Assembly (NCBI GenBank): GCA_026390775.1
Contig: JAPLFF010000007.1
Coordinates: 1,302,001 to 1,366,000 of the forward strand
DNA: 64,000 nt
Reading direction: 5' to 3'
Source: Ignavibacteriales bacterium
GTDB lineage: Bacteria; Bacteroidota; Ignavibacteria; Ignavibacteriales; Melioribacteraceae
Shown: positions 1 to 64,000 of the stretch, piece by piece
Layout of the letters: each line of letters opens with the position of its first letter
How positions within the stretch are numbered: position 1 is the first letter of the stretch
The notes under the pieces: generated by a model
The model's database searches: none
What the model saw: the letters and a program-made list of their open reading frames with translations, nothing else
Told to the model about the DNA's origin: nothing
Position numbers and translations under genes: made by a program

Positions 1-2570
1 CAGTTTATGAATTAAAAAGAAAAACTGATCCGGTGAAATTCGATTCATCAAGAAAATGGAATGAAAATTCTAACTCGATAAAATTGGAAAAAGAAAAAGG
101 GACCGATAATTATTGGAATGTTGCAGGGCAGAAAATTCTTGTTATGGGAAAAGAAAAATCCGGCATTGATGAAATTTGGGCGCATCCGTTTATGGCATTA
201 AGGGATTATGAAGCGGGGCTTTTGTTTGATAAAAAAGATTCGGTTGTTTGGTTAAAAAATTTCCAACCGAAAATTGAAGTAAGACCTGAATCCTTTTCGC
301 GCATTTACAAAATTAACAACTCAACTCTTCGTGAAATTATTGTTGCATCAGCCAAACAATCGCAGGCTGTTGTTCATTATGAATTTGAAGGTGAAACATC
401 AGCGAAGCTTGTAATTAAATTTTACAGCAACTTCCGATTTATGTGGCCTTATTCCGAAAGAACAACCGGAAGCATCGGTTATTCTGTTAACTCTTCCGGT
501 AATGCTTTTTCTCTAGTAGATAAAAATAATTTTTCTTTACTAGCCGGTTCTAATAAAAAATTTTCGAATTACATTATAGGTCAATACAGCGGATTTGAAA
601 AATCCGTATCGGGATTTAAAGGTATTAAAACAGACAAGCTATTAGTCGGTGCATTAGCAGAGATCAATCTAAAGAAAAAAGATTATGCCGATTTCATTGT
701 TCATGCTTCAGTGGAAAGCCCTTTGACTTATGATATGATATCACCGGAAAAAATTTATAAGGATGCTGTAAGTTACACACAAAAATTTTTGAATAACTCA
801 TTAATGATAACAACGCCGGATAAAGATTTTAACGAAGGATATAAATGGGCATTGATCGGTACGGACAGATTTTTTGTTAATACTCCGGGACTTGGAAAAT
901 CTCTTGTGGCAGGATATTCAACAACAGCGCGAGGATGGGACGGCGGACACAAAGTTAACGGAAGACCCGGTTACGGCTGGTATTTCGGCCGCGACGGATG
1001 CTGGAGTGGCTTTGCACTTTTAGATTACGGCGATTTTGAAAAAGTAAAATCAGTACTTGAATTTTTTAATAAATACCAGGATCTATCGGGTAAAATTTTT
1101 CACGAGTTAACAACTTCGGGTGCAATTCATTATGATGCATCTGATGCAACGCCGCTTTATATAATTCTTGCCGGAAAATATTTGCATCATACCGGCGATA
1201 TAGAATTCATCAAGAAGAATTGGACATATATAAAGAAGGCAATTGATTTTTGTTATTCAACCGATACAGACGTAGATCATTTAATCGAAAATACAAATGT
1301 CGGGCATGGCTGGGTTGAAGGCGGCGGACTTTATACGGCACACACGGAAGTTTATCTTGCCGCTTGCTGGGCGGAAGCTCTTAGGCAAGCAAGTTATATG
1401 GCAAAACAAATTGAGCTGAAAACTGAAAGCAAAATGTATAGTGATGAATATGAAATCGTAAAAAAAATAATTAATACAGATTTTTGGAACGCGCAAGAAA
1501 ACTTTTTAAACTTTTCGAAATTGAAAGACGGAAAATATAATTCAGAAAAAACAGTTCTTTCCGCAGTCCCGGTATATTTTGAAATGCTTGATTCCGCAAA
1601 AGCAAAACAAGTGTCGGATGCTTATGCTGAGAATTATTTTTCTTCAGATTGGGGCATAAGAATTTTGCGTGAAGACAGTCCCATTTTTAATCCGCGCGGA
1701 TATCATACCGGAAGTGTTTGGCCTTTGTTTACCGGCTGGGCTGCACTTGCTGAATTCAAGAATGAAAATTATGTGCAAGGTTATTCTCATATAATGAACA
1801 ACTTGCTTGTCTATAAAAATTGGCAGCTCGGGTTTGTTGAAGAGGTTTTAAACGGCGCTGAATATAAACCGGGTGGAGTTTGTCCGCATCAAGCATGGAG
1901 CGAAACAATGGTTCTTCAACCGGTAATTGAAGGTATGCTCGGATTAGAAGTTGATGCAGCAAATAATAAAATAAAATTTTCTCCACGGTTACCGTCAGAT
2001 TGGGATTCAATCAAGGTTGATAAAATAAAACTCGGAAATTCTTTAATAAATTTTGCTATGAAACGAGTGAATGGAAAAATCGTTTATAATTTTTCATCTA
2101 ACAATAATAAATCCATTCATGTTGAATTTATTCCCGTCTTACCAAAAGGAATGAAAATTGAAAAAGTAATTGTTAATGGAAACCCAACAGCGATTCAACA
2201 ATCGAATAATTCAGCAATCAATTTGTCTTTAATACTCAATAGATCATCTGAAATAGAAATTAAATATTCCGGAGGAATTTCTGTATTACCGAGTGTAACT
2301 CAACCAAAGCCGAATGAAATCTCAAAAGGATTTAGAATTTTAGCTGATAAGCTAAAAGGAAGTATTTACTCAGTCGATGTTCAAGGAATAAGCGGAAGCA
2401 GCAACGAAATGAAAGTTTATCTTCCGGATGGAAAAATTGCGTTTGTTGAAAACGGGAAGATTATCTCTTCCAATAAGTCTATCTATATAATTGCAGTAGA
2501 TTTTGAAAAGAGTTCATCAAAATATTTGAACAAAACTATTAAGATCGAAATAGCACGCAGACCAAACTGA
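1..2570 (+). CDS. Exported six-hairpin glycosidase, glycogen-debranching-like (5' end outside window)
   Basis: The frame is open from the left edge, so the GTG at 33 is only an internal codon and the signal peptide is probably outside the window. The protein is a paralogue of the glycosidase at 4920-7529: both have an N-terminal beta domain (about 1-250), an (alpha/alpha)6 catalytic barrel and a C-terminal beta domain. Shared landmarks are LVAGYSTTARG, GRPGYGWYFGRDG, the HTGDIEFIKKNW helix and PHQAWSETM near the barrel end; acidic residues in FGRD and WSET are likely catalytic by analogy with amylo-alpha-1,6-glucosidase-type enzymes. The substrate cannot be read from sequence. It is probably periplasmic or surface-located and acts with the two glycosidases downstream. 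Confidence 0.85.
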   Translation, partial: VYELKRKTDPVKFDSSRKWNENSNSIKLEKEKGTDNYWNVAGQKILVMGKEKSGIDEIWAHPFMALRDYEAGLLFDKKDSVVWLKNFQPKIEVRPESFSRIYKINNSTLREIIVASAKQSQAVVHYEFEGETSAKLVIKFYSNFRFMWPYSERTTGSIGYSVNSSGNAFSLVDKNNFSLLAGSNKKFSNYIIGQYSGFEKSVSGFKGIKTDKLLVGALAEINLKKKDYADFIVHASVESPLTYDMISPEKIYKDAVSYTQKFLNNSLMITTPDKDFNEGYKWALIGTDRFFVNTPGLGKSLVAGYSTTARGWDGGHKVNGRPGYGWYFGRDGCWSGFALLDYGDFEKVKSVLEFFNKYQDLSGKIFHELTTSGAIHYDASDATPLYIILAGKYLHHTGDIEFIKKNWTYIKKAIDFCYSTDTDVDHLIENTNVGHGWVEGGGLYTAHTEVYLAACWAEALRQASYMAKQIELKTESKMYSDEYEIVKKIINTDFWNAQENFLNFSKLKDGKYNSEKTVLSAVPVYFEMLDSAKAKQVSDAYAENYFSSDWGIRILREDSPIFNPRGYHTGSVWPLFTGWAALAEFKNENYVQGYSHIMNNLLVYKNWQLGFVEEVLNGAEYKPGGVCPHQAWSETMVLQPVIEGMLGLEVDAANNKIKFSPRLPSDWDSIKVDKIKLGNSLINFAMKRVNGKIVYNFSSNNNKSIHVEFIPVLPKGMKIEKVIVNGNPTAIQQSNNSAINLSLILNRSSEIEIKYSGGISVLPSVTQPKPNEISKGFRILADKLKGSIYSVDVQGISGSSNEMKVYLPDGKIAFVENGKIISSNKSIYIIAVDFEKSSSKYLNKTIKIEIARRPN

Positions 2571-2571
2571 T

Positions 2572-2610
2572 TTAACAGATCGATACGGATTTATCTGTTT
2601 GATCTGTTAA
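2572..2610. repeat. Intergenic palindrome with 10-bp perfect arms
   Basis: TTAACAGATC at 2572-2581 is repeated in inverse at 2601-2610, starting two bases after the stop codon of the first glycosidase. It has no T-run, so it is not a classical terminator. Its CAGAT/GGAT words recur in the palindromes at 4808, 35749 and 37306. Confidence 0.7.
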
Positions 2611-2655
2611 TCTTGCCTGAGGTAAGCATGTCTGTGTGTTATTAATGAGGTGTAT

Positions 2656-4809
2656 ATGAAAAAACTATTAACTGTGTTGTCGTTAGCTCTTCCATTATTT
2701 GCACAACAACTTAAAATTACAGATCCTTATCTAACTTTTAAATCCAAACAAAACGATCCTCTCTATACAACATATACGGCGGCAATGGAACGATCAAGAT
2801 TGTACGGTGATAAAGGTTACAAAATGGATTATTACTCGGAACATCTGCCGATAAATTATTCGGGTGATCAAGCCGGAAAATTTTATTGTGTTTGGAAAGT
2901 TGATCAAGTAGTTATTATGAACACCGGAGAGTTCTATGAAAAACCGGTTGTTACTTCCTCGTTCCCGGATATGATGATTATGGAATATTCTCCATTCAAA
3001 GGAATTAAAGTTCAGGAAACATTTTTTGTTTACAGTTCATCAATTGCGTTGGTAAATCTTCAGATAAAAAACATTGATAATGTAAATCACAACATTGAAC
3101 TGTATCCGGTTCTAGAACTCGGAAACGATTCGCTTCTTATAAAATATTTCGATAAACAACACAACGGATATATAACGGAACATCATGAATCGAAATACAG
3201 GCTAATAAGTTCTCTCTATAAAAATGCACCTTACCCAATGGAAACGCGAGATTACTTTACTTCCAACTTTGCTGCATATTCTTTTGGCGGTTACCATAAA
3301 TCGCTCGAAGATTTTTACATTACGATCAAAACAGATTTTTATGCAGAGAAGAGGAACGATTCACTCAATCACAAAAAAGAAGGATTGACAAATTTTATTT
3401 CTCTTCACGGAAAATTTTCTTTGAAACCGGGCGAAGAAAAAAATATTAGATATTTCCGCGGATGGCAGGATCAAAAAGAAGATTTGCAGAAACTTGTTGA
3501 TGAGATAGAAAAACTAAAAACCGAATCCATTCAAAAATATGTTGATGCAAGCGTAAAATTATTTTCTCAAATCCCGCGCATCAATTTCAAAACTCAGGAC
3601 GAAAAACTTGTTTATCTCGGCGCATTTAATTTAGCACGAGGATGTTTTTATCCTCCAACGGAAAAAACTAATTATAATTTTTATGTTTTTTCTCGCCAAC
3701 CGCTATGGGGTTGGGGACACGGACATCAAGTTCTGCATGAATCATTAAGCATGCTTGCTTATACATATCTCGATCCAAAGTCTGCAGAAAATTCTCAGCG
3801 TGTTTACATAGAACAGCAAAGAGAAGACGGATTAATTGCATACCGCCACGGTCCGCGCGGTTTGCAAGACTATCCCCACTTCAGCAAAGAGTTGAACAAA
3901 GATATGTCAACCACATCAGCGCCTTTTTTCAGTTGGATAAATTGGGAAGTTTACAAAGTCAGTAAAGACAAAAGATTTCTTTCGGATGCATACTCCAGCG
4001 GAGAAAAATATATTAAATGGTTGATGAACAATCGCGATCTTGATAAAGACGGATTGTATGAATGGGGACCTTATGGAATTATAGAAAACGTTCGTGATTG
4101 GTATAATGCGGTATTTCAGGTGAGCGCAGAAAGACATCTTGATGTTGACACGGAAGATATTTCAGACGAGCTTGAATGTGTTGATCTAACTTTTATGATG
4201 ATAAAAGAAATGCGCTCTCTCTCGCAAATGGCAAAAGAACTTGGAATGAAAGACGCATCGCGAGCATGGGGAAAAATTGCCGACTTAACTTCAGAACTTG
4301 TTAATCAAAAAATGTGGGATGACAGCAGCAAGTTTTATTATTCGATCAACAAGAAAGATCATTCATTCAAATATCTAACACGCGATTTACGCAGAATGGA
4401 GATAATTGGATTTCTTGCGCTTTGGGCTGAAGCCGCACCAAAAGAAAGAGCAGAACAACTAGTAAAACATTTACTCGATCCGAAAAAATTTTGGCGCAAG
4501 TATGGTGTTCCAACTCTTGCGGCTGATGATCCGTGGTTTACTCCTTATGTTGATTACTGCTGTAAGTGGAACGGTCCCGTTTGGCTGCTATGGGATTACA
4601 TGGTCCTTGACGGGTTGAAAAAATACGGTTACAACAAAATTGCGAATCAGCTTGCAGACAAAATGTTACTTGCAGTTACAACGCAGTTGAAAAAGAATCA
4701 TAACTATTGGGAATCTTACAGTCCGGATAACGAAGTGCTCAATTCGCCGCCAAATTATATTTGGGATTCAATAATGGCGAGAGTACTTATTGAGAAATAT
4801 AAAAAATAG
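2656..4809 (+). CDS. Secreted MGH1/GH63-like (alpha/alpha)6 glycoside hydrolase
   Basis: This 717-residue protein starts at ATG 2656, preceded by a GAGG ribosome site; a GTG two codons upstream is less likely. A Sec signal peptide MKKLLTVLSLALPLFAQ is visible. Residues about 20-290 are a beta-rich N-terminal domain. From about 320 the barrel carries WGWGHGHQVLHES, EDGLIAYRHGPRG, GLYEWGP and the C-terminal block WNGPVWLLWDYM...NYWESYSPDNE, which is typical of mannosylglycerate-hydrolase-like and GH63 enzymes. It differs from its two neighbours, which belong to a debranching-enzyme-like group. The three genes point in one direction and are separated only by palindromic spacers, so they may form one locus for oligosaccharide breakdown. 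The substrate is unknown. Confidence 0.85.
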   Translation: MKKLLTVLSLALPLFAQQLKITDPYLTFKSKQNDPLYTTYTAAMERSRLYGDKGYKMDYYSEHLPINYSGDQAGKFYCVWKVDQVVIMNTGEFYEKPVVTSSFPDMMIMEYSPFKGIKVQETFFVYSSSIALVNLQIKNIDNVNHNIELYPVLELGNDSLLIKYFDKQHNGYITEHHESKYRLISSLYKNAPYPMETRDYFTSNFAAYSFGGYHKSLEDFYITIKTDFYAEKRNDSLNHKKEGLTNFISLHGKFSLKPGEEKNIRYFRGWQDQKEDLQKLVDEIEKLKTESIQKYVDASVKLFSQIPRINFKTQDEKLVYLGAFNLARGCFYPPTEKTNYNFYVFSRQPLWGWGHGHQVLHESLSMLAYTYLDPKSAENSQRVYIEQQREDGLIAYRHGPRGLQDYPHFSKELNKDMSTTSAPFFSWINWEVYKVSKDKRFLSDAYSSGEKYIKWLMNNRDLDKDGLYEWGPYGIIENVRDWYNAVFQVSAERHLDVDTEDISDELECVDLTFMMIKEMRSLSQMAKELGMKDASRAWGKIADLTSELVNQKMWDDSSKFYYSINKKDHSFKYLTRDLRRMEIIGFLALWAEAAPKERAEQLVKHLLDPKKFWRKYGVPTLAADDPWFTPYVDYCCKWNGPVWLLWDYMVLDGLKKYGYNKIANQLADKMLLAVTTQLKKNHNYWESYSPDNEVLNSPPNYIWDSIMARVLIEKYKK

Positions 4810-4887
4810 AACGCAGATAACACGGATCGAACAGATTTACGCTGATAAATCTGCGATAATCCGTCTAATCAGCGTCATCTGTGTTCT
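4808..4887. repeat. 80-nt imperfect palindrome overlapping a stop codon
   Basis: The first 20 bases and the reverse complement of the last 20 match at 16 positions (AGAACnCAGATnAC pattern). Internal GCAGAT, CGGAT and ATCTGCG words form further stems. It begins inside the stop codon of the preceding glycosidase gene. It belongs to a family with copies at 2572, 35749 and 37306. Confidence 0.75.
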
Positions 4888-4919
4888 ATATAAATCTATA
4901 ACAAATGAGTGACTAAAAA

Positions 4920-7529
4920 ATGAAACAATTAAAACTTTTTATAGTAATCACTTTTATTATCACACTAAATAATTTTGCACAAACCGAATTAATAAAGAAA
5001 TTTGAAATCAAACAGAACAAGCTAACAATCACTTGCCCCGCACAGTCAAATCAGTACATGGATAAGATCGGGCAGAAAGCGGCATTGCTGGGTTATGAGA
5101 ACGGTTCATTCGAAATGTGGATCTGGCCATGGAAAGTTCTGCGAAATTTTGAAACACAATTTTTTGTTGGAACAACTACACAGCCGATACTTGCGAAAGA
5201 TATTCTGCGCGATATTTCCGTAACTCCGGAAGCAACAACACTCACATTTGTTTACGAATCATTCACTGTGAAGGAAATTATATTTATCCCGCACGATAAA
5301 CCCGGCGCAATAATTTTATTAGATGTTAACACAACTACTCCGTTAACTGTTGTTCCCGGATTTATGCCCGTGATGCAGCCGCAATGGCCCGCAGGAATTG
5401 GCGGACAATACAGTTACTGGGATGATGGAATGAATGCATATGTAATTTCAGAATCTCAACAACGGGGATTGTTTTTATGCGGATCACCCGTTGCACAACA
5501 AATGGCGGCACCTCCCGCTCATATGTTCGCAGATAATCCGATTCAATTCAAAATAGATATTAAACCCGGCGATGCAAAAAATAATTTTATTCCAATCGTA
5601 ATTGCCGGAAGTCCGGTTAAGACAAAATATGATTCAGTGAAAGCACTTTATAAAAATCTTCTTGGCAATATTGAATCACTGTACAAAAAGAATTATGAGT
5701 ATTATGAAAATCTCCGCCACTCAACTGTTGAAGTGATAACGCCGGATGAAAAATTAAATCTTGCTTTCGAATATGGAAAAGTAGCTCTCAATAATTTAAT
5801 GGTAGATAATGCAACTTTAGGAAAAGGATTGGTTGCCGGATACGGATTGAGCGGCGGCGGCGGTCGCCCGGGATTTGCGTGGTACTTCGGCGGGGACGCA
5901 TTTATTAACTCGCTTGCTATGAACAGTTACGGCGATTACTCAACTGTGCGCAATGCACTTGAGTTTACACAAAAATGGCAAAGAGAAGAAAATTATCCGA
6001 TCAGAAAAAAGAATCCAACTGATAAAGTAATTGATGTGGGAAAAATGGCGCACGAACTTTCTCAAAGCGATGGACTTGTTGATTGGTGGAATGATTATCA
6101 TTTCGGATATAATCATGCGGATACTTCTCCGTGGTATTTAGTTGCGATTGGAGATTACTTTAGAAAAACCGGTGATATAGAATTCATTAAGAGAAGTTGG
6201 AAATCAATTGTTCAAGCATATAAGTGGAGTTTAAGCAAAGACAGCAACGGAGATGGTCTGATGGATCTAAAAGGCGCCGGACTTGGAGTTCTAGAGTTCG
6301 GAACACTCGTAAAAATATTTAATGACAACTACACACAAAGTTTATGGACGCAAGGGATAAAAGAAGTGAACTTGATGGCAAAGTACGTTGGTGATAAAGA
6401 GATGGAAAGCGAAACAACAAAACTTTTTCCGAAAGCACAGCAAGCATTAGAAAAAATATTTTGGATTGATGATCTCGGCTTTTACAGTTTTGGTGCAGCA
6501 GAAGACGGAAAGCAAATCAGAGATAAAAATATTTATTCTTCTGCTTCAATTCTTTTTGGTTTGATGAACAACGAACGAAGTGTAAGCACAATCAAAAAAT
6601 TTAATGAAAGCGATATGGTAACGGATTGGGGAGTACGCAATCTTTCAAACAAATCATCAATGTATGAACCAACAAATTATAATTATGGAACGATATGGCC
6701 GTTCACCTCTTATTTTATTGGCGCTGCGCAATTCTATACACATTTTAATCTTCAAGGTTTAGAAACTGTCCGCAAGACTGCTCAACATGCATTCGATTAT
6801 GGAATTGGAATCGTTCCGGAAGTTTTTTCGGGCGACATTAATACAAAACTCGGCGAGGCATATCACGATCAAGGATTCAGTGTAAGCGGTTATGTCTTTC
6901 CGTTAATGCAAGGATTGATTGGACTCAATGTTGATGTACTCAACAACAAAATTACTCTTGCACCCAAATTACCGGCTGATTGGAAATTTTTGAAAGTGAA
7001 CAATATCAAACTTGGAAATACTGTAGCGAGTGCAGAGTGTAGAGTGCAGAATGGTGAAATGAAATTGCTATTAAATGTGAATAGTGAAAAAGAAATTGAA
7101 TTCGAATTCGATCCGGATTTTGAGTTAGGTGTTGAAATTAATTCCGTAGTGTTAAATGGAAAGAAGTTGGACTATGAATTGGAAAAACACGAGCAAGCAT
7201 ATCAGTTAAAAACTAATTTTAAGGTAAAGAGTAAAAATGAATTAGTAATCAATTATAAACCATCAATTGGAATTTATTTACCCGCATCAATTACTCCGAT
7301 CGGTGCAACGAACGAAGGACTGAAGATTATTTCTCAAAAGTTAGATGGGAAGAAACTAATAATTAGCTGCGAAGGTAAAGCGAACAGAAATTATGAGTTA
7401 GGAGTGATGAATTATGAATTAATCGGAAAAGTTACCGGCGCAGAATTTAAGGAGGGGAAATTAATTATTAACATTCCGGCTAACGGAGAAGAATTTATTA
7501 AACATGATGTTGTAATTGAAAAAAAATAA
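4920..7529 (+). CDS. Secreted six-hairpin glycosidase, glycogen-debranching-like
   Basis: The 869-residue protein has a signal peptide (MKQLKLFIVITFIITLNNFAQ) and the same architecture as the truncated paralogue at the left edge: beta domain, (alpha/alpha)6 barrel from about 280 to 680, then a C-terminal beta domain. Motifs include GRPGFAWYFGGDA, KMAHELSQS, YNHADTSPWYL, KTGDIEFIKRSW and a late barrel block with YHDQGFSVSGYV. The first paralogue has FGRD where this one has FGGD, so substrate handling may differ. Two stretches in the C-terminal domain, at 7028-7050 (three GAGTGYA units) and 7389-7421 (NYELGVMNYEL), look like short repeats captured in the reading frame. The family is well supported; the exact substrate is not. 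Confidence 0.85.
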   Translation: MKQLKLFIVITFIITLNNFAQTELIKKFEIKQNKLTITCPAQSNQYMDKIGQKAALLGYENGSFEMWIWPWKVLRNFETQFFVGTTTQPILAKDILRDISVTPEATTLTFVYESFTVKEIIFIPHDKPGAIILLDVNTTTPLTVVPGFMPVMQPQWPAGIGGQYSYWDDGMNAYVISESQQRGLFLCGSPVAQQMAAPPAHMFADNPIQFKIDIKPGDAKNNFIPIVIAGSPVKTKYDSVKALYKNLLGNIESLYKKNYEYYENLRHSTVEVITPDEKLNLAFEYGKVALNNLMVDNATLGKGLVAGYGLSGGGGRPGFAWYFGGDAFINSLAMNSYGDYSTVRNALEFTQKWQREENYPIRKKNPTDKVIDVGKMAHELSQSDGLVDWWNDYHFGYNHADTSPWYLVAIGDYFRKTGDIEFIKRSWKSIVQAYKWSLSKDSNGDGLMDLKGAGLGVLEFGTLVKIFNDNYTQSLWTQGIKEVNLMAKYVGDKEMESETTKLFPKAQQALEKIFWIDDLGFYSFGAAEDGKQIRDKNIYSSASILFGLMNNERSVSTIKKFNESDMVTDWGVRNLSNKSSMYEPTNYNYGTIWPFTSYFIGAAQFYTHFNLQGLETVRKTAQHAFDYGIGIVPEVFSGDINTKLGEAYHDQGFSVSGYVFPLMQGLIGLNVDVLNNKITLAPKLPADWKFLKVNNIKLGNTVASAECRVQNGEMKLLLNVNSEKEIEFEFDPDFELGVEINSVVLNGKKLDYELEKHEQAYQLKTNFKVKSKNELVINYKPSIGIYLPASITPIGATNEGLKIISQKLDGKKLIISCEGKANRNYELGVMNYELIGKVTGAEFKEGKLIINIPANGEEFIKHDVVIEKK
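7028..7050 (+). repeat. Three tandem copies of a 7-bp unit inside a CDS
   Basis: GAGTGCA, GAGTGTA, GAGTGCA follow each other at 7028-7048 within the glycosidase gene and encode SAECRVQ. Three 7-bp units make 21 bases, so the frame is kept. Confidence 0.6.
7389..7421 (+). repeat. In-frame ATTATGARTTA direct repeat
   Basis: ATTATGAGTTA at 7390 and ATTATGAATTA at 7411 lie 21 bases apart and encode NYELGVMNYEL. From memory of the group, this peptide recurs in unrelated Bacteroidota proteins as a translated repeat. Confidence 0.55.
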
Positions 7530-7682
7530 CGCTCGGAGAATATATAACTCATAAACAATAGCAGGACAATATCAACAAAAAAATTTTTTATTTAATAAAA
7601 TCGTATTAGGAAGAATAAATCTATTTTAATAGATTTTAATTGTGACCAGAAGCGATTACAAATTATTTTTATTTATAGGCAC

Positions 7683-7928
7683 ATGCTACCAATAACTTTA
7701 GAAACCTCAAATCAAATCAATCTATTTCAACCAAGAGAGAGAAGCGCCCCTCATTTTGAATTACAAATAATTAATGAAGGACTTTTCCCGGAAGTAAGAC
7801 TTTATTATTTAGAAAATAAAGAAGTTAGAAAAACAAAAAAGCAAAAAAAGAAAAGAATATCTTCCTCTAAAAAGAACAACAAATTGTTAACCGCTGAATA
7901 TCCACATGTAATAAAGTTAGCAGTTTGA
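7683..7928 (+). CDS. Small basic hypothetical protein
   Basis: An 81-residue ORF with no family I recognise. The C-terminal half is very lysine-rich (RKTKKQKKKRISSSKKNNK) and would suit nucleic-acid binding, but this is only composition. The ribosome site is weak (AGG a few bases before the ATG). It stands alone between the glycosidase gene and the DUF4342 gene. It may be spurious. Confidence 0.35.
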   Translation: MLPITLETSNQINLFQPRERSAPHFELQIINEGLFPEVRLYYLENKEVRKTKKQKKKRISSSKKNNKLLTAEYPHVIKLAV

Positions 7929-8086
7929 TTTAGTCTCAATAAAACAAATCACTTCTCAAAAGCACTAACCTAATTTTTCTCCATCATTATATAATTAACA
8001 ATCAAAATTAATTTTATTTAATCTTTGCGGAACAAATTAGTCTTCTTGCACATCTAAATTAATGTAAAAGATAGAGACAAAAGAAA

Positions 8087-8344
8087 ATGGAATTTAAAAT
8101 TAAAGGGCAAGAACTTCTTGCAAAGATTGAAGAACTTATCAAAGAAGGAAATGCACGTAAAATAATTATTAAAGATGATAAGGGTAAAACTTACATTGAG
8201 ATTCCAGTAACAGTTGGAGTTATAGGAACTTTGTTCGCCCCAGTAGTTGCCGCTGTTGGCGCACTCGCAGGTGTTGCAGCCAATTTTACAATAGAAGTGA
8301 TTAAAAAGGAAGATGAAGAACAATCCCAACCCGATAAGAAATAA
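8087..8344 (+). CDS. DUF4342 family small membrane protein
   Basis: The 85-residue sequence fits DUF4342: a short N-terminal amphipathic helix pair (KGQELLAKIEELIKEGNARKIIIKD), a beta segment GKTYIEIP, then one hydrophobic segment from about 42 to 68 (GVIGTLFAPVVAAVGALAGVAA) and a charged tail EDEEQSQPDKK. The domain resembles UBA-type helical folds followed by a membrane anchor. Its molecular role is not established. It is convergent with the PAS gene, whose stop lies 4 bases beyond. Confidence 0.8.
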   Translation: MEFKIKGQELLAKIEELIKEGNARKIIIKDDKGKTYIEIPVTVGVIGTLFAPVVAAVGALAGVAANFTIEVIKKEDEEQSQPDKK

Positions 8345-8348
8345 AATT

Positions 8349-8678
8349 TTATCTGATAAAGTGAGGCATATCAAAAGGAATCTCGAGTGATAACTCAACA
8401 AGTCCTTTCATCTCGCCATTCTCATAACACGGCGATTGATAAATCAATTTTTTGATTCCGTTCTTTTCAATTGTGTAAACATTTGGTTTCTTTTCATTCA
8501 TTATCTTTTTTATTATTTCATTCGATGCATTGGTATGGCATTCAAATAAATTTTTTCCAATCAAAGCATAACCACCGTCATCGGCAAATGTGGAAGCTGC
8601 TTTTTCGTTCATCTCCGTAACGATTCCATTATTATCACACAATAAAATTGACGCGGGAAATTCTTTTGTCCAATCCAT
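8349..8678 (-). CDS. Stand-alone PAS domain protein
   Basis: A 109-residue protein that is a single PAS fold: FPASILLCDNNGIVTEMNEKAASTF, then LIGKNLFECHTNASNEIIKKIM and a C-terminal beta sheet. It has no output domain. A clear GGAGAA ribosome site precedes the ATG. The upstream methyltransferase gene ends 11 bases before it in the same direction, so the two are probably co-transcribed and the PAS protein may sense a ligand linked to that methylation. Cofactor binding is not predictable, although CH in FECH could bind heme. Confidence 0.7.
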   Translation of the reverse strand: MDWTKEFPASILLCDNNGIVTEMNEKAASTFADDGGYALIGKNLFECHTNASNEIIKKIMNEKKPNVYTIEKNGIKKLIYQSPCYENGEMKGLVELSLEIPFDMPHFIR

Positions 8679-8689
8679 TTGTTCTCCAA

Positions 8690-9247
8690 TTATTCTTTCT
8701 GAAATAAAGCGCTAATGCTTCCTTTAATTTTTGGTCTTTCAATTACTTTTAAATTATTCTGTCCGGCAATTGAAATTGTCTTCTTAAAATCATCTTCAGA
8801 TACATGTCCGGCCGGTTCAGAAATGAGTAAATAACCTTTTCTTTTTATTGTGCCGGAAACTTCTTTCATAAAAGGAACTGGATCAGGAACCTCATGAACC
8901 ATTGCAAAAGCAAGAACAAAATCTAATTTTTCTTTTAGATCATCAAGTCCGAGAGATTCTTGATTGCACAAACGCGTTTCAATCCTTTCCAATAAATTAA
9001 CTTTTCCGGCGCGCTTCTTTAAAACATCGAGCATCTTTTCCTGCATATCAACGCAAATTACTTTTCCATTTGCACCCACTAACTTTGCAAGCTCCAAACT
9101 GAAATAACCCATAGCGCATCCCACATCCATTACTTTCATTCCATCCTTAATGTACGGACTTAGAATCTTATTCGGATTTTGAAATAATTTTCTTATCGGA
9201 CTTAATAATAAATAACCGATCCAGACCGGACAAACACGTTCTGACAT
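8690..9247 (-). CDS. Class I SAM-dependent methyltransferase
   Basis: The 185-residue protein has the Rossmann methyltransferase core: motif I MDVGCAMGYFSLELA, acidic motif II VICVDMQEKML, and motif IV region KLDFVLAFAMVHEVPDP. A short N-terminal helix with CPVWIGYLL precedes it. The start ATG is preceded by GAGGATAAA. It is first in a two-gene unit with the PAS protein. The substrate (small molecule or quinone-like) cannot be deduced. Confidence 0.8.
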   Translation of the reverse strand: MSERVCPVWIGYLLLSPIRKLFQNPNKILSPYIKDGMKVMDVGCAMGYFSLELAKLVGANGKVICVDMQEKMLDVLKKRAGKVNLLERIETRLCNQESLGLDDLKEKLDFVLAFAMVHEVPDPVPFMKEVSGTIKRKGYLLISEPAGHVSEDDFKKTISIAGQNNLKVIERPKIKGSISALFQKE

Positions 9248-9466
9248 TTTATCCTCGTTATAAATGAAAAAAATATTTGCGCTTAATCAGACGTTTGAAA
9301 TAATTAGCAGTTGCCTAAGAGTGAATTATTATTCGGACAGCTTTGACAGAGCAATCCGCAGTATGAAATTATTTCGATCATAATTTTGTAATTGTTATTT
9401 TATAATTACACAAATGTCACACTGAAAAACGCTGTCCGTGTTAAGCGGTGTGTTGTGTGTTTAATA

Positions 9467-10387
9467 TTATTCTTTATTTTTTTCAGAATCATCAATAGTA
9501 TAAGCATCACTACTAGAAAACATGGCTCTATTTTCAAATTCCATAATGTTTTCCTCATATTTAGGATCGTATGGAGGATTACTAGGAATAAGATTATGTT
9601 TTGTAGAGTAAACTAATGTGCTGAAATATGGTAACCATTCATCAACTGTCTGTAATTTTAAATCATAAGAAATAATTTTAGTCGAATTTTTTGCTTCTGT
9701 AGGAAAGTGATAATAAATTTTACCGATTTCTGAATCAACACATTTAGCATTTTCACAAGAGAGCACACCGAGTTTTCCAAGCGAATTATCTAAATATAGA
9801 AATATATCTCTATCATCTTCTTCTAGACCAATATGAATACCATTTATGAATCTTTTTAATATGGGATAACATAATAATTGCAACATTTCCGCTACTGCAA
9901 CAAATTTCCGAGCTTCTTCAAAACTAATTTTTTGATACTCATGTTCGATAATGTTTCTTTCTTCATTTAAACTCTTTATTAAAATTGTTGGGAAGAATTC
10001 TGACTTTTCGATAATATCCAATTTTTGAGGAAATGATCTTGAAGAAAAATTATGAGATAAACCAGTAATTTCTAGAAGGGAATCAATCAATAAATGAACT
10101 GCCCGTTTAGCATTTCCAATTGCATTAATCGATCCATGCACATCTTTTGAAATCAAATCTGCTTTTGCATAAAGAATATATTCTATCGGATCAATACCTT
10201 TCGGATTTACTGATAGCATAGATAAATAATGAATATCTGAAGCGATATAACGCAGTTTATTTCTTGGTGGAGAATTTAGAAAAGGATCTTTGTTTTTTGA
10301 TATATATTTTTCAAACTGTATCATAAAATTTACTTGTATATTTCTTGGCACATAACTATTAATCAACCCATCAATGTTATTATTCAC
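9467..10387 (-). CDS. Hypothetical protein with HEPN-like Rx4H motif
   Basis: I do not recognise a named family for this 306-residue protein. Residues about 85-165 are helical: a helix SINAIGNAKRAVHLLIDSLLEITGL, then EERNIIEHEY with R144-x4-H149, which matches the Rx4-6H signature of HEPN ribonuclease domains. The C-terminal 130 residues look alpha/beta and are uncharacterised. The start is GTG at 10387 without a clear ribosome site; an ATG at residue 22 (MIQFEKYIS) is an alternative. It lies alone, with unrelated neighbours. Metal-free RNase, toxin or defence function is possible, but only the motif supports it. Confidence 0.6.
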   Translation of the reverse strand: MNNNIDGLINSYVPRNIQVNFMIQFEKYISKNKDPFLNSPPRNKLRYIASDIHYLSMLSVNPKGIDPIEYILYAKADLISKDVHGSINAIGNAKRAVHLLIDSLLEITGLSHNFSSRSFPQKLDIIEKSEFFPTILIKSLNEERNIIEHEYQKISFEEARKFVAVAEMLQLLCYPILKRFINGIHIGLEEDDRDIFLYLDNSLGKLGVLSCENAKCVDSEIGKIYYHFPTEAKNSTKIISYDLKLQTVDEWLPYFSTLVYSTKHNLIPSNPPYDPKYEENIMEFENRAMFSSSDAYTIDDSEKNKE

Positions 10388-10413
10388 AACATTTTAATAA
10401 AACAATTTAGAAA

Positions 10414-12582
10414 CTAGAAAAACAATTCAAAACTCAGCGAGTAATTTCTTATCGGTGCAATGTTGCCGATGAACTCAACGTAATTATAATTAAAAATGTT
10501 TTTGGCATTTAAATATATTTTTGCCGGAACAGTGTTGAAAAGAAAATTATATCCAATACTTATATCAGTAACATAAATTGGAACGCGTTTATCGCCATCA
10601 ACAACTAAAGAGATCGGCGGTTGAGTAATAAGATCATCAATTTCATCAACTCTGCTCGCATATCTAAAATTAATTCCGAAGTCGAAAGGATTTGGCGTAA
10701 ACCTAACTTGAGCATTAAAAGTATGGCGCGGTCTGTATTTCAAATATTTATCATCAGCTAAATTTTTTGCGTTCATAAAATTATAACCAAGATTTATTGA
10801 AACAAGATCGGGGATTAAATAAAAATTAGAACCAATCTCCAAACCTTGTATCCGCGCTTCGGGCAAATTAATAAATTGTATCTCTGCATTTTTGGTTAGG
10901 TTGGCTTCGATATAATTTTTGTAATTGGTTTGATACAAAGAGAGATCAATAGAAAAAGTTTTATACGGCTGGTAATTACAACCGATCTCAAATGATAAAC
11001 TTGTCTCGGCAGTGAGATCAGTATTTCCTTTGATATTGAAACCTCCTCCAACTGCAGCAGTAGTAAAAACCTCAGACGGAGTCGGTGCCCGAAAACCGGT
11101 TCCTAACGATCCGCGTAGTATAAAATCATTTGTGAGTTTATAGTTTAAGCCGATCTTAGGTGTAATTGCATTTGCATTATTAACAGAATCCATCTTCATG
11201 TAATCATAACGCAGACCGATAGTTGCAATTAAATTTGTTATTCCCTTGTATTCTAATTGGGAAAAAACACCGGCTCCAAAGAAATTCGGATTCTTGAAAA
11301 TGTTGGAAATGATTTTTGAATATGATGCTTCAACTCCGGAAGTAAGAATAAACTCGTTTGATAAAATCATGTTTGCGAGCAGCTCATTTCTAAATAAATT
11401 TGCTGTTGAAGTTGTAAGTTCAATTCCCCGTCCGTCAAATTTTGTATAGTAATAGCTCGATTTTAATTCAGCGAATATCTTTTTATTAAAACTGTGATGA
11501 TAAATTAATCCGGTAAATAAACGGTTTGATTCTACTGTGTTGCCGTTATCTTCGTCTTTGGGAACAAGTGCATTGCGTGAATCTTTCCAATAAAGAAAAT
11601 TGCCGCGCATCATATTTAGATAATCGGCAAAAAATGTTAAATGATTTTCTGAATTGAAATCGTAATTCAATTTTATGTAACCGAGATAACGTTTGGCATA
11701 ATCACTTTGGCGATAACTCATATTATCAAATTTCTTAAAAGAAAAAGTATAACCAAGTTTATCAACAGATCCTGAGTGAGTGAGTTCTACTCCGTAAAAA
11801 TTACACATACTGTTATTCCACTTCCAGAAATCATATGCTGGATTATCATATACTCCAAAGTAAGTGCTAAAATGTGTGATCGGATTTTTCACAGAGGATT
11901 TTGTGATGATATTTATTACACCGCCAATTGCAGATGAACCATAGAGCGAACTTGCTGGACCTTTAATAATTTCTATCCGTTCAATATCAGCTGTCGGAAT
12001 TAATTCCCAAGTAATATCGCCAGTGTCGCCGGAATACATCGGGATACCATTTACAGCAACCAACACGCGCGCGCCTGTGCCTTTACTATATCCGCTTGAA
12101 CCACGAATGCTTGGCTGTTCCAAATTTAATTGTACACCAGGAACGTTTCGCAACATATCATCAAACGTTATAAAATTATTACGGGATATAAAATCGGGAG
12201 AAAGAATTGTTGTGCTAACAGCTAAGTCTTGAACCCTTTGTTCATACTTACCGGCACTTACAATGATCTGATCGGTTTGTATCGCTTCTTCAATCAGAAC
12301 AATTGTTATTGGTTTGTAATCAGAATTGAAATCAACGGTGAATTTTTTTTTCGCATAACCTATCATTGAAACTTCAAGTGTATAAACTCCAAAAGGAAGA
12401 TTTCTAATTTCAAAACTTCCATCTCTAAAAGACGCAGCACCAAATTGAGTACCCGAGACTAGAATGTTTACACCTTCAAGCAGTTCATTTTTATCTGAAA
12501 TAATTTTTCCCTTTAAGGAAGAATTCTGTGCAAAGTTAGCTATGGATGAGATTAATATTATAGCAATTAAAAATTTTTTCAT
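10414..12582 (-). CDS. TonB-dependent outer-membrane receptor with CarboxypepD-like domain
   Basis: A 722-residue protein with signal peptide MKKFLIAIILISSIANFAQ. Residues about 22-105 form a carboxypeptidase-regulatory-like beta sandwich (LKGKIISDKNELLEGVNILV). The plug follows with RVLVAVNGIPMYSGD, IERIEIIKGPASSLYGSSAIGGVINIITK, then a 22-strand barrel ending in aromatic FELFF. It imports a large ligand across the outer membrane using TonB energy; the ligand is not evident. The lipoprotein gene upstream ends 54 bases away in the same direction and is probably its partner in an operon. Confidence 0.92.
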   Translation of the reverse strand: MKKFLIAIILISSIANFAQNSSLKGKIISDKNELLEGVNILVSGTQFGAASFRDGSFEIRNLPFGVYTLEVSMIGYAKKKFTVDFNSDYKPITIVLIEEAIQTDQIIVSAGKYEQRVQDLAVSTTILSPDFISRNNFITFDDMLRNVPGVQLNLEQPSIRGSSGYSKGTGARVLVAVNGIPMYSGDTGDITWELIPTADIERIEIIKGPASSLYGSSAIGGVINIITKSSVKNPITHFSTYFGVYDNPAYDFWKWNNSMCNFYGVELTHSGSVDKLGYTFSFKKFDNMSYRQSDYAKRYLGYIKLNYDFNSENHLTFFADYLNMMRGNFLYWKDSRNALVPKDEDNGNTVESNRLFTGLIYHHSFNKKIFAELKSSYYYTKFDGRGIELTTSTANLFRNELLANMILSNEFILTSGVEASYSKIISNIFKNPNFFGAGVFSQLEYKGITNLIATIGLRYDYMKMDSVNNANAITPKIGLNYKLTNDFILRGSLGTGFRAPTPSEVFTTAAVGGGFNIKGNTDLTAETSLSFEIGCNYQPYKTFSIDLSLYQTNYKNYIEANLTKNAEIQFINLPEARIQGLEIGSNFYLIPDLVSINLGYNFMNAKNLADDKYLKYRPRHTFNAQVRFTPNPFDFGINFRYASRVDEIDDLITQPPISLVVDGDKRVPIYVTDISIGYNFLFNTVPAKIYLNAKNIFNYNYVEFIGNIAPIRNYSLSFELFF

Positions 12583-12636
12583 TTTTTTCTCACTTTTCCT
12601 TTTTGAATTTCAAATTAAAAAATCTAAAATCCAAAA

Positions 12637-13158
12637 CTACATTGGCGGCTGCGGCGGCGGATTATTAAAATCAACATTAATATCAATTCCGTGTGTCATT
12701 GCGCCATCTTGAATTGTCATTGTTCCGGGTTTTGATTGATCATTTCCAATGCAATAAACTCCGACAATGAACCAATCTTTTCTATCTAGAGAAATAGATT
12801 CTTTTTTTGATTGAGCGACAACAACATAACTAAATTGACCAGCGGCTATAGTAAATAAAGATGAAAAACTATTGACGTCCGAGCTGTATATATATTCTGG
12901 CGAATTATTGGGGATAGGTCCCACAACAAAACTCAAATTAGGTAATCCAAAATCCTGCCCATTTACTAACTGATTTTTAAATACAACTAGCATTGTCTGT
13001 TTAACACTGTCAGGCCATGCGCCAACGAAAGTAATCGTTCCCCTAAAGCCGGTTTGCCCTATTACTACTTTTTCCGGTTCCGGTTCAATTCCCTTATCGC
13101 AGCCGGTTATGAAATAGACCGAGAAACAAATGATCATTAAGAAAATAAATGTACGCAT
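12637..13158 (-). CDS. Lipoprotein, likely partner of the TonB-dependent receptor
   Basis: The 173-residue protein starts with a lipoprotein signal ending in lipobox ITGC (C20). The mature part contains FRGTITFVGAWPDSVKQTMLVVF and a C-terminal beta-rich segment that ends in a proline-rich tail NNPPPQPPM. It is likely a surface or periplasmic lipoprotein of the receptor locus. Its gene is first in the unit. A perfect 12-bp palindrome (13177-13188) lies 18 bases before the start codon and could be an operator. Confidence 0.75.
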   Translation of the reverse strand: MRTFIFLMIICFSVYFITGCDKGIEPEPEKVVIGQTGFRGTITFVGAWPDSVKQTMLVVFKNQLVNGQDFGLPNLSFVVGPIPNNSPEYIYSSDVNSFSSLFTIAAGQFSYVVVAQSKKESISLDRKDWFIVGVYCIGNDQSKPGTMTIQDGAMTHGIDINVDFNNPPPQPPM

Positions 13159-13176
13159 AGAATTTATCCATTCTTC

Positions 13177-13188
13177 TTACACGTGTAA
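13177..13188. promoter_or_regulatory. Perfect 12-bp palindrome upstream of the receptor operon
   Basis: TTACACGTGTAA lies 18 bases before the lipoprotein start codon, where a repressor could block initiation. The same 12-mer also occurs at 52107-52118 inside the GH13 gene, where coding constraint explains it. Confidence 0.35.
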
Positions 13189-13391
13189 TATAATGGAACT
13201 ATCTGAACATTTCACCTGACTTTTTCAAAATAGATAAGAGGAAAATAATTTTTATTTTGAGTAGATTTTTAAGGACTCAATTTATATTGTGCTTTATAAT
13301 TTATTTATTGGTTGGTTTTAAATGTGAAAAAACCTATCCACCGTATAACAAACGATAAAAGATTCACCAACAATAAACAGAGGGAAAAAAA

Positions 13392-14105
13392 ATGAAGAAA
13401 TATTTAATTATCATTATTGCAATTGCGTTTATGTTACCGACTTTTGCGCAGCAGGAAAAGGATCACGAAGTTACTTCAGAGGTAAAAGAACTTACAGAAT
13501 TCCATGATGTTATTTATCAGATTTGGCACACCGGCTGGCCTCAGAAAGATATTAAGCTTTTGGTTTCACTTACTCCTGATGTTGAAAAAGGGTATGACAA
13601 AATTAGAAAAGCTGAATTATCAGGAATTCTTCGCGATAAGAAATCGAAATGGGAAGATGGGTTAAAGAAGTTTAGAATTATTGTTGAAATGTATAAAGTC
13701 GCAGTAGCTAAAAAAGATTCTGTCTGGATATTAAATGCTGCCGAGAAACTTCATTCACAATATGAAGCTCTTGTTAGAATAGTAAAACCGGTTTTAAAGG
13801 AAGTTGATGCATTCCATCAAGAACTTTATATACTTTATCATTATAGCATGCCGAATTATGATTACATGAAAGTTCAAAAATCTACCGTAGTGTTGAAAGC
13901 AAAAATGAAAGATCTTATGAAAGCTGAATTATCGGAGCGAATGAATGCTAAAAAAGATGCATTTGAAAAATGCAAGGCGGAATTGAATACTGCTGTTGAT
14001 AAGTTAAATGAAGTTATTGTAAAAGGCGATGATAAGAACGCAATTAATGTAGCTGTTGATGCAGTTCATTCCAAATATCAAGAATTAGAAAAAGTTTTTG
14101 ATTAA
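13392..14105 (+). CDS. Secreted all-helical protein with internal duplication
   Basis: The 237-residue protein has a signal peptide ending in FAQQ. The mature part is two similar helical units of about 95-100 residues: unit A begins EFHDVIYQIWHTGWPQKD (F37, H38) and ends HSQYEALVRI (121-130); unit B begins AFHQELYILYHYSMPNYD (F141, H142) and ends HSKYQELEKVF (226-236). Each unit looks like a four-helix bundle of cytochrome-c-prime type but lacks a CxxCH heme motif. Conserved His and Trp/Tyr pairs in each unit could bind metal. It is monocistronic and ends in a strong hairpin terminator. I do not know a function. Confidence 0.75.
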   Translation: MKKYLIIIIAIAFMLPTFAQQEKDHEVTSEVKELTEFHDVIYQIWHTGWPQKDIKLLVSLTPDVEKGYDKIRKAELSGILRDKKSKWEDGLKKFRIIVEMYKVAVAKKDSVWILNAAEKLHSQYEALVRIVKPVLKEVDAFHQELYILYHYSMPNYDYMKVQKSTVVLKAKMKDLMKAELSERMNAKKDAFEKCKAELNTAVDKLNEVIVKGDDKNAINVAVDAVHSKYQELEKVFD

Positions 14106-14115
14106 CTCAGTGACT

Positions 14116-14148
14116 GTAGCGCAGATTTCTAATCTGCGCTACTTTTTT
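14116..14148. terminator. Perfect hairpin terminator; member of a 27-bp palindrome family
   Basis: GTAGCGCAGATT and its exact inverse AATCTGCGCTAC enclose a 3-base loop at 14116-14142, followed by TTTTTT. It lies between convergent genes and could serve the upstream one. A related hairpin of identical length is at 44791-44817. Confidence 0.8.
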
Positions 14149-14785
14149 AATGATTGTTTTCGCATTCGCAGTTCTTACCGGTCTTAGCTTTTTCAAATAC
14201 CTCTCTCCCTTCCTTAAAAGAAAAATAAGCTATTAATAATGCCCCGGCAGAATCAATCCCGCCAAATCCCGTTAACTCATAACATATACTTGTCGCAAGA
14301 AGAATAATTGAAAGATAGAGACAGGTTTTTGTGCAATTTGCATCAGCGATTAATGCTTTAGAGTTAAGCGCTCTTCCAACTTTCATTTTGAAAAATATTA
14401 ATGCAGACATTGTGATTATCGAAATAAGAGAAATCACAATTCCCCAAAACGTTGTTTCGGGTTTATGGTTGATATAAATATTGAAGATTGCTGTTGTAAC
14501 CAAACCTGCTACTAAAATATAGAATGCTGTTCCGGTAATTCTTAAAGCGGTTTTTTCGAACTCATCCCGTTCTTCATCCTTATTTTTTATTCTTATCAGC
14601 ATGTGCCATATGCCGATACCGGAGATGACTTCCACAAAAGAATCTAGACCAAAACCAAAAAGAGAAATGGTTTCGTCCTGCATCCCGAAGTAAACGGAAA
14701 TCAATCCTTCTATGAGATTATAAAATACAGTAATGATTGCAAGTATAACTGCATACTTATATAAAATTGTTTTATCTGTTTTCAA
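14147..14785 (-). CDS. CDF-like cation transporter, membrane domain only
   Basis: The 212-residue protein has about six hydrophobic segments (starting at about 10, 40, 83, 112, 150 and 175). Features match the cation-diffusion-facilitator/TMEM163-like group: GFGLDSFVEVISG in TM2 and IADANCTKTCLYLS in TM5, with acidic residues at the expected metal sites. The usual C-terminal cytosolic dimer domain is missing and is replaced by a short tail with CECENNH. The start is TTG at 14785. It follows the DUF5362 gene by 25 bases in the same direction. Metal specificity is unknown. Confidence 0.75.
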   Translation of the reverse strand: MKTDKTILYKYAVILAIITVFYNLIEGLISVYFGMQDETISLFGFGLDSFVEVISGIGIWHMLIRIKNKDEERDEFEKTALRITGTAFYILVAGLVTTAIFNIYINHKPETTFWGIVISLISIITMSALIFFKMKVGRALNSKALIADANCTKTCLYLSIILLATSICYELTGFGGIDSAGALLIAYFSFKEGREVFEKAKTGKNCECENNH

Positions 14786-14810
14786 TTAAGCCGGTTGCTC
14801 TTTCCTTGAT

Positions 14811-15218
14811 TTAAGATGAAGTAGAATATTGCATTAAAGAACTTAAAAAGAACGACATAAAAAGAATGACGGCAATAATGCTCAATACTATGAGTACTAA
14901 TTGTATAATAATTAGGATTTTGACAATACGGAAATATTTTCCTTGTGATTCAAAACCCAAACGAAGCGCAGCAGCGTTGTTGGTAGTTTTAAAAATTAAA
15001 AATTGATCTGCTGCCTCTCGAATCCGTATTCCGATAAAAATCATTGGCACACCGATTATCGCACCGATGATAGTTAAACAATTAATTGTGCCGTAAATGA
15101 TTGTAAACATTCCCACGAATCTCATATCCTTTGTCATTGATTCAAATGCATACTGAAAAGGGCTTGGCGGTTTAATTGTGGTATTGGAATCCGGATTTAA
15201 TTCATCAAGGTGTTCCAT
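14811..15218 (-). CDS. DUF5362-type small membrane protein
   Basis: A 135-residue protein with a short polar N-terminus (MEHLDELNPDSNTTIKPPSPFQ) and three hydrophobic segments at about 35-55, 55-65 and 95-128. The pattern MTKDMRFVGMFTIIYGTI...GVPMIFIGIRIREAA fits the DUF5362 family of Bacteroidota. Function is unknown. It is located upstream of the CDF-like transporter and may be co-transcribed with it. Confidence 0.65.
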   Translation of the reverse strand: MEHLDELNPDSNTTIKPPSPFQYAFESMTKDMRFVGMFTIIYGTINCLTIIGAIIGVPMIFIGIRIREAADQFLIFKTTNNAAALRLGFESQGKYFRIVKILIIIQLVLIVLSIIAVILFMSFFLSSLMQYSTSS

Positions 15219-15271
15219 AACAATTCTCCAATTTAAATTAAAGACCGGTTAAGAATAAAAATGAAAAAATG

Positions 15272-15344
15272 TGGAGCTGAAGGGATTCGAACCCTCGACC
15301 TATTCGTTGCGAACGAATCGCTCTCCCAACTGAGCTACAGCCCC
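15272..15344 (-). tRNA. tRNA-Ala (anticodon CGC)
   Basis: The minus strand folds into a full cloverleaf of 73 nt: acceptor GGGGCTG/CAGCTCC, D arm GCTC...GAGC, anticodon stem ATTCG/CGAAT with loop TTCGCAA (anticodon CGC, reading GCG), and T arm GAGGG-TTCGAAT-CCCTT. The G3-T70 wobble is the alanine identity element. The 3' CCA is not encoded (ACA follows the acceptor). Confidence 0.95.
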
Positions 15345-15393
15345 AATAATATACATTTTAATTTCGGTGTTTTTAATTAACTATTCAACTTAT

Positions 15394-15424
15394 AAATAAA
15401 AAAGCCAGATGTTACTCTGGCTTT
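15394..15424 (-). terminator. Intrinsic terminator of the frameshifted lipoprotein gene
   Basis: On the minus strand AAGCCAGA and TCTGGCTT (15402-15423) pair around a 6-base loop and are followed by a T-rich run. A near-identical hairpin ends the gene at 17004. Confidence 0.8.
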
Positions 15425-15466
15425 ACCAAAACATTGTGCAAAATTATTTTGCCAATTAGCTCTTTC

Positions 15467-15902
15467 TTATTTTCTTTTTATAGCAAAACCTGTTACTTGA
15501 TAACCTGGAACTGATAACACTCCATTTTGTGAATATATAATATCTGCAGTAAATTTTATTACAGCATTTGCGCCCATTTTTACTGCTATGTTATACATTT
15601 CTTCAATAACATCAGATGGACTAACTTTTTCAACTAGCCAAGATTTGCCTTCGGCATAAACTATAAAATAACCGTCAGATGATGATGCTCCCAATGATTT
15701 CTTAACACCCGGAATTATTGATGCTTTTAATAACCCAATCCCTTCATATTCTCCATTATATGTTTCAGTCGTAAAAAGAAATCTTTTTGCAGCATATTGA
15801 GAAAAATCAAATCCGGTAACAAGAACTGAACGTTGAATTTCTTCGATTGTAGAACAAGCTGTAGTTATTAATAAAGCAAAAAAGAAGAAATATTTTTTTC
15901 AT
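15467..15902 (-). pseudogene. Lipoprotein gene with a +1 frameshift in an A7 tract
   Basis: The uninterrupted 3' part encodes VKKSLGASSSDGYFIVYAEG...MGANAVIKFTADIIYSQNG and ends GYQVTGFAIKRK, resembling YbjQ-type folds. The same frame continues upstream through a lipobox LLITTAC followed by STIEEIQRSVLV, but has no start. An ATG at 15902 behind AGGGAGGG is one base out of frame. Removing one A from the run of seven A after ATG joins them into MKKYFFFFALLITTAC, an ideal lipoprotein signal of about 145 residues in total. The break is therefore either a sequencing slip, a real disruption or a phase-variable tract. The YbjQ likeness is tentative. Confidence 0.7.
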
Positions 15903-16155
15903 CCCTCCCTCAATTTTATGTTTATTAAAAACTAACAAAGAAATATCATTCAATCAAAATCAATTATAACCCAAAGTCTTTTGATATTAATTATTGAGCA
16001 ATTTTGTTGCATTTTCTTATTGACCATAAAAATATATTCCCTTATTTTTTAATCGGTTTAGTAAAACGTTTCCGTTTATAAAACAGTATACTCCAGCCGA
16101 GTATTAGACCTTTCCATTACTGATATTATATTTTAAAAATTTAATGGAGGTTGTT

Positions 16156-16821
16156 ATGAAAAGAATTTCTTTTCTTCTTTTCCCTTTACTGCTTTTATCC
16201 TTTTTTGTTTTCAGTTGTGATACAGCTCCAACTAATGTAAATCAAGATGTCACCCAACCTGTAAACCAGAAGATATCGCTTGCTAAAAAAGGTGACTGTA
16301 CTACTATTCAGTCTGGTACATTACTTGCCTCTGATGGCTCTGTAATTAAAACTGGATATGACAAATGGGGTTACAACTATCAGGCGATGATGTTTAATGG
16401 CAAGTACTGTGATTCTTATAGAAATGCTGATTGGTGTCAAGAGTGGAAAGATGTTAACCTACAAATGAATTGGAATGAAGCATGGCTCTCTAATAAAGAT
16501 TGCGACGGTGACGGATTGTTAGATCGGCATTTTGGTTTTGCCAGTTATAGAGGTTCAGGTGCATGGATAACAAATCATCAATCAGGTACATATATTTGGG
16601 ATGGTAAAACATATAAATGGTCAGATTTTGTAAAGATAATAGCAGTTCCTCTTAATGCTAATCTAGTTGGTGGAGTATGGTATAATGCTGATGGGACTGA
16701 AATTGGACCATCTATTTGGGGAGATTTTGCAATCATTCAAGAAGTATATAATGATTCAGGTACTGGTGACCACGGACTACTTTATAAGAGTCCTGACCAT
16801 GCAGGTTTTGGTGGATGGTAA
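16156..16821 (+). CDS. Putative lipoprotein of unknown function
   Basis: The start is ATG 16156, with GGAGG seven bases upstream; an in-frame ATG at 16144 would precede the ribosome site. The 221-residue product has a lipoprotein signal (MKRISFLLFPLLLLSFFVFSC). The mature part is rich in Trp, Tyr and Gly and includes DKWGYNYQAMMFNGKYCDSY, a calcium-loop-like DCDGDGLLDRH and DKTYKWSDFVKI-like aromatic segments. The composition suggests a secreted beta-rich surface protein. It has its own terminator and is not obviously linked to its neighbours. I know no function. Confidence 0.7.
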   Translation: MKRISFLLFPLLLLSFFVFSCDTAPTNVNQDVTQPVNQKISLAKKGDCTTIQSGTLLASDGSVIKTGYDKWGYNYQAMMFNGKYCDSYRNADWCQEWKDVNLQMNWNEAWLSNKDCDGDGLLDRHFGFASYRGSGAWITNHQSGTYIWDGKTYKWSDFVKIIAVPLNANLVGGVWYNADGTEIGPSIWGDFAIIQEVYNDSGTGDHGLLYKSPDHAGFGGW

Positions 16822-16828
16822 TATTTTT

Positions 16829-16867
16829 AAGGGGAAATAAGAAACAACAAACTTGTTTCCCCTTTTT
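16829..16867 (+). terminator. Intrinsic terminator after the lipoprotein gene
   Basis: AAGGGGAAA (16829-16837) pairs with TTTCCCCTT (16856-16864), with an internal AAACAA/TTGTTT stem, followed by a T-run. It begins eight bases after the stop codon. Confidence 0.85.
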
Positions 16868-16952
16868 CTCTAATATTATTTTTTGATGTATCTTGGTGTA
16901 AGTTGTTTAACAAGTTTATTGATGCTCTTAAATCTTCGGTTCTAAGTAGAAT

Positions 16953-16980
16953 AAAAAAAGCCAGAGGTTAGTCTGGCTTC
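16953..16980 (-). terminator. Intrinsic terminator of the T9SS cargo gene
   Basis: On the minus strand AAGCCAGA and TCTGGCTT (16958-16979) pair around a 6-base loop and run into T7. The stem is identical to the one at 15402-15423; only the loop bases differ. Confidence 0.85.
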
Positions 16981-17003
16981 TTAAATTTACCATTTAAGAA
17001 AAA

Positions 17004-17714
17004 TCACTTCAACAAAATCATCTTCTTGGTTTGAGTGAAATCTCCAGCTTGTATTTTGTAAAAATAGACTCCATTCGGTAAGTCCGAAGTATCAAAATTA
17101 ACCGAGTACGTTGATGCTGATAATTGCTTATTAACTAATTCAGCAATCTTTTCACCAACGGTATTATAAACATGAAGACTTACAAAAACCTCTTCTGGAA
17201 TACTAAATTGAATTACTGTACTTGGATTAAAAGGATTGGGGTAATTTTGAAATAAGAAATAATTAGTAGGGATTTCATTTTCCTTATTATCAATCGATGA
17301 CATAATAGGTCCCCAAACACCAGAACAAATTGTACCATACATATTAGCACTATAAGTACCTGAAACTTCGTTGCCAGACTGATTAAAAGTACCAATGATG
17401 GTCATTGTTTGACTTGTTCCAAGTGAGGTGACTATCGAGAATATTCTATCTGTTATGGCCCAACCACCAGTTCTCATACTGTGTATTGAGCCTGAAACAT
17501 ATGTTACACCATCGCAATGGAAGTTTGACCATGTGTAAATAATATCCGATATACACATTCCCCCGCATGCAACAGTAATAACAAATTGACCAAAACCGGT
17601 AGGGACAGTCCAATCACCAGTTCTTGGCTGAGCAATATTTTTTTCAAATCCGTAAAGCTGTAAAATGATTAATACGACGCAGCATTTCTTCAAAAATTGT
17701 TTTAGTGTTTTCAT
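17004..17714 (-). CDS. Secreted protein with T9SS type A sorting domain
   Basis: The start is ATG 17714, where AAAGGAG sits six bases upstream; ten upstream codons are not used. The 236-residue product has a Sec signal (MKTLKQFLKKCCVVLIILQLYG), a middle beta region with repeated T/S-rich strands (GTFNQSGNEVSGTYSANMYG), and a C-terminal domain from about 155: FLFQNYPNPFNPSTVIQFSI...LPNGVYFYKIQAGDFTQTKKMILLK. That C-terminal domain is the secretion signal of the type IX system in Ignavibacteria. The middle resembles a lipocalin-like or ligand-free beta barrel, but its role is unknown. It is followed by its own terminator. Confidence 0.88.
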   Translation of the reverse strand: MKTLKQFLKKCCVVLIILQLYGFEKNIAQPRTGDWTVPTGFGQFVITVACGGMCISDIIYTWSNFHCDGVTYVSGSIHSMRTGGWAITDRIFSIVTSLGTSQTMTIIGTFNQSGNEVSGTYSANMYGTICSGVWGPIMSSIDNKENEIPTNYFLFQNYPNPFNPSTVIQFSIPEEVFVSLHVYNTVGEKIAELVNKQLSASTYSVNFDTSDLPNGVYFYKIQAGDFTQTKKMILLK

Positions 17715-17744
17715 AGCTTTCTCCTTTACACAATTACAAAACAT

Positions 17745-18180
17745 TACAATAAGAATTGTTTTGTTAGTTGATAATATTTCAAAATATCAACTGAATGTTT
17801 TGATTAAGGTTTACCTTGGGAGAAGCACAAATGAGGGAAGAGAGAATTGTTCTTAGAACATCAGAACGTTTCGCTCAAGGTTGAAATTATTTTACAATAA
17901 AAGTTATGTAATTGTTATTTCAAAATAAAGTATAGTGCTTTGTATATATTCAAACCTAGTTGAAATTTGATAAAAGAAAAAAAGAGAGACTCCAATAGAA
18001 ATATTAAATTGTTATTGCAGACAACAAAAAACTAAAAGGAAACACTCGGGAGGAAGGATAGTAAAATGGGAAAAGAAAGTCTTGATCTTGGAAGAAAGAT
18101 AAGTTACATTTTATACAGATTTCGGATGATAGTTTTCAAAATCACTTGAAAATTATACTAATCTGAAAAGGAGGATTGCT
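17745..18180 (+). other. 436-base region with two short ORFs behind good ribosome sites
   Basis: No long gene is present. A 17-codon ORF (17831-17884, MREERIVLRTSERFAQG) follows GGGAG, and a 27-codon ORF (18066-18149) follows GGGAGGAAGG. Nothing else is evident apart from AT-rich sequence. Confidence 0.5.
18066..18149 (+). CDS. Candidate 27-residue peptide with strong ribosome site
   Basis: The ORF MGKESLDLGRKISYILYRFR continues with MIVFKIT and ends in TGA. GGGAGGAAGG at 18048-18057 leaves an 8-base spacer to the ATG, as good as the neighbouring real gene. The peptide is basic with a hydrophobic tail. It ends 31 bases before the small secreted protein gene and could be its leader or a separate small protein. 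No homologue is known to me. Confidence 0.4.
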   Translation: MGKESLDLGRKISYILYRFRMIVFKIT

Positions 18181-18582
18181 ATGAAAAAGGCGATTGCTCT
18201 GTTAACACTTACCATTTTCTCGTTTGTTTCCATCAATAGTTCAGAATCAATTTCTATTAAGTCATCTTCAGATTTAATAATTCAAACCGCTAAAACGCAG
18301 ATCAACGCTGGCCATGATTTAATTGAAGGCTATAACAAACTAATTAGCGATAAAAATTTGAAGAGCGGACTTCACACAATATTGAAAAGTGCAAATGGAA
18401 CTATGTATTGTGTAAAGCTAAAGGATGGTAAGGTTGATAAGTTAATTGTTACTTCAAGCGAAGGGAATCAGATTAAACCAAAAATTATTAAAAGTAGCGG
18501 CAAAAACAATCAGTGCACGGTTTGTGCTGCTATATCTAAAAAGCCGCTTATTGAAGAATGTTGGGAATGGTTTTGCAACTAG
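18181..18582 (+). CDS. Small secreted protein with Cys-rich C-terminus
   Basis: The 133-residue protein begins after a strong AAGGAGG ribosome site. A signal peptide (MKKAIALLTLTIFSFVSINSS) is likely. The mature part is charged and helical, then NGTMYCVKLKDGKVDKLIV, and it ends in CTVCAAISKKPLIEECWEWFCN, with five cysteines that could form disulfides or bind metal. I recognise no family. It might be a secreted peptide or a protein processed at its end, which is speculative. Confidence 0.6.
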   Translation: MKKAIALLTLTIFSFVSINSSESISIKSSSDLIIQTAKTQINAGHDLIEGYNKLISDKNLKSGLHTILKSANGTMYCVKLKDGKVDKLIVTSSEGNQIKPKIIKSSGKNNQCTVCAAISKKPLIEECWEWFCN

Positions 18583-18859
18583 GCAGTGCGATGCTATTTA
18601 ATTTGATTTACCTTTTGGGTTGAGATAAGTGTTTTGAATTATTTGTTATCTGATCGGCAGAGATTTCAAAACTTGAGGGGATTTATTGCTCATCAGCAAA
18701 GATAAAATCCTTTACTTAAAAAAATTTTTGTTTGAATACAGACCCACCATCTTAGAATTGTTTCCTTTTTCTTTTCAATAAATCTCCATATATCATTTGA
18801 CCGATCACCGCATTCTTTATTAGATTAAATAAAGAAAATCAAAAAGAAAGGAATTAAAA

Positions 18860-19840
18860 ATGGAATACACATTTCTTGGTAGAACCGGATTAAAGGTTAG
18901 CAAAATTTGTCTTGGCACAATGAACTTTGGTCCTTACACAAACGAGAATGATAGTTTTAGTATTATGAACAAAGCGTTGGAACTGGGAATTAATTTTTTC
19001 GATACTGCAAATGTTTACGGTGCAATGTGGGATCCAAACGGAGTCGGCAACACGGAAAAAATAATCGGGCGGTGGTTGGCGGAGGATAAATCCCGCCGAA
19101 ATAAAATTGTGCTAGCAACAAAAGTTTACGGTAGTATGGGTAAGGCGTCCAATGAATCAAAACTTTCTGCGTATCATATTCGTAAAGCATGTGAAGACAG
19201 CTTAAAACGATTGCAAACCGACCACATTGATCTTTATCAAATGCATCACATTGACCGCGACACACCGTGGACGGAAATCTATCAAGCGATGGAACAACTT
19301 GTGCGAGAAGGAAAGATCACTTATATGGGAAGCAGTAACTTTGCCGCTTGGAATATTGCAGAAGCTCGGATGATTGCAGATCAAAGAAATTTTTTAGGAA
19401 TTGTTTCCGAGCAAAGTATCTACAGTTTACGGAATCGCCATATCGAATTAGAAGTTATTCCTGCTTGTAAACATTTTGGCGTTGGATTAATTCCATGGAG
19501 TCCAATGGGCGGCGGAATCTTATGCGGCGTACTTGAAAAAGTAAAAGAAGGCAGAAGAACAGGGGAACCGTTACAAAAATCAGCCGAGAAACTTCGTCCG
19601 CAAATTCAAGCTTATGAAAATTTATGCAAAGAGATCGGACAAAAACCGGCTGATGTTGCTCTTGCATGGGTTCTTAATAATCCGGTTGTAACTTCACCAA
19701 TAGTTGGACCAAGAACGATTCAGCAATTAGAAGAAAACATAAATGTGTTGGAATTAAAATTAACCGATGAAACTCTAAAAAAATTAGATGAGATTTGGCC
19801 GGGTCCCGGCAATCAAGCACCGGAAGCATATGCGTGGTAA
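18860..19840 (+). CDS. Aldo/keto reductase
   Basis: A 326-residue cytoplasmic (beta/alpha)8 NADPH-dependent reductase. The catalytic tetrad is visible: D48 and Y53 in FFDTANVYG, K88 in LATKVYG, and H129/H130 in LYQMHHID. The C-terminal cofactor loop reads GPRTIQQLEENI, typical of the family. Length is normal. It stands alone with AAAGGAATTAAA as ribosome site. The physiological carbonyl substrate cannot be inferred. Confidence 0.93.
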   Translation: MEYTFLGRTGLKVSKICLGTMNFGPYTNENDSFSIMNKALELGINFFDTANVYGAMWDPNGVGNTEKIIGRWLAEDKSRRNKIVLATKVYGSMGKASNESKLSAYHIRKACEDSLKRLQTDHIDLYQMHHIDRDTPWTEIYQAMEQLVREGKITYMGSSNFAAWNIAEARMIADQRNFLGIVSEQSIYSLRNRHIELEVIPACKHFGVGLIPWSPMGGGILCGVLEKVKEGRRTGEPLQKSAEKLRPQIQAYENLCKEIGQKPADVALAWVLNNPVVTSPIVGPRTIQQLEENINVLELKLTDETLKKLDEIWPGPGNQAPEAYAW

Positions 19841-19843
19841 AGC

Positions 19844-19867
19844 AGCTATCGGCAGTCAGCTGTCGGC
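19844..19867 (+). repeat. Direct repeat AGCTRTCGGC
   Basis: AGCTATCGGC (19844-19853) and AGCTGTCGGC (19858-19867) lie 14 bases apart directly after the stop codon of the aldo/keto reductase. A related AGCTGAAAGCTGATAGC stretch is found after the amidase gene (61099-61115). Confidence 0.5.
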
Positions 19868-19956
19868 TTTCACTTTTTAACATTTATTAAATTGGTTGGA
19901 GTAAATTATTTTTTTAATTTTTAGTCAAGAGTCTCACAAATGAATTTGGAGAATAA

Positions 19957-22176
19957 ATGAAATATCAAAAGGTAATTCTGATTCTACTTCTTGCAGTAGT
20001 TGGATTTGTGTTTAACTTTTCCAACATAGATGCACAAAAGAAAAAACTTACCTACAAACAAGTTTATGAAAGCAGTGGAATGCGTGGAATGGGTATGATG
20101 CGCGGCGGTTCTCTCGGCTGGGTTGATGAAAATAATTATCTTGAGATGAAAGCCGATCCGGCAAAATCCGGTTCCCGACCAATGCTGATGAAGACTAATG
20201 TTGAAGACGGTAAATCGGAAATCTACATTGATAACAGCGGTGTTCAATTGCCGGAAGGATTTTCACTGGATCGTCCTCTTGGAGTGACAAAAGATTATAA
20301 CTATTATCTAATCAATCAAAAAAACAATCTTTACTACTACTCTCGCCCGGATAATACATTCAAACAATTAACTAAAGATGATGCAGAAGAAAAAGTCGCA
20401 AAACTTTCTCCCGATGGTAAAAAAGTGGCTTATGTAAAAAATTATAATCTTTATGTATTTGATGTTGAGAACGATAAAGAAATACAATTAACTAATGATG
20501 GCGGCGGATTGATTTACAACGGCTGGGCATCATGGGTTTATATGGAAGAAATTTTAGGACGAGCTACTCAATACTTGGCATTCTGGTGGTCGCCGAAAAG
20601 TGATAAGATCGCATTCTTGCGATTCGACGATAATCCTGTTCCGGAATTTCCGATCTTTCGTTCAGACGGGCAACATGGCGATCTCGAAAAACAGCGCTAT
20701 CCAAAAGCAGGTGATCCGAATCCCTATGTAAAGTTTGGAATAGTAAACCTGCCTACCGGACAGGCAGGCGTTGCTGATGGAAAAGTTACATGGGCAGATT
20801 TTGATGAGAAAGCAGACCAGTACATTGCGTGGCCTACGTGGACAAAAGACAATAAGCTAACAGTTCAATGGATGAATCGCGCACAAGACAACATAATTCT
20901 TTACTGGATTGATACAAACACAGGCAAGAAAACAGAACTCTACAATGAAAAACAAAAAGAGTGGGTTGAATGGTTTGAAGATCTTTACTTTTTTGAAAAC
21001 GGTAGCGGGTTCTTATTACGTTCTAATATAGATGGCTGGGATCACCTTTATTATTATGATCTAAAAGGAAAGTTAATTAAGAGATTAACTCAAGGGGACT
21101 GGCAGGTGAACGATATCTTATTCGTTGATGAATCAAATAAAAAAGTTTACTTCCATAGCCCGATGAAAAATAGTACAGATAAATATCTTTGTGTTGTAGG
21201 ATTGGATGGAACTGGATTGAAACAATTAACAACTTTCCCGGGAACGCATACCTGTTCTGTTTCCCCCAAAGGAAAATACTATATAGATTCTTACAGCAAT
21301 ATTACTACTCCTTCCAAAACAGAACTTTACAAGATGGATGGAAAATTAATCCGCACTATTAACGATTCAAAGAATACTCAGTATGATGATTATGATCTTG
21401 CAAAAGCTGAACTGTTTACAATTCCATCTGGCGATGGTTACAATTTACCGGCTATGTGGTATTTGCCCGCGGATTTTGATCTGAATAAAAAATATGCGGT
21501 TATATTTAACGAATACGGAGGACCGAACTCTGCTTCAGTTAGAAACTCGTTTGCATTTGGTTTATCACAAAGTTATATGGCGCAAAATGGTATTATCTCT
21601 ATTTCTGTTGATCACCGCGGCAGCGGGCATTTTGGTAAGAAGGGTGTTGCATTAATGCACCGTAATCTCGGCAAGTGGGAAATGAATGATTATGCCGCAG
21701 CCGTTAAATGGTTGAAGACAAAATCTTTTATTGATAGTACAAGGATTGGAATTACTGGCGGTAGTTACGGCGGTTATGTTGCTGCACTTGCTTTAACAAA
21801 AGATGCTGATTATTTCACTCATGGAATTGCTGAGTATGGCGTAATGGACTGGAAACTTTATGACAATGTTTACACTGAACGTTATATGGACACTCCTGCT
21901 GAAAATCCCGATGGATATAAAGCCGGTTCTGTTTTGAGCTATGTTGATAAATTTAAAGGTAAGATGCTTATTACACACGGCACGATGGATGATAACGTCC
22001 ACATGCAAAACTCAATTCAATTTATTACCGAATTACAGAAACAAAATAAAGATTTTGAAATGATGCTTTACCCAAATTTCAGACACGGTGTAGGAATGCC
22101 TCACGCTACTCGTGAACGTGTTAAGTTCTGGTTTAGATATTTACTTGGAAGAGAATTAGATGTGAATAAAGATTAA
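19957..22176 (+). CDS. Secreted S9 prolyl peptidase, dipeptidyl-peptidase-IV-like
   Basis: The 739-residue protein has a signal peptide ending in NIDAQ, an eight-bladed beta-propeller (about 50-490) and an alpha/beta hydrolase domain. The double glutamate that binds the substrate amino terminus is present (YMEE, E197-E198). The triad is S603 in GGSYGGY, D678 in TMDDNVH and H710 in FRHGVG. It removes N-terminal dipeptides in the periplasm, consistent with the peptidases further along. Residues 265-271 (LPTGQAG) derive from a 21-base palindrome inside the gene, and the flanks VKFGIVN and VADGKVTW would join smoothly without it. Confidence 0.92.
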   Translation: MKYQKVILILLLAVVGFVFNFSNIDAQKKKLTYKQVYESSGMRGMGMMRGGSLGWVDENNYLEMKADPAKSGSRPMLMKTNVEDGKSEIYIDNSGVQLPEGFSLDRPLGVTKDYNYYLINQKNNLYYYSRPDNTFKQLTKDDAEEKVAKLSPDGKKVAYVKNYNLYVFDVENDKEIQLTNDGGGLIYNGWASWVYMEEILGRATQYLAFWWSPKSDKIAFLRFDDNPVPEFPIFRSDGQHGDLEKQRYPKAGDPNPYVKFGIVNLPTGQAGVADGKVTWADFDEKADQYIAWPTWTKDNKLTVQWMNRAQDNIILYWIDTNTGKKTELYNEKQKEWVEWFEDLYFFENGSGFLLRSNIDGWDHLYYYDLKGKLIKRLTQGDWQVNDILFVDESNKKVYFHSPMKNSTDKYLCVVGLDGTGLKQLTTFPGTHTCSVSPKGKYYIDSYSNITTPSKTELYKMDGKLIRTINDSKNTQYDDYDLAKAELFTIPSGDGYNLPAMWYLPADFDLNKKYAVIFNEYGGPNSASVRNSFAFGLSQSYMAQNGIISISVDHRGSGHFGKKGVALMHRNLGKWEMNDYAAAVKWLKTKSFIDSTRIGITGGSYGGYVAALALTKDADYFTHGIAEYGVMDWKLYDNVYTERYMDTPAENPDGYKAGSVLSYVDKFKGKMLITHGTMDDNVHMQNSIQFITELQKQNKDFEMMLYPNFRHGVGMPHATRERVKFWFRYLLGRELDVNKD
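20748..20768. repeat. 21-base palindrome inserted in frame in a CDS
   Basis: Arms CCTGCCT and AGGCAGG enclose a central ACCGGAC. It encodes LPTGQAG inside the DPP-IV-like peptidase. Peptides of this type are, from memory, frequent in Bacteroidota proteins as translated repeats. Confidence 0.75.
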
Positions 22177-22185
22177 TAAAATTTT

Positions 22186-22229
22186 CTTGATCATGCTCAT
22201 TTTTTTTAACCAGATCAAGGGCATGAGCA
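22186..22229 (+). other. Two interleaved 7-bp inverted repeats (ABA'B' order)
   Basis: CTTGATC (22186-22192) pairs with GATCAAG (22213-22219), and TGCTCAT (22194-22200) with ATGAGCA (22223-22229). The two pairings cross, as in an RNA pseudoknot or two mutually exclusive hairpins. An eight-T run lies between. It sits in the 71-base gap between the peptidase and AlaX-like genes. Confidence 0.4.
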
Positions 22230-22247
22230 AGAGTTTGAAAGAGAATA

Positions 22248-22709
22248 ATGAACGAGTATAATACTAATCCTAAAGATTATCATCCGCGGATGCACAGCGC
22301 AGAACATCTTCTTAATGGAACAATGGATAAAATGTTTCAAAGAGGAAGGGCATTTAGTGCGCACATCGAAAAGAAAAAATCTAAATGTGATTACCATTTT
22401 GACCGTGATTTAACTGCACAGGAAATCCAAACGATTGAAGAAATAATCAACAAACAAATTGCATTAGATCTTCCGGTCAAAGAAAGTTTCATTAGTCGTG
22501 ATGAAGCTGTGGGTAGATTTAATCTTTCACGTTTGCCGGATGAAGCAGGAGAGAATCTTCGCGTTATCAGTATTGGAGAGTATGATAATTGTTTATGCAG
22601 CGGGCCGCATGTAACATCAACAAAAGAAATCGGAATATTCAAAATCATTTCAACAAATTTTGAAAACGGAATTCTTCGGGTAAGATTTAAATTACAGGGG
22701 ACAGCATGA
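22248..22709 (+). CDS. AlaX-like tRNA-editing domain protein
   Basis: The 153-residue protein matches the second additional domain of alanyl/threonyl-tRNA synthetases. Zinc ligands are visible: H16 and H20 in HSAEH, and C117 with H121 in CLCSGPHV. Free-standing members deacylate mischarged tRNA(Ala), for example with serine or glycine. The sequence is shorter than classical AlaX and lacks the upstream beta-barrel domain. It overlaps the next gene by 4 bases (ATGA). Role inferred from family; substrate uncertain. Confidence 0.75.
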   Translation: MNEYNTNPKDYHPRMHSAEHLLNGTMDKMFQRGRAFSAHIEKKKSKCDYHFDRDLTAQEIQTIEEIINKQIALDLPVKESFISRDEAVGRFNLSRLPDEAGENLRVISIGEYDNCLCSGPHVTSTKEIGIFKIISTNFENGILRVRFKLQGTA

Positions 22710-23137
22710 GAATAATTTTTCTAATCGTTCTCTTTGTCTCTTCGATTATAATTAATGCTCAACCGCTTTCTGAAAAAAACCGCTCTGCAATATTACAAAT
22801 TCTAGAAAAACAGCGCATAAATTGGAATGAAGGAAACATTAATGCGTACATGGAAGGTTACTGGAAATCCGATTATCTGCGGTTCATCGGCAAGAGTGGA
22901 ATTACTTACGGATGGAAAGCAACACTTGAGAGATATAAAAAAACTTATCCCGATAAAGAAGCAATGGGCACTTTGAAATTTGAAGTTATTACGCTTGAAG
23001 CAATTAACGCCACAACTGCCTTTATGATTGGTAAATGGGGACTGGAACGTAAAAGAGATTCCGTTAGCGGCCATTTTACTTTGATTTGGAAGAAAATTAA
23101 TGATAAATGGCTAATCACAACCGATCATTCATCGTAA
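22706..23137 (+). CDS. Exported DUF4440/NTF2-like protein
   Basis: The 143-residue protein has a signal peptide (MRIIFLIVLFVSSIIINAQ) followed by a cone-shaped NTF2-like domain: ILEKQRINWNEGNINAYMEGYW, FIGKSGITYGWKATLERYKKTYPD, and a C-terminal SGHFTLIWKKINDKWLITTDHSS. This matches the DUF4440/SnoaL-like group, which often binds small ligands. Its start overlaps the AlaX-like gene, so translation is coupled. The ligand is unknown. Confidence 0.8.
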   Translation: MRIIFLIVLFVSSIIINAQPLSEKNRSAILQILEKQRINWNEGNINAYMEGYWKSDYLRFIGKSGITYGWKATLERYKKTYPDKEAMGTLKFEVITLEAINATTAFMIGKWGLERKRDSVSGHFTLIWKKINDKWLITTDHSS

Positions 23138-23229
23138 GTCTATCACTACTTCTCAAAATTTATTCTATCAATTATTTGAAAAATCATTTTTAAGATATAA
23201 TTTTGCCTGTTCAATTTTTGGAGTTATTC

Positions 23230-23424
23230 ATGCCCGAAGAACTTTACGTTAATATTAAATTCAAGAACCGTAAAACCGGTGAATTAAAAGACGGATATAT
23301 TCACGTTCCCAATGTTGAAAAATATTCCAATGGTCTAAAAAAATATTTTGATGTTCACCAATTCAGAATTTGCGAGAAGAGAGTTGTAAGCAAAGAGGAA
23401 TATGAAAAGAAAGGCAAAGCTTAA
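23230..23424 (+). CDS. Small hypothetical protein
   Basis: The likely start is ATG 23230 with TTGGAG just upstream, giving 64 residues (MPEELYVNIKFKNRKTGELK and onward); a TTG 27 bases earlier is less likely. The protein is beta-rich, with GYIHVPNVEKYSNGLKKYF, and charged, so probably cytoplasmic. It overlaps the following lipoprotein gene by 23 bases. I recognise no family. Confidence 0.55.
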   Translation: MPEELYVNIKFKNRKTGELKDGYIHVPNVEKYSNGLKKYFDVHQFRICEKRVVSKEEYEKKGKA

Positions 23425-23977
23425 ATTGATTCAACCGTTATCCGAAAAGACATTAAAATTCATTCCTAAAATTTTCGTTCTTAGTTATGTAATATTTTCA
23501 TTGCTTACACTAACTAATTGTATCAAACAACACAATAACGACAATATATCCTACGATCAATTTGTTCAGAGAAATCAAGAGACCGCACAGCAGTTAATTC
23601 AACAAAACAACGCAGAACTTTTTGATTGCAAGCAAATAGATTTTATTTTGAATAAAAGTGTAATTGCCGATTCAACAATCATCGGTACATTTAAAAGAAG
23701 AGGAAATTATTTTTTAAAAGCATTGATCAATAATTCTTGCGGTAAAAATATTTACACAACATTAACTTGTTCCGAAGAAGTTATTGAACGTTACAACAGT
23801 ATAAAATCAAATCATGTTTTTCTTGCTGCAAAAATCACAAAGATCGAAAAATTAAATTTTATATCTGAAGCCGATTCACTCGATGGAAAGTCAACATTTA
23901 TCCGCGGAAATAATGCTGTTTTTTTAACCGGCGAGTGTCTTGCGTTGGCAGAAATTCCAATTTATTCCCGCCAGTAG
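23402..23977 (+). CDS. Probable lipoprotein of unknown function
   Basis: A 191-residue protein with an unusually long basic start (MKRKAKLKLIQPLSEKTLKFIPKIF) before a hydrophobic stretch and lipobox LTNC at about C40. The mature region is alpha/beta with a polar linker, QETAQQLIQQNN, and two cysteines (NSCGKN, LTCSEE). The start overlaps the upstream small gene by 23 bases. The true start could be a later codon. No family assigned. Confidence 0.6.
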   Translation: MKRKAKLKLIQPLSEKTLKFIPKIFVLSYVIFSLLTLTNCIKQHNNDNISYDQFVQRNQETAQQLIQQNNAELFDCKQIDFILNKSVIADSTIIGTFKRRGNYFLKALINNSCGKNIYTTLTCSEEVIERYNSIKSNHVFLAAKITKIEKLNFISEADSLDGKSTFIRGNNAVFLTGECLALAEIPIYSRQ

Positions 23978-23989
23978 CAAATTAAAATT

Positions 23990-24772
23990 TCATTTTAAAC
24001 TTGCAATCCAATCGTTTATAAAAGACGCAACTTCTTCCCAATTTTTCTGTCCGCATATATAATGTGTCCTACCTGCAAACTCCTTGAAATCAATTTTACT
24101 CTTCTTGTCTTGGTATGCTTCAAAGTTTTTCTTATTGAGAGAAGAAGGAATGATATTGTCTTTCTCGCCCGCAATAAACAATAACGGATTATGCGGTTTT
24201 TTGAAATTAATTTTACCGTCATTCATTATGCTGCTTCGCGGTATGTTTCTGCTTTCTGGAACTACAAAATTATTGTATTCAATTTCTGTTTGTTCCATTG
24301 TCATTGTATTACAAAAAGCGTAGTGGAACCATTTTACTGTTGGAAAACAAACTGAATTTCCTTTGATGGGATTTATGGTTGGTAGATTTGCTTTTATAAA
24401 ACTCCATTTAAAACTAAAAATTCCCTTTGGCGGTGCAGTATCAATACAAATTCCCGCAACTCCTTTGTTCATTTCAATTAGTTTTTGAACTGCAAGTCCA
24501 CCCATTGAATGCCCAATAAGAATTGGTTTCTCCGGTAACTTGTCAATGAATGAAACGAGATTGTTTATAGTTTGTCCAAAAGAAAGTTTACCCAAGTTTG
24601 AATTAATGTTGGATCGTAAGTCGAAAGGTTTGCCTTCGTGATATGCGTATGCAGGCGAATAACACTTGTAACCTTTTGCTTCATAAAATTTTATCCAATT
24701 AGTCCAACTTAAGGGATTCATAAAAAGTCCGTGAACGAACACGATTATTTTGCTTGTTATTTTATTATTCAT
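23990..24772 (-). CDS. Alpha/beta hydrolase
   Basis: The start is ATG 24772 (MNNKITSKIIVFVHGLFMN); six extra codons from a TTG are unlikely. The 260-residue protein has the oxyanion segment HGLFMNPLSW, the nucleophile elbow GHSMGG (Ser about 95), an acid in the late GEKDNIIPSS strand and a histidine in GRTHYICG. The ester or amide substrate is not known. It is convergent with the preceding lipoprotein gene (12 bases between stop codons). Confidence 0.85.
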   Translation of the reverse strand: MNNKITSKIIVFVHGLFMNPLSWTNWIKFYEAKGYKCYSPAYAYHEGKPFDLRSNINSNLGKLSFGQTINNLVSFIDKLPEKPILIGHSMGGLAVQKLIEMNKGVAGICIDTAPPKGIFSFKWSFIKANLPTINPIKGNSVCFPTVKWFHYAFCNTMTMEQTEIEYNNFVVPESRNIPRSSIMNDGKINFKKPHNPLLFIAGEKDNIIPSSLNKKNFEAYQDKKSKIDFKEFAGRTHYICGQKNWEEVASFINDWIASLK

Positions 24773-24954
24773 ATTTATTCCGATTGTCAATTGAAATATT
24801 TGAGTTGTAAAAAAGTAAAAAAAATAGTTTCAAATTTTGCACAGCAGTATAAATGCATGTGGCTAATTTGTAAAACAAGATCAAAAGTTTTTTCGTTCCA
24901 TTGGAATTACAATTGCTTTCAACTCAGTATCAATTATTTTTTTCTACTTTTAAA

Positions 24955-25614
24955 TTATCGGATTGTATTTTTGAAGCGTTGTGCGACACTAGCAGCATGC
25001 TCTCCAAGAGAACGTGCTTCCATAAGCCCCTTCTCGTCAACCGGATCTAAAGCAGAAGCTCCCGGCAATCCAAATGGTCCTTCAGTCGGACCTACGAGAA
25101 TCATTCCTGCATTCATCATCGCAATTACTAATGAGTGAATTACATTTTCTTTTCCGCCGGTTTGACTTCCGCCAGTTGAAAATGCACCGCCGACTTTATT
25201 GACGAGAGAAATTTTATACTTTAGCCACCAATCGTCAATAAATAATTTCATTTGACCAGCCATGTTTCCATAATAAGTTGGCGAACCTAATAAAATTGCG
25301 TCGGCATGTTTGAGTTCTGTTTCTGTAACCTTATCTATAGTTCTCGTAATTACATTTACTCCAGGTATCTTCTGTGCCCCTTCAGCAACAGCTTTAGCCA
25401 TCTTTTCTGTGTTGCCTGTGAATGAATAATAAACTATTAGAATTGAAACCTCGGGACGTTTAGCAGAATCAGCATCGCAGTATGTAACAGGATCAAGCTT
25501 AGAAGTAGTTGCATAGAGAGAATGTGATTTAGACAAAAATAATAATGCAATTATAAAAATTGGATAACGGACTAGGTCAAAAATTTTTCGAACTGATTTA
25601 TAGTGACTATACAT
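24955..25614 (-). CDS. Flavodoxin-family protein with N-terminal export signal or anchor
   Basis: The 219-residue protein has a basic start (MYSHYKSVRKIFDLVRYP) and a hydrophobic stretch IFIIALLFLSKSHSLYA, followed by a WrbA/flavodoxin-type domain: ILIVYYSFTGNTEKMAKAVAEG is the FMN-phosphate loop, GSPTYYGNMAGQMK the second FMN loop, and GGAFSTGGSQTGGKE the third. WrbA-type enzymes are NAD(P)H:quinone reductases in the cytoplasm, so a signal sequence is unusual. Whether the signal is cleaved is unclear; an internal start after the signal would leave a normal flavodoxin. It is monocistronic. Confidence 0.8.
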   Translation of the reverse strand: MYSHYKSVRKIFDLVRYPIFIIALLFLSKSHSLYATTSKLDPVTYCDADSAKRPEVSILIVYYSFTGNTEKMAKAVAEGAQKIPGVNVITRTIDKVTETELKHADAILLGSPTYYGNMAGQMKLFIDDWWLKYKISLVNKVGGAFSTGGSQTGGKENVIHSLVIAMMNAGMILVGPTEGPFGLPGASALDPVDEKGLMEARSLGEHAASVAQRFKNTIR

Positions 25615-25690
25615 TTTATTCCTCCATCATTGAATGATATAAAATGCGTTTATCTACACTGATTAACAACTAAAAAGTTATGCAGCTTAT

Positions 25691-25718
25691 AAAAAAAGGA
25701 CGACCAATATGATCGTCC
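25691..25718 (-). terminator. Intrinsic terminator of the VPS10/BNR gene
   Basis: On the minus strand GGACGA pairs with TCGTCC (25698-25703 and 25713-25718), followed by T7. It lies 31 bases after the gene end. Confidence 0.85.
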
Positions 25719-25748
25719 CGTTTAGAGCTAATTACTAAGTACTAAATA

Positions 25749-28700
25749 CTATTTTTTCAATTCCGGCATCCTTCCCGGTGTCCAGGGTACATTGAGTTTA
25801 TCCATTTCAGATTCAATTGCTTTCAAATCTACATCAATTATCTTTTTCAACTTTTCAATTATCGGTTGAATCTCTTCATACAAAGTTTCGTAAGCTACTT
25901 TCTGATTCTTCGTTAAGTTTGTTGTTGTGTTGTAAGATGTGAAGAGCATTGTCGAAAGTCTTGAGTTCAAAGTTACCTGAGCCGGTGGGTTTTCTTCTGC
26001 GCTTGCACCTCTTCCTTCCATTCCTCGTATTGTTATTAATATTTTATCAAGATCATCTGAAACTTGATTTGCTTTAGTCAGCAATTCAAATGGTGCTGCA
26101 GCAGAATTATTCAATGCCTGCTTGATTGATTCAGTTCTCTTTACTAAATCTTCTGCAACTCTTTGAGCACCGTATGCAGTTCTGGCTAACTCTGAAGCTT
26201 TCTTTTGGAATGCAACTAACTCAGAACGGTCTTTAGCTGGTATTGTTGTGTTATTAAGAGGAACAACATTAAACTCAGTCGGTGCAAACAATTCTTTTTC
26301 TTGATTTCTTACAACCATTGATAAAGAAATTTTATATTTACCCGGCATGGCCAAAATTCCGCTGCCGCTGCTTCGTCTTCTGCCGCTTACCGCGGATGAA
26401 ACCGGTTCAAATTTATCTACAACAATTGGAGATGTGCTTTCGTAACGAAGATCCCAGTTGATACGATTAATTCCGCTTCCGGCAGATTTTGTTATTTTTC
26501 TTACAACCAAACCGGTCTCATCCATAATTTTGAAAATAAGGTATGAATCTTTTTCAAGTTCTTCTTCATGCAATGCATCAAGAGATGGTTGAGGAATTGG
26601 TTTTCCATCTTTGAATAATGCTTTCTCTTTTTGTTTACGTTCTGCTTTTAATGTTTTGGGAACATCTTTAATATAATATGTAAACGTTGCACCGTATTCT
26701 GGATTTGGTGCTCTAAAATAATTTGAACCCTGCGCACCGTGTCCGCCGCTTGGAATATACATCAATGCATCTTTGATCGGGAAGAGATAAGCATCTTTAT
26801 CTAAAAGTTCTTTGCTAACAGTCCGTAATGGCGAGTAATCGTCTAACACATAAAATCCTCTTCCGAATGTTGCAACAACTAAATCTTTTTCCCTTTCTTG
26901 AATTGTTATATCAGGAATCTTTACAAGAGGAATTCCAGCTTTTAGCTGAATCCACTTTTCACCGCCGTCAACCGTAAAGAAAACTCCCCACTCAGTTCCT
27001 ACAAATAATAATTTTGAATTTATCGGGTCTTCAACAATTGTATTAACTGCACCATTTGCAGGAAGATTACTTGAAATTGATTCCCACGTCTTACCTTTAT
27101 CATCACTCTTAATAACATAAGGTTTAAAATCATCCCGCTCATGATTGTTGAATGAAGCGTAAACTACATTCTCATCGAATCGCGAAGGAAGAATATCGCT
27201 GACAAGTGTGTATTTCGGAACGCCAGGAAAATCTTCGATCTTACGCCAAGTCTTTTGATCTTCTGTTACTTGAATCAATCCGTCGTCTGTCCCTGCGTAT
27301 AAAAGATTTTCTTTCTTAATTGATTCAACAAGCGAAACGATCAATCCGAATTGTGATGTACTTACATCTTTTCCATCAGCGTCAATACTCCAATATTTTC
27401 CCATTACCTGAAATGTGTTACGGTCTGTTTTAGTTGTAAGATCATCACTAATTTCAGTCCATGAATCTCCACGGTCGTCACTTCTAAAAACTTTTTCTGC
27501 CGCAGTGTATAAACGAGTTGATGAATGCGGACTTAAAATTAAAGGAGTATCCCAATACCATTTAAAAGTTTTTTCTCCCTTAACAGGTTCCGGACGAATA
27601 TCAATTGATTCACCGCTTTTTTTATCGAAGCGAGCCATTCCGCCATATTGTGATTCTGTATAAATTATGTCGGGATTAGTAGGATCAATAGCAATCCAGA
27701 AGCCATCTCCTCCTTGAGTTATAACCCAATCATCACTAATTACTCCGCTACCTCTTATAGAACGAGATGGTCCACCGAAACTATTATTGTCTTGAGTACC
27801 GCCATATATATTATAGAAAGGAAGATCATTATCAGTGTTAACTCTATAGAATTGTGTTACAGGTAAGTTGTTCTTAAAAAGAAAAGTCTTTCCGGAATCG
27901 AATGTTTCATAAACACCGCCGTCACCACCAATCATTATATGTTTAGTGTCTGTCGGATCAATCCACAATGCATGATCGTCAACATGTCGGTCGCTGTTGC
28001 CGAATGGCTTCCAAGTTTTTCCCGTATCTTCTGTGTATTGAGTTACAGTTTCTGTAGAATAAACTTTGTCAACATCTTTTGGGTCGCAATAAATTTCATT
28101 GTAGTATTGACCTTGCTCAGTGTGATCGCTCATTTTTTCCCACGATGCACCTCGATTAGCTGAACGGAAGAAGCCACCTTTTTTTTCCGCAGCTTCGACA
28201 ATTAAATAAATTACGTCTGGGTTAACAGGAGAAATTGCAATTCCCATTCCGCCAAGATCAACCTTTGGTAAGCCGGACATAATTTTATCCCACGTTGCGC
28301 CTGCATCAGTTGATTTATAAACTGCAGACTCAGGACCACCGCCGATTTTTGTAAATATGTGTCTGCGTCTTTGTTCTGATGTTGCATATAAAACATTTGA
28401 GTCTCTCGGATCCATCACAATATTATTCACACCGGTGTTTTCACTGATGTTTAAAACTTTATTCCACGTCTTTCCGCCGTCGGTTGTTTTATAAAGACCG
28501 CGGTCGCCGCCCGGACCCCAAACGGATCCTTCCGCTGCAACATAAACTGTGTTTGGATTTTTCGGATCAACAACTATTCCACCGATCTGCCGTGAATCTT
28601 TTAAACCCATAAATTTCCAATTTTGTCCGCCGTCAATAGATTTGTACACACCAGTTCCGTAACCAAGCGCGCGCTGATGATTGTTTTCTCCCGTGCCGAG

Positions 28701-29045
28701 CCAAACAACATTTGAGTTTGTCGGATCAAGTACAACACAGCCCATTGAGTATGCTTGAACTGTATCTGCAAGTGCTTGCCAAGTAGTTCCATTGTTAATT
28801 GTTTTCCATAAACCGCCGCTTGCCGTTGCAACGTAATATTCACTGTGATTATTAGGATTAACTGTAAAGTCTGCAATTCTACCGGAAGTAAATGCAGGAC
28901 CGACACTTCGGAATTTTAGACTACTGAAAGTGCCGCTTGTGAGTTTGTCTTTTTCTTTTTTAACATCTTTATCATCATCTTTCTCCTGCGCTACAACTAA
29001 TGATTGCGCAATTAAAAGAATTAAAAAGAGACGCATTAATTTCAT
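25749..29045 (-). CDS. Secreted VPS10/sortilin-like BNR-repeat protein
   Basis: The 1098-residue protein has a signal peptide (MKLMRLFLILLIAQSLVVAQ). At least ten Asp-box motifs of the form S/T-x-D-x-G-x-T/S-W are spread over residues about 80-720 (SIDGGQNW, TTDGGKTW, STDAGATW, SDDRGDSW, SDDKGKTW, TVDGGEKW), giving two stacked beta-propellers as in VPS10 domains. The C-terminal 350 residues are a beta sandwich and helical region. Such proteins are called glycosyl hydrolases in databases, but the Asp boxes do not show catalysis, and peptide or glycan binding is equally possible. It is downstream of the tricorn-like gene but separated by 236 bases. Confidence 0.85.
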   Translation of the reverse strand: MKLMRLFLILLIAQSLVVAQEKDDDKDVKKEKDKLTSGTFSSLKFRSVGPAFTSGRIADFTVNPNNHSEYYVATASGGLWKTINNGTTWQALADTVQAYSMGCVVLDPTNSNVVWLGTGENNHQRALGYGTGVYKSIDGGQNWKFMGLKDSRQIGGIVVDPKNPNTVYVAAEGSVWGPGGDRGLYKTTDGGKTWNKVLNISENTGVNNIVMDPRDSNVLYATSEQRRRHIFTKIGGGPESAVYKSTDAGATWDKIMSGLPKVDLGGMGIAISPVNPDVIYLIVEAAEKKGGFFRSANRGASWEKMSDHTEQGQYYNEIYCDPKDVDKVYSTETVTQYTEDTGKTWKPFGNSDRHVDDHALWIDPTDTKHIMIGGDGGVYETFDSGKTFLFKNNLPVTQFYRVNTDNDLPFYNIYGGTQDNNSFGGPSRSIRGSGVISDDWVITQGGDGFWIAIDPTNPDIIYTESQYGGMARFDKKSGESIDIRPEPVKGEKTFKWYWDTPLILSPHSSTRLYTAAEKVFRSDDRGDSWTEISDDLTTKTDRNTFQVMGKYWSIDADGKDVSTSQFGLIVSLVESIKKENLLYAGTDDGLIQVTEDQKTWRKIEDFPGVPKYTLVSDILPSRFDENVVYASFNNHERDDFKPYVIKSDDKGKTWESISSNLPANGAVNTIVEDPINSKLLFVGTEWGVFFTVDGGEKWIQLKAGIPLVKIPDITIQEREKDLVVATFGRGFYVLDDYSPLRTVSKELLDKDAYLFPIKDALMYIPSGGHGAQGSNYFRAPNPEYGATFTYYIKDVPKTLKAERKQKEKALFKDGKPIPQPSLDALHEEELEKDSYLIFKIMDETGLVVRKITKSAGSGINRINWDLRYESTSPIVVDKFEPVSSAVSGRRRSSGSGILAMPGKYKISLSMVVRNQEKELFAPTEFNVVPLNNTTIPAKDRSELVAFQKKASELARTAYGAQRVAEDLVKRTESIKQALNNSAAAPFELLTKANQVSDDLDKILITIRGMEGRGASAEENPPAQVTLNSRLSTMLFTSYNTTTNLTKNQKVAYETLYEEIQPIIEKLKKIIDVDLKAIESEMDKLNVPWTPGRMPELKK

Positions 29046-29243
29046 AACAACTCCGTGTTTTTATTGTGAAAATTAATATGTGCAAATAAATCAGAAGTGG
29101 GAAATAAAGGAGGATGATTTATTTTGTTGCTCATCAATAAAGATTATCTTCTTTGTTTGAATTGTGGCTAAACCTAAAAAAAATAATTGTCTAATTCTAT
29201 TAATAATTTGTCCCCTAACATTTTTTAACTTTAAACTGCTTAA

Positions 29244-29268
29244 ATAAAAAAACGCCCCGAAGGGCGTC
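29244..29268 (-). terminator. Intrinsic terminator of the tricorn-like gene (TTCG tetraloop)
   Basis: On the minus strand ACGCCC and GGGCGT (29252-29257, 29262-29267) enclose TTCG, the stable UUCG tetraloop, followed by T7. The stop codon is 14 bases away. Confidence 0.9.
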
Positions 29269-29281
29269 TTTTCAATATAAA

Positions 29282-32200
29282 TTATCGTTTCTCGTACGCG
29301 GGGTGTTTCGGATTCACAGGGGGATTCTTATCTAATAGTTTCATCACTTCTTGAATTCCTCTTTCAAGCTGAGGATCAACACCTTTTGCAAGCTGTGCAG
29401 GATCGTCTATCACTTCAATATCGGGATCCACGCCGTGTCCTTCCTTAAACCATTTTCCATCCGGGTCGTACATTCTAAATGTTGGAACAGTAATGGTCCC
29501 GCCGTCAATTAAACCTGGTGCACCGCTGATACCTATTAATCCTCCCCAAGTTCTTGTTCCAACGAGCGGACCTAATTTTGCTTTTCTAAAATAATCAGGG
29601 AATGCGTCGCCACCTGAGCCGCTCCATCCGTTTATCAACATAACTTTAGGACCGAAGTTTGCAAACGGAGGCCATTGCCATGTCATTCCATCTCTAACCG
29701 CCCAGAATGCTAACGGCTTTCTATCAAGAAGTTCAATAAAGCGGTCAGGAATTTGTCCGCCGTTGTTGAATCGTTCATCAATTATCAAACCGTCTTTTTT
29801 ATACTGAGCAGCAAACTGGCGGACTAATTCGTTTTGTCCGTCAATACCTGTACTTGGAACGTAGATGTAACCGATCTTTCCGTTCGTGGCATCTTCAACA
29901 CGTTTTCTGTTTGATTCAATCCACTCTAAATTTCTTAAACGTGTTTCATCATTAATTGTGTTTACAGTTATTTTTCTCGCGCCATCGAAAGTTGGTTTGC
30001 TGTTAATTGTAAGTTCAACAGTTTTGTCTGCCAATCCTTCAAATCCTGTCCATGGATCTTTGGTAACATCGAGCGTTTCACCATTAACTGCAAGTATATA
30101 ATCGCCTGCTTTAACTTTTAATCCCGGCATCAGAAGAGGTGAGCGGACTTCAGAATCCCATGGAGCGCCGTTAATTATTTTTTTAATTCTAAAAGCATCG
30201 CCGGCAATTTCCCAATTGATTCCGAGATAACCGACATTTTTTGTGGGCGCTTCATCCGTATCGCCGCCGCCCCGGTATGTGTGCGAAGAATTTAACTCTG
30301 CAATTAATTCTCCAAGAACAAAATTTACATCCCACCTGGTAACACAGTTATCAATTAACTTCCCGTATTGCTCACGCATTTCTTTCCAATCAACGCCATG
30401 CATATTCGGATCGTAAAAGAAATCACGCTCAAATCTCCAGACATCATTAAATATTTGTTTCCATTCTTCTTTTGGATTGATTGTCATTTCGAGCTGTGCC
30501 GTCGGCATCATCTTTTCCATCTTTTGGGTTGGAGCGATATCTACAACTGAATAATTATTTCCTTTCCCGAGTAGGATTTTCTTTCCATCGGCACTGACCT
30601 GGAAATAATCGGCATCATCAATAATTGTTTTTTCTTCACGCGATTCAAGATCGAAATAAACAACAGATTTATTTTTGTTAGCCGCACCTGTATTCGGTGT
30701 TCTAAGATAAATTACTTTTCCTGAGACTGCGGCAATACTTCCGTAATTACCGGGGGCTGCGGGCAGAATAACCAAACGGTTCTCAAAATTTTCTAATGTG
30801 ATCTTTACATCTTTCGGCTTATCCTTAGCATCATCTTTCTTGGTGTCTTTATCATCTTTCTTTTCATCTTTTTTCTCATCCTTCTTCGCATCGTCTTTCT
30901 TGGGCTCTTCCTTCTTAACTGAAGTTGTATCATTCTTTGGTGTGAGAGGTGAAAGAACTTCATCATTTAATGTAATTGCAGCGATGTTTGTTGTGTTGGG
31001 ATAAATGAAAGTGTTGTCTATATCACTGTAAACCGGATTAATATTTCTGTTCGTTGTGAAGTAAAGATATTTTCCGTCAGGATCAAACACAGGGTTTACA
31101 TCCCCGTAATAACCGGATGTCACCTGGTGTGTTTTGTCTTCGGATACATTATATATATAGATAGCGCCTTTCTGTGTTTCAAGATCACGTGAGTAAGCAA
31201 GCCATTTACTATCCGAAGACCAGCTTACGGTAAATCCCTGCAATCCTCCTTGATAGAAGTAGAGCGCTTTATCAACATCATAAGTTTTATCTTTTTCCAT
31301 GTCATAAATTTTTATTTCCATTGCTTTATCAATGAACGCAAGCATCTTACTATTAGGAGACCAGAACAATTGATATCTATATCCCGGACCATAAGAAGTA
31401 AGTTGTTTTTCTTCACTCGGGTTTTCCATATTACGAACCGTTAATTCATATTCGCCGGATTTGTCACTCCAATAAGCAACATACTTTCCATCGGGAGACC
31501 ATGCTGGATATCTTTCTGCGACACCTGAACTTTTTGTTAGATTATAAATCGGCCCGTTTACTGCCGGGACAGAAAAAATTTCTCCTCGTGCTTCAACAAC
31601 AGCACGTTTACCATCTGGTGAAAGCCATGCGCTCTGCATCAGGTTGGCAACTTTTTCAACCTTCGGCATCAATGTTAATTCATCGGTTACCAATTTGATA
31701 TTTACTTCGCGGTATTTTTCGTCAGTAAGATTTAGCAAATAAATTTTTCCTCCATTTTCAAAAACAATATCGGATGGTCCGAGAGAAGGAAAGTGAATAT
31801 CAAAGTCTGTGAATTTTGTGATTTGTTTATTTTCTTTTGTGTTCAGATCATAAGACCAAATATTTGCACGTAAGTCTTTTCCGCGATCGGAGAGGTAATA
31901 TATTTTATTTCCGGACCACATTGGGAACTCATCGTTTGTTGTACTGTTGGAAATATTCTCCGCAGTATTTTTTTCAAGATCGAAAATCCAAATGTTGGCA
32001 TTCCAACCGCCGCGGTATCGTTTCCAAGTTCTGAATGCTTGACTGATCGGTGTGTATGCAATTTTCTTCCCATCGGGTGATAGCGATGCCATTTCGCCGT
32101 AAGGTACAGGCAGTTTTTCCGGAAGTCCGCCGTTCATACTAACTTTATAGAATTGATTGAATCTCTGTTTGCCGCTGTTCATCGAAGAAACATACAACAA

Positions 32201-32566
32201 ATTTTTTCCGTCGGGATACCAATCAATTATTCTGTCTGACATTCCGTGATGAGTAACGCGTGTTGGTAAACCACCCATAGTTGGAATTACATAAACATCA
32301 AAGTTGCCGTTGTAAATTCCATTGTATGCAATTTGTGAACCGTCGGGAGAAAATTTTGCAAACAATTCCTGTCCGGCAGGTGAGCTAAGTTTTAATGCAG
32401 TTCCGCCTTCTTTGAGAACGATCCAAATATCACCACCGTATGTAAATACGATATGTGTTTTGGAAACATCGGGATTCTGCATCATGCGGGCATCTACTTG
32501 AGCAAAAAGAGTTAATGAAGTTAGCGCAAATAAAACTATGCAAAGTAATGTGAAGATTTTTTTCAT
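29282..32566 (-). CDS. Secreted tricorn-like S41 protease with PDZ domain
   Basis: The 1094-residue protein has a signal peptide ending in LFAQ. Residues about 30-530 hold WD40/PD40-type propeller blades (SPDGKKIAYTP, SPDGKRAVVEA, SPDGKYVAYWS). A Lys/Asp-rich linker of about 40 residues (550-590) leads to a core domain, a PDZ-like segment (about 800-880) and an S41 catalytic domain. H762 in NSSHTYRG and S984 in WSGSGGDAF are the expected catalytic His and Ser; the late acidic residue follows near VGTRTWGG. It degrades peptides in the periplasm. Its leader carries a GC-rich RNA candidate (32683-32739). Confidence 0.92.
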   Translation of the reverse strand: MKKIFTLLCIVLFALTSLTLFAQVDARMMQNPDVSKTHIVFTYGGDIWIVLKEGGTALKLSSPAGQELFAKFSPDGSQIAYNGIYNGNFDVYVIPTMGGLPTRVTHHGMSDRIIDWYPDGKNLLYVSSMNSGKQRFNQFYKVSMNGGLPEKLPVPYGEMASLSPDGKKIAYTPISQAFRTWKRYRGGWNANIWIFDLEKNTAENISNSTTNDEFPMWSGNKIYYLSDRGKDLRANIWSYDLNTKENKQITKFTDFDIHFPSLGPSDIVFENGGKIYLLNLTDEKYREVNIKLVTDELTLMPKVEKVANLMQSAWLSPDGKRAVVEARGEIFSVPAVNGPIYNLTKSSGVAERYPAWSPDGKYVAYWSDKSGEYELTVRNMENPSEEKQLTSYGPGYRYQLFWSPNSKMLAFIDKAMEIKIYDMEKDKTYDVDKALYFYQGGLQGFTVSWSSDSKWLAYSRDLETQKGAIYIYNVSEDKTHQVTSGYYGDVNPVFDPDGKYLYFTTNRNINPVYSDIDNTFIYPNTTNIAAITLNDEVLSPLTPKNDTTSVKKEEPKKDDAKKDEKKDEKKDDKDTKKDDAKDKPKDVKITLENFENRLVILPAAPGNYGSIAAVSGKVIYLRTPNTGAANKNKSVVYFDLESREEKTIIDDADYFQVSADGKKILLGKGNNYSVVDIAPTQKMEKMMPTAQLEMTINPKEEWKQIFNDVWRFERDFFYDPNMHGVDWKEMREQYGKLIDNCVTRWDVNFVLGELIAELNSSHTYRGGGDTDEAPTKNVGYLGINWEIAGDAFRIKKIINGAPWDSEVRSPLLMPGLKVKAGDYILAVNGETLDVTKDPWTGFEGLADKTVELTINSKPTFDGARKITVNTINDETRLRNLEWIESNRKRVEDATNGKIGYIYVPSTGIDGQNELVRQFAAQYKKDGLIIDERFNNGGQIPDRFIELLDRKPLAFWAVRDGMTWQWPPFANFGPKVMLINGWSGSGGDAFPDYFRKAKLGPLVGTRTWGGLIGISGAPGLIDGGTITVPTFRMYDPDGKWFKEGHGVDPDIEVIDDPAQLAKGVDPQLERGIQEVMKLLDKNPPVNPKHPAYEKR

Positions 32567-32682
32567 AAGTCCTCTTGTAATGATTAAAAAACTTTAGTGT
32601 GTAATTAGACGTGAGAAATTCAAAATTGCCTTTCATTTGGGAAAAATTTACAAAGAAATTTATCAAGATACAGTTGAATAAA

Positions 32683-32739
32683 CGGAGACAGCAGCGTCCA
32701 TCTAAGTCCGCCGCCTTGGTCTGTTAAACCCAGTCTCCG
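32683..32739 (-). ncRNA. Candidate structured leader RNA, three-way junction
   Basis: On the minus strand a 7-bp stem CGGAGAC/GTCTCCG closes a junction with two hairpins: GGTT-TAACA-GACC and GCGGCG/CGCTGC (loop of 12 bases). The element is about 60% GC in AT-rich surroundings. Both hairpins contain a G-U pair that would be a mismatch if read from the plus strand, so transcription toward the tricorn-like gene is favoured. I cannot match it to a known riboswitch. Confidence 0.5.
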
Positions 32740-32876
32740 GATGCAACATAATAATTTCATTTACTAATTTGAAACGTTAAATATTGTTAAGAGACTGTAT
32801 TAAGAAAAATAATTGATTAACTTCAACTCAATTTTTATAAACCAACTATCAAATAATATTTTTGACAGAGGATAAA

Positions 32877-34472
32877 ATGAGAACACGGTTTCCCTTCACG
32901 ATCTTTTTTTTATTGTTATTGTTACTCTCAACGCAATTTCTTTTTGCTCAGATTAAAGTAGAGGATAAATCAAGCATCACACATTTGAAAGCAAATCTTC
33001 AAGTTCTGGCATCGGATGAATTTGAAGGAAGAGAAACGACAACACACGGAGAGAAATTAGCTTCACTGTTCATCGCTTCTGAACTAGAAAAGTATGACGT
33101 GAAACCATACGGAGATAACGGCACATATTTCCAAAATTTTGATCTTCTTTCGTCCGGTTATGCGATCGAATCGAAAATTGCTCTGCTTGATAATTCAGGT
33201 TCACCAATTTCCGATTTTGTTCTTGGCGATGATTTTATGAGATCGGGTCGAGGATATGCCGATTCATCTTTTGCAAAACAAACAACCGGAATTGTATTTG
33301 CCGGGTATGGTCTAACTCAGAAAGAATACAATTACGATGACTACGCAAATATTGATGTAAAAGGGAAGACTGTTTTAATATTGAGCGGCGAACCACCAAG
33401 AGATAAAGTTAATACACCGGACGTAATGATGATGAACTTGTTTAACCCTGATGCAAAAGTAAAACTTGCAAAAGAAAAAGGAGCTGTTGGCGTTTTAATA
33501 ATTGTTGACGAGCGGTTGAAATCTTTCTGGAACCGCTTTAAGGAGTTTGGCACTCAGCCATCAATTTCTTTTATTTCGAAAGAGCCGCAAGAAGTAGTTA
33601 AAAATATTCCGGTTTTTACTGTTGGCGAAAAATTTGTAGAAAAAATATTAACCGGTGAAAAATATTCATACGAAAAAATAAATGAATTAGTGAAAGCGAA
33701 AGAACCAGTGCAATCTTTTGAAATAAATAAAAAACTTAGGTATGACGTAAAACCATTTTCGAAAATATTGAGTGCAAGAAATGTTATCGGTCTAATTGAA
33801 GGTACTGATCCAAAATTAAAAAATGAATTTATTGTTATCAGTGCACACTACGATCATTTAGGTACGCGAGGCGGTGTTGTAAGCAACGGTGCAGACGATG
33901 ACGGTTCCGGTACTGTAGCTGTTTTGGAATCAATGCGTATGCTTTCAGCTGAAAGAAAAAACAAAAGATCAGTTCTTGCCATATTTAATACCGGTGAAGA
34001 AAAAGGTTTACTTGGTTCAAGATATGCAACAGAGAACGGAAGTTTTATGAAGGATGTAGTAGTTGATATTAATATGGATATGGTAGGACGGGAAAATATT
34101 GATTCACTTCACTGCATCGGTTCGAATAAATTAAGCACAGAATTCGGTAATCTTGTAAAAGAAGTAAATGCAAATACGGTTAAATATAATTTGAATTATA
34201 AATATGATGATCCGAATGACCCCAACCGTTTTTACTCACGCAGTGATCACTATAATTTTGCGAGAAAAGGAATTCCTGTGGTTTTCTTTTTTGATGATAT
34301 GAGAGTTGATTACCACAAACCGACTGATGATGTTGATAAAATTAATTTTGAGAAAATATTGAAAACAGCAATACTTTCTTCAAACATTGTACTACAGGTT
34401 GCAAATCTTGATCATAAATTGGTAGTTGATAAAAAGCCCGAAGAAGAGCAACCCCGCCAAAGACGCCAATAA
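32877..34472 (+). CDS. Secreted M28 family peptidase with PA domain
   Basis: The likely start is ATG 32877, preceded by AGAGGAT; a TTG five codons earlier is less likely. The 531-residue protein has a signal peptide ending in FLFAQ, a protease-associated insert (about 130-260) and the di-zinc core: H in SAHYDHLG, D in GADDDGSG, E in NTGEEKG, D in NMDMVGR and a late H in VDYHKPTDD. It is an aminopeptidase of the periplasm or surface. It is divergent from the tricorn-like gene, which supports a shared peptide-degrading role. Confidence 0.92.
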   Translation: MRTRFPFTIFFLLLLLLSTQFLFAQIKVEDKSSITHLKANLQVLASDEFEGRETTTHGEKLASLFIASELEKYDVKPYGDNGTYFQNFDLLSSGYAIESKIALLDNSGSPISDFVLGDDFMRSGRGYADSSFAKQTTGIVFAGYGLTQKEYNYDDYANIDVKGKTVLILSGEPPRDKVNTPDVMMMNLFNPDAKVKLAKEKGAVGVLIIVDERLKSFWNRFKEFGTQPSISFISKEPQEVVKNIPVFTVGEKFVEKILTGEKYSYEKINELVKAKEPVQSFEINKKLRYDVKPFSKILSARNVIGLIEGTDPKLKNEFIVISAHYDHLGTRGGVVSNGADDDGSGTVAVLESMRMLSAERKNKRSVLAIFNTGEEKGLLGSRYATENGSFMKDVVVDINMDMVGRENIDSLHCIGSNKLSTEFGNLVKEVNANTVKYNLNYKYDDPNDPNRFYSRSDHYNFARKGIPVVFFFDDMRVDYHKPTDDVDKINFEKILKTAILSSNIVLQVANLDHKLVVDKKPEEEQPRQRRQ

Positions 34473-34495
34473 TGAATGTTTATAATCTATTAATT

Positions 34496-34520
34496 AAGTC
34501 CTCATTTTGAGGGCTTTTTT
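34496..34520 (+). terminator. Intrinsic terminator after the M28 peptidase
   Basis: A 9-bp stem with one G-T pair (AAGTCCTCA with TGAGGGCTT) encloses a TTT loop and is followed by T-rich sequence. It isolates the peptidase gene from the arsenic operon. Confidence 0.85.
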
Positions 34521-34549
34521 ATTTATTAATTTTTTTTGAAACTTTTCTA

Positions 34550-34593
34550 TTGCTATGCCGTCTTATCTATCGTATATTTGCGATGAACGATAA
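34550..34593 (+). promoter_or_regulatory. Bacteroidota-type promoter with ArsR operator candidate
   Basis: A -33 TTG (34550-34552) and a -7 box TATATTTG (34573-34580, consensus TAnnTTTG) are spaced by 20 bases. The -7 box lies exactly between ATCG (34569-34572) and CGAT (34581-34584), and outer TTATC/GATAA arms surround this. An ArsR dimer bound here would block the -7 box. The arsR start is 12 bases downstream of the outer arm. Confidence 0.7.
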
Positions 34594-34604
34594 AGGAAAC
34601 AAGT

Positions 34605-34952
34605 ATGGCTAAATCGAAAGAAGAAGAATTCACTGCTGAGGAATTGCTTCTTGCAGATACAGCAAAAGCGCTTTCGCACCCGGCAAGAATAAAAATATTG
34701 AAAATTCTGGCAGAGAAAAACATTTGCATCTGCGGAGACATAGTTGAGATTCTTCCCCTTGCGCAGGCAACCGTATCTCAACATCTAAAAGAATTAAAAC
34801 GAGTGGGATTTATTCAAGGCGAGATTGAAGGACCAAAAACTAATTACTGTTTAAACTACGGCTTTTTGAAAAAAGCCTGTGAATCATTTAAAAATATTTT
34901 TGACAAAATAAACAAAGGAGAAAATTTATTATGCAGAACGAAAAAGAAATAA
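34605..34952 (+). CDS. arsR: ArsR family arsenic-responsive repressor
   Basis: The 115-residue winged-helix protein begins with a flexible acidic stretch. HTH helices read LAQATVSQHLKEL. C41 and C43 in the ICICGD segment occupy the place of the As(III)-sensing ELCVCDL motif. The start follows AAAGGA. It overlaps arsM by 22 bases at the 3' end. It should repress its own promoter at 34550-34593 and release it on arsenite binding. Confidence 0.93.
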   Translation: MAKSKEEEFTAEELLLADTAKALSHPARIKILKILAEKNICICGDIVEILPLAQATVSQHLKELKRVGFIQGEIEGPKTNYCLNYGFLKKACESFKNIFDKINKGENLLCRTKKK

Positions 34953-35740
34953 AAGAAATGGTAAAAGAGAAATATGGAGAGATTGCGAAACAATCTGGTT
35001 CATGCTGTGGACCAACTTCTTGCAACGGCACTACCGATAATAAAATTGTAGGATATACAGTTATGCAGGATAATTACAACCACCTTGACGGATACGTTGC
35101 CGATGCTGATCTTGGTTTGGGTTGCGGACTTCCGACCGAATTTGCCGGCATAAAAAAAGGTGATGTTGTTGTTGATCTTGGCAGCGGTGCAGGAAACGAT
35201 GTTTTTGTTGCACGCGCATTAGTTGGCAATGAAGGCAAAGTAATTGGAATTGATATGACGCAGGAGATGATTGATAAGGCAAATAGAAATAATGTAAAAC
35301 TCGGCTACAAAAATATTGAATTCAAACTTGGCGAAATTGAAGCACTGCCTCTGCCAAATTCCATTGCCGATGTTGTTGTTAGCAATTGTGTTTTGAATCT
35401 TGTACCAAGCAAACAAAAAGCATTTGCAGAAATTTATAGAATACTAAAAGACAACGGACATTTTTGCGTTTCTGATATAGTGATCAAAGGAGAATTACCG
35501 GCTAACTTGAAAAAATCTGCAATGATGTATGCCGGATGCGTCGCAGGTGCGGTTCAACATGATGAATATTTAAAAATAATTAAAGAAACCGGTTTCAAGA
35601 AAGTAGAAATTAAAAAAACAAAAGTAATTGACTTGCCTGATGAAATCTTAAAAGATTATTTACCTGAAGCGACACTTAAACAATATCGTGAAAGTAAAGT
35701 CGGCATTTTTAGTATAACGGTAGTTGGAAGCAAAAGTTAA
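34931..35740 (+). CDS. arsM: Arsenite S-adenosylmethionine methyltransferase
   Basis: The 269-residue protein has the SAM motif VVDLGSGAGNDVFVA and acidic EI motif. Cysteines C65 (LGLGCGLP), C153 (SNCVLNL) and C203 (AGCVAGA) match the three As(III)-binding cysteines of ArsM, and a further cluster C25, C26 and C31 (GSCCGPTSC) lies at the N-terminus. It converts arsenite to methylated arsenicals. The start overlaps arsR and has AAAGGAG upstream. Between it and arsC lies a palindromic repeat rather than a tight junction. Confidence 0.94.
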   Translation: MQNEKEIKEMVKEKYGEIAKQSGSCCGPTSCNGTTDNKIVGYTVMQDNYNHLDGYVADADLGLGCGLPTEFAGIKKGDVVVDLGSGAGNDVFVARALVGNEGKVIGIDMTQEMIDKANRNNVKLGYKNIEFKLGEIEALPLPNSIADVVVSNCVLNLVPSKQKAFAEIYRILKDNGHFCVSDIVIKGELPANLKKSAMMYAGCVAGAVQHDEYLKIIKETGFKKVEIKKTKVIDLPDEILKDYLPEATLKQYRESKVGIFSITVVGSKS

Positions 35741-35748
35741 AAATAATA

Positions 35749-35810
35749 GAGCACGGACGACGGTGATTGGGCGGATTTTCGCAAACTAATCTGCGGTTAC
35801 CGGCGTTCCA
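35749..35810. repeat. Palindromic repeat between arsM and arsC
   Basis: It starts 9 bases after the arsM stop. The AGAGCACGGACGACGGTGAT left side and AATCTGCGGTTACCGGCGTT right side pair imperfectly, and both carry the GCGGATT/AATCTGCG words of the family at 2572, 4808 and 37306. Confidence 0.55.
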
Positions 35811-35830
35811 TTATCAAAAAGAATCGGAAG

Positions 35831-36265
35831 ATGATAACTAAACGAATTCTAATTTTATGTACTGGCAATTCATGCAGAAGCCAAATGGCAGAAGGATTTT
35901 TGAAATCACTCGATTCTTCTCTCGAAGTTTTTTCTGCCGGGACAAATCCCGCACAATGCGTAAATCCGAATGCGATCAAAGTGATGAACGAAATCGGGAT
36001 AGACATCAGCGGTGGCAAAACAAAAAGCATTGAACAGTTTATTGACAAATCTTTCGATTATGTGATTACCGTTTGTGACAATGCAAAAGAAACTTGTCCC
36101 GTGTTTACGGGAAATGTAAAACACAAACTTCATATTGGTTTTGATGATCCCGCTGATGCAACCGGGACCGAAGAGAAGGTTCTTTCCGTTTACCGGCACG
36201 TGCGTGATGAGATAATTGAAGAGTTTACCGCATTCCATCAAAAAATTATTATAGAATTGAAATGA
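35831..36265 (+). CDS. arsC: Thioredoxin-coupled arsenate reductase
   Basis: The 144-residue protein belongs to the low-molecular-weight phosphatase-like ArsC family. The P-loop is C10-TGNSCR, and the redox pair C82 and C89 in VCDNAKETC completes the three-cysteine relay at the same positions as in pI258 ArsC. It reduces arsenate to arsenite, which acr3 exports. Its stop overlaps the acr3 start by 4 bases. Confidence 0.95.
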
Positions 36266-37299
36266 CAACTCTTACAAAAAAACTTTCATTTCTCGATCGT
36301 TATTTAACGTTTTGGATCTTTCTTGCAATGTTCATTGGAGTTTTTTCCGGTTATCTTTTTCCGAGCATTGTAAATTTTTGGAATTCATTTCAATCCGGTA
36401 CGACGAACATTCCCATTGCGATTGGATTGATATTAATGATGTATCCACCTCTTGCAAAAGTTAAGTATGAAGAACTCGGCGATGTTTTTAAAAATGTTAA
36501 ACTATTATCACTTTCACTTGTACAGAATTGGGTCATCGGACCAGTACTGATGTTCTTTCTCGCAATTCTTTTTCTCCGCGATTATCCGGAATACATGGCT
36601 GGATTGATTTTGATCGGTCTCGCACGATGTATTGCAATGGTTATTGTTTGGAACGAACTTGCAAAAGGCGATACCGAATATGCTGCGGGACTCGTTGCAT
36701 TTAATTCCATTTTTCAAGTTCTCTTTTTTTCGATTTACGCTTATGTGTTCTTAACTATTTTCCCGGCATGGCTGGGCTTAAAAACTTTTGCTATGAACAT
36801 AACAATCAGACAAATTGCAGAAAGTGTTTTCATTTATCTTGGAATTCCCTTCATAACAGGAATTATCACCCGGTTCACTTTTATAAAAATTAAAAACAAA
36901 GAATGGTATCAAACAAAATTCATTCCAAAGATTTCTCCAATTACTTTGATCGCTCTGCTCTTTACTATAATTGTAATGTTCTCACTTAAAGGTGAATATA
37001 TTGTAAAAATTCCACTCGACGTTATCCGCATTGCAATTCCATTGATTATCTATTTCGTGGTAATGTTTCTTGTTTCGTTTTATCTCGGTAGAAAAGTCGG
37101 CGCTAATTACGCCAAGACAGCAACACTTTCATTCACAGCAGCAAGCAACAATTTTGAATTAGCTATCGCTGTTGCAATAGCAGTTTTCGGAATCAACAGC
37201 GGTGAAGCATTCGCAGCTGTTATTGGTCCGTTAGTTGAAGTGCCCGTTCTAATCAGCCTGGTTAATGTTTCACTTTGGTTACAGAAAAAATATTTTTAA
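36262..37299 (+). CDS. acr3: Arsenite efflux transporter of the ACR3 family
   Basis: The 345-residue protein has about ten hydrophobic helices. The family signature [13 protein letters not shown] carries C123, the cysteine needed for As(III) transport. Helix 9-10 contains [23 protein letters not shown] and an acidic residue. It is translationally coupled to arsC. A palindromic repeat follows the stop codon in place of a terminator. Confidence 0.95.
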
Positions 37300-37305
37300 A
37301 TAATA

Positions 37306-37370
37306 GTACGCAGATTAAAAAGGTCAAAACAAATCTGTTTTAATCCTTTCGATCAGTTAAATCTGAGTAC
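37306..37370. repeat. Palindromic repeat after acr3
   Basis: GTACGCAGATTAA at 37306 and the reverse complement of the end (GTACTCAGATTTAA) match at most positions. It starts 7 bases after the acr3 stop codon, as the other family members do for their genes. Confidence 0.65.
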
Positions 37371-37584
37371 CATTCCTTCAGCATCTTACCTTTTATTAAT
37401 TTAAATTTGCATCACAGTTCAATCACCGTAAGTTAAAAAATGCTCAGGTCTAAACTTTTTACTACGTTAAAAATTATACAAAAGAATAGTTTTTTGTAGA
37501 TGCTACCGCCGGTATAATTGTTGGAATTGTTGCGCTGCTATTAGCAATTGCTACCATAATGAAGAATGATTAATTTTAAGTGCT

Positions 37585-37604
37585 ATTCCCGCGTAAGCGG
37601 GAAT
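37585..37604. repeat. Small palindrome with GTAA loop
   Basis: ATTCCCGC and GCGGGAAT are perfect 8-bp arms around GTAA, a GNRA-type tetraloop, just before the HTH/EIIA gene. TTCCCGC-N4-GCGGGAATCCAG is, from memory, a common dispersed palindrome in many bacteria. Confidence 0.7.
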
Positions 37605-37643
37605 CCAGAAAAGATAATTGATAACAATTTTTAGAAAAACAAA

Positions 37644-38318
37644 TTGGATCTTAACACAAAAGATATTTCCCATTTGCTGATGATGTCTGATAAGGAAGTT
37701 CAGCAATTAATAAAGAAGAAAGAGGTTCCTTTCCAATTTCTTCAAGATAAAGTTGTGTTTAATAAACAACAAATTATCGAATGGGCGTTGGGGCGGAATC
37801 TTCCTATAAACGTTTCGGGACATAAAAAATTAAGCGAATATCGCATTGAAACAGTTAGCACTCTGCTCGATAAGGAATCATTCCATTATAAATGTGAGCT
37901 AAGTGAATCTTCTTACATCGAACAAATGGTTTCGCAAATTGATTTTGAAAAAAATGTTGACCGTGAAATTATTATTCAACTTTTGAAAAGCCGGGAATCA
38001 ATGATGAGCACTGCAATCGGAAACGGAATTAGTCTGCCTCATCCGCGCGTTCCGCTTATGGTCGGGAAAAATAAACCACTGATAAATTTTTTCTTCGCTA
38101 ATAAACCACTTGACTTAAAATCTATAGACGGCAAACCGGTTCATACTTTAATTCTTCTTATCTCGCAAACAATTAAGCAACACTTGAGTCTAATTGCACA
38201 TTTGGGTTTTCTACTTTCGAAAGAAACGTTTCGTTTCGCATTGGAGAACCGGCTTGAGTATAAAGAGATATTAGACATTATCAAAAAAATTGAGGAGACA
38301 AGAAACAAAGCTCAATGA
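37644..38318 (+). CDS. HTH plus PTS fructose/nitrogen-type EIIA protein
   Basis: Start TTG 37644 is chosen because it completes an N-terminal excisionase-like HTH (NTKDISHLLMMSDKEVQQLIKKKEVP, residues 4-30, followed by FNKQQIIEWALG). Residues about 80-220 are a PtsN-type EIIA domain: RESMMSTAIGNGISLPHPR carries the phospho-acceptor H133. It overlaps the first membrane subunit by 4 bases (ATGA), so it is part of the operon. It may sense phosphotransfer state and control the membrane complex; DNA binding is inferred from the fold only. Confidence 0.8.
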   Translation: MDLNTKDISHLLMMSDKEVQQLIKKKEVPFQFLQDKVVFNKQQIIEWALGRNLPINVSGHKKLSEYRIETVSTLLDKESFHYKCELSESSYIEQMVSQIDFEKNVDREIIIQLLKSRESMMSTAIGNGISLPHPRVPLMVGKNKPLINFFFANKPLDLKSIDGKPVHTLILLISQTIKQHLSLIAHLGFLLSKETFRFALENRLEYKEILDIIKKIEETRNKAQ

Positions 38319-40297
38319 AGGATTTAATTGATTCCGGAAGTGTTTTATTCATTGCGGCATTTGTAATCCAATTACTCGCAATTGTTTTTCTTTTCATTAA
38401 GAATGAGCGCAAAGCATTATTTTCAACAAACATCGTTCTGCTTATCGGTTTGACTCTTGGACTAATATCAACTTTATCTTCGGCACTTTTTTCTTCTGTC
38501 GAAATTTCATCAAAAAACATATTTTCTAATTGGATTCGTCTCGATGGATTGAGTATTTACTTTTTATTTATTGTTCAGCTGGTGGCAATTCCAACTACCA
38601 TTTACAATTTTTCATATCTTCAACATTACATTGAGCAAAAAAAATCAATAAAAAGTTTTGTAACACTTTATGTCATACTACTAATCTCAACTCAGTTTAT
38701 AGTAATCGCAAACCAAGCGATTGTATTTTTGGTAAGCTGGGAAGTGATGAGCATGTCCTCCTACCTTGCAATGCTTTTAGAAAAAGAAAAAAAAGAAGTT
38801 CAACGGGGGAGTTTCTATTATTTCGCCGCTTCGCACGTTTTAATTTTTATTCTTTACATCTTTTTCTTTTTACTTCATCATCAAACCGGAAGCTGGTTCT
38901 TCAGTGATTATCATCTTTCGTTTTCGATCGGCGTTGTTGTTCCAATAATTTTCATTTTATCTTTTATCGGTTTTGGAATTAAAGCGGGATTTATGCCGTT
39001 TCATTTTTGGCTTCCGCAAGCACATCCAATTGCTCCCACCGTGTTGAGCGCATTTCTTTCCGGTGTAATAATCAAGATGGGTATTTACGGAATACTAAGA
39101 ACATTCCTTTTCATCAAGCCGGTTCCGGAATGGTGTGGCTGGTTAGTGCTGGGTGTTAGTATGATTAGCGCAATATTTGGTGTTTGGTATGCGCTTGCCC
39201 AACACGATATTAAACGATTGCTTGCGTATCACTCGGTTGAAAATATTGGAATCATTGGAATCGGGATTGGAATTGGATTCATCGGCTCGGCAAATAATCT
39301 ACCGGCAGTTGAAGTTTTGGGATTTGGCGGAGCGCTTCTGCACACCTTGAATCACGCAATATTTAAAAGTCTTTTGTTTATAGGCAGCGGAGTTGTCTAT
39401 CAAAATCTTGGAACAAGAAATATTGAATTGATGGGCGGACTCGTTCACCGCGCAAAATATATAGCTTTATTTTTTCTGATTGGCTCGGTTGCAATCAGCG
39501 GCATTCCTCCATTCAACGGATTCATATCAGAGTTCATTATTTACATCGGCTTTTTCAAAACGGCGAACGAGTTAAAAAATTATTACCCAATTATTATGTT
39601 GATGTTTGTAGTCGGATTAGCGTTTGTCGGTGGATTGGCAGTTGCTTGTTTTACAAAAGTGAACTCAATTATGTTTTTGGGAAGCGAACGAAAGGTAGTA
39701 AAACATTTCCACACTTCAATTTACGATTATATCTCACTCGGAATTTTTGCTTTGCTCTGTATTGTGATTGGATTTTATCCCCAACCTTTTGTTGGAGTAG
39801 TTAATAAAGTTATCACTAACGATTTTATTAAGGGAAATTCTTCTTCAGCATTGGCCAATATTGATTGGCTCTACTTCACTGTGATTTTCTCCTCTATTGC
39901 ACTTGGTGTTTTCGTTTTGTATCTGATAAAAATAAAACTCGAAAAGAGATACGGAAGAAGAACTTCAGCAGCTTGGGGCTGTGGATATGAAAACCTAAAT
40001 CCTCGAATGCAATATACTGCTTCATCATTTGCAGACGAACTGAACACAATTCCCAAATCTGTTTTAGTATATCACAAAAAAGTTGAAGTTTCTGAAACCG
40101 CATTTCCGTTACTGTCTAAGTTTGAAAGTCATTCAAAAGATTTTGTTGATAGCAAACTTGTCTTGCCCTCGTTCAACTTTTTGAGATCGCTGGTTACAAA
40201 AATAGAATTCTTAAGCCAGACAGATATTCGTTATTACATCGCATTTATTTTAATCATTATATCAATTTATAGTTTGATAGCGTTTTTATGGGTATAG
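38315..40297 (+). CDS. hyfB: Hydrogenase-4-like proton pump subunit B (HyfB/NuoL-like)
   Basis: The 660-residue protein has about 16 hydrophobic helices and the antiporter-like core: WEVMSMSSYLAML with a conserved Glu, GFGIKAGFMPFHFWLPQAHPIAP with Lys and His, and HDIKRLLAYHSVENIGIIGIG. These charged residues conduct ions in complex I and Mrp-type antiporters. A C-terminal cytoplasmic region (AAWGCGYENLNPRMQYTASSFAD) is typical of HyfB. It couples electron transfer to ion translocation. It is followed by hyfC with a 10-base overlap. Confidence 0.9.
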   Translation: MKDLIDSGSVLFIAAFVIQLLAIVFLFIKNERKALFSTNIVLLIGLTLGLISTLSSALFSSVEISSKNIFSNWIRLDGLSIYFLFIVQLVAIPTTIYNFSYLQHYIEQKKSIKSFVTLYVILLISTQFIVIANQAIVFLVSWEVMSMSSYLAMLLEKEKKEVQRGSFYYFAASHVLIFILYIFFFLLHHQTGSWFFSDYHLSFSIGVVVPIIFILSFIGFGIKAGFMPFHFWLPQAHPIAPTVLSAFLSGVIIKMGIYGILRTFLFIKPVPEWCGWLVLGVSMISAIFGVWYALAQHDIKRLLAYHSVENIGIIGIGIGIGFIGSANNLPAVEVLGFGGALLHTLNHAIFKSLLFIGSGVVYQNLGTRNIELMGGLVHRAKYIALFFLIGSVAISGIPPFNGFISEFIIYIGFFKTANELKNYYPIIMLMFVVGLAFVGGLAVACFTKVNSIMFLGSERKVVKHFHTSIYDYISLGIFALLCIVIGFYPQPFVGVVNKVITNDFIKGNSSSALANIDWLYFTVIFSSIALGVFVLYLIKIKLEKRYGRRTSAAWGCGYENLNPRMQYTASSFADELNTIPKSVLVYHKKVEVSETAFPLLSKFESHSKDFVDSKLVLPSFNFLRSLVTKIEFLSQTDIRYYIAFILIIISIYSLIAFLWV

Positions 40298-41211
40298 AAA
40301 TCCTACAAGGAATTATTTCGATAATTGTAATTTTGGGAATTGCGCCTTTGTTTGCCGGAATGGTAAACAAACAAAAAGCGATTTTAACAGGAAGGATTGG
40401 CGCTCCGATTTGGCAGCCATACTATGATTTACAGAGACTTTTTAAGAAAGAAACTATCAACGCAGCTAATTCTTCTTTTATCAGTCGCGTTTCTCCAATA
40501 TTAAATCTAGTTACTTTGATTATAGCTGCAGCAATGCTTCCCGTTGGATTTTGGAGACCGCTCATAAGTTTTAACGGGGACATAATTTTATTCGCTTACA
40601 TTTTAGGACTTGCAAGATTCTTGCAGATCTTGGCGGCGATGGATATCGGAAGCTCATTTGAAGGAATGGGCGCGGCACGAGAAGCAACATTCGCATTATT
40701 CGCCGAGCCGATTTTCTTTTTTACAATCGGAAGTATCTCATTTGTTAGCGGATTAACTTCTCTCTATAATATTTATCATTCAATACAGCTTACTAATATT
40801 TCCTATGAAGTTTTTATTATAATATGTTCAATTTCTGTTTTTATGCTTGCGGTTACCGAGTGCTCAAGGATGCCGGTTGACGATCCGAACACACATCTCG
40901 AACTCACAATGATTCACGAAGTTATGATACTTGATAATTCCGGCTTTGATTTATTCCTTTATCAATATTCGAGTTATATAAAATTATTCATCTATGCTAT
41001 TCTTGAAATATCATTTTTCTATCCGTTCAGCAAGCAAAGCTATCTAGTTGGCATAATAATTTTTATTACTGGAAGTATCGGCCTTACTTTTGCTTTGGGA
41101 ATAGCCGAAACGATAACCGCGAGATATAGGATGAAAAATATCCCGCAGTATTTGTTGTTTGCAACCGCAATTGGAATATTGAATTTACTGATTTATACTT
41201 TTACGAAATGA
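40288..41211 (+). CDS. hyfC: Hydrogenase-4-like subunit C (HyfC/NuoH-like)
   Basis: A 307-residue protein with about eight helices. Quinone-pocket-like loops are present: RIGAPIWQPYYDLQRLFKKE, GLARFLQILAAMDIGSSFEGMGAAREA, and ECSRMPVDDPNTHLELTMIHE, all typical of HycD/HyfC. It links the hydrophilic arm to the ion pumps. The start overlaps hyfB by 10 bases; the next gene starts 7 bases after the stop. Confidence 0.9.
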   Translation: MGIEILQGIISIIVILGIAPLFAGMVNKQKAILTGRIGAPIWQPYYDLQRLFKKETINAANSSFISRVSPILNLVTLIIAAAMLPVGFWRPLISFNGDIILFAYILGLARFLQILAAMDIGSSFEGMGAAREATFALFAEPIFFFTIGSISFVSGLTSLYNIYHSIQLTNISYEVFIIICSISVFMLAVTECSRMPVDDPNTHLELTMIHEVMILDNSGFDLFLYQYSSYIKLFIYAILEISFFYPFSKQSYLVGIIIFITGSIGLTFALGIAETITARYRMKNIPQYLLFATAIGILNLLIYTFTK

Positions 41212-41218
41212 GTTAGTT

Positions 41219-41851
41219 ATGGAAAATGTTTTAAGCATACTTTTTTGTCTATCGCTGTTTTATGTCGTCGTTACGTCACGCGTAAAAGCATATGTTACTG
41301 TTTTGCGAGCACAAGGAATAATATTGTCAGTCTTACTAATGATTCCGTTCATTTATCATTTTTCAATCTTTGGAATAATTCTTCCGGCAACGCTTCTGCT
41401 TGTAAAAGTTTTTCTCATACCACGTTATATTAACAAAGTCATTCTGGATCTCGATATTAAAAGACGAATAGAACCAACAATACAACAAATGGTATTTTTG
41501 CCTATAGTTATTGCATCAATGATCGTCATCTTTCTTGCCTCAAACATTCTTTCGAAAAACACTGAATTAGACGTTATTCCATTTGCGTCCGGCTTCTCGG
41601 CAATAGTTATTGGCATCTACATAATTATATTTAGAAAAAAACTTATAGTTCATGTTTGCGGATTTTTAATTTTAGAAAACGGAATATTTTTATTTGGCAC
41701 CGCGGTAGCTTCCGAACTGCCGATGATGATCGAGTTAGGAACATTGCTTGATGTATTCGTAGTTGTATTTTTAATGGGTATTGCTTTGAATAGAATCAGC
41801 AACACTTTTGAAGGATTTGAGGTAACGCATCTCGGGAGGTTGAAAGACTGA
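41219..41851 (+). CDS. hyfE: Hydrogenase-4-like subunit E (HyfE)
   Basis: The 210-residue protein has about six helices and resembles HyfE, a NuoK-like subunit fused to a further helix bundle. The signatures RAQGIILSVLL and GFLILENGIFLFGTAVASELPMMIELG carry the conserved Glu residues. The stop codon TGA shares its last base with the next ATG (TGATG). It probably lines an ion channel beside the antiporter-like subunits. Confidence 0.85.
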   Translation: MENVLSILFCLSLFYVVVTSRVKAYVTVLRAQGIILSVLLMIPFIYHFSIFGIILPATLLLVKVFLIPRYINKVILDLDIKRRIEPTIQQMVFLPIVIASMIVIFLASNILSKNTELDVIPFASGFSAIVIGIYIIIFRKKLIVHVCGFLILENGIFLFGTAVASELPMMIELGTLLDVFVVVFLMGIALNRISNTFEGFEVTHLGRLKD

Positions 41852-43305
41852 TGTTCGAATTTTCCATTTTTATATTACTTCCTCTACTAACCGCCGGATT
41901 TTGTTACTTCATAAAAGATTTGCGAATACAGTATGGCGTTTCTTTAATTGTCGCTCTATTGCATCTTGGTTTATCGCTATTAGTTTTTCTTGGATTTTAT
42001 CACACACAACTGCCGACATTTTTTAGTGTTGATTCGCTCAGTAAGTTTTTTCTTCTGATCCTTTCGAATGTTTATTTCTGGGTTGTGCTTGTTTCATTTT
42101 CATATTTGAAAAGACCGGTAAAACCCAAAGCAGAGGAAGGGAAAAAATACTATTTCTTACTAATAAATTTTTATTTAACCGCAAACTCCGCTGCTATGCT
42201 CAGCAACCATTTTGGAATGTATTGGGTTGCCGCAGAAGCAACAACATTAAGTGTAGCTCCGCTAATATATTTCTACCGAAACGAAGAAGCACTTGAAGCA
42301 ATGTGGAAGTATCTGTTTTTGGTTTCAGTAGGAATTGCATTTGCATTCATCGGGATATTATTATTAACACTTTCCGCCAAAGGAACAGGGCTCGAAGGGA
42401 AACAATTATTCTTTTGGGAATTTATTCGTAACGCAACTCAACTAAATCCAATTTGGTTGAAGGCGAGTTTCATTTTCATCTTTGTTGGATTGAGCACGAA
42501 AATTGGAATTGCACCAATGCACTCCGGTGATATTGACGCTACGAGCAACGCGCCAAGTCCAATTGCTGCCTTGATGTCCGGCTCTCTGCGTTTAACTGCG
42601 CTTCTTGGTGTGATGAGAATTTTTCAAATCATTCGTCCGACATCTTCTTACGAGTTTGCGAAAATCCTTCTCATCATTGGTGCGTTACTATCGCTCTTTG
42701 TTGCGTTCGTATTTATGTTCAAAGTAAACAATTACAAGCGGATGCTTGCATACTCAAGCGTTGAGCATCTCGGGCTTATCTCGCTGGGTTTGGGAGTTGG
42801 CGGATTAGCATTTATCGGAGCGATGTATCACGCATTTTATAATTCGATCGCAAAAGTTGTTCTTTTTCTTACGGCGGGAAATATTCACCGCAATTATAAA
42901 TCGCGTGAAGTTGAAAAAGTTAGATCGGTATTAAATTTAATGCCCAAGACGGGATGGCTCTTTCTGCTCGCATTTTTAGCAATTTCCGGAATCCCTCCGT
43001 TTGGAATATTTTTCAGTGAAATAAAAATCTTCGAAGGAATTCTTTTTTCCAACAAGCCGTATTTGCTCGCACTCGTGATGTTCTTCCTGCTATTCATCTT
43101 TGTGAATATGGGCAAAATTATTTTTACGATGCTCTACCAAAAAGGAGAGGATGAAAAACAGCAAACCGAAACAGAAAAATTTGAACTCACTCATTTTATT
43201 GCGATTATCTTATTGATTTTATTAGCTGCAATAGCAGTTGTTTCACCGGATATTTTATATACAAATATAATTAACATCACAAAAGATTTTGGTATGAATT
43301 TATGA
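41851..43305 (+). CDS. hyfF: Hydrogenase-4-like proton pump subunit F (HyfF/NuoN-like)
   Basis: The 484-residue protein has about 14 helices with YWVAAEATTLSVAPL, GLSTKIGIAPMHSGDIDATSNAPSPIAALMSG, and NYKRMLAYSSVEHLGLISLGLG. These are the Glu, Lys and His ion-path features of a second antiporter-like subunit. The complex thus has two pump modules (B and F). It overlaps hyfE by one base and hyfG by four. Confidence 0.9.
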   Translation: MFEFSIFILLPLLTAGFCYFIKDLRIQYGVSLIVALLHLGLSLLVFLGFYHTQLPTFFSVDSLSKFFLLILSNVYFWVVLVSFSYLKRPVKPKAEEGKKYYFLLINFYLTANSAAMLSNHFGMYWVAAEATTLSVAPLIYFYRNEEALEAMWKYLFLVSVGIAFAFIGILLLTLSAKGTGLEGKQLFFWEFIRNATQLNPIWLKASFIFIFVGLSTKIGIAPMHSGDIDATSNAPSPIAALMSGSLRLTALLGVMRIFQIIRPTSSYEFAKILLIIGALLSLFVAFVFMFKVNNYKRMLAYSSVEHLGLISLGLGVGGLAFIGAMYHAFYNSIAKVVLFLTAGNIHRNYKSREVEKVRSVLNLMPKTGWLFLLAFLAISGIPPFGIFFSEIKIFEGILFSNKPYLLALVMFFLLFIFVNMGKIIFTMLYQKGEDEKQQTETEKFELTHFIAIILLILLAAIAVVSPDILYTNIINITKDFGMNL

Positions 43306-44780
43306 AATTGCTCGAAGTTCAGAATAATCAGTTATTCGATAGAGATGCAATTCACTTTTTAGAGAAAGATGAATTTCGAAATTCTGTTTCTGAATTGATG
43401 AATAACGGGAACAGAATGATTGCACTTACTCCGGTTGATAAAAGTGATCCACATAAAATTATTGCAGTTCTCGCCGATTCAAATTCATCAATGATTAATA
43501 TTGTCGGCGGTGATTTTAGTAAGGGTAAACTTGAATTTGAAAGCTGGGCGAATGAATTTCCACAAACACATTATTTCGAATGTGAGCTTTCGGAAAATTA
43601 TGACTATGTACCGGTCAATCATCCTTGGCTTAGACCGGTAAGAAGACAGAATGTAATTCTGGGAAAGAAGCCTTATAATTTTTTCAAATTGGAAGGCGAA
43701 GAAGTTCACGAAGTTGCAGTTGGACCAATTCATGCAGGAGTAATTGAACCGGGGCATTTCAGATTTCAATGCCACGGCGAACTTGTTTATAATCTTGAAA
43801 TTAATTTAGGTTACCAACACAGAGGAGTCGAAAAACTTTTTCTACAAGCAAATCCGAATCAACGAATAATTTTATCTGAATCAATTACCGGCGATACAAC
43901 TATCGGCCATACTTTTGCTCACTGCAATGCAATCGAAAGTTTATCACAAACGCAATTGGGCTTACGCGCAGAAGTTGTTAGAACTATTGCCGCTGAAATA
44001 GAAAGAATAGCAATGCATTTATCGGGGCTTGGCGGTGTTTCTAATGATATTGGATTTGCTTTACCGGCTTCTTCATATGGAAGACTGCGCACGCTTGCTA
44101 TTAATAGTCTGGCTTCGATATGCGGGTCAAGATTTGGACGCGGATTGTTTGTGTATGGCGGTGTTCGTTTTGATCTAAATGATGAAATAATAAAAACAGT
44201 AATAAAAAATCTTAAGATTATTCAGAAGGATGTTCAGCAGATTAACAAATATTTATTCTCATCAGTTGGCGCTTTATCACGATTTGAAGAAACCGGGATA
44301 ATTGGAAAAGAGTTCGCTCAAAGCGTCGGCTTGGTCGGTCTATCCGCACGTTCTTCCGGACTTGAAGAAGATGTTCGCATTCAGTTTCCATACAGCGCGT
44401 ATCGTTACAACCCAATTTCTATGATAACATTATCAACCGGAGATGTATTTGCTCGCGCTCGTTTGCGTGCATTGGAAATTGATGAAGCATTACGATTTAT
44501 TTTTGACCAGATTGAAAATCTTCCTCAAGGAGAAATAAAATCTGAAACCGGAAATATTACAGCAAATTCCGGAGTAATTTCAATTATCGAAGGTTGGCGC
44601 GGTGAAATTGTTCACATCGTATTTACAGATGGGAAAGGGAATTTGTTGAATTACAAAATCAAAGATCCTTCATTCAATAATTGGTATGGACTAAGTTTGG
44701 CTTTGCGGGAAACTGCTATTTCAGATTTTCCACTTTGCAATAAAAGTTTTGATTTGTCATATGCTGGTCATGATTTATAA
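43302..44780 (+). CDS. hyfG: Hydrogenase-like large subunit without Ni ligands (HyfG/NuoCD-like)
   Basis: The 492-residue protein fuses a NuoC-like N-terminus (about 1-115) to a NuoD-like large subunit. GPIHAGVIEPGHFRF (141-155) and LGYQHRGVEKLF (169-180) are family marks. Where [NiFe] enzymes have RxCGxC, this one reads ESITGDTTIGHTFAHC (193-208); and the C-terminus DFPLCNKSFDLSYAGHDL (475-492) has no DPCxxC. All four Ni-binding cysteines are missing. It is therefore probably an Ehr-type subunit that does not handle hydrogen. Its fold and operon are otherwise complete. Confidence 0.88.
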   Translation: MKLLEVQNNQLFDRDAIHFLEKDEFRNSVSELMNNGNRMIALTPVDKSDPHKIIAVLADSNSSMINIVGGDFSKGKLEFESWANEFPQTHYFECELSENYDYVPVNHPWLRPVRRQNVILGKKPYNFFKLEGEEVHEVAVGPIHAGVIEPGHFRFQCHGELVYNLEINLGYQHRGVEKLFLQANPNQRIILSESITGDTTIGHTFAHCNAIESLSQTQLGLRAEVVRTIAAEIERIAMHLSGLGGVSNDIGFALPASSYGRLRTLAINSLASICGSRFGRGLFVYGGVRFDLNDEIIKTVIKNLKIIQKDVQQINKYLFSSVGALSRFEETGIIGKEFAQSVGLVGLSARSSGLEEDVRIQFPYSAYRYNPISMITLSTGDVFARARLRALEIDEALRFIFDQIENLPQGEIKSETGNITANSGVISIIEGWRGEIVHIVFTDGKGNLLNYKIKDPSFNNWYGLSLALRETAISDFPLCNKSFDLSYAGHDL

Positions 44781-44790
44781 AAACAATTTT

Positions 44791-44817
44791 GTAGAACAGA
44801 TTAGTAATCAGTTCTAC
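44791..44817. repeat. 27-base hairpin between hyfG and the H-I fusion gene
   Basis: GTAGAACAGATT and AATCAGTTCTAC pair, with one A-A mismatch, around AGT. It has the same length and layout as the hairpin at 14116-14142 (GTAGnnCAGATT-N3). It has no T-run, so it may be a processing or attenuation site inside the operon. Confidence 0.7.
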
Positions 44818-44831
44818 CTTTATGAATAATT

Positions 44832-45581
44832 ATGAATGACGCAATAAAAATAAGAATACTTCAGGGCGATCCAATAGTTCACGATGTAAGAAATGTATCT
44901 CTGCCAGAACTATTTCGCGGATTACCAACCATAGAAGACAAAGCTTGTCCCGATGGCTGTAATAAATGCGTAGAAGTCTGTCCAACAAATGCAATCAAAT
45001 TAAACCCGGTAAGTATTGATTTGGGTTTGTGTGTCTTTTGTCCGTTATGTGAAGAAACTTGTCCCGAAAAAATAATTCACTTTACAAACAACTATCATTT
45101 AGCGGTTGACAGAAAGGAAAAATTAGTTGTAACAAAAGAAACAAAAATTATTTCTCCGGAAAAGGCATCTGAGAAAATCAGAAAATATTTTGGTAAATCA
45201 TTAAAGCTGCGGCAAATATCTGCCGGCGGATGTAACGGTTGTGAGCTTGAGCTGAATGCACTTAGTAACGTTAACTTTGATATGGGCAGATATGGAATTG
45301 AATTTGTTGCCTCGCCGCGTCATGCCGACGGGGTAGTAATTACCGGGCCACTTACGCAAAATATGGCAAAGGCTACAAAGATTTGTTGTGAGGCAGTCCC
45401 AAATCCAAAAATAATAATTCTTTTTGGCGCGTGTGCAATTTCGGGTGGCATATTTCAAAACTCATTGGAATTACAAAGAAAATTTCTCGAAGAAAATAAA
45501 ATAGACCTTTTCATTCCCGGCTGTCCGCCGCACCCCCTTACTTTTATAAATGGTTTGCTGGATTGGTTGGATAAAATTTGA
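44832..45581 (+). CDS. Fused ferredoxin (HyfH) and small subunit (HyfI/NuoB-like)
   Basis: The 249-residue protein joins two modules. Residues 39-77 carry two [4Fe-4S] motifs: C39, C43, C46, C50 and C67, C70, C73, C77. Residues about 125-249 are a NuoB/HyfI-like small subunit with C134, C137 (GGCNGCELE), C201 (GACAISGG) and C231 (PGCPPHP) to bind the proximal cluster. Separate hyfH and hyfI genes are usual, so the fusion is uncommon. It feeds electrons toward the subunit G interface. An ATG 51 bases after the hyfG stop is the start. Confidence 0.88.
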   Translation: MNDAIKIRILQGDPIVHDVRNVSLPELFRGLPTIEDKACPDGCNKCVEVCPTNAIKLNPVSIDLGLCVFCPLCEETCPEKIIHFTNNYHLAVDRKEKLVVTKETKIISPEKASEKIRKYFGKSLKLRQISAGGCNGCELELNALSNVNFDMGRYGIEFVASPRHADGVVITGPLTQNMAKATKICCEAVPNPKIIILFGACAISGGIFQNSLELQRKFLEENKIDLFIPGCPPHPLTFINGLLDWLDKI

Positions 45582-45703
45582 AAATTTGTATCCAAGCAAT
45601 CAAACTTGTTTTAATTTTCCCTTCAGCAAATTTCAAAATATAGTTTTAACTTAGAGCTACGGATTCAATAATTAGTCAAACTACAATTAAACCCGGGTTG
45701 CAA

Positions 45704-47008
45704 ATGGCTGAAACTGCAGAAGCAAAAAAATCAATGTTCCGCTCCTTCCCCAAAAACTTCTGGACAGTAATTACAATGGAATTTTTCGAACGCGGTTCTT
45801 ATTACGGTGTAAGATCTATTCTTTCGGTTTATCTTGTTCTAAGTGTTGCTGAAGGCGGTTTGGGTTTTTCTAAAGAAAGTGTCGGAGTAATTACAAGCAC
45901 GTTCCAGCCGCTGCTCTATTTACTTCCAATCGTTGCCGGGGCAATTGCAGACCGTTTCGGTTACCGTGCAACATTAGTTTTTGCTTTCGCTGTTATGAGT
46001 CTAGGTTATCTGCTCACCGGATTTATGACTTCTTATTCTCTCGTCTTTGCAAGTTTGATCTTTATGGTTGTAGGAGCCGGAACATTTAAACCGATCATCT
46101 CCGGAACGATTGCACGTGTTACTGATAAATCTAATTCCACTTTAGCATTCGGAATTTATTATTGGTCTATTAATCTCGGCGCATTCATCTTTCCGTTAAT
46201 ACTTGTGCCGATGTTAAAACAAATTTCTTACTCGTATGTTTTTGTTATGGCTGCAGTAGGAACGGGCTGGCTTCTTCTTTTTAATCTTCTTGTTTATAAA
46301 GAACCAAGCAAACCGGCAAATTCAAAACCGCTCTCTCAAGTATTAACTGAAGCGGCGCTTGTTCTGAAAGATTTCAGATTCATTTTGATGATCGTAATCT
46401 ATTCCGGCTTCTGGATTTTATATTTCCAGCAGTTCGATTCTGTCCTCTGGTATTTCAAAGATTATGTAGATAAAACTCCGATCAACAATTTTGTTAATTC
46501 TATTCTGGGTTTATTCGTTTCAAATCCAAATTGGAAATTTGATGTTGAACATGTAACCGTTATTAATGCGGGCACGATAATCCTTCTTCAACTTCTCATT
46601 TCAAAAATTGTGAAGAACACAAAAGCGCTGCCTACAATGATCACCGGAATCGTTTTAGGAACTATTGGCATTGCAATACTTGCAATATCAACTCATCCGT
46701 TCGTTTTCATTGCGGGTATTTTTATTTTTTCCATCGGTGAAATGACGGCTCATCCAAAGTTTATAAGTTATGTTGGATTGATTGCACCGGAAGATAAGAA
46801 AGCACTTTATCTCGGCTATTCATTTTTATATGGAGTGATAGGAAGCGGAATCGGCGGAATACTCGGCGCAAAGTTGTATGTTCATTTTGTAGATAATTTG
46901 CATAATCCAACTATACTATGGTTAGTTTTTGCTTCGATTGGTGTTGCTACAATTATTGGATTACTTTTGTTTAATAAATTTCTTGCACCTAAAACGGTTG
47001 ATGCTTAA
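45704..47008 (+). CDS. POT family proton-dependent oligopeptide transporter
   Basis: The start is ATG 45704; a TTG two codons upstream is less likely. The 434-residue protein has about 12-14 helices. The E-x-x-E-R-x-Y-Y-G signature is visible in MEFFERGSYYG, which is required for proton coupling and peptide binding, and GTFKPIISGTIARVTD is a family loop. It imports di- and tripeptides, matching the extracellular peptidases of this window. The next gene starts 2 bases after its stop, so they may be co-transcribed. Confidence 0.85.
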   Translation: MAETAEAKKSMFRSFPKNFWTVITMEFFERGSYYGVRSILSVYLVLSVAEGGLGFSKESVGVITSTFQPLLYLLPIVAGAIADRFGYRATLVFAFAVMSLGYLLTGFMTSYSLVFASLIFMVVGAGTFKPIISGTIARVTDKSNSTLAFGIYYWSINLGAFIFPLILVPMLKQISYSYVFVMAAVGTGWLLLFNLLVYKEPSKPANSKPLSQVLTEAALVLKDFRFILMIVIYSGFWILYFQQFDSVLWYFKDYVDKTPINNFVNSILGLFVSNPNWKFDVEHVTVINAGTIILLQLLISKIVKNTKALPTMITGIVLGTIGIAILAISTHPFVFIAGIFIFSIGEMTAHPKFISYVGLIAPEDKKALYLGYSFLYGVIGSGIGGILGAKLYVHFVDNLHNPTILWLVFASIGVATIIGLLLFNKFLAPKTVDA

Positions 47009-47010
47009 TC

Positions 47011-48711
47011 ATGAAAAGAAATAACATTAAAATATTTATCGCTTCTCTTCTTACTACTTACTTCTTACTACTTACTACTTATTCTTTCCCCCAGCAGGAA
47101 AATGTTCCGATTGATCATCAAGTCTATATATTTCTTAAAGAGATGAAGGTTAAAAACTTGCCTGTAAATATTCACGATGACAGCCCGAACATGTCGCGTG
47201 CAGAAATAAGAAAAAATCTAGAATGCATTGATTCCTTATCAAATGGTTTAAGCGTTACCGAGAAAAAAATACTCAAGAAATTTCAAAATGAATTTTATGA
47301 TGACTTAGCTGACAGCACAAACACATATCAGCTTTTTGGAGAACAAGCCGGATTTTCAAAAAGCGGAACTGATTTTATCTCCGATAAAATGAGATACGTT
47401 TATGCGTTCCGTAATGACGACGTAAATTTTTATTTGAATGTTCTCGGTAGAGCAATATACGGACAAAGTTTCAAACCGAAAATTACAAATGCAGAGTTGT
47501 ACGATATCGGTTTCCGTTTCAGAGGAACTTTGTTCGATAAACTCGGTTACAGTTTAACTGTTCAAAAGGGCGGGGTAAGCGGGTCGCAAGATTTTGCGCC
47601 AATACTTGATCCGCGTCTTAAATATAATTTCAAATATATTGAGAATATTGAAAATATCAGCAACTATGATTTTACGGAAGGTTACTTGCGTTATTATTCC
47701 GAACCCGTAAAAGATATGTCGCTTGCGTTCCAGATCGGACGAGAGAAAATCAAATTAGGTTATGGTTACGAAAGTAAATTTGTTTTATCAGGAGATCATC
47801 CCTTGCTCGATTTTTTTAGAATTAATTTTAATTACGGAATTTTTAGTTTTACTTCTCTTCATGCTTCAACTGTCGGTGAGTTTAGCGCAGACCGTTCTAA
47901 AGATTTTACAAAGTTAATTGCGTTGAACCGATTCAAACTTCACTTCAAAAATCTTTTAGATTTTGGGCTGGGCGAAGGTGTGATCTATTCCGGAAGAGGA
48001 TTAGACTTAGCTTACTTAAATCCTCTTGCGTTCTACAAATTTGAAGAGATGTCTCTGCAGGACAGAGATAACGGAGTTCTCTGGCTGGACTTGCAGACAA
48101 ATTGTTTCAAGAATTTGGAATTTCAGTTTACATTTTTCTTAGACGACGATCCGTTAGGCAATTTGCAAGACCTTTCTAATTATATAAATAAAACCGGATA
48201 TCAGATTGGTGCGTTTTGGTATTCACCTTTTTCTATAGACGATCTCTCTCTTGTTTTTGAGTATACTAGAATTCGACCGTATGTTTATTCCCATGATAAT
48301 CCCAAAGACACTTATACTGCATTCGGTCAATTACTCGGTCACCATATCGGTCCGAACTCGGATGAAATTTTTATGCGTATTGCATATAATTTTAATGAGA
48401 AGATCAGGTTTAATTTTGATTACCAATACATTCGTCACGGACAAAACATTTACGATTCGCAAGGGAATTTGGTTTTTAATGCGGGAGGAGATGCCTTTGT
48501 TGCTCATCGGGATATTGTTGATCCTATACACATTGAATTTTTGGACGGCGAAAGGATAAATCAAAATATTTTTACTTTTAATGTTAGATATGAACCGTTC
48601 CGCAATTTTATTTTTGATTTTTTCTACCGTGAGACCATGAATAAAAATATTTCACGGGAGATATCAACTAATTCCAATTATGGTTATTTGAAGTTGACCT
48701 TTGAGTTGTAG
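47011..48711 (+). CDS. Outer-membrane beta-barrel, Wzi/capsule-assembly-like
   Basis: The 566-residue protein begins MKRNNIKIFIASLLTTYFLL and its signal region contains LLTTYFLLLTTYSF, translated from tandem TTACTACTTAC repeats. After a short helical region (FLKEMKVKNLPVNIHDDSPNMSRAEIRKNL) come amphipathic strands of a large barrel, ending YLKLTFEL with a terminal hydrophobic residue. The pattern resembles Ignavibacteria proteins annotated as Wzi-like capsule-assembly barrels. The assignment is tentative; function not known. It lies 2 bases after the peptide transporter gene. Confidence 0.65.
   Translation: MKRNNIKIFIASLLTTYFLLLTTYSFPQQENVPIDHQVYIFLKEMKVKNLPVNIHDDSPNMSRAEIRKNLECIDSLSNGLSVTEKKILKKFQNEFYDDLADSTNTYQLFGEQAGFSKSGTDFISDKMRYVYAFRNDDVNFYLNVLGRAIYGQSFKPKITNAELYDIGFRFRGTLFDKLGYSLTVQKGGVSGSQDFAPILDPRLKYNFKYIENIENISNYDFTEGYLRYYSEPVKDMSLAFQIGREKIKLGYGYESKFVLSGDHPLLDFFRINFNYGIFSFTSLHASTVGEFSADRSKDFTKLIALNRFKLHFKNLLDFGLGEGVIYSGRGLDLAYLNPLAFYKFEEMSLQDRDNGVLWLDLQTNCFKNLEFQFTFFLDDDPLGNLQDLSNYINKTGYQIGAFWYSPFSIDDLSLVFEYTRIRPYVYSHDNPKDTYTAFGQLLGHHIGPNSDEIFMRIAYNFNEKIRFNFDYQYIRHGQNIYDSQGNLVFNAGGDAFVAHRDIVDPIHIEFLDGERINQNIFTFNVRYEPFRNFIFDFFYRETMNKNISREISTNSNYGYLKLTFEL
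47047..47083 (+). repeat. Tandem TTACTACTTAC-type repeats in a signal peptide
   Basis: Imperfect TTCTTACTACTTAC units recur at 47047-47083 and encode the leucine, threonine and tyrosine-rich core of the barrel protein's signal peptide. Confidence 0.6.
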
Positions 48712-48740
48712 TTTTGTAGGAATTTTTGTTTGCCTGACCT

Positions 48741-48779
48741 TTGCGTAAGAATTCTTTAATTAAAATTCTAATTTCGCAA
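48741..48779. other. Intergenic hairpin after the Wzi-like gene
   Basis: TTGCG/CGCAA and AGAATT/AATTCT pair in nested order (48741-48779) after the Wzi-like gene. No T-run follows, so it is not a standard terminator. The rest of the 267-base gap to 48979 holds nothing I recognise. Confidence 0.4.
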
Positions 48780-48978
48780 GACTTGTAGCGATGATGAAAT
48801 GTAATTTGTTATTAAAACTAATTTGAGAATGTAATAGTAAAAGTTGTTCCTTTCATATTTACTTTCCTTTCTCAGCGGCTGAAAATACTAGGTGTATTTA
48901 AAACAAGAAATGCTTTTATGATAAACAACTTTCAAATTCAAAAACGGTTTGAAAGTAGAATATTTTATATAGAAGTAT

Positions 48979-51429
48979 TTAATCTGCCGGTAATGAAAAT
49001 ATAAATTTGCTGCCTTTGCCTAATTCGCTTTCAACATTAATAGTACCACCGTTCTTTTCGATAAATTCTTTGCAGAGAATTAAACCTAAACCGGTTCCGG
49101 CTTCATTTTCTGTTCCCGAAGTAGAATGAGTGGCATCAAGCTTAAACAAATTTTTTCTAACGGATTCACTCATTCCAACGCCGGTATCTGAAACAATAAT
49201 TTCAATAAAACCATTTTGTTTGACTGCAATAATTTCAACTTTGCCGCCCTTTTCGGTAAACTTAAGAGCATTCGTTAGCAAATTCCGGATAATGGTGTTG
49301 AGCATATCTTCATCTGCCAAAACAGAAATGTCTTCGGGAATATTACTATTGATCCCGATCTGCTTTCTTTCAGCAGAAGCTTTAAGTAATTCCGTATTAC
49401 CATGAACGATGTTGTAAAGATTTAATTTTAGCGGACTGAACTCTATGCGTCCGGTCTGTGAGCGTGACCATTGCAATAAGTTCTGAAGAAGACTATGTGA
49501 AATTTCTGCGGATTTTTTCATTTCGTCTATATAGAAAAGACGTTCTTCATCACTAAGGTCGGCATAATCCGTATGAAGTAAATCTGAGAAGCCAAGAATT
49601 GTAATAAACGGGTTCTTAAGATCATGTGCTATGATTGAGAAAAATTTATCTTTTGTAGAATTTAGTTGTTTCAATTCCTCTGTATATTTTTTAACTGCAT
49701 CAGAATTTCTTTTTCTTTCAATTACCTGAGCAATCTGTTCTGCAACGAATATTAACAATTGCATTTCGTCTTCACCGTATGCTTTTTCATTTTCATAATC
49801 TTGAACAACCAAAACACCTATGGTTTTTCCGCTAAGCTTTAGAGGTACACCTAACCAAATTGCAGAAGGCGCACCGATCAATTCAGTCTCGCCGGTTTTT
49901 CTAAGTTCTAAATCTCTCTGTGGAGTAATGAGACAAGCTTCGCCTTTCCGTAAAATATATTCGGTTAAACCTTTACCGGGTTTTTTCGGAGGTTGAGGCG
50001 GATCAAATTCATCAACAAAATATGGAAAGGAAATCATATCAGCTTTTTCATCGTAAAGAGCTATATAAATATTTTTCACAGACATCAATTTGCCAATCTC
50101 TTCGTGGATTCTTTTATAAAGAGTATACATATCGGAAGCTGTGTAAGCGGCTTCAGAAATTTCGAAGAGAGCATTCCTAATTTTATCTGCGCGCATTTTC
50201 TCTGTAAGATCTCGCATCGTTGCTTGAATAAGCTCTTTACCGCCGATAATAATTGCTTTTAGTGAAATCTCACAGTCAATCAGAGTTCCGTTTGGCCTTT
50301 TGTGCTGCCAATAGAAACGCTGAGGATCTCCATTGAAAGCCTTGCTAATTTTATCAATGGCAGATTCATAAGAATTACGTCCGTCGGGTTGAACTTCCGG
50401 GGAAAAATCGGATGGCGGATGACCGACAATAAAACTTCGATCACATTTAAAAATATCCAATACAGCTTGATTACAATCAAGTATAATATTTTCGGAAGTG
50501 AAAAACATTCCTTCATCTGAACTTTCAAAGAGTGAGCGGTATAACAGTTCGCTTTCTTTTACTGAATCTTGACCCTCTTTTATTTGAGTTATATCCCGCG
50601 ATATTCCAAACGTTCCAATAATTTTCCCATTCGAATCGTTAAGCGGCATTTTAGTTGTAGATGCCCAAGTTGTTCTTCCATCGGGCCAGTCTTCTCTTTC
50701 TTCCTTAGCAATAATTGGTCTACCGGTTTTAATAATTTGTTGTTCATCTGCAAAAGCATTAAAAGTATGTTCAGAACCGAATGAATCAGCGTCTGTTTTT
50801 CCAATCAGTAATTCCGGTTTTGATACTCCTTGTTTCATTGCACATGCTTTGTTTATTTTAATAAACCTGCTGTTCAAATCCTTGAAGTATATGCTGTCCG
50901 GAATATTATCTAAGAGTGTTACCAACAAATTTTGTTGGGATAAAAGATTCTCTATTGCTTGTTTATGTTCTGAAAGATCTTCAACTAGTGCAATAAAATG
51001 TTTTACATCGCTTTTGTTATTATCAACTTGAGATACAGTTAATTTTCCGTGTTTGACTTTCCCATCTTTTGTGATGTATCTTTTTTCAATCTTATAGCTC
51101 TTTCGTTTCCCAGCAATGATTTCATTGAATAATTTTTGATCGGTTTTATAATCGTGAGGATGAGTTATATCTTTGATTGTTAAATTTAGGAGTTCCTTTT
51201 CAGAATACCCGAGCATTTTAACGAGTGTTGAATTAACACGTAACAATTTGCCTTGGAAATTTCCTAATACAATTCCAAATTCAGCATTTTTAAAAATCGC
51301 TTCAAATAAAACATTGTTCTCATCTATATTTTTTTTGTCTGAAGGTTTCAAAGTTGATTTTTGGATGGATCTATTTTTTTTCTTGAGTTTACTTTTTTCT
51401 TTTTGCACTTCATTTCTTTTGTTTAACAT
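48979..51429 (-). CDS. Soluble sensor histidine kinase with three PAS and a GAF domain
   Basis: The start is ATG 51429 behind AAGGA; a TTG five codons earlier is unlikely. The 816-residue protein lacks transmembrane segments. Order: a lysine-rich N-terminus, PAS 1 (about 45-160), PAS 2 (170-285), PAS 3 (295-410), GAF (425-590), HisKA with phospho-acceptor His in FFSIIAHDLKNP, and HATPase with N box NTIIRNLLTNALKF, DTGVGM and GTGLGL. Its partner regulator is not nearby, so the signal and target are unknown. The GAF domain could bind a cyclic nucleotide or heme. Confidence 0.92.
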   Translation of the reverse strand: MLNKRNEVQKEKSKLKKKNRSIQKSTLKPSDKKNIDENNVLFEAIFKNAEFGIVLGNFQGKLLRVNSTLVKMLGYSEKELLNLTIKDITHPHDYKTDQKLFNEIIAGKRKSYKIEKRYITKDGKVKHGKLTVSQVDNNKSDVKHFIALVEDLSEHKQAIENLLSQQNLLVTLLDNIPDSIYFKDLNSRFIKINKACAMKQGVSKPELLIGKTDADSFGSEHTFNAFADEQQIIKTGRPIIAKEEREDWPDGRTTWASTTKMPLNDSNGKIIGTFGISRDITQIKEGQDSVKESELLYRSLFESSDEGMFFTSENIILDCNQAVLDIFKCDRSFIVGHPPSDFSPEVQPDGRNSYESAIDKISKAFNGDPQRFYWQHKRPNGTLIDCEISLKAIIIGGKELIQATMRDLTEKMRADKIRNALFEISEAAYTASDMYTLYKRIHEEIGKLMSVKNIYIALYDEKADMISFPYFVDEFDPPQPPKKPGKGLTEYILRKGEACLITPQRDLELRKTGETELIGAPSAIWLGVPLKLSGKTIGVLVVQDYENEKAYGEDEMQLLIFVAEQIAQVIERKRNSDAVKKYTEELKQLNSTKDKFFSIIAHDLKNPFITILGFSDLLHTDYADLSDEERLFYIDEMKKSAEISHSLLQNLLQWSRSQTGRIEFSPLKLNLYNIVHGNTELLKASAERKQIGINSNIPEDISVLADEDMLNTIIRNLLTNALKFTEKGGKVEIIAVKQNGFIEIIVSDTGVGMSESVRKNLFKLDATHSTSGTENEAGTGLGLILCKEFIEKNGGTINVESELGKGSKFIFSLPAD

Positions 51430-51582
51430 AATAATCCTTAACAATATTCGTTTTGAGGATTCATTACAATAGAAATATAAAGAATTCTCAGCAAATTAGA
51501 GAAACCTTTATTTATTAAGAGATTGTGTACTTATAGCGGCAAACGGCTTTGTAGTGGTAGTATTAAGTTAATTGTCTCATTA

Positions 51583-53418
51583 TTATTCTACAATCTTAAA
51601 AATCTCTGCACGTGTTCCGGCAATCTTTAACAATAAATCCGGGGCGAGGTTTATTTCTTCACCGCTTCTTAAATTAATAAGTTTCGATTTTTCCGAGATC
51701 ATATTTTTCATCATCTTCAAATTAACATTAGACACTGAATTGTTATTATTTACAACTATCATAATTTTTTCATTGGCGAGAGTTCGGAAGTAAACGTATA
51801 CATCATTTACCGGTGGGAAGTGTGTAAGTTTTCCTTCAGCAAGCGCAGGATATTTTTTACGAAGATGAATTAAGTCACGCAAAAAATTAAAGATTTCATT
51901 TTCGATTTTTGTTCTGCCGGCTGAAGTAAATGCATCGCGTTTATCGTTTGGAAATCCGCCGGGGAATGGAGCGCGTAATTTCCCGTCACCTTCCCCGCCG
52001 ACAATACCAATCTCCGATCCGTAAAATATTTGTGGAATACCCCTTGTTGTTAAAAGAATTGTATAAACAATTTGCGCCTTGGCAATATTTCCTTTTGCAT
52101 AGAACATTACACGTGTAAGATCATGGTTGTCGGCAAATGTAACCAAGTTGTCCGGATATTTATATAAAAAATCTTTTGCTAAAACGTTGAAAATATTATA
52201 AAGATTGTTCCGATCTTGTAAGTAACTGATTAGTACATCACGTAAAGCAAAATCTGTTAATGCCGGTAAATATGAATTAAAGCCTCTTGGTAAAAAAGTA
52301 TCTTTCTGGTAACCGGCAAGAAAATCTGTTTCACCTGTCATAACTTCACCAACTATATTGATAGTCGGAAATTCATCAAGCAATGTTTTACCCCATCGAG
52401 CCATAAATTTTTGATTGTTATATGGATATGTATCTTCACGAATGCCATCGAGACCGGAGTATTCGATCCACCAAATTGTATTTTGAATTATATAATTAGC
52501 AACAAACGGATTCTCTTGATTTAAATCGGGCATTGAATCAACAAACCATCCGCGCTCAACTTGTTTTATTGTTGTGCTGTCAGCATGAATATCCGTAAAA
52601 ATCATTTTATTGTGATTTGCATTGAGATGATTTTCTTTAGTTCCATTTGTCCAATTTTGTGTTGGCGGATTTTTCATCCAGACATGATCATCGCTAAAAT
52701 GATTTGAAACATGATCAAGAATTATTTTAATATCATGCTGGTGAGCTCCATCTACAAATTTTTTATAAAGATCGTTAGTTCCAAGCCGAGGATCAATTTT
52801 ATAAAAATCAGTTGCGGAATAACCGTGGTATGAACGAAAGGTGTTATTCTCTACAAGCGGAGTAGACCAAATTGTTGTTATACCAAGGTCTTTTAGATAA
52901 TCAAGTTTATCAATCATTCCCTGAATATCTCCACCGGCTCGATTCTGTCCCGGAATTTTACTCATATAATCTGAATATCCCGGAATGGAATCATTTGAGG
53001 GATCTCCATTCACGAATCGATCTGGCATGATCAAATAAATTATATCATCAGAAGAAAATCCTTGAAAACGTTTTTTATCTTTTTCTCTTTTAAGAATTGG
53101 AAATTTAACGGATGTTTTTTCATTCCCGCGTGATAGAGTTAATTCATAATCTTGTGGTATGATATCGTTTTTAATTTCTATATCTATGAAAGCGTAATCG
53201 GGATTTGCAATTTTATTCACACGAACAACTTTGATGTTTCTATTATTAAACTCAGCCGAAATGTTGTTAAGGTTTTCGCCGTAAACCATTAATTGAATTT
53301 TGTTTGTCTTCATTTCCGCCCACCAGTTGGGCGGTTCAATTTTATTAATAATAATTTCTTGAGCGGTGGCGTTAGTGGAAATTATTAACGCGGCGATAAT
53401 TAGAAAATATTTTTTCAT
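51583..53418 (-). CDS. Secreted GH13 alpha-amylase, cyclomaltodextrinase-like
   Basis: The 611-residue protein has a signal peptide (MKKYFLIIAALIISTNATAQ) and an N-terminal beta sandwich with PPNWWAEM, typical of cyclomaltodextrinase and neopullulanase. The TIM barrel has the GH13 triad: D329 in GIREDTY, E358 in VGEVMT and D433 in DNHDLTR. A C-terminal beta domain follows (530-611). It cleaves alpha-glucans in the periplasm and fits with the glycosidases at the other end of the window. The DUF5686 gene lies 15 bases upstream in the same direction, so the two are probably co-transcribed. Confidence 0.92.
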   Translation of the reverse strand: MKKYFLIIAALIISTNATAQEIIINKIEPPNWWAEMKTNKIQLMVYGENLNNISAEFNNRNIKVVRVNKIANPDYAFIDIEIKNDIIPQDYELTLSRGNEKTSVKFPILKREKDKKRFQGFSSDDIIYLIMPDRFVNGDPSNDSIPGYSDYMSKIPGQNRAGGDIQGMIDKLDYLKDLGITTIWSTPLVENNTFRSYHGYSATDFYKIDPRLGTNDLYKKFVDGAHQHDIKIILDHVSNHFSDDHVWMKNPPTQNWTNGTKENHLNANHNKMIFTDIHADSTTIKQVERGWFVDSMPDLNQENPFVANYIIQNTIWWIEYSGLDGIREDTYPYNNQKFMARWGKTLLDEFPTINIVGEVMTGETDFLAGYQKDTFLPRGFNSYLPALTDFALRDVLISYLQDRNNLYNIFNVLAKDFLYKYPDNLVTFADNHDLTRVMFYAKGNIAKAQIVYTILLTTRGIPQIFYGSEIGIVGGEGDGKLRAPFPGGFPNDKRDAFTSAGRTKIENEIFNFLRDLIHLRKKYPALAEGKLTHFPPVNDVYVYFRTLANEKIMIVVNNNNSVSNVNLKMMKNMISEKSKLINLRSGEEINLAPDLLLKIAGTRAEIFKIVE

Positions 53419-53433
53419 TTTTATCCTAAGCAG

Positions 53434-55851
53434 TTAAAGTAAAGGCGTATTTATTCCAAAGACAAAATTATTTGCTCCAAGATAATTTAGTTTCCAGGTA
53501 AATTCTAACCGGAAGGGGAATAACGCTTGCCCTATTCCAAAACCGATCTCATAGAATGGAGATTTAAACTCGTTGAAAAATGAACCAGCTCCGGTTGGAA
53601 ATATTGATTTACTTTTTGGAGAAACCTCAACCAGCACAGCATTGAAATGCATACTTAAATTGATTTGCAAGTCAATTAGAAATGAAAGATTAAGCATTCT
53701 AAAAATTTCATCGTTAAAATTATGTTCAATCGTAAGAGCTAAAACTCTATCGCCGAAAACTTCGCCAATTCTTAAAGTTCTCATGGTATAAGATTGACTT
53801 GCGCTTTCAATGTTTCCCGGTAACGCATACATCATTTGAAATGGAACCGGCCCGTCAGAGTAAATTCCATTCAGCACAAAGTTCATATTTGCTGATTTGA
53901 ATGTTGGTACAAAACCGCTTAGTGTTAGTTTGTATGATTGGAAATCAAGACTGCTGTTAAGGGTACCGGTATTACTTAAAAGCATTTCGCCGGAAAGAAT
54001 AGCCGTAAACCTTCCTTGTGATGTTCTTCTTCTAAAATATCCGTCTTCAATATATTTTCGGAAGTCGAGTTGAAATCCTGCAGTAAAAGCGTTTATTCTT
54101 GTTTCGTAAATTGTTTTATTAGTATTGTATTTTTTTTCTTTATTAAAAATTGAAAAATCAGAATTGTTGTAAGCATTGTTATCTGTCCGATTAAGTAATC
54201 CCAAAGACAATCTTAACACGGGAAAAACTTCACTCCATAGTTTTATAGAAAATCCTTTTGTGTAGTAGTAATCTTTGAAATCATATTTACCAAAAAGATT
54301 TGAAAGAGTAGAAGTAAGTTTATTATAGCGGATTGATTCACCAAAAAGCTCTGTTAATTTTGTGAACGCATTTACGGAAATCGAGTTAGTTCTATATTCA
54401 CCCATAAAATAAGTTGAAGAAAAATCTGTTTTGAATCTTTGATCACTGAATCCGTATGAAAAGTCAATTCGGGAATTAAGTCTTTTATCTGCTGCTTGAG
54501 AAATATTTGCGCCGTAATTTAAAGTATGCCCTTCAACCGGATTGAAAGAATAAAGTCCAAGCGGTCCAGTAATAGATAAATTATCGTTCACATTAATGCT
54601 GGAGGATAAAAACGAAAAATTATCCCAGAAAGTTCTTGGTATAGCTTCAAGACTATCAATTCGTTTATAAGCTTCAAGTTCTTCGTTTGTATTTGAGATC
54701 GTTTGTGTGGATTTCCAATAAGTAGAATCTTTTTTGTCCGCATCTGATAAAACTTTTATGATAGCCATTCCGAAATAGTCATCATCAATTTGCGAATTGA
54801 TTTTATAATCATAGAAAACAGTGTTCAACTCAAAACCGAATTTGAAAATGCCGAGGAAATTTCCGTCAGCAAAGATTCTATAATCCACAGGCATGTAAAT
54901 ATTATCTTCATAAGGGGTGTATTGCTGAAATATATTTACGCGGTTAAGGAGTCTACCCGGATTAGCGGCGTCATTTAAAGTCACATCTATTTTAACCAGA
55001 GAAAATTGATCATCGGTAATAAATATTTTTCCTACAAATCCCGGATCAGTTTTTTTAATCGGCTCTACGTGAATTTGAAAAACATTTTTGTTATCCATCG
55101 CAAGAGTGTCTTCGATAAGATAATCATAGTAATCAATTGCGTCATCGGAAATGGGGCTTGGTAAAGGGCGATTGAAAAACTGTATATCATCAGTATAAAA
55201 ATTTTGAATAATTCTTCCTCCGGTGAGAATATTAACCGACGATGGAGTATTGGCGCTTTGTTTTCTTGCAATGATCTCGTCTTTGTAATTGTTCGGCTTT
55301 TTAAAGTAACCTTTGCTTTCATTTTCAATTATACCGCTAATCTTAAGTTTGCCTGTATCTTGTGCACCAATAGATAAACTTACGCTAGTGTTTGTCGATG
55401 AAAAATCCTTGGTTGTCTTAACCAACCCTTTTGTATAAGCGTGAAATTCGTATGTGTTAAGTTTATTATTTCGGTCATGTTTGGAATTGATTGCTCTTCG
55501 GATTATTTCTAATGCGGGATTTTCTCCTGGAAAGACCGTTATTTCCTGTAGATTGACTTGAACCGGTTCAAGTGAAAAATTAATGGTTTTATTTGACCCA
55601 AGCGTTACTGAAATTGTATCTGATCTGTAACCAATGAAGGAAGCAATTATTTTATAATAACCGCGGCTTAATCTAAGTTCAAAATTGCCTTCGTAATTTG
55701 CGGCTGTGCCTAATGTTGTTCCCGCAATGCGAATGTTCGAGTAGCTAAGAGAAGATGATGTGGATCTGTCTGTAACTTTTCCTTTAAGAATGAACTGCTG
55801 AGAAAAAGTAACAGATGTTAATAGTGTAAAAAGAATCAAAATATTCTTCAT
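53434..55851 (-). CDS. CarboxypepD-like plus DUF5686 outer-membrane protein
   Basis: The 805-residue protein has a signal peptide (MKNILILFTLLTSVTFSQ) then a carboxypeptidase-regulatory-like domain (about 20-110, LKGKVTDRSTSSSLSYSNIRIAG). The rest is DUF5686: NPALEIIRRAINSKHDRNNKLNTYEFHAYTKG and later strands of an outer-membrane barrel. This architecture is common in Bacteroidota and may assist outer-membrane assembly or transport; the role is not settled. It is 15 bases upstream of the GH13 gene. Confidence 0.85.
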   Translation of the reverse strand: MKNILILFTLLTSVTFSQQFILKGKVTDRSTSSSLSYSNIRIAGTTLGTAANYEGNFELRLSRGYYKIIASFIGYRSDTISVTLGSNKTINFSLEPVQVNLQEITVFPGENPALEIIRRAINSKHDRNNKLNTYEFHAYTKGLVKTTKDFSSTNTSVSLSIGAQDTGKLKISGIIENESKGYFKKPNNYKDEIIARKQSANTPSSVNILTGGRIIQNFYTDDIQFFNRPLPSPISDDAIDYYDYLIEDTLAMDNKNVFQIHVEPIKKTDPGFVGKIFITDDQFSLVKIDVTLNDAANPGRLLNRVNIFQQYTPYEDNIYMPVDYRIFADGNFLGIFKFGFELNTVFYDYKINSQIDDDYFGMAIIKVLSDADKKDSTYWKSTQTISNTNEELEAYKRIDSLEAIPRTFWDNFSFLSSSINVNDNLSITGPLGLYSFNPVEGHTLNYGANISQAADKRLNSRIDFSYGFSDQRFKTDFSSTYFMGEYRTNSISVNAFTKLTELFGESIRYNKLTSTLSNLFGKYDFKDYYYTKGFSIKLWSEVFPVLRLSLGLLNRTDNNAYNNSDFSIFNKEKKYNTNKTIYETRINAFTAGFQLDFRKYIEDGYFRRRTSQGRFTAILSGEMLLSNTGTLNSSLDFQSYKLTLSGFVPTFKSANMNFVLNGIYSDGPVPFQMMYALPGNIESASQSYTMRTLRIGEVFGDRVLALTIEHNFNDEIFRMLNLSFLIDLQINLSMHFNAVLVEVSPKSKSIFPTGAGSFFNEFKSPFYEIGFGIGQALFPFRLEFTWKLNYLGANNFVFGINTPLL

Positions 55852-56039
55852 TTCGAAAATCCAAATTATGTTATGAAAATTAGACGAATCTTCTTGTTGT
55901 AAGTTCTATAATATTTGTTATCAAGCTGAACAAAGATAAAATATATACCGCTACCTAAAAAGGATGAAAAATATATTGTTGATGTAAAAAATAAGATATT
56001 ATTTTAATGTGGTTTGTTCTTTCATAAAGGACATTTATA

Positions 56040-56174
56040 ATGAAAATATTATTTGGCGAAGCAACAGATGTTTTATTAAATGGGGCTCAAGTAATTCCGG
56101 AAAGAACCATTAAAGCGGGTTATAAATTCAAATTTGAAACTGCGGAAGAAGTCTTAACAGATCTATTAAAATAA
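56040..56174 (+). pseudogene. C-terminal relic of a TIGR01777-type epimerase (DUF1731 tail)
   Basis: The 44-residue ORF MKILFGEATDVLLNGAQVIP... ends KFKFETAEEVLTDLLK. It matches only the conserved C-terminal DUF1731 tail of NAD-dependent epimerases of the SDR39U1/TIGR01777 type (GEM.D.LL.SQRV.P, then AGFKF). A stop codon precedes its ATG in frame, so the Rossmann domain is missing. A fair ribosome site (AAAGGA) means it might still be translated. It abuts the convergent pilin-like gene by 1 base. Likely a deletion remnant. Confidence 0.65.
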
Positions 56175-56175
56175 T

Positions 56176-57561
56176 TTATTCGTACCAACCGACAATTTCA
56201 AAACTGCCTGTATTTGGAAATCCGGGCGGAACTGCAGTTAAGAATCTTGTATCGTAAGTATGTTTAAAACGTAATCCGTTTACCGGATTGCCATTATAAT
56301 CATAATTTGCAGTTACTCTTGTATCGTGTGCAATAATTCCGCCTAAAATTTTCCAATCATGTAAAGTAGATTGACCCGTTGCGAGATTATCATCAGGACC
56401 AACATTACCGTTCATAGAATACATTGAAGCCTGAGTAATAACATCCGAGTTTGTGGTTCCTGAGTTAGATTGAATTCTAATATTCTGTTCGGCTATCATT
56501 CCTAACATATCCGTAGAGCTTGGGTTGGTTACCGGGTTATTCTGGTACTGAAGATCATCTACTTGATATATATTTCCATAACCACTCTGACTGTGTGTAG
56601 TAGCGGTTATTGTAACTTGTCCATTTAAAGTTCCTTTAGTATAAATATTACCGCCCTCAACATAAATCTTTCCATTCGGAGCTATTGTTGTGATTGGTGT
56701 AGTTATAGGTGACGACCAGGAAGAGGAACCTTGATTTTGAGTACTGTACGTTACTGTACCGCCACTATTAAAATATAATTGAACACTAATTCCTTTATTA
56801 CTGAATCCTGATTTAAAAATTTTGTCAGCTCCTGATCTCAAACCTGTTGTGTCAAATGACATCGGTAAACTAACACCTGATTGAAAACCGCCATTAAAGA
56901 CTGGTGCACCGGAAGGTCCCACTTGTTGTAAACTTCCCAAAGCGGTTACCTTTCCATTAAATTGAGGAGATCCATAAACTTGAAGATTAGCTTCAACATG
57001 AAAAGGTCCGTCAAATACATCGCCTGTAGCAGGTATTGCACTCATTGAAGAATAATAATTTCCGAATTTAGCAAAACTGCTCGGCTTAAGATCAACGATA
57101 ACAGTTTTTGTTACACCGTTATATGTTCCTTCGGAGATAATAGTAGCTATCGTAGAGTTATAAGCAGGATCGCCGCTACACGTTCCGTAAGTATCTCCAT
57201 GACCTATATGACCGGAGACAGCGGAATTTAAAATATCCATAGTTTTTTGTGCGGGAGTACCGGGTTTATGGCACAATATAGTTTTCCCTGAAGTTCCGCT
57301 GGTATTATTGCTTACATACACAGTTACAGTACCATATCCAATTGTAAGATTAGAATATCCGGCAGACCAAGTTTTATCCATAAAGATTTGATTAGCGGCC
57401 ATGTTTGCACCGCTTAAGGCAATATTGTAAGCTTGAGCTGAAGTATAGTAGTTCATTGAATTGTCAACTGCTCTTGTAGTCAGATTCATAAAATTTTGTC
57501 CGAGTATAAGAAAAATTAAGCTAAAACCAAGAACTAACAATATTGCTGCTTTACCGCCCAT
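56176..57561 (-). CDS. Pilin-like protein with DUF4900-type domain and CHKPGTP/HGD module
   Basis: The 461-residue protein has an N-terminal hydrophobic helix (MGGKAAILLVLGFSLIFLILG) and polar continuation like pilus assembly protein PilX. Residues 97-128 hold C97-HKPGTPAQKT, H118, H121-GD and C128, a compact module with two Cys and several His that looks inserted between beta strands. The C-terminal 300 residues are a repetitive beta structure (DUF4900-like). It is the last gene of a three-gene unit, 3 bases after the next gene. Assembly into a fibre is inference. Confidence 0.7.
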   Translation of the reverse strand: MGGKAAILLVLGFSLIFLILGQNFMNLTTRAVDNSMNYYTSAQAYNIALSGANMAANQIFMDKTWSAGYSNLTIGYGTVTVYVSNNTSGTSGKTILCHKPGTPAQKTMDILNSAVSGHIGHGDTYGTCSGDPAYNSTIATIISEGTYNGVTKTVIVDLKPSSFAKFGNYYSSMSAIPATGDVFDGPFHVEANLQVYGSPQFNGKVTALGSLQQVGPSGAPVFNGGFQSGVSLPMSFDTTGLRSGADKIFKSGFSNKGISVQLYFNSGGTVTYSTQNQGSSSWSSPITTPITTIAPNGKIYVEGGNIYTKGTLNGQVTITATTHSQSGYGNIYQVDDLQYQNNPVTNPSSTDMLGMIAEQNIRIQSNSGTTNSDVITQASMYSMNGNVGPDDNLATGQSTLHDWKILGGIIAHDTRVTANYDYNGNPVNGLRFKHTYDTRFLTAVPPGFPNTGSFEIVGWYE

Positions 57562-57564
57562 ATT

Positions 57565-58164
57565 TTATCTATTCCTTAAATTACGAGATGACATTCTAAT
57601 CTGCCGCCAAAACACAGTTGGATATTCGTTGTTATATGCGGCGGTGCTTTCTATTTTCATATCTATTTGCATGGTTGCAATTTGACCCGGATTCGAAATT
57701 GGAAAACTCATCAGAGCTCCCAGAGCATTATAATACGAAAGATTAAATTGTGTAACACCAAGATTTGCGCCTGCAGGCGTATTATGATTTTCTACCCGGT
57801 ATAACATTCTATCACGCGGATTGGGTGTCATAGTTAATTCACTTGCAGGACCTAAGTAATACCGCAGAGTATCAACAATTCCGTTCATATTTGTGTCAGT
57901 CAAAAATCTAATGCTTGTAGAATCAGCAGAAATTATTGCTTGAGACGGATCGGGAATTTTAGTCCAATCTTTACAGTAACCAATTTTTCTAAAATCATAT
58001 TCAAGAAGTTGAACAACTTCAACGAGATTACTTTGCACTATTACTTCGCCGCCATAATTAAAAGTATTTTGTGTTGCAGCATCATCCAATCGCCACAGAA
58101 TTACCAACAGTATTCCGCCAACAATCGTTGAACCTAATATGTCAAGTAAAGTACTAAATCCCAT
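57565..58164 (-). CDS. PilW-like pilin-type protein
   Basis: The 199-residue protein begins MGFSTLLDILGSTIVGGILL: a Gly-Phe start and a hydrophobic helix resemble a type IV prepilin, but the fifth position is Leu with Asp next to it instead of the usual Glu. The mature part has YDFRKIGYCKDW, typical of PilW-like minor pseudopilins, and a C-terminal beta sheet. It lies 3 and 6 bases from its two operon partners. Whether prepilin peptidase processes it is uncertain. Confidence 0.7.
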   Translation of the reverse strand: MGFSTLLDILGSTIVGGILLVILWRLDDAATQNTFNYGGEVIVQSNLVEVVQLLEYDFRKIGYCKDWTKIPDPSQAIISADSTSIRFLTDTNMNGIVDTLRYYLGPASELTMTPNPRDRMLYRVENHNTPAGANLGVTQFNLSYYNALGALMSFPISNPGQIATMQIDMKIESTAAYNNEYPTVFWRQIRMSSRNLRNR

Positions 58165-58170
58165 TTTTTT

Positions 58171-58674
58171 CTACCTGAAATAAAAATAACTAAAAATAGT
58201 TGACAGTCTTACAGTATCGGGCATAGATGGACTAGTAACAGTAACTCTTAATCTCTTATGCCATGTTCTTACATTTGCATTGGTATTAGGTGCAGTTGGA
58301 GTAACATAATCAACAACAGCAGTTGCTGTAAAATTAGCCGATAGAAATGTTGCATCGCCGGCAGTATTTTTTGTATAACCATTAAAGTCATCAAAGTCAT
58401 CAAAGTCCGGATAGACTTCACCAGTTTCGCGACCCAGCGAACCGGGAGCCGTTAGTGAATTTAAATTTGTAACTGAAGCACCGACAGTTGCCGCATCGAA
58501 AGCTTTGTCTGTTGCTTGCTCAATAATTGATGTTCCCAAAGAGACAGCCATCACCTCGTACTTGGTTTGATTAACCGCAGTATTTGTACTTAGGAAACTG
58601 TTATTAATCCGTAATATTACTATAGAGAGAAGCAGTAGTGCGGCTATAGTGAGCATCATTTGACCGGTATTCAT
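58171..58674 (-). CDS. Pilin-like minor protein, first of the three-gene unit
   Basis: The 167-residue protein has a very short polar start (MNTGQ) and a long hydrophobic helix (MMLTIAALLLLSIVILRI), as in minor pilins such as PilV, but lacks a canonical prepilin cleavage motif. The acidic PDFDDFDDFNGYT loop comes from a tandem 9-base repeat. The C-terminal half is beta-rich. It begins the tightly packed set of three genes, with 6 bases to the next. Function inferred from arrangement. Confidence 0.65.
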   Translation of the reverse strand: MNTGQMMLTIAALLLLSIVILRINNSFLSTNTAVNQTKYEVMAVSLGTSIIEQATDKAFDAATVGASVTNLNSLTAPGSLGRETGEVYPDFDDFDDFNGYTKNTAGDATFLSANFTATAVVDYVTPTAPNTNANVRTWHKRLRVTVTSPSMPDTVRLSTIFSYFYFR

Positions 58675-58890
58675 TTATCTCTACGAATTTTGTTGGTTAA
58701 AAAATAGGTAAAATCCGAAAAAGTATCTATTCAAATATCGTGCAAAAGAATTTTAGGTGTTTTCGAGCATATTATTAGAATTACTGTAATAGTTACAAGT
58801 ATTATTGTTCCAAATCGATCGGATGTGTTTCGAAAAATCAAAGTTTCTACGAAAGTTATTATATTGAGCTTAAGATTAAATACCTGATGA

Positions 58891-59493
58891 ATGAAAATGG
58901 AATCTCAAAATGCAATAAACATTCTTGTAGCCCTAAATTTGTTCGTTTCTATGAGTGCAAATTACTCAGGTGCAAAAAAAGGACTTAAAACATCTATTAC
59001 TAAGGTTGTAGAAAGACCGGCAACATTTCTGCAAAAAGTACCTCCTAATATTGCCGCTTTAGTTCTTATACTAACAATCTTATCTATCTTTAAAATTGGA
59101 TCACTAACAGATAGTTTTGAAATTCAATTTGAAAATATTCGCATTGCCGGACTAATTATGTTTCTAATTTTTTCTTGGCTTCAAGTATGGACATACAAAT
59201 CACTTGGGAAAGATTATGCACAAGATATTGTTATTCTAAAAGAACACCAGCTACACACAACGGGGATCTATAAATTTATTCGTCATCCGCAATATATCAG
59301 TCAAATACTTTCAGACCTTGGTGCAGGACTAGCGCTATTAAGTTTTACAATTGTTCCGATAGTAATTTTATTTGAACTGCCTCTTTTTATAATGCGAGCG
59401 TCGGTTGAAGATAAGCTGCTTCAAAAGTATTTCGGTGAAAAGTTTGCCGCATATAAAAAGCAAAGCGGGTTTATTATTCCGTTCATCGGATAA
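58891..59493 (+). CDS. Isoprenylcysteine-carboxyl-methyltransferase-like membrane protein
   Basis: The 200-residue protein has about five hydrophobic segments. The C-terminal signature GIYKFIRHPQYISQILSDLGAGL followed by VEDKLLQKYFGEKFAAYKK is that of ICMT/phospholipid-methyltransferase-like enzymes, which methylate lipids or prenylated targets using SAM. The target is unknown. Its stop lies 5 bases before the amidase gene, so they may be co-transcribed. Confidence 0.8.
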   Translation: MKMESQNAINILVALNLFVSMSANYSGAKKGLKTSITKVVERPATFLQKVPPNIAALVLILTILSIFKIGSLTDSFEIQFENIRIAGLIMFLIFSWLQVWTYKSLGKDYAQDIVILKEHQLHTTGIYKFIRHPQYISQILSDLGAGLALLSFTIVPIVILFELPLFIMRASVEDKLLQKYFGEKFAAYKKQSGFIIPFIG

Positions 59494-59498
59494 TTGTT

Positions 59499-61100
59499 AT
59501 GAAAACCAAATTATTTCTGTTTATAATCTTATTGACTGCCTCGATTACATTTTCGCAGCGTCTATATAAAATTTCAGTTCAGATTTCAGGAAGAGAAGAA
59601 ACATTATCATATGTTACTAAAGCAGGAATTGACTATGCATCTGCAAAAGAATTATCATCTCTTCTTGGCGTAACACAGTTTTTCAATGCTGAGGCAGCAA
59701 AGATTGAACTTAAGTTCAAAGATTATATTCTCAAGTTTACAGCAAAAAATCAATTTGTAATTCTCAATCGCAAATCTGACGGCGCACGATCAATTTTTCA
59801 AATTCCCATTTCTACATTATTGTTAAAGGAAGATGTGTTTATTCCTCTCATCTATTGTATTGAATATATAAGTCTTGGTTACGGGGAAAAAATTTCTTTC
59901 GACAGCCGCGCTAAAAACTTAATTATTAATGAAGAACCGTTTGCGGCAGAGTCTTTTGTTACTGCAAAACAATCCCAAGAAAAAGAAATTAAACCACCTG
60001 ATCCAGAAACTCCGGTCGAAAAGGTAAGTTCGAAGTATGATATAAATTCTATTGAAGTGGAAGAAAAATCTAACGGAACATTAATCCGACTTAAAGCGAG
60101 CCGCAAATTAAATATTCCAAGGCACTCAATAAACAATAACACTTTGTATGTGTTCCTATCGGGAGTAACAATAGCGCCGGATATTATTAACTTAGTCAAA
60201 CATGCGGGACTTGTTCAACGGATCAAAAAAACAGTAATCACATCTAGAAATAATCAACTGGAGTTTGTTCTAAACGATGGATATTCCACAACCGAAGCAT
60301 TACAAGATTTAGATAATAATGATATTCTTATTACAATTCACAATAAACTTTTTGATTCTACACCATTAAATGTTGATGATGCAAGATCCAAATGGCTATT
60401 TGATTCTGTTGTAATTGATGCGGGGCATGGCGGAAAAGATCCCGGAGCTATTGGTGTAACAGGAGTGAAGGAGAAGAATGTAAATCTTGCAGTTGCTCTA
60501 AAACTTGGAAAATTAATAGAGAAAAATCTTCAGGGAGTTCACGTAGTATTTACACGTAAGACAGATGAGTTTATTGAACTATATAAAAGGGGGAAGATCG
60601 CTAATGAAAATGGAGGTAAACTTTTCATTTCAATTCACTGCAATTCAACCGAAGCTAAAGATATTTCGTATCGCGGATTTGAAGTTTATCTTTTACGTCC
60701 CGGCAGAACTTCGCAGGCAATTAAAATTGCAGAATTTGAAAATAGCGTAATCAAATACGAAGACAATCCCGATCGTTATCAAAAACTTACAGACGAAAAT
60801 TTTATTCTAGTAAGTATGGCGCATTCTCAATTTATGCGTTACTCAGAAACATTTTCCGATCTCTTAGATCAAGAGTGGAAAAAAGATGTAAAGATTCCCG
60901 TTTTAGGTATTAAGCAGGCGGGGTTTTATGTTCTGGTTGGTGCTTCCATGCCTGGAGTTTTAATTGAAACCGGATTTTTATCTAACAGAAAAGATGAAGC
61001 TCATCTTGCAAGCACAGCAGGGCAAAATGAAATAGCCCAAGCAATTTTTTCTTCTATTAAAAAATATAAAGAGAATTACGAGAAAGAATTTGGGAAGTAG
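59499..61100 (+). CDS. N-acetylmuramoyl-L-alanine amidase
   Basis: The 533-residue protein has a signal peptide ending in TFSQ, an N-terminal copper-amine-oxidase-like/AMIN region (about 20-300) and a C-terminal Amidase_3 domain. Zn ligands and catalytic residues: H in DAGHGGKDPGAIG, E in KEKNVNLAVALK, H in ISIHCNS and E in IETGFLSN. It cuts peptide stems from peptidoglycan in the periplasm during cell separation or remodelling. A repeat (AGCTGAAAGCTGATAGC) follows the stop. Confidence 0.92.
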   Translation: MKTKLFLFIILLTASITFSQRLYKISVQISGREETLSYVTKAGIDYASAKELSSLLGVTQFFNAEAAKIELKFKDYILKFTAKNQFVILNRKSDGARSIFQIPISTLLLKEDVFIPLIYCIEYISLGYGEKISFDSRAKNLIINEEPFAAESFVTAKQSQEKEIKPPDPETPVEKVSSKYDINSIEVEEKSNGTLIRLKASRKLNIPRHSINNNTLYVFLSGVTIAPDIINLVKHAGLVQRIKKTVITSRNNQLEFVLNDGYSTTEALQDLDNNDILITIHNKLFDSTPLNVDDARSKWLFDSVVIDAGHGGKDPGAIGVTGVKEKNVNLAVALKLGKLIEKNLQGVHVVFTRKTDEFIELYKRGKIANENGGKLFISIHCNSTEAKDISYRGFEVYLLRPGRTSQAIKIAEFENSVIKYEDNPDRYQKLTDENFILVSMAHSQFMRYSETFSDLLDQEWKKDVKIPVLGIKQAGFYVLVGASMPGVLIETGFLSNRKDEAHLASTAGQNEIAQAIFSSIKKYKENYEKEFGK

Positions 61101-61115
61101 CTGAAAGCTGATAGC
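61099..61115. repeat. Short AGCTGAAAGCTGATAGC repeat
   Basis: Located at the amidase stop codon. Its reverse complement (GCTATCAGCTTTCAGCT) shares the AGCTATCRGC-type words with the copy at 19844-19867. Confidence 0.4.
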
Positions 61116-61186
61116 CATGTGATTTGTTATTCAAGACTCATCGCCTTAACTTTACATCGTTAAATTTTAATAGAGGTTTATTGTAG

Positions 61187-61606
61187 ATGACTAATGCACA
61201 AAAATGGGTTGCCGCTTTTCTTGGTCTATTTCTTATTCTTTTTTTACTTGGAAGAATTACACGCAAAGAAGCACAGGCAATGCCATCAACGATGGGACAA
61301 ATGGGACAGCAAACGACTCAAACTACTTCTGCAGCCGACGGACAAACGTTAACAAAGCAGCTTGGTTGTATTACTTGCCACGGAGAAAATTTACAGGGAA
61401 CGCAAACGGCTCCCGCTTTAGCTAATATTAATAAAAATTGGACTCGTGACGGATTAATAAATTATCTGCGCAATCCTTCATCTTACAGCGGCGGTTCACG
61501 TTTTGATGCGTTCCGTGAGAAATACAAAAGCACAATTATGCCTTCTTATGAAAATAGGGACGTAAAAGAGCTTGGCAGGATTGCAGAATTTTTATTAACC
61601 AAATAA
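61187..61606 (+). CDS. Membrane-anchored mono-heme cytochrome c
   Basis: The 139-residue protein has an uncleaved-looking helix (WVAAFLGLFLILFLLG) followed by a polar linker and a class I cytochrome c. The heme motif is C61-ITC64-H65 and the distal ligand is likely M118 in TIMPSY. It is small, so it probably carries electrons in the periplasm. Start ATG follows AGAGG. It is followed by a terminator. Confidence 0.9.
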   Translation: MTNAQKWVAAFLGLFLILFLLGRITRKEAQAMPSTMGQMGQQTTQTTSAADGQTLTKQLGCITCHGENLQGTQTAPALANINKNWTRDGLINYLRNPSSYSGGSRFDAFREKYKSTIMPSYENRDVKELGRIAEFLLTK

Positions 61607-61630
61607 ATAATTATCAATCGGTAGTGATAT

Positions 61631-61667
61631 AAAACCCGATTTCATAGGAACCGGGTTTTATTATTTT
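61631..61667 (+). terminator. Intrinsic terminator after the cytochrome gene
   Basis: AAAACCCG (61631-61638) pairs with CGGGTTTT (61652-61659) around a 13-base loop, followed by T-rich sequence. Confidence 0.8.
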
Positions 61668-61779
61668 AAAGAATAATTTTTTTGATCATCTCAGCCGTAT
61701 CATTCGAAAATAAAATAACATCTAATCATAATCTTTCTTTTCTAATTGCGGATATGCTAAAACCAGCAGAGGTATAAAA

Positions 61780-62289
61780 TTAAAAATATCTCTCTTTCAA
61801 AATTTTAAGATGATGATGTGCATGTCCGGTCATGATATATGCAAGTGCGCGTACGGAAAGTTTATTCCCATTTGAAGTGCCGGTACGTATAGACATCTCG
61901 TCAGTAAAATTTTTGAACATCAGCATATTTGATGTACGTAATGCACAAAACTCTTCAACAAGATCTGCTAGTTTGATCTCACTGTAATTTGATTGATGAA
62001 TATATTCGTTCTCGTCAAATCCATGAAGATCTTTATTATCGTTGCGTGCAAAACGTAGTGCGCGATAAGCAAAAATTCTCTCAGCTTCTAAAATATGACC
62101 GAGAACTTCTTTAACGCTCCATTTCTCGGGAGAATAACGGAACTCCGATTGTTTTTTGGTAACATTTTTGAATAATCTTTTTACTTCAGCGATTTGCTTG
62201 TTCATACTTTTAACAACATCCCCGTCCGGAACTTTTTCAATATAAGTATGATAGTATAAAGCGTATTCATCTTTGTTGGGCCGTTTCAT
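61780..62289 (-). CDS. DinB family protein
   Basis: The 169-residue protein has the DinB helical bundle with a putative metal-binding His triad: H in VLGHILEAER, and H residues in TGHAHHHL near the C-terminus. Such proteins may be thiol-dependent transferases; the substrate is unknown. It follows mgsA by 9 bases in the same direction, so it is likely in the same transcript. Confidence 0.85.
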   Translation of the reverse strand: MKRPNKDEYALYYHTYIEKVPDGDVVKSMNKQIAEVKRLFKNVTKKQSEFRYSPEKWSVKEVLGHILEAERIFAYRALRFARNDNKDLHGFDENEYIHQSNYSEIKLADLVEEFCALRTSNMLMFKNFTDEMSIRTGTSNGNKLSVRALAYIMTGHAHHHLKILKERYF

Positions 62290-62298
62290 TTTTTACCT

Positions 62299-62760
62299 CT
62301 ATGAAATATCACGTGTTAAATAATCGTTATAATCCAGAACGATACGGGAATATTCTTCCTTCATAAGAGGTGAAGAAAAAATAAAATCCGCAGATGCTCT
62401 GTTACATGCAATAGGAATATTCCAAACAACAGCAATGCGAAGAAGTGCTTTCACATCAGGATCGTGCGGCTGAGGTTCAAGCGGATCCCAGAAAAAAATC
62501 AGCACATCAATTTTATTTTCTGAAATTTTTGCGCCAAGCTGCTGATCGCCTCCGAGAGGACCACTTTGCAATCGGGTTACATTAAATCCCAAATCTTGTT
62601 CAAGCAATTTTCCGGTTGTTCCCGTTGCATAAATTTCATGATCACCAAGATTACCGCGGTTGAATTTTGCCCACTCTATCAAATCTTGTTTCTTGTTATC
62701 ATGAGCAACGAGAGCAATCCTTTTCTTTTTCTTCATTTCTACGTTGATAAATTTATTCAT
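62299..62760 (-). CDS. mgsA: Methylglyoxal synthase
   Basis: The 153-residue protein contains the family blocks [25 protein letters not shown] (catalytic Asp) and [20 protein letters not shown] (active-site His). It converts dihydroxyacetone phosphate to methylglyoxal and phosphate in the cytoplasm, a bypass used when phosphate is scarce. The length is normal. An ATG eight codons further in ([13 protein letters not shown]) is an alternative start. Confidence 0.95.
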
Positions 62761-62830
62761 ACATCTCCTAATTATATTTTATTTTTTCCTTTAACATCGC
62801 ACTAAAATAATAACAGCATAAAGTAAAATA

Positions 62831-64000
62831 TTATTTCTTGAACTTACTTAACAAATCAGCAATAGCATCTTTATGTGCCATGAATCCAAGCATTTTTAGC
62901 TTCACATAATTTTCTTGGTAAAAATAATATCCTTTATCACCTACATTGAATGAACCCGAACCTGAATCTTTTATTAAGTACCAATCTTTACCATCTTTAT
63001 TTAAATAACCGACCATGTGAATTCCGTGGTCATCGCCGGTTGTTCCGTTGCTAAAACGAAATTGCCGTGCGGACTCATCAATATATTCAGAAGGAACATC
63101 GAATGAAGGAATCATAGCAACTTTTGCGTGCGATTCGATTCCGGCTTCAGAAACATCTCCGAAAATTGCGAGTGTAAATCCCTTTCTGATTGTACTTTTT
63201 ATAGTTGACATAAAAACATCGAGAGGAACATTATAGTAGTCTTTGTTATGCCACCAATTATCCGGGACCTCATACTCAACTTTTTCATAATATGGTTTTT
63301 GCATTAACGACATAACGGCAACGTAATCATCTAAGTTAAGCCCGACTATTTTACTTAAATATTCTTTTGGTGTGTATTCTTTTCCATCAACAGTAAATTT
63401 GGTTGGCGGTTCGCCCAGATAATGATTTAAAATTGATTTTACAGTACTAACAACTTCATCTTCGTTCCATGAATTTGTATTCTTGATACCGATTAGATAA
63501 TTGTTGATCTCTTGAAACATTTTTCCGTGATCGTTATGTTTTTGTCCCGGTAGTTTTCCGTCGTAAACATTTTCCGGTACGATACCATATTCTTTCCAAA
63601 TTCTAATAACTGCATTTGCTTCCGATCCTTCACCGATAGCCGAATTTCCTCTTTCGGTTACGAATCTTCTAACCTTTGCCAGATATTCCCAATAAGCAGT
63701 CCAAATCTCTGAGAGTTTAATTTTTATGTTATGAATTCGATAAACTTCAGATTCCAAGTAAGATGTTGTTGAGAAAGACCAGCAAGTTCCGGTGTTGCCT
63801 TGATTGATGGGATCATTGTGCCAGTAAGATGTGAATTCATTTTTTGATTTAGGAAGATTAAGTCCGGTATAATCCATTTTAAATATTTTATTATCGGACT
63901 TTTCTTTTTTGTTGAAATCATCAATCCCTTTTTGGATTTCATCCCAAAATTCACTTTTCGGTTGAACAAATGTTCCCTTATCATGAACTTGTGCTGTGAT
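62831..64000 (-). CDS. C1 family cysteine peptidase (5' end outside window)
   Basis: The frame is open to the right edge, so the N-terminus (with any signal peptide) is outside. The visible part has the papain-like catalytic cysteine in QGNTGTCWSFSTTSYLESE, and a histidine in GTTGDDHGIHMVGYL. Where papain has Asn (KNSWG), this protein reads LIKDSGSG, an Asp substitution found in some Bacteroidota relatives of aminopeptidase C. It probably cleaves peptides. The C-terminus ends DLLSKFKK. Confidence 0.85.
   Translation of the reverse strand: MTAQVHDKGTFVQPKSEFWDEIQKGIDDFNKKEKSDNKIFKMDYTGLNLPKSKNEFTSYWHNDPINQGNTGTCWSFSTTSYLESEVYRIHNIKIKLSEIWTAYWEYLAKVRRFVTERGNSAIGEGSEANAVIRIWKEYGIVPENVYDGKLPGQKHNDHGKMFQEINNYLIGIKNTNSWNEDEVVSTVKSILNHYLGEPPTKFTVDGKEYTPKEYLSKIVGLNLDDYVAVMSLMQKPYYEKVEYEVPDNWWHNKDYYNVPLDVFMSTIKSTIRKGFTLAIFGDVSEAGIESHAKVAMIPSFDVPSEYIDESARQFRFSNGTTGDDHGIHMVGYLNKDGKDWYLIKDSGSGSFNVGDKGYYFYQENYVKLKMLGFMAHKDAIADLLSKFKK

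Follow-up and report, generated by a model that had tools for sequence, protein, structure and literature searches.

The window, a 64,000-nucleotide stretch of an Ignavibacteriales genome, carries a complete ehr operon of seven genes. These genes, together with the two former metal-binding motifs of the large subunit, are listed below.

37644..38318, + strand: EIIA/HTH gene, first in the operon (PF00359, 1.7e-19; 4-nt overlap with hyfB)
38315..40297, + strand: HyfB/EhrA-like antiporter-type ion-pump subunit, 660 aa (PF00361, 2e-45; hydrogenase 4 subunit B, 8.7e-144, below the curated cut-off)
40288..41211, + strand: HyfC/NuoH-like membrane subunit, 307 aa (PF00146, 2.6e-29)
41219..41851, + strand: HyfE-like membrane subunit, 210 aa (hydrogenase 4 membrane subunit, 1.5e-13, and Oxidored_q2, 4.4e-4, both below cut-off)
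41851..43305, + strand: HyfF-like antiporter-type ion-pump subunit, 484 aa (PF00361, 1.8e-38; hydrogenase 4 subunit F, 1.9e-80, below cut-off)
43302..44780, + strand: HyfG/EhrL large subunit lacking Ni ligands, with NuoC-like and NuoD-like parts, 492 aa (PF00346, 7.2e-37)
43878..43916, + strand: former L1 motif ESITGDTTIGHTF, residues 193-205 (HycE C241/C244 columns are T196/T199)
44739..44777, + strand: former L2 motif and C-terminus NKSFDLSYAGHDL, residues 480-492, with the stop codon next (HycE C531/C534 columns are S486/G489)
44832..45581, + strand: EhrS, a HyfH-type 2x[4Fe-4S] ferredoxin domain fused to a HyfI/NuoB-type small subunit, 249 aa (PF01058, 3.8e-27; Fer4_7, 9.7e-7)

The preliminary description of this DNA had called the operon around the large subunit intact, which holds for HyfB, HyfC, HyfE, HyfF and the Fe–S component, though what it took for separate Fe–S subunits is a single protein in which HyfH and HyfI are fused. 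This EhrS has a hydrogenase-type CxxC (GGCNGC) in its proximal-cluster subunit part and three Fe–S cluster motifs altogether. No HycB-like or NuoEFG-like gene was found among the seven. Crude motif counts with narrow patterns, in which low numbers need not stand for losses, gave at least two ferredoxin motifs in 61/86 EhrS and the combination of CxxC and PGC in 21/86, and the tandem pattern tried for the NuoB cysteines of the N2 cluster matched 0/86.

The PDB chain closest to the window EhrL was HycE (7z0s_E), both by sequence (phmmer, E 9.6e-42) and in a fold search with the model (Z 41.1, rmsd 2.5, 478 aligned). In the phmmer alignment to this chain, the N-terminal motif SESITGDTTIGH lies opposite HycE SDRVCGICGFAH, with two Cys changed to two Thr, and SFDLSYAG lies opposite HycE SLDPCYSC, with two Cys changed to Ser and Gly, leaving 0/4 Ni/Fe Cys. 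The claim that both Ni-binding Cys pairs are missing was therefore borne out, but DFPLCNKSF, which had been offered as the replacement of DPCxxC, was read in the wrong register: it lies ~10 residues upstream of DLSYAG, the true equivalent of DPCYSC, and is also conserved among Ehr proteins. In the model, confidence is low for the conserved tail and the beta1–beta2 loop, so we make no claim on pocket geometry.

Ehr relatives are widespread, with at least 585 confirmed in a contig scan. We compared 90 EhrL sequences from the nearer part of the family, consisting of the window, nine genomes of the phylum sample and the 80 loci nearest to the window. The search for those 80 used two peptide patterns drawn from conserved stretches (about residues 147-153 and 454-461), and selection accounts for part of the constancy at these positions; neither pattern covers the ligand columns, D198 or the tail. 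A complete Cys pair, looked for at either motif, occurred in 0/90. Column 196 (HycE C241) holds A in 73 sequences, C in 10, S in 4, T in 2 and V in 1, and those ten single Cys, always at this column, are the only ones retained; column 199 (C244) holds T in 75, S in 13 and A in 2, while columns 486 (C531) and 489 (C534) are Ser and Gly, respectively, in 90/90. Because loss of the Ni ligands is common to the relatives, with all 90 likewise lacking Cys pairs, we rejected a sequencing or assembly error as its cause. G197, D198, Y487 and D491 are each present in 90/90, giving EhrL a novel conserved pocket set, G197-D198-[TS]199 plus S486-Y487-x-G489-x-D491.

In a first tree with 45 of the 90 EhrL rows, all 45 grouped across one branch (100/94), apart from 11 CxxC-bearing and 12 NuoD rows, and the split between EhrL and the rest had weaker support (93/57) in a second tree made without the ligand columns and without one long row (29 EhrL rows, L183 dropped). 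The clustering with active hydrogenases that would have spoken for the opposite reading was thus not seen. Two Geomonas EhrL rows (L056 and L068), stand-ins for the Geobacter sulfurreducens Ehr, fell in the window's clade. The window's genome, which is 99.94% complete, yielded neither HypD, our marker for the nickel-maturation genes, nor a NiFe hydrogenase large subunit over cut-off; 5/10 Ehr genomes of the phylum were also without HypD, and no CxxC group 4 enzyme was found in the phylum among the best ORFs of 30 loci matched by HycE. The window further combines group 4 homology with antiporter-like, NuoH-like and Fe–S subunits in one operon. Clade, missing Cys pairs and missing HypD support the earlier proposal that the cluster encodes an Ehr complex, a family already known, as judged from sequence. 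An active NiFe hydrogenase with unusual ligands would suit the place of HycE as nearest solved relative, as well as L170, a relative that falls outside the Ehr clade and, in an Ehr-like context, retains the two Cys pairs. With no Cys pair at either motif and no HypD in the window's own genome or in half of the phylum's Ehr genomes, however, this reading is scarcely credible and is refuted as far as sequence can refute it.

The mapped proton route of HycE is largely retained in the window EhrL (E149, R433, H239, E392 and R350). The canopy Asp529 column of HycE is Asn in 78/90 EhrL and Asp in the window; E149 and I148 fall within a peptide pattern used to find 80/90 EhrL, which in part explains why they are constant. 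Passages of PMC9474812 describe the parts that HycE E193/R478/D529/H284/E437/R395 play in this route. A catalytically dead redox arm, with the complex acting as an ion channel or antiporter and the Fe–S arm serving only a structural or regulatory purpose, would fit the loss of every metal ligand, the retained antiporter-type subunits and the 15/66 loci counted with at least two full hyfB genes. We consider it very improbable, however, given that the Fe–S motifs and the larger part of the proton route persist in the window, and that the new pocket residues became constant, unlike the pattern of a dead site.

Homology to NuoD and NuoH, three POR-family places in the genome and D249, the equivalent of NuoD Asp139 that is present in 90/90 EhrL but missing from at least 9/11 CxxC enzymes, would all agree with a ferredoxin:menaquinone oxidoreductase, essentially a complex I-like enzyme without the NADH module. 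The Thermus thermophilus complex I residues that bind the quinone headgroup, His38 and Tyr87, the latter of which we take to be a quinone ligand, are nonetheless replaced by I148 and G197 in 90/90 EhrL (148 inside the search pattern, 197 outside), and the small subunit is of the hydrogenase CxxC type, with the tandem pattern in 0/86 EhrS. The role of His38 in quinone binding is described in passages of PMC9474812, and passages of PMC6349859 report Ehr from Riflemargulisbacteria for which no full quinone pathway was identified. UbiA (PF01040) hardly discriminates, since it was matched in 35/36 Ehr-bearing genomes and 14/14 controls; the sole one of the 36 without a match, that of L024, is a metagenome assembly. 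Overall, we regard menaquinone reduction of this kind as possible but somewhat unlikely.

A similarly doubtful, though possible, reading is that the complex uses its rebuilt pocket to reduce an acceptor that is soluble or a small inorganic compound, in the manner of MBS, the sulfane sulfur reductase of the complex I superfamily (passages of PMC9474812). The set S486, Y487 and D198 is polar and uncommon among the 12 NuoD compared, which favors such a reductase, but no substrate gene recurs beside the operons: among 637 neighboring ORFs, no cluster occurred in more than 7 loci. The commonest other neighbor clusters were sensor/response-regulator-like in 7 loci, including the window, and SulP-like in 6; clusters were named by eye, except for the relative of L158.

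By the same inspection, nothing FDH-like appeared in the 30 largest of these clusters, and we rejected a conserved partnership of the operon with formate dehydrogenase. A formate dehydrogenase-linked Ehr, as has been suggested for Riflemargulisbacteria and Saganbacteria, would nevertheless be consistent with the NuoF-like and FDH-alpha-like gene set carried by the window's genome, and all G. sulfurreducens Ehr subunits were more abundant on formate than under hydrogen-containing conditions in the accessible part of PMC7894505. This FDH-like set lies on a different contig from ehr, however, and its 1251-aa protein is a GltD/FDH-like fusion that scores below the curated cut-offs shown, so we think the link improbable.

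The gene at 37644-38318 belongs to the ehr operon, and its linkage is new here; searches of the open-access literature returned no publication on a PTS/Ehr link by title or abstract start. The preliminary description had overlooked this first gene of the operon. Its product has a putative winged-helix DNA-binding domain at ~aa 1-50 and an EIIA-Ntr-like PTS domain at ~aa 68-220, with H133 as the candidate phospho-His and H180 as the second active-site His. The HTH_17 match (3.1e-4) reaches 21.4 bits against a Pfam gathering score of 27, and the fold match, to PtsN 3urr (Z 17.4, rmsd 2.4, 146 aligned; model pLDDT 89), covers aa 68-220 only.

We counted this gene across 87 sets, made up of 92 loci and the window minus 2 NuoD loci and 4 minus-strand loci, with L001 being the window's own gene again. 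The gene was present in 47 sets (3 cut at the 5' end) and absent from 15, and 25 had no readable 5' end, which gives 44/59 loci with a readable 5' end, window counted; in 3/44 (L059, L075 and L076) it follows the first hyfB instead of preceding it. The active-site His is retained in 49/52 and the second in 48/52. Loci without the gene include Gastranaerophilales/Melainabacteria (L033, L039, L067, L070 and L082) and Geobacteraceae (L068 and L069), in addition to L043, L047, L050, L062, L077, L083, L089 and L090. Among 118 genomes of the phylum, a full-length gene was found in 6, each of which is one of the 10 Ehr carriers and has the gene and ehrL on one contig, compared to 0/108 non-carriers (Fisher 6e-8, which ignores kinship). 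Since the gene is missing from 15/59 loci and from 4/10 Ehr genomes of the phylum, it is not obligatory.

Taken together, we suggest that the complex may be an oxidoreductase that draws on ferredoxin, pumps ions, has a rebuilt pocket free of metal and is under PTS control, a reading of its putative donor, acceptor and control step that we hold to be evenly balanced. The Fe–S clusters would be fed by a one-electron donor of low potential, in the simplest case ferredoxin reduced by the genome's own 2-oxoacid:ferredoxin oxidoreductases. From the clusters, electrons would pass to the former NiFe pocket and there reduce, instead of protons alone, a two-electron acceptor that requires protons. The likeliest acceptor may be a membrane quinone bound otherwise than in complex I, with a soluble acceptor nearly as likely; its protons would arrive by the inherited hydrogenase/complex I route, and the potential drop would power H+ or Na+ export through HyfB/HyfF. 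The window's genome encodes HPr and EI besides its POR-family genes, and the EIIA/HTH protein, phosphorylated at H133 via EI/HPr, may make expression of the complex, or its activity, depend on the PEP/energy state. More speculatively, and probably too boldly, Ehr as a whole may be a PTS-controlled respiratory pump whose pocket was converted once, from an L170-like Cys-ligated ancestor to a metal-free GD[TS]/SYxGxD site for a proton-requiring acceptor foreign to characterized complex I relatives, with the dedicated EIIA/HTH partner placing it under PEP-dependent phosphorylation across many phyla.

The constant EhrL residues offer mutant targets and a short signature by which annotation can distinguish Ehr from hydrogenases. 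The EIIA/HTH partner is a new handle on the role of Ehr and makes the question of its function a regulation experiment, and the L170 branch bears on the change from a metal site to a site for another acceptor, a step also behind complex I.

The founding papers on Ehr complexes are reportedly those of Coppi and of Marreiros; in PMC8115632, Ehr turns up only as the name of an author. These energy-converting or Ech hydrogenase-related complexes have group 4-like subunits and a large subunit without Ni/Fe ligands (passages of PMC6349859 and PMC10284858), and their function is called unknown or never investigated in parts of PMC10284858 and PMC7894505. The window operon shares these features with described members such as G. 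sulfurreducens GSU0739-0745, but is headed by the EIIA/HTH gene, which goes unmentioned in the available text of PMC6349859 and PMC10284858, and has its ferredoxin and small subunit fused, as by profile match does L056. Compared to the Escherichia coli formate hydrogenlyase and hydrogenase-4 (Hyc and Hyf), subunit types and fold are the same, with HycE the top PDB match, whereas the window EhrL is without the four Ni/Fe Cys and the C-terminal extension, the operon is without a HycB-like gene and the genome yielded no hypD. Respiratory complex I (NuoB/CD/H/I) differs from the window in its quinone His and Tyr, in the small subunit, where EhrS has the hydrogenase-type CxxC, and in its NADH module, but shares the large-subunit fold (mycobacterial 8e9g_D, Z 39.3, rmsd 2.2, 353 aligned) and the NuoD-type Asp139. 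The EIIA/HTH protein has the EIIA fold and both active-site His of PtsN/EIIA-Ntr, of which the same genome also encodes a stand-alone PtsN-like gene (L155), and is set apart by its extra N-terminal putative DNA-binding domain and its linkage to ehr.

The large subunit EhrL (492 aa) is encoded at 43302-44780 on the forward strand, within seven forward-strand genes that fill 37644-45581 with overlaps or gaps of at most about 50 bases. The operon and its neighbors are:

35831, ArsC-like gene, upstream of the operon (identified by eye)
36262, SBF-family transporter, upstream of the operon
37644-45581, + strand, operon in the order HTH/EIIA, hyfB, hyfC, hyfE, hyfF, hyfG, fused hyfH-hyfI
45698, MFS/peptide-transporter-like gene, downstream of the operon

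The ArsC-like and SBF-family genes occupy the place of a SulP-like anion transporter gene that lies upstream of the EIIA/HTH gene in the close relatives L013, L014, and L158 (by family search, L158 only). At least two full-length hyfB genes were present at 15 of the 66 loci counted (L022, L054, L056, L066, and 11 more), possibly supplying an extra pump subunit, and kdpA- and kdpB-like genes (L161, 13540-17289, by eye) diverge from the Ehr operon of genome G101.

Among the matches listed, the nearest named relatives of EhrL came from a Bacteroidetes record (L013, 80%) and an Ignavibacteriales record (L014, 78%). The best solved relative was HycE of Escherichia coli formate hydrogenlyase, both by sequence (E 9.6e-42) and in the fold comparison (Z 41.1, rmsd 2.5, 478 of 492 residues aligned, using a model of mean pLDDT 89.8 whose tail, 488-492, and loop 141-149 fall below 50). 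We aligned 90 EhrL (the window, nine genomes of the phylum sample, and the best 80 of at least 585 relatives) with 11 CxxC-bearing group 4 enzymes and 12 NuoD, and the alignment agrees with the HycE numbering in the available text of PMC9474812. The columns of HycE C241, C244, C531, and C534, which are Cys in 11/11 CxxC enzymes, hold T196, T199, S486, and G489 in the window, so the Ni-binding Cys pairs are indeed missing as the preliminary description claimed; its choice of DFPLCNKSF as the C-terminal ligand motif was off register by about ten residues.

At and around the old ligand site, G197, D198, S486, Y487, G489, and D491 are each constant in 90/90 EhrL, as are N480, K481, and S482; the 11 CxxC enzymes carry I, L, or V in the column of D198. 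All 90 EhrL end at this tail with no C-terminal extension; HycE runs on beyond this point, where its maturation peptidase cuts. A single Cys at position 196 was seen in ten EhrL (L033, L039, L043, L046, L063, L067, L070, L082, L083, and L090), seven of them named Gastranaerophilales/Melainabacteria.

The proton route described for HycE comprises E193, R478, D529, H284, E437, and R395 (PMC9474812, available text). Its columns are largely kept in Ehr: R433 and E392 in 90/90, H239 in 89/90, R350 in 86/90 (Lys in the other four), and E149 in 89/90, although the constancy of 148 and 149 is partly selection because both lie inside the peptide pattern used to seek 80 of the 90 sequences. At the canopy Asp529 column, 78 EhrL have Asn, 11 (including the window) have Asp, and one has Ser; every one of the 90 has Ile at the D192/His95 position in the beta1-beta2 loop. 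All 90 EhrL and 11/12 NuoD share the Asp of D249, equivalent to Asp139 of Thermus thermophilus complex I, a position occupied by F, I, E, or A in at least 9 of 11 CxxC enzymes. We infer that the pocket still performs a proton-coupled reduction, but no longer that of protons to H2.

As for clustering with active hydrogenases, one branch of an IQ-TREE tree of 69 rows sets the 45 EhrL rows apart (100/94), and another the 12 NuoD rows (100/100), but the Ehr split drops to 93/57 with the ligand columns and L183 removed. The CxxC enzymes fall in two groups because L170, which has both Cys pairs and whose NKSFELCYSCTDR end resembles that of Ehr, falls on the Ehr side. Most simply, the ligands were lost once, though this is not firmly established. 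L170 (genome G139, which also holds L065) has MCGVCS and ELCYSCTDR in an Ehr-type context, and possibly pictures the ancestor. L183 is a very divergent second ligand-less relative (AGTS; LSVAECDR) on a long branch, from genome G145, which carries an Ehr (L038) besides.

Hydrogenase maturation genes, a check proposed at the outset, were sought through HypD: none was found in the window's own genome (3.01 Mb, 99.94% complete), and HypD occurs in 45/118 genomes of the phylum and five of its ten Ehr carriers. Nothing there exceeded the PF00374 cut-off, the three weak matches being EhrL and two NuoD. The genome has the POR family at three places, HPr with EI adjoining, a stand-alone PtsN-like gene, and four PF00384 places in three frames. 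One lies in a 1251-aa protein of fused 2Fe-2S, GltD-like, and formate dehydrogenase alpha-like parts, which is encoded with NuoE-like (by eye) and NuoF-like proteins at L156 (contig C8, complement 4070-9999).

The first operon gene overlaps hyfB by 4 nt, and its 224-aa product carries an EIIA domain (PF00359, 1.7e-19; residues 68-220 match PtsN 3urr, Z 17.4) behind an HTH_17-like part scoring below the Pfam cut-off. Among relatives in the matches listed, it is in the operon at 44/59 loci with a readable 5' end, including Bacteroidota/Ignavibacteriota, Spirochaetota, Verrucomicrobiota, Planctomycetota, Omnitrophota, Zixibacteria, Myxococcota, Geobacteraceae, and Gemmatimonadota; the 15 loci lacking it are five Gastranaerophilales/Melainabacteria, two Geobacteraceae, and eight others. 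Matches from query residue 1 (29-100% identity) occur in 6/118 phylum genomes, all Ehr carriers with the match on the ehr contig, and the remaining matches have their first aligned residue within the EIIA part, at position 44 or beyond. The phospho-His is retained in 49/52. This linkage and domain content suggest that the protein regulates ehr. L035 and L061 have a tandem pair of these genes at the operon 5' end, and eight of the ten Cys-196 loci are among the 15 without the gene, the other two having no readable 5' end.

The complex was initially assigned to Ehr, and this membership is solidly borne out. The Ni ligands are gone in 90/90 EhrL, and lost ligands are the descriptor of Ehr in PMC6349859 and PMC10284858, whose available text proposes FDH-Ehr or calls the function unknown. 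The donor, acceptor, and regulatory step proposed for Ehr are hypotheses. Ehr abundance was higher in syntrophic coculture (PMC8691401, available text), and in Geobacter sulfurreducens all Ehr subunits were more abundant on formate than under hydrogen-containing conditions (PMC7894505). The latter describes the role of Ehr in that species as never having been studied and suggests H2 production from formate; the ligand loss throughout our set, which includes Geomonas and to which the G. sulfurreducens sequence is external, argues against that suggestion.
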